Both the position numbers and the translations under genes were made by a program. Positions 1 to 27,882 of a DNA stretch of 27,882 nucleotides are shown here, in pieces; position 1 is the first letter of the stretch, and the number at the start of each line of letters is the position of its first letter. Under the pieces are notes generated by a model. It had not been told where the DNA came from. It ran no database searches and was given only the letters and a program-made list of their open reading frames with translations. Source of the DNA: a virus. Location: positions 1 through 27,882 of the IMG/VR virus record IMGVR_UViG_3300035670_001039, one strand, 5' to 3'.

Positions 1-117
1 GCGTGTGCGGCGTGTCTCCCTGGCTCACGGGTGCGGGACATTGCGTTTCTACGGCATGGTGGGGCGGGTACGGCGGCGACGTGGCAGCGGCTCCAAGTGC
101 GTCGGGGGGTGCGGTGA
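1..117 (+). CDS. C-terminal fragment of an unknown protein (5' end outside window)
   Basis: Frame 1 is open from the first base to a TGA at 115-117. That stop overlaps the ATG of the next gene in a TGATG junction, the same type of junction used repeatedly elsewhere in this phage. The 38 visible residues are Arg/Gly-rich (ending LQVRRGVR) and show no recognisable motif. The junction is the main reason to call it. A G-rich stretch can stay open by chance, so this could be non-coding. Confidence 0.35.
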   Translation, partial: ACAACLPGSRVRDIAFLRHGGAGTAATWQRLQVRRGVR

Positions 118-383
118 TGCGGTGCCAGGTTTGCGGCGGTCGGGTGCATACGGGGGCGACGTGTCGCCATTTTGCGCCACGGCGGAAGGCTCGACGTGTG
201 CCGGCGGCGGTTGTCGTCGGGTTTCGTTGGGTTGTCGGGTTGGTTGGCGTATTCGGTGCCGGTCGCGCGTTCGATTCGGCTAATGAGGGTGCGGGTAGTT
301 GGTTCGGCGTGTTCGTCGGGCTTGGGTTCACGTTCGCGGCGGTCGTCTGGCCGTCGTCGTCACAAGTAGAAGGGAAAAACTAG
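117..383 (+). CDS. small Cys-motif protein with two hydrophobic segments, function unknown
   Basis: An 88-aa protein is read from the ATG at 117, which overlaps the upstream TGA. The frame stays open further upstream, but the coupled ATG is the better start. The N-terminus carries Cys3-x2-Cys6 and Cys16, half of a zinc-ribbon pattern, followed by a basic patch (RRKARR). Two hydrophobic stretches follow, about residues 28-50 and 62-78, and could be membrane segments separated by a short acidic loop. It starts a run of four small genes, several with metal-binding cysteines. The G-rich codon use matches its downstream neighbours. I do not recognise the family. A small membrane protein acting during infection is possible but not shown. 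Confidence 0.5.
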   Translation: MRCQVCGGRVHTGATCRHFAPRRKARRVPAAVVVGFRWVVGLVGVFGAGRAFDSANEGAGSWFGVFVGLGFTFAAVVWPSSSQVEGKN

Positions 384-386
384 ATC

Positions 387-851
387 ATGTTGGCAGAGTG
401 TTTTAGGTGCGGGAAGGTGGCCGACGGGGTCGGTACTTGTCCGCTGTGTGGGTCGTTTGCGTTTCACGCGCCGAATACGGGCGGAACGGCGGCCTACGAT
501 CTCGGCGGGGCTGACAAGCTCGACGCGCTGACGCGGGCCGATGTCGTTTCGGCGGGGTTATCTGTCGTCGTTGCGCCAGAAGGTAGCGCGATTTCGTATG
601 AATGGCACGGAAACGGGCCGGTGTTCGTGTTGGCATACGGGAAGGCGCGAGAGACAATAAAGGCGCGGAACATTGAGACGGTCGGGGACGTGGTGCGGCT
701 TGCGTTGGCTGACTGGCATACCTGCACGGGGTCGCCAATGTTGCCCCGCAAGGTGGGCAAGTATTCGGTCACGTTCTCGGGGTACTTCGACGCGGCGCAA
801 GGTCAGCCGGCGACGGTGGTTAGCTTCGACGCGGGGACGGTGAGGGCATGA
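387..851 (+). CDS. zinc-ribbon protein, function unknown
   Basis: This is a 154-aa protein with a clear AGAAGGG ribosome-binding site at 368-374, just before the ATG. The first 21 residues hold Cys5-x2-Cys8 and Cys18-x2-Cys21, a complete four-cysteine zinc-ribbon (rubredoxin-like) knuckle. The remaining 130 residues look like a mixed alpha/beta domain with no motif I recognise: a helix near 49-58, strands such as VFVLAYG, and a final beta-rich part. It follows the 88-aa gene after 3 bases and overlaps the next gene by 4 bases (ATGA), so it belongs to a translationally coupled operon. Binding DNA, RNA or a host protein is plausible for a phage zinc-ribbon protein, but nothing here shows which. 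Confidence 0.72.
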   Translation: MLAECFRCGKVADGVGTCPLCGSFAFHAPNTGGTAAYDLGGADKLDALTRADVVSAGLSVVVAPEGSAISYEWHGNGPVFVLAYGKARETIKARNIETVGDVVRLALADWHTCTGSPMLPRKVGKYSVTFSGYFDAAQGQPATVVSFDAGTVRA

Positions 852-1117
852 GCGGCGGCATCGGTTGGGCAGATAGGGAAGAAATGCCGCCCGCGTCGGG
901 GGTGCGTCTTGATCGGTTTGGGGCGTTGCTTTGTCAATGCGGGAATACGCCAGATTGGGAAGGTTTCAGCGCGTGCGACCCCGAAGGTGTCCACGATGAC
1001 GAACTATTACGGGCCGGTGCGGAAGGTCTGCACTACCTTTGCGAGCGTTGCGGGCTAATCGTGGGGCCGTGGCCGTCGCTGAAGGTTGTGAACGTGGTGG
1101 AAGTGGTGGGCCAATGA
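848..1117 (+). CDS. small zinc-ribbon protein of a type common in actinophages
   Basis: This is an 89-aa protein starting at an ATGA overlap with the upstream gene. It carries Cys29-x-Cys31, Cys43 and Cys65-x2-Cys68 arranged as LLCQCGNTP, then a WEGFSACDPEG stretch, then LCERCGLI. From memory, this CxCGN ... GF..CD..G ... CxRCG layout resembles small uncharacterised proteins found in many actinobacterial phages, usually next to each other in small-gene regions. The cysteines suggest one zinc site. No catalytic residues are visible. It ends in another ATGA overlap at 1114-1117. Family recognition is by pattern only; the function is unknown. Confidence 0.68.
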   Translation: MSGGIGWADREEMPPASGVRLDRFGALLCQCGNTPDWEGFSACDPEGVHDDELLRAGAEGLHYLCERCGLIVGPWPSLKVVNVVEVVGQ

Positions 1118-1308
1118 CGGCGGCGGAGGTTGTCGAGCTGCTCGGGCGGGTTGGGTCGCTTGATCTGACTTCTGATCGGGTGCCTATTTCGGTGCGGGTC
1201 ACGGTTCACGACGTGCGGCAAGTGTTCGGGCGGCGTGACTACCTTGTCGAGCCGGTCGCGGGTCGGGGTCGGGCGTGGGTGTCGTCGGATCGGGTGCGGC
1301 TCGACTAA
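1114..1308 (+). CDS. 64-aa unknown protein, last gene of the small-gene operon
   Basis: The start is the ATG at 1114, which forms an ATGA overlap with the stop at 1117. An in-frame upstream start at 1039 would overlap the previous gene by about 80 bases and is less likely. The protein begins with a helix (TAAEVVELLGRV) and continues with alternating hydrophobic residues suggesting strands (VPISVRVTVHDVRQVF, YLVEPV). It has no cysteines, unlike its neighbours. I recognise no family. A terminator lies 27 bases past the stop, so it is the last gene of the operon. Confidence 0.58.
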   Translation: MTAAEVVELLGRVGSLDLTSDRVPISVRVTVHDVRQVFGRRDYLVEPVAGRGRAWVSSDRVRLD

Positions 1309-1335
1309 CTGAAACGTCATACCGCTAGCGGCATA

Positions 1336-1368
1336 GGGGCCGTCTCGCCTTCGGGTGGGGCGGCCTTT
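1336..1368 (+). terminator. intrinsic terminator with UUCG tetraloop
   Basis: A 12-bp stem, with three G-U pairs, joins 1338-1349 to 1354-1365. It is closed by a TTCG loop at 1350-1353 and followed by TTT at 1366-1368. The T-tract is short but the stem is stable and sits directly after the last gene of the operon. A separate perfect palindrome, CCGCTAGCGG, lies just upstream at 1322-1331. Confidence 0.7.
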
Positions 1369-1418
1369 GTGCTGCATGGGGGGCGAGTGTTGGCCGGCGA
1401 CGTATGTCTACGGCGAGC

Positions 1419-1458
1419 GGGTGAGAACGTAGGCCAGAACGTGGGTGAGAACGTAGGC
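1419..1458 (+). repeat. short direct repeat, 24-base period with 12-base sub-period
   Basis: GGGTGAGAACGTAGGC occurs at 1419-1434 and again at 1443-1458. A degenerate copy (GCCAGAACGTGG) lies between them, giving a 12-base sub-period with core GAACGT. Read as protein on + it would give N-V-G-E/Q repeats, but the surrounding frame is not convincing as a gene. Direct repeats near a terminase could be protein-binding sites. Confidence 0.6.
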
Positions 1459-1571
1459 GGGATTCATGCGCGGGCGGGTCGGTTGCCGCCGGCGGGGGGG
1501 TCTGTCGCGCCGTATCGGGTGCGGGGGGAGGGTATTTCGGGCGGATACCTGCACCGCATGACAGGTTTTTA

Positions 1572-1587
1572 CATAAGTGATCTTATG
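1572..1587. promoter_or_regulatory. perfect dyad, candidate operator
   Basis: CATAAG-TGAT-CTTATG is a perfect 6-bp inverted repeat with a 4-base centre, in an AT-richer pocket of otherwise G-rich non-coding sequence. The spacing fits a small dimeric repressor site or a short hairpin. There is no direct evidence for a binding protein. Confidence 0.35.
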
Positions 1588-1650
1588 GGCGGGCAGAAAT
1601 GCGAGATCCGGCACCCTCTCGACTGGGGGTCTGCCGAGGCGCGCCTGCGG

Positions 1651-1674
1651 GGGAGGGGGGTATTACCCGCTCCC
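1651..1674. promoter_or_regulatory. nested dyad in non-coding region
   Basis: GGGAG (1651-1655) pairs with CTCCC (1670-1674). Inside it, GGGTA-T-TACCC (1658-1668) is a perfect inner dyad. It could be a hairpin or a protein-binding site. Its role is unknown. Confidence 0.28.
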
Positions 1675-1687
1675 GATATGTGTTGCT

Positions 1688-1704
1688 ATTCCGCATCGTG
1701 GAAT
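1688..1704. promoter_or_regulatory. compact hairpin
   Basis: ATTCCGC (1688-1694) can pair with GTGGAAT (1698-1704) around a 3-base ATC loop, including one G-T pair. It lies 4 bases before the TGAGAA/TTCTCA dyad, so the two together may form one control site. Confidence 0.3.
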
Positions 1705-1707
1705 GGT

Positions 1708-1722
1708 TGAGAATGGTTCTCA
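1708..1722. promoter_or_regulatory. 15-base perfect dyad resembling a Zur/Fur-type box
   Basis: TGAGAA-TGG-TTCTCA is a perfect 6-bp inverted repeat with a 3-base centre. The half-site and spacing look like actinobacterial Zur/FurB boxes (TGAAAA-N3-TTTTCA type), with G/C replacing one A/T in each arm. GAATGGTT is also directly repeated (1701-1708, 1711-1718). The match is by eye to a remembered consensus, and no regulator gene is present in the window. Confidence 0.35.
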
Positions 1723-2026
1723 TTTGCAATTTGGCTGTGCAACAATCCGGCACTTGCAGCGTCTGGCCTGTGGGTCGATCCAGGCTCACCTCTGTGCCAG
1801 CAAGTCGCGGAGCGACGCGCTAGCCCAACCGAGCGGCAGCGAGGGCGGGAGCCACCAGGCCGGTTGCAGGCACAGCTGTTTAGTCCCCCCCACGCTTTGT
1901 CACAGTTAGTGACCGGTGGCCGTGACCAAGAGTTTTAGCCGACACCGTTTTGTTTCTTATCCCCCTCGACGTATCTGCAAGTTTCCGTTCTTTGTCTCGG
2001 TACTAGGTTTGCTTGCAGGCGTTTGT

Positions 2027-2095
2027 GCATGGGAGGGCGGTCCCCGTTACCGGCCACTTGTACCCATCCCACTTCCCATGCTTTGTGAGTGGGGT
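2027..2095 (+). promoter_or_regulatory. two mutually exclusive hairpins upstream of the terminase gene
   Basis: GCATGGGA (2027-2034) is complementary to TCCCATGC (2074-2081). Separately, ATCCCACT (2066-2073) pairs with AGTGGGGT (2088-2095), with one T-G pair. The second hairpin has TCCCATGC in its loop, so the long-range pairing and the local hairpin compete or form a pseudoknot-like fold. The position, about 110-180 bases before the terminase start, fits a leader or packaging element. Confidence 0.35.
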
Positions 2096-2172
2096 GAGGG
2101 TCGTGCTTGCCTCAGCTGCTTCCCAGCGCGGAGGACTTGGTGAGTTGCGTCGGCAAGATACCAGAGTCGTAA

Positions 2173-2181
2173 TGTATGATT
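2173..2181 (+). promoter_or_regulatory. TGTATGATT motif, possible -10 element before the terminase gene
   Basis: TATGAT (2175-2180) is one base from the -10 consensus TATAAT and is preceded by TG. The same nine bases recur at 4181-4189 before the portal gene. No convincing -35 is seen 16-18 bases upstream of either copy. Start-to-motif distances are 34 and 38 bases. Confidence 0.3.
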
Positions 2182-2206
2182 CCACCATCTTGAAGGGTTT
2201 TTTCTG

Positions 2207-4180
2207 ATGGGCAAGAGACAAGTTCCTGTTGAGGATGTTGCGAGGTTTTGGCAGGCTCGGGCTTCGGGTCTGACGATCAAGGAGTCCTCGAAGGTTGCGG
2301 GGATCAACTACAACACGGGTCAGCGTTGGGATGCCCAGAAGAGGAAAGCTGTTGCCGAGGCGAAGATCGCCGAGTTCGATGAGGTGCAGGCGAAGGCGAA
2401 GGACTACAACCGTACTGCGTTGAAGATTGTGCAGGAGGTGGAGGATGGTCTGCCGCCTGTTATTCCGGCTTCTCGGTTGTCTGCTAGGGCAAAGAAGGGG
2501 TTGGAGGATTTCGACTATTTCCGACGGGTGTACCTCGGTCGTGTCCCCTCCCCGTGGCAGGTTGAGGCCGCATACAAGATTGTTCAGTATTTGGAGTCGC
2601 AGGAGAAGGAACATCTTGTTCTGAACTGTCCCCCTGGTGCGGGCAAGTCCACGTTGTTCCATGATGTGGCTGTGTGGGCGATTGTCCGCAACCGTGGGAT
2701 CCGTGTGCTGATCGGGTCGAACACCGAGAAGTTGGCAAAGCAGTATTCGCGCCGTATCCGTGAAACCCTTGAGCGGTCATACCCGTTGAAGCCTGACCCT
2801 GAGTTGGTGAAGAAGGGTATGGCTCTGAATGCTGAGGGGTGTTTGGCCACCGACTACGGGCGGTTCAAGCCTGCTGCTGCCGGCTCCATGTGGCGAGCCG
2901 AAGAGTTCATTGTCGAGCAGTTGGACATCGGCGGGTTGGACAACAAGGAACCGACTGTTGCCGCGTACGGTATCGATTCGGAGTTCATTGGTCATCGCGC
3001 CGATCTGTGTTTGTATGACGACGTTGCGACGACGGAGAACGCAAAGGATTCTGCGTCCCGCGACAAGCTGATTGAGCGGTGGGATTCGATGGCTGAGGCC
3101 CGCGTCGATCCAGGTGGTCTGTTGGTGGTGATCGGTCAGCGTCTTTCGAGCAATGACCTGTACGCGCATTGTTTGGCGAAGTACACCTACGACGACCTTG
3201 ACGAGGACGGGTATGACGGTTCGGACATAACAGATGTGTCATTGAAGAACCAGCGGGAGCCGACGAAGCATCAGAAGTATCACCACATCGTCTACAAAGC
3301 GTATTACGAGGAACTGGATACTGGGCCTGAGTCGCGGCGCAAGGATGCACCGGCGTGGCCCGAGGGTCCGTTGCTGGATCCGTTCCGTTTGTCGTGGAAG
3401 GATTTGTCATACATTCGGCACTCGAATCCGAACAAGTTTCGGGTGGTGTACCAGCAAGAGGACATTGACATTGAAGAAGCCCTGATCGACCGTGTCCATG
3501 CGGTGGGTGGGGTCGGCAAGGACGGTGTCGAGTACCCAGGCTGTATTGATCGTGGCCGCCGACCTGGGCATATCCCCCAGTATCTGCATCCGCCGATCAT
3601 TTCGGTGGCTTCGGTTGACCCGTCAGCGCAGAACTTCTGGGGTGTTGAGTGGTGGCTGTTCCAGCCCGAGACGAACCTGCGGTATTTGATTGACCTCGAG
3701 CGTCCGAAGATGACCGCCGAAGAGCTGTTGGGCTACGACGTGGCTTCGGGGAAATATTCGGGGATCATGGAAGAGTGGCAGAACCGGTCTGTTGACTTGG
3801 GCTACCCGATCACCCATTGGATTATCGAGATCAATGCGGCCCAGCGGTATCTCTTGGCCCACGATTTTGTGCGTCGTTGGCAGGCTTTGCATCAAGTGAA
3901 CGTGATTCCGCATACCACATCGCGGAACAAACTGGACGAGTCGCTCGGTGTCGAGGCTTTGCTGCCTCCGCTGTGGCGTTCGGGGTCGATCCGGCTGCCG
4001 ACGATGGTGGAGAACTGGAAAACGATGGCTCTTGTGGACGAGATGTGTACCTGGACCCGCGACAAGAAGCGGGGTACTGACCTTGTCATGGCGCATTGGT
4101 TTGCCGAGTTGCACCTGCCGCAGTTGCGTCCGCTGAAAGCACCGCCGCGTCAATGGCGACCGACGTGGCTGGCTGTCTAG
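2207..4180 (+). CDS. terL: terminase large subunit with N-terminal helix-turn-helix
   Basis: This is the 657-aa motor and nuclease that cuts and pumps DNA through the portal into the prohead. The start is the ATG at 2207, 9 bases after a GAAGGG ribosome-binding site. The Walker A motif PPGAGKST lies near residues 141-148 and the Walker B motif LCLYDDV near 267-273. The C-terminal RNase H-like nuclease shows its three acidic positions in SVDPSAQNF (about 468), WIIEINAAQ (about 537) and TDLVMAHWFAEL (about 624). Residues 8-45 look like a helix-turn-helix (GLTIKESSKVAGINYNTGQRW), which is normally a small-terminase trait. No separate small subunit is recognised upstream or downstream. The protein is longer than many large terminases, consistent with the added N-terminal domain. 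It is followed after 38 bases by the portal gene. Confidence 0.95.
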   Translation: MGKRQVPVEDVARFWQARASGLTIKESSKVAGINYNTGQRWDAQKRKAVAEAKIAEFDEVQAKAKDYNRTALKIVQEVEDGLPPVIPASRLSARAKKGLEDFDYFRRVYLGRVPSPWQVEAAYKIVQYLESQEKEHLVLNCPPGAGKSTLFHDVAVWAIVRNRGIRVLIGSNTEKLAKQYSRRIRETLERSYPLKPDPELVKKGMALNAEGCLATDYGRFKPAAAGSMWRAEEFIVEQLDIGGLDNKEPTVAAYGIDSEFIGHRADLCLYDDVATTENAKDSASRDKLIERWDSMAEARVDPGGLLVVIGQRLSSNDLYAHCLAKYTYDDLDEDGYDGSDITDVSLKNQREPTKHQKYHHIVYKAYYEELDTGPESRRKDAPAWPEGPLLDPFRLSWKDLSYIRHSNPNKFRVVYQQEDIDIEEALIDRVHAVGGVGKDGVEYPGCIDRGRRPGHIPQYLHPPIISVASVDPSAQNFWGVEWWLFQPETNLRYLIDLERPKMTAEELLGYDVASGKYSGIMEEWQNRSVDLGYPITHWIIEINAAQRYLLAHDFVRRWQALHQVNVIPHTTSRNKLDESLGVEALLPPLWRSGSIRLPTMVENWKTMALVDEMCTWTRDKKRGTDLVMAHWFAELHLPQLRPLKAPPRQWRPTWLAV

Positions 4181-4189
4181 TGTATGATT
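4181..4189 (+). promoter_or_regulatory. second TGTATGATT motif, between terminase and portal genes
   Basis: This is an exact copy of the nine-base motif at 2173-2181, starting immediately after the terminase stop codon and followed by a T-run. The 38-base gap to the portal start is one of few gaps in an otherwise tightly packed gene string, so a promoter or processing site is plausible. No -35 is visible. Confidence 0.28.
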
Positions 4190-4218
4190 TTTTCGGCCAT
4201 GTCTGAAAGCGTCGGTAA

Positions 4219-5997
4219 ATGATCACAGCAGAAGAGATTGTCGCGCTGTACAGGGAGCGTCTTGAGGCCCAAGGGCCGGTGCTTCAACAGATGCGTGACG
4301 TGCGTGAGTTGGCAAACGGCGATGTTGTCATACCGTTGAACGAACTTGACCGAAACGCTAAAGCCTCCGTGGCCAACTTGCTGGTGCAGGGTCTTGACCA
4401 GCTCTCCATGCGCATTTCTTCGACCATGCCGTCGCCGTATTTCCCGCCGCTGCGCGAAGGATCCGAGCGGGCGAAAGAGATGGCTCGCACCCGCAAGAAG
4501 GCGATGCTGTCGATCTGGGATCAGAACCGCATGAAGATGAAGATGAAGCGTCGTGCGAGGCACTTGCTTGCATACTCGTCTGCTCCTGTTGTGATCAAGC
4601 CTGATTTCAAGCGGTTGGTGCCGACGTGGCACGTCCGCAACCCGCTGGATACCTTCCCCTGCCCCGACGAGGATCCAGACAACCCCGTTCCCTATGACTG
4701 CATTTTCACCTACACCAAAACAGCCAAATGGTTGTTCGACAATTACGGCGGAATCGTGGCCGGCAAACTGCGGATGGGTAAAGTCCGCCCTGACACCAAG
4801 TTTGTCCTCCTTGAGTACGTCTCCTACGACGAGATCGTTCTTTGCGTATTGGGTGAGGAAAAGAGTTTCGGAATAAACATCACGGGCGTTCTTGAAGTGA
4901 TGGAACTCGAGCGTGTGATCAACCGTACGGGTATGCCGTTGGCGGTTGTGCCGCAGCGCATCACTCTTGATCGTCCGCGCGGCCAGTTCGACGGCGTGTT
5001 GGGTATGTACTACACCCGTGCGAGGTTGCAGGCACTTACCGAAATCGCTATTGAGCGTGGCATTTTCCCCGACGAGTACCTTGTTGCGCGTCCTGCTGAG
5101 AACCCTGAGATCATTCAGGTCGCTGACGGCAAGATCGGCCAGCTCGGCATCGTCAAGGGTGGCGACATTCAACAGTTGCAGACCAACCCTGGCTACAAAA
5201 CCGACGTTGCTCTTGACCGTATCGAACGTCAGGAACGTCTCGAGGGTGCGATCCCCGCAGAGTTTGGCGGCGAATCAGGTACGAACATCCGTACCGGTCG
5301 TCGCGGCGAGTCTGTGTTGTCAGCAACGGTGGACTTCCGTGTGCAGGAAGCACAAGCGACATTCGAGTCATCGATGCTTGAAGAGGATCGCATCGCTATC
5401 GCCATCGAAAAAGCGTACTGGGGCAGTCAACCGAAGTCGTTCTTCATTGCCGGCCACAAGAACGCAGGCAAGACTGACTACACAGCGGACAAACTGTGGG
5501 AGTCCGACTTCCACTACGTCACCTACCCCGCGTCGGGAACCGATGTCAACAGTTTGGTTATCGGTCTCGGTCAGCGTTTGGGTACTGGACTCATGTCGAA
5601 AGAGTCGGCGCGTGAAGCAGATCCGTTGATCGCAGACCCCGAACTTGAGGCGGATCGCATCACGGCGGAAGGTATCGAGGCTGCGTTGCTGGCAAGCATT
5701 CAGCAGCAGGCCGCGAATCCGCAGGGTCCGTACCAGCCGGACGATCTTGCGTACCTGACGCAGTTGGTTGTCGAGCAGAACGTCAGCTTGTATGAGGCTG
5801 TGCGTAAAACGAACGAACGCGCGCAGGAACGTCAAGCGGCGCAGGCTCCGCAGGGTTCACCTGAGACGATGCCTGGTTTGGCGATGCCTGGTATGGGTGC
5901 GGAAATGCCGGTTGCGCCGCCGCCCGAAGCGGCTGCCGCACCTGCTGCACCGCAAGGAATTGAAGCATTGTTGGCTCAACTTGGGGGTGCTGCCTAA
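4219..5997 (+). CDS. portal protein
   Basis: This is a 592-aa protein directly after the terminase gene, where phages place the dodecameric portal through which DNA enters and leaves the capsid. The N-terminal half has the typical portal start (VALYRERLEAQGPVLQQMRDVRELANGD, split here only by eye into helix and loop), then a basic stretch (RTRKKAMLSIWDQNRMKMK) and a beta-rich wing. The middle has long helices (AIERGIFPDEYLVARP; VDFRVQEAQATFESSMLEED) as in portal stems and crowns. The last 60 or so residues are Pro/Ala/Met-rich (PETMPGLAMPGMGAEMP) and probably disordered, facing the capsid interior. No sharp catalytic motif exists for portals, so the call rests on position, length and general sequence character. 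The ribosome-binding site is weak. The stop TAA abuts the next ATG. Confidence 0.88.
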   Translation: MITAEEIVALYRERLEAQGPVLQQMRDVRELANGDVVIPLNELDRNAKASVANLLVQGLDQLSMRISSTMPSPYFPPLREGSERAKEMARTRKKAMLSIWDQNRMKMKMKRRARHLLAYSSAPVVIKPDFKRLVPTWHVRNPLDTFPCPDEDPDNPVPYDCIFTYTKTAKWLFDNYGGIVAGKLRMGKVRPDTKFVLLEYVSYDEIVLCVLGEEKSFGINITGVLEVMELERVINRTGMPLAVVPQRITLDRPRGQFDGVLGMYYTRARLQALTEIAIERGIFPDEYLVARPAENPEIIQVADGKIGQLGIVKGGDIQQLQTNPGYKTDVALDRIERQERLEGAIPAEFGGESGTNIRTGRRGESVLSATVDFRVQEAQATFESSMLEEDRIAIAIEKAYWGSQPKSFFIAGHKNAGKTDYTADKLWESDFHYVTYPASGTDVNSLVIGLGQRLGTGLMSKESAREADPLIADPELEADRITAEGIEAALLASIQQQAANPQGPYQPDDLAYLTQLVVEQNVSLYEAVRKTNERAQERQAAQAPQGSPETMPGLAMPGMGAEMPVAPPPEAAAAPAAPQGIEALLAQLGGAA

Positions 5998-6429
5998 ATG
6001 TCGAACGTCGAGTCGTACGCGAATCGGTCCGATCTGCGTAATCCCGCCGCAAAGATTGCCCGTCAGGCCGCCAAAGGTCAGACCTACGGTGAGGCGACAC
6101 GCCAGATGGAAGCGCAACGTGCGGTCCCGATGGGTGCATCGCCGGCTCAGGTTGAGGCTGGAGCTGTTGCTGCTCAACTGGCGGAGCGTTCCAATCGTGT
6201 TCGTGTAGCACCAGGACAACTTGGTGATCTGTACGGTCCGAGCGACATGACGCGACCGATCACAGATGGTGCCGATTTCGGCCCAGGTCGCACCGCAGCG
6301 CAAGCCGGCATTCCGAAATACATTGAGCCGGTCAACCCCGTTATGGACGAGTTGCTGGCAATTTATCGCCAATTCCCGAATGAGGATCTGGCAGATTTGA
6401 TCAGCGCGTTCCGTGACGGGGGTGTCTAA
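5998..6429 (+). CDS. 143-aa unknown protein between portal and giant virion protein
   Basis: The ATG follows the portal stop without a gap, and the stop TAA overlaps the next ATG (TAATG), so all three genes are coupled. The protein is Ala/Arg/Gln-rich and largely helical or disordered (NPAAKIARQAAKGQTYGEATRQMEAQRAVPMG), with a more hydrophobic C-terminal helix (MDELLAIYRQFPNEDLADLISAFRD, about residues 114-138). I do not recognise the family. Position beside the portal and the ejection-like proteins suggests a small head-internal or portal-associated protein. This is inference from context only. Confidence 0.8.
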   Translation: MSNVESYANRSDLRNPAAKIARQAAKGQTYGEATRQMEAQRAVPMGASPAQVEAGAVAAQLAERSNRVRVAPGQLGDLYGPSDMTRPITDGADFGPGRTAAQAGIPKYIEPVNPVMDELLAIYRQFPNEDLADLISAFRDGGV

Positions 6430-9400
6430 TGGGTTTTGAGCTTACTGTTGAAGATGAAGATGCGGTCTACGCATATGAAGAAAAGCGTAAAGAACGCGAA
6501 AAAGGTTACACGCAGAGTGCATCGACAACTCTAGCGAGTCGCGCAGCGTCGATTCACCGCACATATCCGCACCTCACGCCTGGTGTTGCGCTTGCTTTGG
6601 CGAAAGGAAATGCAAGCGAGGCGACTATTGAGCAGGCCGCGAAACGTGCTGCTGAACAGTTGGTTATCGAACAGCAACGCAAGGCCGCCGAACCGAAGGG
6701 TTTGGGGGACAAGATCTACGAAAAGTTCAAGACTGGTACGCGCTATGCAGCGGCTGCTCTGGCTTTCCCGTACGAGATCGGTGTCAATCTTGCCAGTCAA
6801 GTATTTACTGGTGGTCAGCCTGGTGGTCGTGAAGGTCTGGTCATTTCAACGTCGCTTGGTTCTCTGATTCGTAATGATGAACTTGCTGGTTCTGGTTTTT
6901 TCATGGGTGGCGAGGCTCTCCAGAAGCAGGGTGAGCGGGCGAGGCGTTATCGCGGAACGATCAATGGTCAGGCGTGGACTATTGGTCGAGGTGCTGCATC
7001 GTTGGTTTCGGAACCTGGTAGCGATGCGTACCGCTATTTGTCTGGTTTGGTAGACGCGGCAGCAATCATTGGTCTTGATCCTGTCAACTTTTTGGTTCCG
7101 GTCGGCGGAGAACTCGGCGCGGCAAAGAAGGGTGTTACCAGATTCGGTCGCACCGGACGTATTTTGCCTCTTGCAGCGGAAGATGTTGCACGGATGGCTG
7201 GTGATGTTACCCAAGTTGCAAAAACAGTAACAACCGTAACTACGGAACAAAAGATTGTTGCACGCGCGCTTGAACTCACTCGAAGTGGTGCTTCACGGGT
7301 CGATGATGTCGTTGCTGAAGAGTTTGGTCTACCCGTTGAACAAGTATTCGGGATTCTTTCACGCGAACCAGTTTTTCAAGATTTAGCACAGTTTGATGTG
7401 TGGGAACAAGGAAGGTTGCGTGGAAAGGCGGAGCAAGATTTTTTTGGTGATCTAACTGTTGAACAAAAACGTGCAGCAGTCAACCAACGGGCAGACGATT
7501 TTATCAATGATGTCGCTGGGCGTTCTCGCCAAGAGTTGCCGGCGCAGAATGTTGAGGCAGCTGGTGGTGTAAATAAAACTTCCAAACAAGTCGTTGCGGA
7601 GACTGGTAAATCGTGGCTTGATTCAGCGACTGGTCAGCGTGTTGTCGCTCAAGCCGCGACGATTGACAACATGTGGGAGATGCGCCAAGCGTTTCCGCGT
7701 GTCGGCACCCGTATGCAAGTCCAGTTGTTGGATGCCAAAACACCCGAAGAGGTGCGGGCCGTGCTGGCCCCCGCTCTCGGCCTCGAGGCTGGTGTCAGCA
7801 AGGTATCTGACTTCAAGTACCGCCACGTCTACAGCAAACTGCCCAAAGTTGAGCAGCGTTCCCGCGTCCCAGCCCTGCTCCGCAACCTTTTTGAGGGTAT
7901 GCCAAACCGGCAGATCTCGCTTCGCCCAGGCGACCGCAACATCGACGAAGCAATGTACGAGATGGATGCGTGGCTTGCGTCCAATCGCTACACACCCGAG
8001 GAACGCGCGCCGGTCCTCGAGAAGTTTGCTCGCAACCTCATCAACGAGATGGATCCAGAAGAGGCTGCGATACGCGCGCAGACGATGCGCGAAGCGGCGG
8101 AAGCGACCATCGACTTGGAACGCAGGCCGAAAGCCCAGCAGCTTCAGCAGTTGCAGGAAGAGGCAGATTCAATTTCACGTCAGGCAATCGCTGATGGTTA
8201 CGCCGAGACGTATGTCCGTAACGTCGAAAAACCATCGTTCCGTTCTGGTGCAGACCTGCGCAACTGGCTTCGTGAACCGAATCAGTTGGGTCAGTTGCGG
8301 AATGCGTTTGATACTGCGGTTGGCTGGATGGAAAGTGCCGGCATCAGCTTGGACCGTCAAACCTTGCGTCCCACATCAAGTTTGAGGGTCGGCGTTCGTA
8401 ACGCCAAAGGCAAGTTTGACCGTTTTGGTAATCGCCTTGGTGGCGAAACCGACGACCTTGTCAATGCGCTTGGCGGTCGTGTGCAGGAATACAGCCGTCG
8501 TGGCTGGGTGAAATACGGCGAGTCGGCCCGTGACAGGGGTATGGGCTTCTACCGTGGCGGCACAAAACAGTTCTTGCAGGGTGTTGACCAAGCTCTGAAC
8601 AATATGACGTTCGGTTCCGGTGCTGAAATGAGCATCGCAGAGTTTGCCGAAGAGTTTGTTCGCAATGCCGACATTATCGACACGCTTCGTCCGTTGTTCG
8701 CTAAAGGCAGTACACAAGCTAAGGGAGCAAGACTTGCCGGTCTACGGACATATGGTAACGCTGGCGATTTGCTTGACCCAACAAACTTGTTCGGGCGTGA
8801 ATATTCGGGTTTGACATACGACGACATTGTTGAGGCCACCCGCAACCGCGAAGCTCTGGCAAAAGTCAATACGACCATTACTAATAATACGATTGATGAG
8901 ATTGTTGAGAAGGCACTTGCTGGCCAGATTGATGAACTTGCTGGTTTTTCAGAACAAGAAATCTATGACATCATCGCTCGCGTTATCGCAAGAACCCCAA
9001 GTCAGGCTCTTGCTGATGCGCGTCGTTTGGAGAAAACGATTGCCGCCACCCAAAAAGAACTTGACGAAATTGATGGTCGCCTTGAACGTTTCGGTTTGGC
9101 TTCAGTCGGCAGCGGTCGAGCAGGCACCTATCAGATTGCTGAACAGTTCCGCGAACTGATGATTGAAGGATTGGTCCGTAGCGGGATTGATCGGGAGTTT
9201 GTTGAAGAACTGTTCAACGCTTACTACAAGACCCTCAAAAGCCAATCTGAATATGCCATTGACGAGATGGGCAACCCAACCGACTTCGGCCTATTGCAGG
9301 CATTGATCCCGAACGATGCTGGCGATCTTCGACCGGTTGATGCTGTTTTGGCTTCGCCAGGTCTACGCACAGAAATGCTTCAACGGACGATCTTCATGCC

Positions 9401-12400
9401 GGACCCACGACAGATTCGTCGCTTGCAGAGTCAATTAGGTTGGATCAAGACGGGCCGAATAACTGGCACGAAAACTGGCGAGATGCGGATGCCACTTTCT
9501 GCACTCGAGGGTTTCCAGCAGGATATTTGGCGACCGATGGTCTTGATGACCGGTGGCTACGTCATTCGCAACGTCGCTGAAGCACAGGCACGTCTGACAT
9601 TGATGGCCCCCACTTCATTGTTCAAGCATCCACTTCTGCACATCATGTGGGCTTCGGGATTCAAGGGTGCAGGCGATGCAATGGGCGAGGCGTTCAAGAT
9701 TTTGGCACCTTTTCAGAAATTGGTGCGTGGCCCAAGCCGCGAACAAGTCGAAATCATGGATGATGCTGTGAAGAACATCATGCGTAGTTCGCAGGAAGAA
9801 TATGTCAAGGCAATCGGTGCTTCGTACCATCGTTACGGTGGCGACCCGATTACGGCTCGACAGGTTGCAGTCCGATCTGGAATACCATCAAACGTAACGA
9901 AAACCGACCGCGCTAACTATGTTCGTGGGATTGCGGACGAGTTGCGGTTCTTGGCTTACGATCCGATTTCGATAATGGTTGCCCAAGGAAATGATGAAAC
10001 GCAGATCATTCGTTGGTTGACGCAAACAGACGAGGGTCGGCAGCGGTGGTCGGAACTGTATGCTCAATTTGAGAACGGAGTTGTCTCGATTGAAAGCGGC
10101 AAGCCAGCGATTCGTTCTTTTTCGCTTGCCGAAGTAGACAATTTGCGTACTTTCGTCCGCACCTACATTACTGGCCGCCTTGACCACAATGCTGGAGCTG
10201 TTGGTGCGTTGAAGAATGATGTGCTGCGCGACGTTGTCGCGTTCCGCGCAGTCCAAACTGGTGACGAGATTCCTGTGACCGTGGAGGAACTCAAGCAGTT
10301 CAAGCGTGTGTTCAATAGCCAGACGGAGGGGTTGAACGGCAACGTCTACCTTCTGCGTCAAGAGGTCCGCAAGGTCAAAGGCAAGAAGCAAACCGTCAAT
10401 GTTTATGGTCGATATGTTGACGACGGGACGCAACTTCAGGGTGGGCGACTGCTTGTCATGGAAGATGCGTACGACGATCTTGGCGAAGCAACTCCTGCTT
10501 TGTCGGACGCTTTGCGGCGCATCCTTGAGGATCCTGAAGCAAATACGGTTCTCCCAAATACCACAAAATATGATCCGTTGATCAGTCCAGAGCGACTGTT
10601 GAAGGGGCGTGGAACTGGAGAACTGGCAAAGACAGTCGAACGGATGAAGCGTGTCACGGACTACTTCTTCGGAAAACTGTATGGGTACACGACGGCGTAC
10701 CTTGACCGGTCACCGCTGTACCGTCAGGTGTATTACAGGCGCGTCGGTGAACTGTTTGAGTTGATGGATGACGCATCGGTCGTGACATTCCGAGACAATA
10801 TTCTCAAGGGTGCCGCCGATCTGAAACTTGATCCCGATGATTATGTCGGTTCGACCAAGTTGTGGAAGCGCATCGAGGAAAGGGCAACCAAACCGACTGG
10901 TGGTGGCCGCATCAACCTGACCCAAATGGATGCCTACGCCAAGGGTTTCGCTCTGGACGAATTGAACATCACGCTTTATTCGGCTGTGTCGCGCAACAAC
11001 TTCACGGACATCGCCCGTATCATCGCCCCGTTCGGTCAAGCGTGGGGCGAGGTTCTCAACACCTGGGTGCGTTTGATTGCGACGGATCCGAAGGTGCTGC
11101 GCCGCGCAAGCCTGATCGTTGAAACCGGCAAGGAAGCCGATCCCGACGGCGATGGTCGAGGTTTCTTCTACAAGGATCCTGTCACCGGCGAATATGTGTT
11201 TGACTATCCGCTGTCCAACAAGGGCATCGGCTTGTTGACTGGCCCGATTGCCAAGGCATTGGACAAGGTGCCGATCTTGAACAGGTTCGGCTCGGACGCT
11301 GGGCCAGTCAATGCTTCGTTGACTGCACCAATCAAGTCGCTCAACATGGCGTTGACTTTGACTCCTGGTATCGGACCGATGCTTCAGGTTCCAGCAGCGA
11401 TCATTCTGCGCAACGTCCCAGGCATGGATCAGGTCAAGGAAGTGCTGATGCCGTACGGCGATCCCAGCCTGCGTGGCACGACGTTCATTCCTGCGTGGTT
11501 GCAGAAGTTTGCATCGGGTGTGTGGGACGGTCCAGACACCAGCCGACTCATGGGCCAAACCTACGCCGAGGTCGTCCAAAGCCTCCACGCCTCGGGCAAC
11601 TACAACACGTCCGATCAGAATGACCGTGAGCGGATGTTTGAGGATGCCATCGGTATTTCTCGCCAGCTGACCGTTCTTCGGTCTTTCGGCCAGTTCATTG
11701 GACCAACCCGACCAGTTGTCGAGTTTTCCGACGGCGACATTATGACCGCGTTCTACGCCCAGATTCTGGAGCAGTTCCGTCTTGAGGATTACGACACCGC
11801 CACCTCTCGGTTTATGGAACTTTTCCCCAATGCCATTTCCTATCTTGGCGCAAAGACCAAAGCCCAGTACGGCGGTCTTGATGCTGGCAATGTCTACGGC
11901 AAATGGGAAGAAGAGAACGGTGCCGTAATCAAGCGTTACCGCGATGTCGGAGGCTACTTCGGCCCAACCGGTGGCGACTTTGACATCGTCACCTACAGCC
12001 GCCAGTTGTCGCAAGGCAAGCGCAGCCGCATGACCGCCCGCCAGATCATTGAGCAGGCCGAGTTCCAGGCTGGTAACGCCATGTACAAGGAAGTTGCCAA
12101 GCAATTCCAAGGCCCGCGCAGCGACGAGGTACGCGAACAGTTGCGTCAGTATCGAGAATTGCTGGGGCAGAAGTACCCAGGATTTGCCACCCTCCAGTCG
12201 TTCGACACCCAGAGGTTTGACCGTGAAGTCGCGCAGTTACGTCGTGCAACAACCGATAACGAACTAGAGGGTAACCCTGTCCGCGATGCTGTTGAGATTT
12301 ACCTGACGGCGCGTGATGAGGCTCTTGGCGTGGCGCAATCCCGTGGCCGTTCAAGCCTTGGTGGCCGCGACGACGACGACCTTCGCCAGTTGCTCCGCCA

Positions 12401-12500
12401 GCTTGGCGAGACACTTGGTGAGAGATACCCAGATTTTGTCAGGTTGTATGATCGGGTGTTGTCCCGAGAAGTAGAGAGCGACACGGACCCCAATGGCTGA
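6429..12500 (+). CDS. giant virion protein (2023 aa), probable internal/ejection protein
   Basis: This single 6-kb frame takes up over a fifth of the window. The N-terminal 100 residues are charged and helical. Residues about 105-235 contain several long apolar stretches (YAAAALAFPYEIGVNLASQVF; AAAIIGLDPVNFLVPVGG). Residues about 1035-1085 include GGYVIRNVAEAQARL and a hydrophobic stretch (HPLLHIMWASGFKGAGDAM). Near 1533 comes IIAPFGQAWGEVLNTWVRL, and near 1567-1595 DPDGDGRGFFYKDP then GEYVFDYP, a combination I associate with very large uncharacterised virion proteins of actinobacterial phages. The C-terminus is coiled-coil-like and rich in Asp/Arg. Great length, amphipathic and apolar segments and position beside the portal fit an internal core protein ejected with the DNA, as for podovirus internal proteins. 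No lysozyme, protease or polymerase motif was recognised. Base composition varies along the gene. It overlaps the next gene by 8 bases. Confidence 0.82.
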   Translation: MGFELTVEDEDAVYAYEEKRKEREKGYTQSASTTLASRAASIHRTYPHLTPGVALALAKGNASEATIEQAAKRAAEQLVIEQQRKAAEPKGLGDKIYEKFKTGTRYAAAALAFPYEIGVNLASQVFTGGQPGGREGLVISTSLGSLIRNDELAGSGFFMGGEALQKQGERARRYRGTINGQAWTIGRGAASLVSEPGSDAYRYLSGLVDAAAIIGLDPVNFLVPVGGELGAAKKGVTRFGRTGRILPLAAEDVARMAGDVTQVAKTVTTVTTEQKIVARALELTRSGASRVDDVVAEEFGLPVEQVFGILSREPVFQDLAQFDVWEQGRLRGKAEQDFFGDLTVEQKRAAVNQRADDFINDVAGRSRQELPAQNVEAAGGVNKTSKQVVAETGKSWLDSATGQRVVAQAATIDNMWEMRQAFPRVGTRMQVQLLDAKTPEEVRAVLAPALGLEAGVSKVSDFKYRHVYSKLPKVEQRSRVPALLRNLFEGMPNRQISLRPGDRNIDEAMYEMDAWLASNRYTPEERAPVLEKFARNLINEMDPEEAAIRAQTMREAAEATIDLERRPKAQQLQQLQEEADSISRQAIADGYAETYVRNVEKPSFRSGADLRNWLREPNQLGQLRNAFDTAVGWMESAGISLDRQTLRPTSSLRVGVRNAKGKFDRFGNRLGGETDDLVNALGGRVQEYSRRGWVKYGESARDRGMGFYRGGTKQFLQGVDQALNNMTFGSGAEMSIAEFAEEFVRNADIIDTLRPLFAKGSTQAKGARLAGLRTYGNAGDLLDPTNLFGREYSGLTYDDIVEATRNREALAKVNTTITNNTIDEIVEKALAGQIDELAGFSEQEIYDIIARVIARTPSQALADARRLEKTIAATQKELDEIDGRLERFGLASVGSGRAGTYQIAEQFRELMIEGLVRSGIDREFVEELFNAYYKTLKSQSEYAIDEMGNPTDFGLLQALIPNDAGDLRPVDAVLASPGLRTEMLQRTIFMPDPRQIRRLQSQLGWIKTGRITGTKTGEMRMPLSALEGFQQDIWRPMVLMTGGYVIRNVAEAQARLTLMAPTSLFKHPLLHIMWASGFKGAGDAMGEAFKILAPFQKLVRGPSREQVEIMDDAVKNIMRSSQEEYVKAIGASYHRYGGDPITARQVAVRSGIPSNVTKTDRANYVRGIADELRFLAYDPISIMVAQGNDETQIIRWLTQTDEGRQRWSELYAQFENGVVSIESGKPAIRSFSLAEVDNLRTFVRTYITGRLDHNAGAVGALKNDVLRDVVAFRAVQTGDEIPVTVEELKQFKRVFNSQTEGLNGNVYLLRQEVRKVKGKKQTVNVYGRYVDDGTQLQGGRLLVMEDAYDDLGEATPALSDALRRILEDPEANTVLPNTTKYDPLISPERLLKGRGTGELAKTVERMKRVTDYFFGKLYGYTTAYLDRSPLYRQVYYRRVGELFELMDDASVVTFRDNILKGAADLKLDPDDYVGSTKLWKRIEERATKPTGGGRINLTQMDAYAKGFALDELNITLYSAVSRNNFTDIARIIAPFGQAWGEVLNTWVRLIATDPKVLRRASLIVETGKEADPDGDGRGFFYKDPVTGEYVFDYPLSNKGIGLLTGPIAKALDKVPILNRFGSDAGPVNASLTAPIKSLNMALTLTPGIGPMLQVPAAIILRNVPGMDQVKEVLMPYGDPSLRGTTFIPAWLQKFASGVWDGPDTSRLMGQTYAEVVQSLHASGNYNTSDQNDRERMFEDAIGISRQLTVLRSFGQFIGPTRPVVEFSDGDIMTAFYAQILEQFRLEDYDTATSRFMELFPNAISYLGAKTKAQYGGLDAGNVYGKWEEENGAVIKRYRDVGGYFGPTGGDFDIVTYSRQLSQGKRSRMTARQIIEQAEFQAGNAMYKEVAKQFQGPRSDEVREQLRQYRELLGQKYPGFATLQSFDTQRFDREVAQLRRATTDNELEGNPVRDAVEIYLTARDEALGVAQSRGRSSLGGRDDDDLRQLLRQLGETLGERYPDFVRLYDRVLSREVESDTDPNG

Positions 12501-13260
12501 AACAACGACACCGCCGCCGACAACGGCGACGATTGACCAGAAACTGGCCGATCTTCAGGCCGGCTTCAAGCAGCTTGCTGCTCAGGGTGGCGGGGAGTCT
12601 CGCCTCGGTTACACAACGCCTCGTTACGGTGTGCCGGCTGGCTATACCCGTGCGGGCCGTGAGCCTGGTATCTACAACATCGTCACGGGACAGAGAGAAC
12701 AAGACGGTTACTATGATCTGGAAAGTATGCCGTTCACGATTTTGTACGGCATTTCTGATGATGTCAAACGTGAAGAACTCCGCAAGACGCTGTTCGCCAA
12801 GGGGTATTACCGCACAAGCAAAATCCCGACTGGCGCAGTTGATCGTGAAGATGAGTATGCGATGGCCGAATTGTTGCGTGAGGCAAACATCAACCAGACT
12901 CGATGGGATCAGTACGTTGACGCTGTCAAGGCTCGCCCAGACAAGGTGACGGGTGGGGCGGCACGTCCCCGTCTGACGGTTACTTCGGCTGATGACATTG
13001 TCGTCATTGCCAACCGTTTGGCTATCGAAACATTGGGTCGCAGGCTGAAAGACAATGAGGCGCAAACAATCGCTCGACTGTACCAAGCGCAAGAACAACA
13101 GGCTGGTATGCAGGCTGCCGTGTCGCGTACATCTGTTGCGGCACCCGATGTGACAACGACTGTGATGAATACCCTTGAGACAAAGTATGGCGGCGAACAG
13201 GAAGCGTATGGCTATTTGCAGGCCGCTAATCGTTTGGCGCGTTTGGTGGGGGCTGTCTGA
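12493..13260 (+). CDS. 255-aa unknown virion-associated protein
   Basis: The ATG at 12493 lies inside the end of the giant gene (8-base overlap); the stop TGA overlaps the next ATG (TGATG). The first 25 residues are Thr/Pro-rich (TTTPPPTTATID), then comes a helix (QKLADLQAGFKQLAAQ). A middle domain (YYDLESMPFTILYGISDDVKRE then LRKTLFAKGYYRTSKIP) precedes two helical segments. The second of these (VIANRLAIETLGRRLKDNEA then QTIARLYQAQEQQ) has the regular helix pattern seen in phage internal or scaffold-like proteins. No enzymatic motif is seen. Tight coupling to flanking large proteins suggests it is made and assembled with them, probably inside the head. Function is unknown. Confidence 0.8.
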   Translation: MAETTTPPPTTATIDQKLADLQAGFKQLAAQGGGESRLGYTTPRYGVPAGYTRAGREPGIYNIVTGQREQDGYYDLESMPFTILYGISDDVKREELRKTLFAKGYYRTSKIPTGAVDREDEYAMAELLREANINQTRWDQYVDAVKARPDKVTGGAARPRLTVTSADDIVVIANRLAIETLGRRLKDNEAQTIARLYQAQEQQAGMQAAVSRTSVAAPDVTTTVMNTLETKYGGEQEAYGYLQAANRLARLVGAV

Positions 13261-14954
13261 TGGCTGGAGCAAATCAAAAAGAAATCGAAAAACTCGTCAA
13301 GGAAATAAATGCACAACTTGACGCAATCAGGGAAGCAAAGTTTTCGGTTGCCTCTGCGGAGGGGTTGGTTGATTACACCGATCCTCTCACTAATCAAACA
13401 TCCCCCATTTCCTTGGATGACCTTGACGTTTTGGAACGGGGTCTAAAAGACAATAAGAAAGTTCTTGAAAAAACCCTAAAACCGTTGAAGGACGCTGAAA
13501 AGACCTCGGCCCAAGCCGATGAGGATTATCAACGCGCTATCAGAATCGCTCAAAGTAAGTCTGCTCAATCTGGTCTTGGTATCAATCAGCGTATTGCCAA
13601 TGAACGACTCAATGCGGCAAAGAAAGCAGTTGACCTCTCAAAAACCAAATTGACCGAGGCAACCAACAAGCTGGAAAGCCCCGAAACAAACATTCAGGCA
13701 ATTTTGACTGGGACATCAAAAGATACTGTTGGTCCCCGTACCGCCCCACCTCGAATGAGGATGCCCGAAGAGGCCGCCGACCGAGGTGTTGTTACTGGAA
13801 AGCCACCGACCCCGCGTGATTTGGCTGGCGGCGGTGGTGGTGGCGGTGGAGCGACCCCGCCGCCCAAACCTGGTAAGCCTGGTGAAGCGTCCCCAGGTTT
13901 GCAGCAAGAGTTTTTGACTGTTGTCAATCAGCAATTCGGAACATCGTTCAAGACGGTCAATGAATATTTGTCGGCCAAGGGTGTCAAGGGGATGGCACCT
14001 CGAGCGAAGCGTGTTGAGCGATACAACAAGTTCATTGCCGGCAAGGAAGAAACCACGCCAGAGGGCGGTCTGACGGAACGTGGCAAGCAGATTCTTCAGC
14101 AGGAATACGGTTGGGTTTCGGCATACATCGGTATCGATCCTGACGTGGATGCGGCGATGGGTCAGTTGGCGCGAAAGGAAATATCCGAGGACGCATTCGA
14201 TGCCAAGATCCGCTCGAGCAAGTGGTGGCAGGAACGCAACGATTTTACGCGGGCGTGGGATGTCAAGGAACGCACACCTGGTTCTACTGCCCAGAAGGAA
14301 ATTGACGACCGAGTCCAGTCAATGAAGGATTATGCCTTGTCCAAGTTTGGTGTTGTGCTGTCACCGGAGCAGCTGCGTCCGTGGGCGAGGCAGACCCTCC
14401 GAGAGGGTGCGTCTGCTCCGACCCAAGAGAACGGTGTTGCCGCCATCATTGTCAAAGGTGGCAGCCAAGGTGCGATTGACCAGTTGCGTCAGGGTGGCGT
14501 GGCACAAAGAGTCAATGACGTGAATGCCCGTTACGGCTACAACCCTGGATCGGATTTTGTCAACCAGTCCATCTCGAACATTGCGTTGGGGACAATGACC
14601 GAAGATATGTATGAGTCAAAAGTCAAGAGTTTCGTCAAGACTATGTACGGTGCAGACGTTGGCGATTTGTTGGACCGAGGCTATTCGGTTGCAGATATTG
14701 CAGAGCCGTACGTCCAGACCGCCGCACGGATGCTTGAGACAAATCCGAACATGATTGACATGAAGGACACGAAGTTCCAAAAGGCTTTGGGCATGGTGGA
14801 TGCTGACGGCAAGAAGCGTCAGATGACTTTGGGCGAGTGGGAGAAAACGCTGCGTACGGACCCGATTTACGGGTGGGATAAAACGAACCAAGCAGCAGGT
14901 TTGGCTGTTCAGGTTGGCGAGCAGATTTTGCGCCAGTTCGGAAAGGTGCAGTAA
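13260..14954 (+). CDS. 564-aa probable internal virion protein with polyglycine linker
   Basis: Residues about 5-150 form a charged helical, probably coiled-coil region (EIEKLVKEINAQLDAIREAK; LNAAKKAVDLSKTKLTEATNKL). A disordered Pro/Gly linker follows, including eight consecutive glycines at residues 190-197 and PPPKPGKPGEASPG. The C-terminal 350 residues look globular and helical, ending with a conserved-looking stretch (YSVADIAEPYVQTAARMLE; KRQMTLGEWEKTLRTDPIYG). The N-terminal 170 codons are visibly more A/T-rich than the rest, so the coiled coil may have a separate origin. No enzyme motif is recognised. The two-part layout with a flexible hinge and its place among large proteins suggest a structural or ejected head-internal protein. 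The TAA stop abuts the next ATG. Confidence 0.8.
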   Translation: MAGANQKEIEKLVKEINAQLDAIREAKFSVASAEGLVDYTDPLTNQTSPISLDDLDVLERGLKDNKKVLEKTLKPLKDAEKTSAQADEDYQRAIRIAQSKSAQSGLGINQRIANERLNAAKKAVDLSKTKLTEATNKLESPETNIQAILTGTSKDTVGPRTAPPRMRMPEEAADRGVVTGKPPTPRDLAGGGGGGGGATPPPKPGKPGEASPGLQQEFLTVVNQQFGTSFKTVNEYLSAKGVKGMAPRAKRVERYNKFIAGKEETTPEGGLTERGKQILQQEYGWVSAYIGIDPDVDAAMGQLARKEISEDAFDAKIRSSKWWQERNDFTRAWDVKERTPGSTAQKEIDDRVQSMKDYALSKFGVVLSPEQLRPWARQTLREGASAPTQENGVAAIIVKGGSQGAIDQLRQGGVAQRVNDVNARYGYNPGSDFVNQSISNIALGTMTEDMYESKVKSFVKTMYGADVGDLLDRGYSVADIAEPYVQTAARMLETNPNMIDMKDTKFQKALGMVDADGKKRQMTLGEWEKTLRTDPIYGWDKTNQAAGLAVQVGEQILRQFGKVQ

Positions 14955-16208
14955 ATGTCCAATATTGACAGGACTGATTACACGTTCAGCAACATTGACT
15001 GGGCCGCGCTGAACCTTGACGGTGTTGGTGGATTTTTGGGGACAGTTGGAGGCACTTCGGCACCAGCACCTACGACCACTTCGGTAATGACCGCAGCCGA
15101 GGCCGAGGCGGCAGCAGCTTTGGCGAGTGGTGGCATTCCGCTGAACCGTCCTTTTGTTGCAGAGACACCGCCAGTTGAACAACCTACGGGCGGCGGCACT
15201 CAAACCGTGGAGGAAGAAGAACCTCAGTTTGTCAGACTGCCGCGAACGATTGCTCCGATTGTTCAGCCACCGGCAAGTCAAACTCCGATTGAGCCACCTG
15301 CCCCGCCTGCGCCAGACCCAGAGGCAGCGAAAAGGGCGGCGCGAGCGTCTGCGCGACCGATGGCCGAGATTTTGACGGACTATCTCAAGCCGTATTTTTC
15401 GCAAGAAGATCTTGATGTTTTGTTGGGTGTGGCCATCGACAAGATCGTGGAGTTCGGGCAGGATCTTGCGCCGGCAATGGTTCCGATTGAACTAAAGAAA
15501 ACGACCCAGTACAAGACTCGTTTCGCCGCCAATGCCAAGCGAATCGAAAAAGGCTTGCCGGAACTGTCGCCGGCTGAGTATGTCAGTTTGGAGCAGACCT
15601 ACCGCGATTTGTTCAAGGCTTATGGAATGCCCGACTGGTCGTATGACGAAACAACCGACTTTGAGAAGATTCTTGAAAACAACATTCAGCCTGCTGAAAT
15701 GAACCGTCGCATCGTCCAAGGTTTCAACGCTGTCAAAACTGCACCGCCAGAAGTGATCAAGCAGTTCAAGGATCTCTACGACATTGATGAATCCAACCTT
15801 GCTGCGTATTTTCTTGACCCAACCCGAGGTGCAGAAAAGTTGGTACGTCAGGCCGAGGCCGCCCAGGTTGCTGGAATTGCCAAGCAGGCTGGCGGTATTA
15901 CGCTTGGTGCTACGGCTGCCGAGGCTGCGTCGTTTGCGGAACGCATCGCTGCCGAGGGTATTGCCCCGTCGGATCTCCAGGCCGGTTTCGCCCGCATTGC
16001 CGAACAGCAAGGTTTGTTCAGGCCGCTTATGCGTGGCGAAGAACAGATCTCCCAGCAGGAACAGGTTGAAGGGACTCTCGGCATCAATGCCGCTGCCCGT
16101 CAACGTATCGAGGCGCGTCGTCGTCGCCGGCAGGCAGAGTTTCAAGAGGGCGGTGGCTTTGCTGAGACTGCTCAGGGTGTCGTCGGTCTGCGGACGGTTG
16201 GCGAATGA
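14955..16208 (+). CDS. 417-aa probable internal virion protein
   Basis: The first 135 residues are low-complexity: Ala/Thr/Pro-rich with acidic EEEE and a PPAPPAPDPEAAKRAARASA stretch. From about residue 136 a helical domain begins (MAEILTDYLKPYFSQEDLDVLLGV, recognisable as a regular amphipathic helix pair) and runs on through several alpha-helical segments. The C-terminus is very basic (RQRIEARRRRRQAEF, about 376-390) followed by a Gly-rich tail GVVGLRTVGE. I recall similar basic tail sequences in actinophage virion proteins of unknown role. An Arg-rich end fits contact with packaged DNA. It is the last of four consecutive large proteins before the scaffold, and it overlaps the following 42-aa gene by ATGA. 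Confidence 0.78.
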   Translation: MSNIDRTDYTFSNIDWAALNLDGVGGFLGTVGGTSAPAPTTTSVMTAAEAEAAAALASGGIPLNRPFVAETPPVEQPTGGGTQTVEEEEPQFVRLPRTIAPIVQPPASQTPIEPPAPPAPDPEAAKRAARASARPMAEILTDYLKPYFSQEDLDVLLGVAIDKIVEFGQDLAPAMVPIELKKTTQYKTRFAANAKRIEKGLPELSPAEYVSLEQTYRDLFKAYGMPDWSYDETTDFEKILENNIQPAEMNRRIVQGFNAVKTAPPEVIKQFKDLYDIDESNLAAYFLDPTRGAEKLVRQAEAAQVAGIAKQAGGITLGATAAEAASFAERIAAEGIAPSDLQAGFARIAEQQGLFRPLMRGEEQISQQEQVEGTLGINAAARQRIEARRRRRQAEFQEGGGFAETAQGVVGLRTVGE

Positions 16209-16333
16209 TCGAATGCGACGGCTGCGGAGTCGAGTACGACCCCGTCGGTTGTCGTTGGCGTTGCCCCAAGTGCGGACTCAAGTCGTCGTGCTGCGAGGGT
16301 GAAGCGCAAGATAGTTGCACACACAACGATTGA
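16205..16333 (+). CDS. 42-aa zinc-ribbon protein
   Basis: This short frame starts with an ATGA overlap on the upstream stop and ends at TGA 16331-16333. It encodes 42 residues with eight cysteines: Cys4-x2-Cys7, Cys16, Cys20-x2-Cys23 (CPKCGLKSS), Cys29-Cys30 and Cys37. Two CxxC knuckles 12 residues apart are a clear zinc-ribbon layout, which makes chance coding unlikely in spite of the size. Its place, between internal proteins and the scaffold, is odd for a metal-binding micro-protein. The layout echoes the zinc-ribbon genes at 387-1117. Function unknown; candidates are a small regulator or an assembly factor. Confidence 0.68.
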   Translation: MIECDGCGVEYDPVGCRWRCPKCGLKSSCCEGEAQDSCTHND

Positions 16334-16469
16334 TGTGTAAAGTTCTCCACGATCCCGAGTGGAGGAACCGACCAGTAATCCCCCTAGCTGGTTGTGTATA
16401 AGGGGCGACCAACAACTATGCAGCCATCACGGTCCTCCGCCGTGGTGAGGGCAAAAAGGAGAGTGCCAT
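16334..16469 (+). promoter_or_regulatory. leader before scaffold/capsid genes
   Basis: This is a 136-base gap in an otherwise packed gene string. It holds hairpins CTCCAC/GTGGAG (about 16344-16363), ACCAG/CTGGT (about 16371-16392) and CACGG/CCGTG (16428-16432 with 16440-16444). TATAAG at 16397-16402 could be a -10, but no -35 is seen. A strong AAGGAGAG ribosome-binding site sits at 16456-16463, 6 bases before the scaffold ATG. An own promoter or processing site for scaffold and capsid would raise their expression above the upstream genes; this is inferred. Confidence 0.4.
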
Positions 16470-16916
16470 ATGTCCCAGATCGAAGATTTCGACTACGAGG
16501 ATGACGACTTTACAGACCGCAACCCTTTGCGGAATGTGAACAAGAAACTGGAGAAGGAACTTGCTGCTCTGAGAAAAGAGCGTGAGGAACTGCTCGCAGC
16601 CAAACGAGAGAACGCTTTCATCAAGGCGGGCATCGACCCGAATGATGCGAAGTTCAAGTATTTCGTCAAGGGCTACGACGGTGAACTGACTCCAGATGCC
16701 ATCCGAGAAGCAGGGATTGAGGCGCAGTTGATCGCCCCACCGTCGCCGGTGTCCGCAAGTGCGGACGAGCAGGCTGCGTGGAACCGCACCGCCAAGGTGG
16801 CTGCGGGAGCCAACGCAGCACAAGCACCAGTCGATTGGGCAGCGCGAATCAACGCCGCCGAATCCCCCGCAGAGGTCGAAGCGATCATGGCAGAGGCGCG
16901 AGCTGCCCTCGGGTAG
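16470..16916 (+). CDS. capsid scaffolding protein
   Basis: A 148-aa protein immediately before the capsid gene. The N-terminus is acidic (IEDFDYEDDDF), followed by a coiled coil at about residues 22-48 (NKKLEKELAALRKEREELLA). The AFIKAGIDPNDAKFKYFVKG and YDGELTPDAIREAGIEAQL segments are characteristic of scaffold proteins paired with such capsid proteins in actinobacterial phages. The C-terminal 60 residues are Ala-rich and helical (SPAEVEAIMAEARAAL). Scaffolds of this kind direct prohead assembly inside the shell and leave before or during packaging. It has the strong ribosome-binding site described for the leader, fitting the high amounts needed. I see no protease domain. Confidence 0.87.
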   Translation: MSQIEDFDYEDDDFTDRNPLRNVNKKLEKELAALRKEREELLAAKRENAFIKAGIDPNDAKFKYFVKGYDGELTPDAIREAGIEAQLIAPPSPVSASADEQAAWNRTAKVAAGANAAQAPVDWAARINAAESPAEVEAIMAEARAALG

Positions 16917-16957
16917 CGAATACCCCCAAATCACTTCAACCCTGAAAGGAAACCCAA

Positions 16958-17935
16958 GTGGCCGGAGAAACAACCACCTCCTCACTTTCGGTTGACCAGA
17001 CAGCATTTGATCGCCTTGCGTACTTCGCTCTGCGTTCGGAACTTCTGTTCGACCAGGCTGCCGATGTGCAGCCGACCCAGCAGTCCATGCCTGGTTCTGC
17101 CGTCACGTTCACGATCTTCGCGGACATTGCGGCTGCCACCAGCACCCTCAACGAGGTCACCGACGTTACCCCGACCGCCCTGAGCGACTCGCAGGTCACC
17201 GTCACCCTCGCTGAATATGGCAACGCTGTCGTCACCACGGCCAAGCTCCGTGGCACGTCGTTCCTCGACGTTGACGCTGCTGCTGCGAACATCATCGGCT
17301 ACAACGCTGGCGACTCAATCGACCAGGTTGTCCGTGACGTTCTCGCCGGCGGTCAGAACGTCGTGTACGCAACGGGTGGCGCAAGCGACCCGACGAGCCG
17401 TGCAACGGTCGGCAGCGATGACACGATCACCGCGAACGACGTTCGCAAGGTCGTGGCCCAGCTCCGTGCAGCCAACGTCGCAACCTTCAACGGTGCGTAC
17501 ATCGGCTACATCCACCCTGACGTGTCGTACGACTTCCGTTCGGCAACCGATGCGGCTGGCTTCCGTAGCTCGGTCCAGTACACCAACGCGATGCCCTTCT
17601 ACCAGGGCGAGATCGGCACGTTCGAGTCGGTCCGCTTCATCGAAACCCCCCGCGCCAAGGTGTTCACGAACGCCTCGGACGGCTCGGGTTCTTCGACCGG
17701 TTCCAGCGCGACGGTGGACGTGTACTGCACCCACATCATGGGCCGTCAGGCTCTCGCCAAGGCACACAGCATCACCGATGGCAACGGCTCCATGCCGAAG
17801 ATCGTTCGCGGCAACGTGACCGACCTTCTCATGCGCCTCCAGCCGATTGGCTGGTACTGGCTCGGCGGCTACGGACGCTTCCGTGAGGCAAGCCTCCGCC
17901 GCATCGAGTCGGCCTCAAGCATCGGCTCCAACTAA
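16958..17935 (+). CDS. major capsid protein, N4-gp56 family
   Basis: A 325-aa protein that builds the capsid shell. The start is a GTG at 16958, 7 bases after GAAAGGA. The stretch VTFTIFADIAAATSTLNEV, then DVTPTALSDSQVTVTLAEYG, then NAVVTTAKLRGTSFLDVD is typical of N4-gp56-type HK97-fold capsid proteins. The central IGYIHPDVSYDFRS and C-terminal GWYWLGGYGRFREASLRRIE also fit. An insertion-like Ser/Gly/Thr loop (DGSGSSTGSSATVD, about 242-255) may be surface exposed. Codon third positions are strongly C-biased compared with neighbouring genes, fitting very high expression. It follows the scaffold directly and precedes a double-hairpin terminator. The family call is from sequence pattern. Confidence 0.92.
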   Translation: MAGETTTSSLSVDQTAFDRLAYFALRSELLFDQAADVQPTQQSMPGSAVTFTIFADIAAATSTLNEVTDVTPTALSDSQVTVTLAEYGNAVVTTAKLRGTSFLDVDAAAANIIGYNAGDSIDQVVRDVLAGGQNVVYATGGASDPTSRATVGSDDTITANDVRKVVAQLRAANVATFNGAYIGYIHPDVSYDFRSATDAAGFRSSVQYTNAMPFYQGEIGTFESVRFIETPRAKVFTNASDGSGSSTGSSATVDVYCTHIMGRQALAKAHSITDGNGSMPKIVRGNVTDLLMRLQPIGWYWLGGYGRFREASLRRIESASSIGSN

Positions 17936-17949
17936 CACGGCTCAACTCA

Positions 17950-18011
17950 CCTGACGGTTTCGACTGTCAGGCCCGTGTAGCATCGGCCCCCTGCGCGAGC
18001 GGGGGGCTTTT
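17950..18011 (+). terminator. double-hairpin terminator after capsid gene
   Basis: The first hairpin pairs CCTGAC (17950-17955) with GTCAGG (17966-17971). The second pairs GCCCCC (17986-17991) with GGGGGC (18002-18007) and is followed by TTTT at 18008-18011, a normal intrinsic terminator. Placement after the capsid gene would end the high-level scaffold/capsid transcript, with some read-through to the downstream genes. Confidence 0.75.
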
Positions 18012-18036
18012 GCTATTATCACGAACGAGGTAACCC

Positions 18037-18399
18037 ATGTCGATTTCCAATTACGCCGAGAACGCTCTGCTTGACACGCTTCGCAATCAGTCGTTTGCGG
18101 TCACCACAACCTACGTCAAGTTGCACACCGGTGACCCTGGTGAGGCTGGCACGTCGAACGCTGCGACGGAAACGACCCGCAAGTCGGTGTCGTGGTCTGC
18201 TGCATCGAGCGGATCGTTGGCTTCGTCGGCAACGCTGGAATGGACGAACGTCGCCGCAACCGAGACGTACAGCCATTGGTCGTTGTGGGACAACGCTTCT
18301 GCCGGCAACTGCTTGTGGTCGGGTGCGTTGTCAACTTCGGCTGCTGTTACGGCGGGCGACACTTTTCAGATCACATCGCTGACGCTGTCGCTGGACTAG
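18037..18399 (+). CDS. small virion-type protein (phage tail-fibre/decoration family)
   Basis: A 120-aa, almost fully beta-strand protein with a GAGGT ribosome-binding site. It begins MSISNYAENALLDTLRNQSF and contains YVKLHTGDPGEAGTSNAA, then a hydrophobic WSLWDNASAGNCLWSGAL and a final ITSLTLSLD strand. The NxxEN...L, LHTGDPGEAGT and DxxxGNxLW elements match a very common small phage protein that databases often label tail fibre or minor structural protein. The exact role is unsettled. Its position, first after the capsid terminator and before a repeat protein, fits a decoration or appendage protein. Confidence 0.75.
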   Translation: MSISNYAENALLDTLRNQSFAVTTTYVKLHTGDPGEAGTSNAATETTRKSVSWSAASSGSLASSATLEWTNVAATETYSHWSLWDNASAGNCLWSGALSTSAAVTAGDTFQITSLTLSLD

Positions 18400-18410
18400 C
18401 GGGGTAGGCG

Positions 18411-19472
18411 GTGGCTTCGCCGCTCGACAGGCTCACAGACTTCACCTTCGGGTTTGTCAATGGTGGGCAGTTTTACCTTGGCCCGATCAAGGATCGTACG
18501 GCCACAGGGTCTGGTACTGGTACCGCGACGACGGTCAATGTCGTCATCAAGTTCCGTACCGCGACTGGTTCTGGTGCGGGGACGCAGTCTGCTACTGGGG
18601 TGCATATCGCTCCGCGTACTGCGACGGGGTCGGGTACGGGATCTGCAACCGTTGCAGGTCTACATATTGCGCCGAGGACGGCCACAGGATCCGGCACCGG
18701 ATCGGCTTCGGTAACAGGTGTCCACATTGCGCCTCGAACGGCGACAGGATCTGGGCAGGGTACGCAGTCGGCTGATGGGGATTACATTCGTGTCCGCACA
18801 GCAACTGGGTCAGGTACGGGTGCAGGCACGGCTGTCGGGGCTGTCGTCTACGCCCGTACCGCTACCGGCTCGGGGACTGGGTCGTCATCGTCGGTTGAGG
18901 TCATCGTTGTCATCCGTACCGCTACCGGCTTGGGGACTGGGTCGGCAACGGCGGATGGTTCCTCGACTCGAGCCAGGATGGCCACAGGGTCTGGGGCTGG
19001 GACATCGGCTGCTGACGGGCTGCACATTGCCCCCAGAACGGCTTCTAACGCCTCTGTAGGCTCGTCTGCTGCGTCTGGGCTACATATTGCGCCAAGAACC
19101 GCCACGGGATCTGGGGCAGGCACACAGGTCGTTGTGGGGGCGAGGATTGTTCGGGTGTCGGGGACGAACACGGGCAACGGGTCTGGCACGGCGGTGTGGG
19201 TCAAGTCTCGGATCTTCCGCGTCCCCGCCAAGCAGAAGGTCGGCTACGCCCAGAGGCTCGGGGAAACCGACGCGGACCGGCTGTTTTCGTTCACGCCGAA
19301 AGGTCTGCGGGCTGACAATTTGTACAAGCTGACTAACGGGACGTACACAACCACGGATCCCCGTCGCCCCGAACTGGTGATCAAGGTCTACTACGGTGGC
19401 CACGACATTTTCTTGGATGACACCGAAGTGGGAGAATTGACCGCAGCGGGCTACGGAGCGTACATCACCTAA
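18411..19472 (+). CDS. Ser/Thr/Gly-rich 20-residue-repeat virion protein
   Basis: A 353-aa protein with GTG start 8 bases after GGGG. Residues 29-248 are eleven tandem 20-residue units with consensus R-T-A-T-G-S-G-T/A-G-S/T-x5-(I/V)-x3, most often ending GLHIAP; a degenerate twelfth unit follows. Each unit pairs a Gly/Ser/Thr-rich turn with a short hydrophobic strand, suggesting a beta-solenoid or fibrous fold. Residues about 260-353 form a different, compact domain that ends KVYYGGHDIFLDDTEVGEL and TAAGYGAYIT; nearly the same domain forms the C-terminus of the next gene. Lying between a virion-type protein and three glycosyltransferases, it may be a capsid or tail decoration fibre and a glycan acceptor. 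It may instead be a host-attachment fibre. Function is inferred. Confidence 0.8.
   Translation: MASPLDRLTDFTFGFVNGGQFYLGPIKDRTATGSGTGTATTVNVVIKFRTATGSGAGTQSATGVHIAPRTATGSGTGSATVAGLHIAPRTATGSGTGSASVTGVHIAPRTATGSGQGTQSADGDYIRVRTATGSGTGAGTAVGAVVYARTATGSGTGSSSSVEVIVVIRTATGLGTGSATADGSSTRARMATGSGAGTSAADGLHIAPRTASNASVGSSAASGLHIAPRTATGSGAGTQVVVGARIVRVSGTNTGNGSGTAVWVKSRIFRVPAKQKVGYAQRLGETDADRLFSFTPKGLRADNLYKLTNGTYTTTDPRRPELVIKVYYGGHDIFLDDTEVGELTAAGYGAYIT
18495..19154 (+). repeat. eleven tandem 60-base coding repeats
   Basis: Exact 60-base spacing runs from the first Arg codon (18495) to unit eleven (19095-19154). The peptide TATGSG is nearly constant while its codons differ in almost every unit: ACG-GCC-ACA, ACC-GCG-ACT, ACT-GCG-ACG, ACA-GCA-ACT and so on for Thr-Ala-Thr. 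Units 7 and 8 are close at DNA level, suggesting a recent duplication. These are coding repeats, not a CRISPR array. Confidence 0.9.
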
Positions 19473-19768
19473 TGGCTACATTCAGACCACCAACCGACAA
19501 CTTTGTGGCATTCGTACTGCCAGAAGATCCGAGTGGGGCTTTCCCACTTTCCATCGATGAACGCTTCGCCAACCAACTCGGCTACCACATCCGCAATGCA
19601 TCACGCGGTCGCAACATCTACAAGCTTGTTGACGGCACCTACACCGACGGACAGCCGTCCGATCCCGACCTGATCGTCAAGGTCTATTATGGAGGCCACG
19701 ACATCGAAGTGGACGAGCAGGAGGTCGCTGACCTGACTGCTGCGGGATACGGAAGTTACATAACGTGA
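19472..19768 (+). CDS. 98-aa paralogue of the repeat protein's C-terminal domain
   Basis: TAATG overlap with the upstream stop gives the start. Residues about 49-98 (IYKLVDGTYTDGQPSDPDLI, then VKVYYGGHDIEVDEQEVADL, then TAAGYGSYIT) align over their whole length with the last 50 residues of the upstream repeat protein, with strong identity around KVYYGGHDI and LTAAGYG. The N-terminal half (FRPPTDNFVAFVLPEDPSGA) also echoes the region before that domain in the neighbour. It is therefore a stand-alone version of the same module, produced by tandem duplication. A role in capping or anchoring the repeat fibre to the virion is a reasonable guess. Confidence 0.78.
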   Translation: MATFRPPTDNFVAFVLPEDPSGAFPLSIDERFANQLGYHIRNASRGRNIYKLVDGTYTDGQPSDPDLIVKVYYGGHDIEVDEQEVADLTAAGYGSYIT

Positions 19769-20040
19769 AGCATCAAGAAGTGCATCCCAACCTGGACGTG
19801 GAGGGCTGTTTTGGTTGCAAGGTTGCTGGCATCCGCATGGGTGCGAATACGACGACAAGTCGAGGCGCGGTGGTCGATGAGATCAACAAGCGTGAGCGTG
19901 GCTGGCAGCAAGATATGCCGGCCTACAAGAGGCTACGGCAGAACGGGTTGCAGCCGAAAAAGATCGACGGAGCCGCCGAAGTGGAACGCCGCGCGAAAGA
20001 GGCGTGGCAGGTAGAAACTGGCATTCTGCCGAACAAATGA
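19765..20040 (+). CDS. small GCFGCK-motif protein of unknown function
   Basis: A 91-aa protein with GTG start in a GTGA overlap. It begins VHPNLDVEGCFGCKVAGIRMG, split here as a CxxC knuckle in EGCFGCK, followed by a charged helical body (VVDEINKRERGWQQDMPAYKRLRQ; VERRAKEAWQVETG). Proteins starting HP.....EGCFGCK are, from memory, very common small genes in actinobacterial phages, without known function. The single CxxC could bind metal only as a dimer. In this phage it sits between the repeat-protein pair and three glycosyltransferases, coupled to both sides by 4-base overlaps. Confidence 0.75.
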   Translation: MKHQEVHPNLDVEGCFGCKVAGIRMGANTTTSRGAVVDEINKRERGWQQDMPAYKRLRQNGLQPKKIDGAAEVERRAKEAWQVETGILPNK

Positions 20041-20687
20041 TTTCTACCGTAGTCATACCGGTGTTGAATCGGTACGACCTGCTGGCTCGGTGTGTGGCAT
20101 CGATTGATTTTCCTGTGGAGAATCTGTTGATCATCAACAACGGGCCGCAGGCGGTGGTTGTGGAGAAACGCGCCACGAACCAGCGGGTGCTGGATATGCC
20201 GTCCAATCTTGGTGTCGGGCCGTCGTGGAATCTCGGCATCAAATGTTTCCCGTGGTCAAGTGGTTGGCTGTTTCTCAATTCGGACGCATGGTTCAGCCCT
20301 GGCGCGTTGGCTGACTTTTGGAGTCGTTGCGGACGCGATACGATCACGCTTGCCGGCGACCCAGGTTGGTGCTGTGCATGGATTGGGGACGAGGTTGTGA
20401 AGAAGGTGGGGATGTTTTCAGAGTGTTATTTGCCTGCGTACTACGAGGACACGGACTTTGAGGCTCGAGCAAAAGCTGTCGGGATCATCGCAGACAGAAC
20501 CGACTGCGCGGTCAACCACGACAATGCTTCAACGGTGCTGACGGATCCCGCGATCAAGCCGCTGCATATGCCACGGTTCAGGATCAACACGAAACTGCAC
20601 AACGAACGCTGGGCGAACGGTGTTCCCGATGCGGGGTATTGGTCGTTGGATGCTCGACGGAAGATGGGTTGGGATGCGCCACAGTAG
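20037..20687 (+). CDS. GT2-type glycosyltransferase (GT-A fold)
   Basis: A 216-aa protein, start chosen as the ATG at 20037 in an ATGA overlap; an in-frame upstream start at 20004 would extend into the previous gene. It begins ISTVVIPVLNRYDLLARCV, the nucleotide-sugar-binding strand of family 2 glycosyltransferases. LNSDAWF near residue 80 takes the place of the DxD metal motif (here S-D-A, so the motif is degenerate). YYEDTDFEARAK near 136 is the typical ED catalytic-base region. Such enzymes transfer sugar from a nucleotide-sugar donor to an acceptor protein, DNA base or glycan. It is the first of three glycosyltransferase-like genes in a row within the structural operon, which favours virion proteins or surface receptors as targets. 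Donor and acceptor cannot be told from sequence. Confidence 0.85.
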   Translation: MISTVVIPVLNRYDLLARCVASIDFPVENLLIINNGPQAVVVEKRATNQRVLDMPSNLGVGPSWNLGIKCFPWSSGWLFLNSDAWFSPGALADFWSRCGRDTITLAGDPGWCCAWIGDEVVKKVGMFSECYLPAYYEDTDFEARAKAVGIIADRTDCAVNHDNASTVLTDPAIKPLHMPRFRINTKLHNERWANGVPDAGYWSLDARRKMGWDAPQ

Positions 20688-21534
20688 AGTTGTTGCTCTT
20701 TGCCCAGCCCGAACGGTAACTGGCGGCCCCGAAGCTCTGCACCAGTTTGTGGATTCAATCAACCGTCAAGGTGGCAACGGGGTGATCTGCTACCAGCCAA
20801 ATACCACAGAAATACCATCGGCGTACCGTGAGTACGACACGCCGGTCATTGCCAGAGAACAGATCACCGACGATGACCTTGTGGTGATTCCCGAGATCTG
20901 GCCGCAGCAGGTTGGTGAGTTCAAGAACGCTGCGCTGTGGTGGCTGTCCGTGGATTGGGCGAAACCAGAAGCGTTGACGTGCCAGCCGTTGTACCACCTC
21001 GCGCAGTCTTTCTATGCGTACTCATTTCTGTTGAGCCACAACAAACGACCGACGGTGCTGGCCGATTACATCCATCCCGCGTTTGTGGATCGACGCGGCC
21101 ATCGGGATCCCGTCGTCGCGGTCAACCCCGCCAAAGGTAAGCACCTGATTGAGCAGTTCCGTGAGGTTGCGCCAGACATTGAGTTGCTGGAACTAGCCGG
21201 CTACGACCGCAACGATCTGGTTGATGTCTTGAATCGCACGACTGTCTATGTCGATTTTGGTCACCACCCTGGTCGGGACAGACTGCCACGCGAGGCTGCC
21301 GTGTGCGGGAACGTGGTGTTTGTTCACGACGTTGGGGCTGGACGATGCCACGCCGACTATGCGGTCGGAGGTAATTACCGGTTCCGTGCCGACGATCTAG
21401 ATACCCTTGCTCGGAATGTCCGACACGCTCTCGAGAATCGCAATACGCACTTTGCTACGCAGAGCCAGTTTCGGAAAAACATTGCTGACGAACGTCAACT
21501 GTTCGATGATCTGGTGAGGGGCTTGCTGTGGTGA
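20674..21534 (+). CDS. glycosyltransferase-like protein (GT-B fold)
   Basis: A 286-aa protein from the ATG at 20674, overlapping the previous gene by 14 bases. The N-terminus (RVVALCPARTVTGGPEALHQ) has the GGPE...L pattern of glycosyltransferases that bind the acceptor in the first Rossmann half. Near residue 197, VDFGHHPGRDRLPREAAVCGN takes the place of the family 4 E-x7-E/EAMACG donor-binding region, with an Arg-Glu-Ala and a following CG. A middle segment (AALWWLSVDWAKPE) is aromatic-rich. It ends with a helical tail as in GT-B enzymes. It probably acts with the GT2 and GT4 neighbours in building one glycan. Substrates unknown. The call is by fold pattern and is less sure than for the neighbours. 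Confidence 0.75.
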   Translation: MRHSRVVALCPARTVTGGPEALHQFVDSINRQGGNGVICYQPNTTEIPSAYREYDTPVIAREQITDDDLVVIPEIWPQQVGEFKNAALWWLSVDWAKPEALTCQPLYHLAQSFYAYSFLLSHNKRPTVLADYIHPAFVDRRGHRDPVVAVNPAKGKHLIEQFREVAPDIELLELAGYDRNDLVDVLNRTTVYVDFGHHPGRDRLPREAAVCGNVVFVHDVGAGRCHADYAVGGNYRFRADDLDTLARNVRHALENRNTHFATQSQFRKNIADERQLFDDLVRGLLW

Positions 21535-22622
21535 ACTACCAGCATTGGGGCGGATTTTCTGATGCTCGATTTGGTTACGGCGAGCATTGGCGTGGATTCA
21601 CGTCGCACTTGCCCGAGGGCGTGGTGCTGCACGACAAGGCTTCGGTCAGCGTCCATATGGGTGTCCCCCAGTCATGCCACGGTTGGTGGGCTGGCCAGTT
21701 CCGTGTTCTGAACACGATGTGGGAAAGCGACAGGATCCCGTCCAGTTTCCGCCGCTACCTGCCGTTGTATGACATGATCGTCGTTCCGAATGAGATTGAT
21801 CAGGAACGGTTTGCCGAGCATCACCCGATTGTCAAGGTTGTGCCGCTGGGTGTGGACCGCAAGGAATACCCTGCGATTGAGGTGCCGCGTCTGGATCGTT
21901 TCCAGTTCCGTGCCGGTGGCAGTCTGTGGTGGCGCAAGGGTTTAGACATCGTGGTGAAGGCATTCCACAAGCTGGATTTGCCCGATGCCGATTTGCGGAT
22001 CAAAGCCGCCCCCCACGCCTCGGATGTCCCCAAGACTGACCTCGGCCCGAACGTGTATTTGGATCGGAAGTGGATGAGCCACGACGACAAGTGCCGTTGG
22101 TTTGCCGAGGCTGACTGCTTCATCGCTGCGTCTCGGGGTGAGGGTTTTGGGTTGATGCCGTTGCAGACCATTGCGATGGGTGTCCCGACCATTGTCAGCC
22201 TCACGACTGGTCAGATCCAGTTTTCGCACCTGGCGACGGGGCGGGTCAAGTGCGGCAAGTCGCCAGCGGTGATCGGCGGGATGTGGGACGAACCTGATCT
22301 GGACGAACTCTGCGACCTGATGTTTGACCACTACCGCAACGCTGACAAGTACCGCCAGCAGGCACGGACGAATGTCCCCGAGGTGGATGAGTTTTCGTGG
22401 GATAACGCTGTGCAGAAGATGTTGACAACCCTGCCCGAAGGGACGCTGTTATCCACAAACGAGTGGGTGGAATCCGTTTCGTGGATACAAGTCAAGGTGC
22501 TGGACAACGTCGATGCGGACATCGGCAAGAACAAAGTCCGGCTGCGCAAGGGCGAAACGGCAACAATCACCGACGGCCAATACCAAGTGTTGTACGATGC
22601 AGGCAAGGTGGTGATGGCGTGA
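21531..22622 (+). CDS. GT4-type glycosyltransferase with extra C-terminal module
   Basis: A 363-aa protein. I prefer the GTG at 21531 (GTGA overlap), though the GTG at 21528 is also possible. Near residue 193 it has the classic family 4 donor site: EADCFIAASRGEGFGLMPLQ followed by AMGVPTIVS. GGSLWWRKGLDIVVKAFHKL near 130 is the usual linker strand and helix of GT-B retaining enzymes. The N-terminal half (GGFSDARFGYGEHWRGF; MWESDRIPSSF) fits the acceptor domain. The glycosyltransferase part ends near residue 315. The last 46 residues (about 318-363; VKVLDNVDADIGKNKVRLRK ... VLYDAGKVVMA) form an additional small beta module not needed for catalysis, of a type seen in small phage virion proteins. 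It may bring the enzyme to the virion protein it modifies. Confidence 0.87.
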   Translation: MNYQHWGGFSDARFGYGEHWRGFTSHLPEGVVLHDKASVSVHMGVPQSCHGWWAGQFRVLNTMWESDRIPSSFRRYLPLYDMIVVPNEIDQERFAEHHPIVKVVPLGVDRKEYPAIEVPRLDRFQFRAGGSLWWRKGLDIVVKAFHKLDLPDADLRIKAAPHASDVPKTDLGPNVYLDRKWMSHDDKCRWFAEADCFIAASRGEGFGLMPLQTIAMGVPTIVSLTTGQIQFSHLATGRVKCGKSPAVIGGMWDEPDLDELCDLMFDHYRNADKYRQQARTNVPEVDEFSWDNAVQKMLTTLPEGTLLSTNEWVESVSWIQVKVLDNVDADIGKNKVRLRKGETATITDGQYQVLYDAGKVVMA

Positions 22623-22780
22623 AGCAGAAGAAAGCCTTTTGGGAAACGAAGAATCCGAACAAGAAATCGACTCCGTTGACCCCGAAGCAGAAGGCGTTTG
22701 CCAAGTCTCGGGCGAAGAAGGCTGGGCGGCCCTACCCGAATCTTGTGGACAATGCTGCCGCTCGACGGATGGGTAAGTGA
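22619..22780 (+). CDS. 53-aa lysine-rich protein
   Basis: GTG start in a GTGA overlap with the glycosyltransferase stop. The protein is highly basic: KQKKAFWETKNPNKKS, then TPLTPKQKAFAKSRAKKAGR, then PYPNLVDNAAARRMGK. About one residue in four is Lys. The TPLTPKQKAFAKARAKKAGRPYPNLVDN-like pattern recurs, from memory, in small proteins of aquatic and actinobacterial phages with no known function. It is the first of four tiny basic genes. Binding to packaged or incoming DNA, or to RNA, would suit the charge, but this is inference. Confidence 0.7.
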   Translation: MKQKKAFWETKNPNKKSTPLTPKQKAFAKSRAKKAGRPYPNLVDNAAARRMGK

Positions 22781-23037
22781 TGGCTGAGTACAAGGGCAAG
22801 AAAGTCAGCCTGAACAAGCCACGCCCGATCCGCAAGGGGGAGCCGAGTTACGGACGCAAGAAATCCGTGGTTTATGTCTCGGACGGTGGCAAGGTCAAGC
22901 GGGTCACTTTCGGGGATCCGAACATGACGATCAAGAAGAACCAGCCTGGTCGCCGGTCTAATTTCCGTGCGAGGCACAACTGTGCGGATCCTGGCCCCAA
23001 GACCAAGGCTCGCTACTGGTCCTGCAAAGCTTGGTAG
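22780..23037 (+). CDS. DUF5872-like small basic protein
   Basis: An 85-aa protein from the ATG at 22780 (TGATG with the upstream stop); a GTG at 22777 would add one residue. The body KVKRVTFGDPNMTIKKNQPG, then RRSNFRARHNCADPGPKTKA, then RYWSCKAW matches, from memory, the DUF5872 pattern (FGDP..M ... RR.SFRARH.C ... KTKARYWSC..W) found in aquatic phages and some large viruses. Conserved Cys/His/Trp positions suggest a small fold with possible metal binding, and charge suggests nucleic acid contact. No function is established. It is coupled to the preceding tiny basic gene; a 46-base gap separates it from the next. Confidence 0.78.
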   Translation: MAEYKGKKVSLNKPRPIRKGEPSYGRKKSVVYVSDGGKVKRVTFGDPNMTIKKNQPGRRSNFRARHNCADPGPKTKARYWSCKAW

Positions 23038-23083
23038 ACATACGGTAATATCGTCGTCGGTCCCGTCAACAGGAGGTGTGCCG

Positions 23084-23197
23084 ATGCCGATGGTCGGTAA
23101 GAAGAAGTTTGCGTACACGAAGGCCGGCAAGATGGCCGCAGCCAAGGAAGCAGCCAAGACTGGCAAGCCGATGAAGAAGGCCGGCAAGAAGAAGTAA
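23084..23197 (+). CDS. 37-aa lysine-rich micro-protein
   Basis: A textbook ribosome-binding site, AGGAGGTG at 23071-23078, stands before the ATG at 23084, after a 46-base gap that contains TAATAT (23046-23051), a possible -10. The peptide is MPMVGKKKFAYTKAGKMAAA followed by KEAAKTGKPMKKAGKKK: about 38% Lys, with no acidic cluster. Similar MP-V-KKKF-YT-AGK peptides occur in many aquatic phages, from memory, with unknown role. The strongest translation signal in this cluster suggests abundant synthesis, fitting a virion- or DNA-associated polycation. It ends in a TAATG overlap. Confidence 0.72.
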   Translation: MPMVGKKKFAYTKAGKMAAAKEAAKTGKPMKKAGKKK

Positions 23198-23355
23198 TGG
23201 CTAAGTCGATGCGTGGCAAGAAAGCCAAGATCCAGAAGGTCATGGGCGAGTACAAGCGTGGCACCCTGCATTCGGGCAAGGGTGGACCTGTTGTCACGTC
23301 CAAGAAGCAGGCTGTTGCCATTGCCTTGACGCAGGCTCGCAAGAAGAAGAAGTGA
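23197..23355 (+). CDS. DUF6496-like 52-aa basic protein
   Basis: The ATG at 23197 overlaps the previous TAA (TAATG) and the stop at 23353-23355 forms GTGA with the next gene. The sequence KVMGEYKRGTLHSGKGGPVV and TSKKQAVAIALTQARKKKK matches closely the DUF6496 pattern (KVM.EFK.G.L.SG..G..V.SRKQAIAIALSEA), which is common in bacteria and phages. Function of the family is unknown. The Lys-rich ends and AIAL helix again suggest contact with nucleic acid. Last of the four-gene basic cluster. Confidence 0.82.
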   Translation: MAKSMRGKKAKIQKVMGEYKRGTLHSGKGGPVVTSKKQAVAIALTQARKKKK

Positions 23356-24239
23356 CCACAGCCAGCACGATCATTACCCGCGCCAACAGGCAACTCCTGT
23401 CGGGGACGGTTGAGCAGCGCAACAAGCTTGCGGCTTCTATCAACGCATCCACGGACACGGTCACGTTTTCGTACGACCTCGAGGGAATCCGACAGGGTCA
23501 GGTTTTTGAGATCGACTCGGAACTGTTCTACGTTTGGGCGGTTTCGGTTGGTGCCAAGTCCGCAACTGTTGAGCGTGGGTTCAACGGCACGACCGCTGCT
23601 GCCCACGACGCGAACGCTTTGGTGACGGTCAACCCGCGTTTCCCACGCAACCAAATGCTTGAAGCACTCAACGACGAACTGGCCGATTTGTCGTCCCCGA
23701 CGAACGGACTGTTCAAGGTTACGTCGCTGAACCTTGACTACAACGGCTCGGACACGATGATCGACCTGACTGGCACGTCAAACATTCAGGACATTTTGTC
23801 GGTGTCGGTGCGGTATCTGACCGATGATTACATTCCGGTACGGAAGTTCCGTCTGATGCGTGACGTTCCGACTGACGATTTCCCGACTGGTGTCGCTCTC
23901 CGCATGGATCAGGCCGTGCTGGCTGGTCGTCTGCGTATTGTTTACAAGTCGCCGTTCACCGCGCTGACTGTCGAATCGCAGGACGTGACGACGGTGGGCG
24001 GTGTGCCGGCATCGTGCGACGACATTTTGGCGTTGGGTGTGCAGATCCGCCTCATGTCGCCTCGAGAGATCAAGCGTAATTTCACCGAGTCTCAGGGGGA
24101 TACCCGCCGAGCGGACGAGGTTCCGCAGGGGGCGGTGGGTAATTCGATGCAGGCTCTGTTGCGGTTGCGTCGTGACCGCATCACCGCTGAAGCGATGAGG
24201 TTGGCGCGTCAATACCCGACGCTGATGACAAAGGCGTAA
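23352..24239 (+). CDS. neck adaptor / head-to-tail connector protein
   Basis: A 295-aa protein, GTG start in a GTGA overlap. Residues about 26-98 form a beta-domain with IDSELFYVWAVS and RGFNGTTAAAHDANA (75-89), followed by PRFPRNQMLEALNDELADL, a helix pattern of connector proteins. The middle is beta-rich (LSVSVRYLTDDYIPVRKFR) and the C-terminal 60 residues are helical and basic (LLRLRRDRITAEAMRLARQY). Proteins of this kind in short-tailed phages sit below the portal and join it to the nozzle. The next gene looks like the nozzle, which supports this. A tail terminator or other neck protein is a less likely reading. The N-terminal beta-domain is shared with the fibre gene downstream. Confidence 0.72.
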   Translation: MTTASTIITRANRQLLSGTVEQRNKLAASINASTDTVTFSYDLEGIRQGQVFEIDSELFYVWAVSVGAKSATVERGFNGTTAAAHDANALVTVNPRFPRNQMLEALNDELADLSSPTNGLFKVTSLNLDYNGSDTMIDLTGTSNIQDILSVSVRYLTDDYIPVRKFRLMRDVPTDDFPTGVALRMDQAVLAGRLRIVYKSPFTALTVESQDVTTVGGVPASCDDILALGVQIRLMSPREIKRNFTESQGDTRRADEVPQGAVGNSMQALLRLRRDRITAEAMRLARQYPTLMTKA

Positions 24240-24240
24240 C

Positions 24241-26118
24241 GTGGCTACGCCGTTCACGAATCACCTCACGGTCAGGTTCTCGCCTGCTGAAGCGTTCTTT
24301 ACGGGTAAGCCTTCAGCGACCCTTGTTCCTGACGTTTTTCCTGTTGCGATCAACGGTCGTGCGTACATGGTCGATGTCAAATCGGGCCAGTATGCTCGTG
24401 GCTTTGAGCAGCGTGTCCGTGATTCGCAGGACATCTCAACGGCTCCTGGCGAATCGTCCATTTCGACGGGTGGTTTGTGGCGGCGTGGTGAGGCTTCGTG
24501 GCATTTGGGTGCTGGGCAGGGTCGGGCCGATGTGGCCGACTCGGTCGCGTACCGTTTTGATGAATCCAAGGGCATCAACGTCTGGACGAAGGGACAGCTG
24601 TCGCTGTTGAATGCGACTAAGTCTGCGCTTACTTCTGCTGCCACCAACCTTCCGATGATCGAGGTCAACGGCTATCTGTACGTCGGGGATAACCAGACTC
24701 TCAAGTACACGCAGGATCCGTTTGCTTCCACGCCGTCGTGGACGACGGTGACGGGCGGGCCAGCTGCTGCGATCAACGACATCACGACTGACGGTTCGCA
24801 GATTTATGTTGCGTACGCAAGTTCTGGCATCTACATGGGTGCAGTCGGCGGGGCATCTGTTGCAGCCCACTACGCCACGACTAGCAACACGAACTACACC
24901 AAGCTCGGTTTCGGGAAGGGTTTCGTTCTTGGCTTTCACAATGATACGTCGGACAGCCATATCCACATCGTCCCGTATTCCACGTCCACGTCGCACGGCA
25001 CTCCGGTAGCAGAGTTCGCTAACCAGGCTTTTGTTTGCGCTGGCATCACGGGCGGCCAGAACGCTGTCTATGTTGCGGGGCGTAACACCGACCGTGGCGT
25101 GGTCTACCGTCTGTCGCTGAAGAGCGACGGCACGACACTCGAGAATCCGATTGTTGCGCTGGAACTACCGACGGGCGAATACCCGACCAGCATCCTCGGG
25201 TATCTCGGGTTCATTCTGCTTGGCACCAACAAGGGCATTCGCTACTGCTCGACTGACTCAAATGCCAACCTAGTTGCCGGTGCTTTGATCCCAACGAGTT
25301 ACCCCGTCTACGACATCGCTGCCGACGACCGATTCGTGTGGTACACCCTCACCAATTATGACGGGGATTCTGGTGGCCTAGGTCGGCTGGATCTTGCCAA
25401 TTTCACGGGTGCGAACACACCTGCGTATGCGACCGATCTAATGTATGGCACCAGTACGGTCCCGATTACTGCAACCGTGCTGTCGGTGGCGATCTTCAAC
25501 GACAAGGCCGTGTTCACCATTTCGGGCGTGGGGGTCATTGCCGAGGACTCCGCCAACCTAGTGGCTTCGGGCGAGTTGACGACTGGCACCTACCAATGGG
25601 GAATCCCCGACCGCAAGTTCATCGCCAAGATCGACACCCGCTCCCGCCAGTTGTACGGCACGATCATCCCGTCGATCTCGTTTGACGGAGGGGCATACAC
25701 CGTGCTTTCGGGGCAGACCGTCCCGCTCAGTTACGAATCGACCAGCAACCCGCCCCAGACCAAGTTCATCGAAGCCCGCCTCAAGTTCACCCTGAATCGT
25801 GACTCGGGAGCCGTCGGCCCGACGATGACCCGCTGGATGGCTCGAGCCTACGCAGCCCCCGCCCGCTCGGAGGTGTTCCGTGTGCCGGTGATGGTCCACA
25901 GCGTTATCAACCGTTGGGGGACGGACTACTACTTTGACGTGGAAGAGGAACTGTCCGAACTGCGCGGCCTGATTTCCGACCCCCGTGTCGTCAACTACCA
26001 AGAGGGAACTGACCAGTATTCCGTGATCGTGGAAGAGGTCGATTTCCAGCAGTACGACGTGGTGGAGCGGGGCAACGTGTTTGAGGGTACTGCTATTGTT
26101 ACCATGAGATCGGTCTAA
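24241..26118 (+). CDS. tail nozzle-like / tail tubular protein
   Basis: A 625-aa, almost wholly beta protein with GTG start one base after the previous stop. Many short strands with regular LYVGDNQTL, IYVAYASSGIYMG, FVLGFHND, VYVAGRN, ILLGTNKGI and WYTLTNYD segments about 40-60 residues apart look like the blades of a beta-propeller, as in podovirus nozzle proteins of the gp12/gp10 type. The final 90 residues (VPVMVHSVINRWGTDYYFDV ... FEGTAIVTMRSV) resemble a beta-sandwich seen in distal or minor tail proteins. No metal or enzymatic residues are recognised. Position between adaptor and fibre fits the tube end of a short tail. A siphovirus minor tail protein is the alternative, but no tape measure is present. 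Confidence 0.68.
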   Translation: MATPFTNHLTVRFSPAEAFFTGKPSATLVPDVFPVAINGRAYMVDVKSGQYARGFEQRVRDSQDISTAPGESSISTGGLWRRGEASWHLGAGQGRADVADSVAYRFDESKGINVWTKGQLSLLNATKSALTSAATNLPMIEVNGYLYVGDNQTLKYTQDPFASTPSWTTVTGGPAAAINDITTDGSQIYVAYASSGIYMGAVGGASVAAHYATTSNTNYTKLGFGKGFVLGFHNDTSDSHIHIVPYSTSTSHGTPVAEFANQAFVCAGITGGQNAVYVAGRNTDRGVVYRLSLKSDGTTLENPIVALELPTGEYPTSILGYLGFILLGTNKGIRYCSTDSNANLVAGALIPTSYPVYDIAADDRFVWYTLTNYDGDSGGLGRLDLANFTGANTPAYATDLMYGTSTVPITATVLSVAIFNDKAVFTISGVGVIAEDSANLVASGELTTGTYQWGIPDRKFIAKIDTRSRQLYGTIIPSISFDGGAYTVLSGQTVPLSYESTSNPPQTKFIEARLKFTLNRDSGAVGPTMTRWMARAYAAPARSEVFRVPVMVHSVINRWGTDYYFDVEEELSELRGLISDPRVVNYQEGTDQYSVIVEEVDFQQYDVVERGNVFEGTAIVTMRSV

Positions 26119-26128
26119 CTGGAGAGAA

Positions 26129-27760
26129 ATGCCACTACCTACACGACGTTCGTATGCGGGAGGTGCAGCAGCTTGCACCTTGTCGTCCACGATCAATAGC
26201 TCTGCCACGTCTTTCTCGATCAGCGGCACGACGACCGGCTGGCCCGCGACCGCTGGTGGCGGGTTCTACATGGTCATTGACCCAGGTCTGTCTACCGAAG
26301 AAAAAGTGTTTGTCGGGGCAAGGTCGAGCGGTTCGCTGTCGTCGGTGACCCGTGGCGTGGACGGCACGTTGGCCGCCAGCCACGATGCGGGAGCAACCTG
26401 CTACCCCGTGTTCACCTCGATTGACGCAGACCAAGCAAACAAGCTTGCCTCGACCATGACAACCAAGGGCGACTTGGTTTCAACTGATGGATCCGATCCG
26501 GCACGACTCGGTGTCGGCACGAACAACCACAGGCTTGTTGCCGCCTCGGGTGAAACGACTGGCCTCAAGTGGGTTGCCGATACGCAGAACACGGTCATCG
26601 ATGCCAAGGGCGATTTGCTCGTTGGTTCGGCGGCTGACACGGTCGCTCGCCTTGCGGTGGACACGACCGATGGTGCGGTTCTGATTGCGGATTCGACGGC
26701 TACGAACGGTGTGTCGTGGCAGTCGCAGAACACGGGTGTCCGCAACATTCTTTATAACGGTGCGATGCAGGTGGCACAGAGGAACACAAGCGTCGCCAGT
26801 TTGACAAGTACGGATTACAGGACTGCCGACAGATGGCAAATAGGTATTGTCACACAGGGAACATGGACAAACAGTGTCGAAAATGATGCGCCGACTGGCT
26901 CTGGTTTCCGCAAATCATTGAAGATGCTGTGTACAACCATTGACGGTTCTCCGACAGGTTCAGACGAAGTAGTCGTTGACCAAAGACTAGAAGGCCAAGA
27001 TTTGCAAGCAATTCGCAAAGGAACATCGTCGGCACAGCAACTAACGATTTCGTTTTGGGCTAAAGCAAACTTAACGGGGACGTACATCGTTATGTTGTAT
27101 GACCTTGACAACGCTCGTTTTTGTAGTAAGTCCTACACGATTAGCGCATCTGGTACATGGGAGTTTAAGACACTTACGTTTCCCGCCGATACAACTGGCG
27201 CATTTGATAACGACAATGCGGGAAGCCTACTTGTCAGATTTTTTCTTGGGGCTGGCCCAAACTTTACAAGCGGCACACTTCAGACAACTTGGAATAGTGA
27301 TACGGCGGGGAACAGGGCCGTAGGCCAAGTCAACCTTGCCGCTACAGCAAACAACTACTGGCAGATTACTGGTGTGCAGTTGAATGTTGGTGGGGTAGCC
27401 GCACCGTTCGAGTTCAAGTCGTATGGGCGTGAGTTGGCTGAGTGCCAGCGGTACTACTGGAAGTTTGGCGGTACAGCATTTGGGCCATTGACGATTGTGA
27501 ACACACAAAGTACGACCGCAGGACGGTCATTTATACCGCTTCCAGTCACTATGCGAACAGACCCAACAGGATTAACTGTTAGCGGGTCAGCACCCAATAC
27601 TGGTACAGGAACATATACAAGTCTCGTTTTTGACCGTGCTACCAAAGATGCCGTAATGGGTGGATTGACTGGAACTGGCTTTATTGCGGGTGGCGCGCAA
27701 ATGATCTATGGCAACGCAGATGCGTCAACGTACATTGAAATCACTGGGGCTGAGTTGTGA
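26129..27760 (+). CDS. tail fibre / receptor-binding protein
   Basis: A 543-aa protein with GGAGAG just before the ATG. The N-terminal domain (about 16-96, with RGVDGTLAASHDAGA at 75-89) is paralogous to that of the neck adaptor and probably attaches the fibre to the tail. Two collar-type repeats with KGDL ... RL.V ... G.(K/S)W run at 113-148 and 160-197. From about residue 206 begins a fibre module (NILYNGAMQVAQRNTS; YRTADRWQIGI) common in aquatic phages, with a jelly-roll-like carbohydrate-binding part (SAQQLTISFWAKANLTGTYI) and a C-terminal ELAECQRYYWKF mark near 435 before a final tip domain. It likely binds host surface glycans. Base composition becomes clearly more A/T-rich from about 26760, at the same domain border. 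It overlaps the following gene by one base. Confidence 0.85.
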   Translation: MPLPTRRSYAGGAAACTLSSTINSSATSFSISGTTTGWPATAGGGFYMVIDPGLSTEEKVFVGARSSGSLSSVTRGVDGTLAASHDAGATCYPVFTSIDADQANKLASTMTTKGDLVSTDGSDPARLGVGTNNHRLVAASGETTGLKWVADTQNTVIDAKGDLLVGSAADTVARLAVDTTDGAVLIADSTATNGVSWQSQNTGVRNILYNGAMQVAQRNTSVASLTSTDYRTADRWQIGIVTQGTWTNSVENDAPTGSGFRKSLKMLCTTIDGSPTGSDEVVVDQRLEGQDLQAIRKGTSSAQQLTISFWAKANLTGTYIVMLYDLDNARFCSKSYTISASGTWEFKTLTFPADTTGAFDNDNAGSLLVRFFLGAGPNFTSGTLQTTWNSDTAGNRAVGQVNLAATANNYWQITGVQLNVGGVAAPFEFKSYGRELAECQRYYWKFGGTAFGPLTIVNTQSTTAGRSFIPLPVTMRTDPTGLTVSGSAPNTGTGTYTSLVFDRATKDAVMGGLTGTGFIAGGAQMIYGNADASTYIEITGAEL

Positions 27761-27882
27761 TGAAATGGTATGTCGGTACTAATTCGTTTGGCGAAGAATT
27801 GTTTGTCTGTGTTTCGGATGGCAACCTCAAATCCTGTTTGAGCGACCCCGACAATTCCGATTACCAGCAGTATCTTGAGTGG
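27760..27882 (+). CDS. start of a small fibre-associated protein (3' end outside window)
   Basis: The ATG at 27760 overlaps the fibre stop (TGATG). The visible 41 residues begin MKWYVGTNSFGEELFVCVSD and end SDYQQYLEW. A small gene after the fibre with a DYQxYLxW motif is frequent in aquatic phages and may be a fibre partner or chaperone; this link is from memory. The gene continues past the window edge. Confidence 0.65.
   Translation, partial: MKWYVGTNSFGEELFVCVSDGNLKSCLSDPDNSDYQQYLEW

Follow-up and report, generated by a model that had tools for sequence, protein, structure and literature searches.

A five-gene block between portal and scaffold

The window analysed here is a stretch of 27,882 nucleotides from a viral genome record (IMGVR_UViG_3300035670_001039), and its head and tail genes are collected in Table 1. 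Between the portal gene and a probable scaffold gene lie five genes, A to E, which the original prediction had described as coupled and as encoding about 3400 residues in more than 10 kb. The ORF list bears this out, with 3,402 amino acids across 10,211 bp, and because the junctions of A-E either abut or overlap by 1-8 nt, "coupled" is a fair description. We regard these ORFs as real genes since A, D and E have counterparts among the PHROG families and since the order from portal to capsid is kept among relatives.

Table 1. Structural genes of the window and the basis for their assignment
Feature	Position	Strand	Basis or remark
Portal protein, 592 aa	4219..5997	+	phrog_104 (E 2.7e-21); conserved left flank of cassette
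Gene A, 143 aa	5998..6429	+	phrog_8200 (9.4e-17); first in cassette; 0 Cys
Gene B, 2,023 aa	6429..12500	+	Candidate largest ejection-type protein
Gene C, 255 aa	12493..13260	+	Position; most variable cassette protein
Gene D, 564 aa	13260..14954	+	phrog_6654 (2.8e-38)
Gene E, 417 aa	14955..16208	+	phrog_8424 (4.8e-61); last in cassette
Probable scaffold, 148 aa	16470..16916	+	phrog_7813 (5.6e-29); right flank of cassette; function suggested by position
Major capsid protein, N4-gp56 type	16958..17935	+	PF13252 (2.2e-66)
Probable head-tail adaptor, 295 aa	23352..24239	+	phrog_7578 (6.5e-101)
Probable tail (nozzle-like) protein, 625 aa	24241..26118	+	phrog_11667 (2.8e-54), family of unknown function
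Tail fibre protein	26129..27760	+	phrog_4492 tail fibre (1.3e-55)

The putative scaffold is so labelled from its position and from its membership in phrog_7813, a family of unknown function, and the gene between adaptor and fibre probably encodes a nozzle-like tail protein, as judged from that place. A Streptomyces member of phrog_7578 matches PF24175 SU10_adaptor (2e-7). The adaptor and fibre genes are downstream of the capsid gene, and the terminase and portal genes are 38 nt apart. A tRNA search of the window found no tRNA genes, an Rfam search of the window was likewise without matches, and no promoter-like site was present at the E-scaffold junction (plus strand, 15900-18500).

The B protein of the window has no PHROG or Pfam match; among 25 B alleles, 11 match phrog_10618. 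In these alleles the C-terminal part of about 1,120 residues is conserved in length and the N-terminal part ranges from 439 to 899 residues. A model of the C-terminal 1,124 residues was poor (pLDDT 57), and its structural matches were scattered, covering small parts at Z 6.8 or lower. An alignment of 49 relatives revealed a conserved, Arg-rich C-terminus in E. Searching the PDB with profiles of B, D and E returned chance-level matches only, and the idea that D and E are paralogues was rejected by profile comparison (probability 6%).

D consists of a variable N-terminal part and a conserved, all-helical C-terminal domain (residues 266-564), the AlphaFold model of which is helical with a pLDDT of 87.9. 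This domain has nine matches in BFVD at E <= 0.001, all of them viral, and the sole phage-named match is a FlowerPower "minor tail protein" that is itself a D homologue; no solved structure was matched at E <= 0.001 (best Z 3.9). The D homologues of Streptomyces phages carry NlpC/P60 or SLT wall-hydrolase domains: PF00877 is present in all three Beephvirinae gp12-type proteins (9.5e-30), PF01464 is above cut-off in one of the three gp13-type proteins (3.6e-5), and the gp12/gp13-type pair of phage Stella falls in phrog_6654, the family of D. We detected no hydrolase domain in the D of the window or in the 34 other aquatic D members scanned.

Gene order in this lineage and in other podoviruses

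To place the block in context we took advantage of 40 genomes, the window included, in which 9.3 kb or more of sequence precedes the capsid gene, a set that covers the Streptomyces podoviruses (Beephvirinae) and the cultured Planktophila phages. A comparison of gene order among relatives had been suggested at the outset, and in this set the order is kept in 40 of 40 genomes, with the full series portal-A-B-C-D-E-scaffold-capsid complete in 31. There were no violations of the order in 122 unique loci, many of which are short and hold few of the genes. The portal-A-E-scaffold order is thus a stable trait of the whole lineage of actinobacterial podoviruses. A single scan found 572 environmental contigs with this capsid, and the lineage carrying the A-E block amounts to at least several hundred environmental contigs.

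The Beephvirinae (actinobacteriophage cluster BF; for example Stella, Manuel and FlowerPower) share this order with the window, and A, B, D, E, scaffold and capsid are homologous. They differ in genome size (about 45 kb) and in several gene features that the window does not have: an endolysin gene that separates terminase from portal, additional small genes ahead of A and of B, a duplicated D fused to NlpC/P60 and SLT domains, and an array of 19-21 tRNA genes that separates E from scaffold. Because it lacks the tRNA array and the endolysin at the terminase-portal position, we assign the window on these features to a related lineage rather than to the Beephvirinae. The Planktophila phages LanE43AprE7 and F5 (OX376640, OX376641; hereafter E7 and F5) resemble the window in gene order and in a WhiB gene, whereas their capsid is about 47% identical to that of the window and no separate C gene was recognised in them.

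The order differs from that of well-studied podoviruses. The original prediction had placed the ejection proteins of typical podoviruses behind the capsid and tail genes, and in the records of T7, N4, P22, SP6, epsilon15, P-SSP7 and phiKMV the ejection genes all follow the capsid gene, whereas A-E precede it. A published rule for T7/P22-type ejectosomes has the genes following the tail tube gene (PMC10386132); A-E do not follow a tail tube gene. In Bacillus phage Pascal, whose capsid is also of this type, a single small gene separates portal from capsid, and the largest protein is encoded far downstream. This LPD38-containing protein is large and Cys-free, as B is, but is encoded at the distal end of the structural region, and the possibility that B is an LPD38 protein was rejected: PF18857 was found in 0 of 19 records of our lineage and in the one Pascal record (1/1), profile comparisons of B and its relatives with LPD38 were negative, and an added scan for LPD38 relatives gave close Pascal kin only. 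Profile searches against the ORFs of Pascal and the seven podoviruses named above likewise revealed no homology to ejection proteins of T7, N4 or P22, a sequence-level result that leaves room for distant similarity of fold, and a profile comparison with T7 gp16 found no similarity.

The original prediction had further taken the position of the block as a sign of an uncommon head architecture, perhaps with a large internal core on the portal. The order is stable throughout the lineage and operon position alone says nothing on head architecture, and we do not retain that part in the form given, a core on the portal being conjectural; its description of A-E as internal-type proteins, by contrast, is supported by their cysteine content and divergence, by the hydrolases of their relatives and by the location of the tail genes elsewhere.

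Exchange of A-E as a cassette

Comparison of close relatives uncovered a pattern that we report as a new finding: judging from the sequences, the A-E block is a unit of recombination that is swapped among related phages as one cassette. Portal and capsid are 94-99% identical between phages whose A-E proteins drop to 17-81%. As one example, dS between the window and a relative (L011) is 0.17 in portal, 0.87-2.7 in A-E, 0.06 in scaffold and 0.04 in capsid, and the scaffold proteins share 99% amino acid identity; synonymous divergence so far beyond that of the flanks points to a different ancestry of A-E. Amino acid identities between two further relatives (L118 and L080) are 94% for portal, 17% for B, 99% for scaffold and 96% for capsid. 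Against L011, identity falls about 150 nt past the portal stop, within A, and returns about 20-80 nt ahead of the E stop, so that the first 40-50 or so codons of A are part of the conserved left flank. Breakpoints recur at similar places.

More broadly, the median amino acid identity is 75% for portal and 86% for capsid, and 27%, 38% and 22% for B, E and C, respectively (435 pairs from 30 contigs; a Mantel test used 29). Divergence well above that of the portal is a feature of podoviral ejection proteins, and a review gives 69% for portal versus 34% for gp15-like proteins in T7-type phages (PMC8954989).

Every A-E gene evolves fast between distant phages too, and one could accordingly attribute the low identities to rapid in situ evolution of the proteins or to chimeric contigs, with no exchange at all. 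We consider this hardly credible: dS jumps as well (0.04-0.17 in the flanks against 0.87-2.7 in the block), similar breakpoints come up repeatedly, and E7 and F5, which are both cultured isolates, give the same pattern, with similar breakpoints. Between these two isolates identity is 96% for portal, 47% for A, 24% for B, 23% for D, 26% for E, and 99% for both scaffold and capsid. A, D and E of E7 and F5 were paired by sequence in profile searches. For B a first profile gave E 0.0077 and a broader profile did not recover the B of F5, and the two B proteins are matched by position, size and cysteine absence only.

The sequences of E7 and F5 further indicate that the 8-kb hypervariable island reported for these phages matches the A-E cassette. 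We equated the island with E7 8372-16922, the sole unmatched stretch of such length when the two genomes are compared; the published text consulted gives no coordinates for it. The authors reported that the proteins of the island lack a homologue in the other of the two phages and gave no function, and they name one strain as host to both E7 and F5 (PMC10202952). That phages with unlike cassettes share a host strain speaks against a simple host-range role, and for this reason a role of the exchange in host range is offered here as no more than an inference.

Cysteine content and the probable role of A-E

There is no cysteine in the 3,402 residues of A-E in the window, compared with 33 in the 4,340 residues of the 12 other window proteins counted (Fisher 6e-9). 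Across 36 contigs, which contain near-duplicates so that alleles are not independent, B has no cysteine in 63,321 residues, C has 12 in 9,761, and the whole block is Cys-free in 30. In the Streptomyces gp12-type protein the lone cysteine belongs to the DCSG motif of NlpC/P60, in all three phages.

As controls we used T7, N4 and P22, originally fetched for gene order, and then SP6, epsilon15, P-SSP7 and phiKMV as a second set, picked from a review's list of fourteen. With proteins classed as ejected from annotation and general knowledge, ejected proteins of the seven phages have 9 cysteines in 17,777 residues, whereas the remaining virion proteins have 116 in 19,686 (Fisher 9e-23); T7 gp13, with 3 cysteines, was included in the first count and in neither class of the second. 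Cysteine absence is neither universal in ejected proteins, since those of the ejection type in epsilon15 have 7 in 2,728 residues, nor exclusive to them, since scaffold or capsid proteins can be Cys-free as well. Near absence of cysteine emerged as an ejection-protein feature from this analysis and is not part of the published definition.

Like T7 gp14/gp15/gp16, P22 gp7/gp20/gp16 and N4 gp50/gp51/gp52, A-E form a multi-gene set that is large, fast-evolving and nearly Cys-free; some of those sets have wall hydrolase domains, as the Streptomyces relatives of D do, and A-E, with several large proteins, are clustered inside the structural gene block. A peptidoglycan hydrolase domain in one member is common among ejection proteins without being obligatory. 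We believe that A-E quite probably encode "pilot" proteins of a short-tailed phage of actinobacteria, internal to the particle and ejected from it, which would deliver its DNA through the actinobacterial cell wall. Cysteine absence, rate of divergence, the wall hydrolases of relatives and the presence of tail genes elsewhere make them look internal and ejected rather than parts of the tail. Our literature searches found no virion proteomics or structure for any member, and from the sequences we infer presence in the virion, docking near the portal, ejection, formation of a conduit, and exchange as adaptation to the host envelope. In the mechanism that we propose, A-E would be made from coupled genes right behind the portal gene and packed within the head close to the portal; at adsorption they would exit, largely unfolded, via portal, adaptor and tail, and would reassemble as a conduit across the cell wall and membrane. 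Where the cell wall of the host makes it necessary, D-type proteins would supply a wall hydrolase, as with the NlpC/P60 and lytic transglycosylase domains of the Streptomyces phages.

It is unlikely, in our judgement, that A-E are instead external tail or tail-tip proteins, with the D homologues acting as tail lysins. GenBank annotators do use the name "minor tail protein" for the D homologues of Streptomyces phages, and the nearest PHROGs to their NlpC/P60 domain are tail proteins (329, 400 and 1015), but the adaptor and fibre genes sit past the capsid gene, B, C and E match no tail family, and the cysteine content is unlike that of control tail proteins (tubeB has 4-9 cysteines in each of five phages). 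Furthermore, the 16 nm tail reported for Abafar, a podovirus of the Beephvirinae (PMC11536984), has little space for some 3,400 residues more.

We give still lower probability to the idea that A-E build an inner body or core that stays in the head for good and is never ejected. Such a core would suit large, largely helical proteins encoded next to portal and scaffold, but there is no obvious reason for it to be free of cysteine, as ejected proteins tend to be, and the wall hydrolases on D homologues could work only outside the head. Nor do we think there is much chance that B is an injected enzyme active in the host, comparable to the N4 virion RNA polymerase, and that the set serves takeover more than DNA passage. 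N4 shares the capsid type, its gp50 is likewise huge and Cys-free, and B belongs to no known enzyme or structural family; against this, no match to an enzyme family, RNA polymerase families included, was found in the 25 B alleles, and phages of the lineage have sigma-like factors (PMC10202952).

Returning to ejected proteins as the favoured reading, A-E may have few points of contact with the remainder of the virion, which would make them replaceable as one unit. A broader proposal, which we put forward tentatively, is that the head serves these phages as a shared chassis and offers whole ejection cassettes a socket, formed by the portal and the first 45 or so conserved residues of A on one side and the end of E on the other. 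Exchange of cassettes and tail fibres might then be the main way in which this abundant lineage tracks changes of actinobacterial envelopes, which would explain the Planktophila island, and near absence of cysteine might be a general and as yet unused mark of ejected proteins. As a suggested mark that is independent of homology, cysteine absence lends itself to immediate testing across all phage genomes.

These results assign a likely function to a large block of orphan genes, and to the 8-kb hypervariable island in the first cultured phages of a bacterial order that ranks among the most abundant in fresh water. They point to an ejection module, suited to actinobacterial hosts, whose organisation and inheritance differ from those of the T7, P22 and N4 modules. 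Pairs of isolates that differ in the cassette and hardly in portal, scaffold and capsid constitute a natural experiment on ejection proteins and host choice.

Gene order between portal and capsid

The window is a linear IMG/VR virus fragment of 27,882 bases. Our ORF list confirmed the block and coordinates of the original prediction: five coupled genes between portal and scaffold, here called A to E, encode 3,402 residues in total, and their frame junctions abut or overlap by 1–8 bases.

Coordinates of the principal genes in the window
Gene	Position	Strand
Terminase large subunit	2207-4180	+
Portal	4219-5997	+
A	5998-6429	+
B	6429-12500	+
C	12493-13260	+
D	13260-14954	+
E	14955-16208	+
Scaffold candidate	16470-16916	+
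Capsid protein, N4-gp56 type	16958-17935	+
Tail fibre	26129-27760	+

Directly 3' of the capsid gene stands a strong terminator-like hairpin of 10 pairs (17985–18008). This side of the capsid gene also holds the phrog_240 'head protein', a duplicated family (18411–19768) and, between the capsid and tail genes, glycosyltransferase-like genes (20004–20687, phrog_29879; 21528–22622, phrog_2170); further downstream are members of phrog_7578 and phrog_11667, then the tail fibre. The duplication is partial: a 353-residue protein (18411–19472) adjoins a 98-residue copy (19472–19768), and the end of phrog_23524 is common to both. A tRNA search of the whole window found no tRNA genes, and its E–scaffold junction spans only 261 bases; in the Beephvirinae records the same junction, the right edge of the block, is an array of 19–21 tRNA genes (L002, 15976–17749; L003, 16464–18329; L005, 15986–18057).

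The gene order of the window is also that of the Streptomyces podoviruses Stella, Manuel and FlowerPower (cluster BF, Beephvirinae) and of OX376640, the Planktophila phage LanE43AprE7 (E7). A capsid-protein scan of IMG/VR confirmed 572 relatives, and we retained the best 80; two scans with other members yielded at least 598. Among 148 loci with a capsid gene, 122 were unique around that gene, and in these, many of them short, we found no violation of the order. By profile search all eight genes were present in 31 of the 40 loci with at least 9.3 kb upstream (the window counted); the remaining nine lacked one to three genes by that search. Some of these nine loci start within the block, and other absences are misses of the profile: Manuel, for instance, has an annotated portal, and Stella a scaffold of phrog_7813. 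Of 18 records tested, 17 carry WhiB, which PMC10202952 gives as a marker of phages of actinobacteria; the sole exception is the window fragment, and a 37-kb contig whose capsid is 99% identical to that of the window carries it. From the conserved order and the presence of WhiB, we conclude that the portal–A–E–scaffold–capsid order characterises a lineage of podoviruses that infect actinobacteria.

Typical podoviruses had been expected to carry ejection genes after the capsid gene, and all seven classical phages compared (T7, N4, P22, SP6, epsilon15, P-SSP7 and phiKMV) do so; the order in the window and its lineage differs from this classical one. A recent analysis recognises ejectosomal podoviruses by ejectosome genes that come after a tubeB gene (PMC10386132). 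Bacillus phage Pascal shares the capsid type of the window, but a single small gene separates its portal and capsid genes. The interpretation first placed on the block was partly supported: internal, ejection-type proteins remain the favored reading; an uncommon head architecture, with a possible core on the portal, does not follow from gene order alone, which is a stable lineage trait.

Exchange of the A–E block

Between the window and its relative L011, DNA identity is 95–97% in the portal gene, falls to about 30–70% across A–E, and returns to 97–100% in scaffold and capsid. Protein identity follows the same course (portal 99%; A, B, C, D and E 76, 54, 46, 44 and 56%; scaffold and capsid 99%). 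Faster change within the block could be proposed, but synonymous divergence also jumps, from 0.17 in the portal to 0.87–2.7 in the block and back to 0.06 in the scaffold and 0.04 in the capsid, so the ancestry of the block differs from that of its flanks. The contrast is more extreme between L118 and L080 (portal 94%, A 58%, B 17%, C 19%, D 21%, E 38%, scaffold 99%, capsid 96%).

Portal and capsid DNA identity reached at least 85% in 24 of 435 pairs among 30 contigs, and in 11 of these 24 the DNA identity of B was 64% or less. By our reading the 11 pairs represent about four exchange events: window/L020 versus L011/L013/L014, L118 versus L080, L093 versus L079, and L059 versus L046/L058/L063. 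Because chiefly B and C differ in the last of these, smaller exchanges also occur. The breakpoints recurred: in four of five pairs identity dropped about 150–210 bases past the portal stop, within A (L093/L079 was irregular here), and in four of five it recovered from about 80 bases before to 100 after the end of E (L059/L058 showed no right-hand drop). Identities correlated inside the block (Mantel rho 0.55–0.77 for the five block-gene pairs tested), as they did for portal–scaffold (0.67) and scaffold–capsid (0.73); B hardly correlated with the flanks (portal 0.21, capsid 0.16). Against L014, the adaptor, a 625-residue tail protein and F353 of the window were 96% identical, and of the genes compared outside A–E only the phrog_2170 glycosyltransferase-like gene (60%; most neighbours 95–98%) and the tail fibre (62%) were as divergent as the block.

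The same exchange is seen in isolates. Kavagutti and co-workers isolated E7 and F5 (OX376641), which share 96.8% nucleotide identity, on one 'Ca. Planktophila' strain, and described an '8 kbp genomic island' that codes for three and four hypothetical proteins, each lacking a homologue in the other phage; in recruitment plots this island and the tail-fibre region were the two hypervariable islands, and host recognition was proposed for the latter only (PMC10202952). In our alignment of the two genomes the only gap of that size, E7 8372–16922, begins 88 bases into A and stops 9 bases short of the end of E. Protein identity between E7 and F5 is 96% for portal, 47, 24, 23 and 26% for A, B, D and E, and 99% for scaffold and capsid. 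Profiles built without F5 recovered its A (5e-8), D (3e-17) and E (7e-13) among 426 ORFs, while its B was marginal with the first profile (0.0077) and missed by the broader one; F5 A, B, D and E all lack cysteine. Because of these gap borders, identities, profile matches and absent cysteines, the islands are alternative forms of the A–E cassette, and cassette exchange explains the published puzzle. That it occurs in isolates argues against assembly chimeras as its cause.

Cysteine content and putative function

Window A–E contain no cysteine in 3,402 residues, and the 12 other window proteins counted contain 33 in 4,340 (Fisher 6e-9). Across 36 contigs we counted 0/4,226 in A, 0/63,321 in B, 12/9,761 in C, 0/16,207 in D and 2/12,360 in E, against 2.5 and 1.3 per thousand residues in capsid and portal; these counts are not independent, the alleles being related, but the median identity of B alleles is only 27%. 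Ejection-type proteins of the seven classical phages have 9 cysteines in 17,777 residues, versus 116 in 19,686 for their other virion proteins, terminase and protease excluded (Fisher 9e-23). N4 gp50 (3,500 residues), T7 gp16 (1,318) and phiKMV gp37 (1,337) have none, and epsilon15 is the exception (7 in 2,728). A need to unfold through a narrow channel and refold beyond the reducing cytoplasm is a plausible explanation for this scarcity. Our literature search, mostly outside subscription journals, found no paper stating such a rule, and 'cystein' is absent from the main text of an ejection-protein review and of the N4 vRNAP paper. For N4 gp50, unfolding on ejection has been proposed (PMC12633501). 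A possible ejected protein of Pascal is its largest one (L150 18364–23382; 1,672 residues, LPD38 domain), which is annotated as hypothetical and also lacks cysteine.

Window B had no PHROG or Pfam match; 11 of 25 B alleles matched phrog_10618, the family of a Streptomyces gp10-type protein of unknown function. The N-terminal part of B (window 6429–9125) varies from 439 to 899 residues among relatives, the remainder being constant in length. Two neighbouring proteins of Stella, Manuel and FlowerPower belong, like D, to phrog_6654. The first carries an N-terminal NlpC/P60 domain (PF00877) in all three phages and exactly one cysteine, residue 33 within VDCSG, which is the catalytic cysteine of that family. 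The second matched the SLT transglycosylase PF01464 in FlowerPower (23.8 bits, cut-off 21.3) and not in Stella or Manuel. No hydrolase domain was detected in window D or in 34 other aquatic members. The C-terminal domain of D gave a confident helical model, with which a structure search found no solved counterpart.

The tail is accounted for by genes outside A–E: for phrog_7578 (window 23352–24239, a probable adaptor), Stella's member matches the SU10 head–tail adaptor PF24175 above cut-off, and a tail fibre gene is present. By electron microscopy, the BF phage Abafar has a 16-nm tail and a 60-nm head (PMC11536984).

A–E are most likely ejection proteins; the functional class is known, and the arrangement and mode of inheritance are new. 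In this reading the particle would store them close to the portal and release them before the DNA; they would then form its route through the cell wall and membrane, and the D carrier domain would bear a hydrolase in those phages that require one. The exchange may be adaptive, but the unlike cassettes of E7 and F5 function on one strain, which counts against a simple effect on host range. That the block can be exchanged suggests that it touches the other virion parts over a small area. The start of A is conserved, with 61% identity over residues 31–45 in distant phages as well, and is a candidate docking site.
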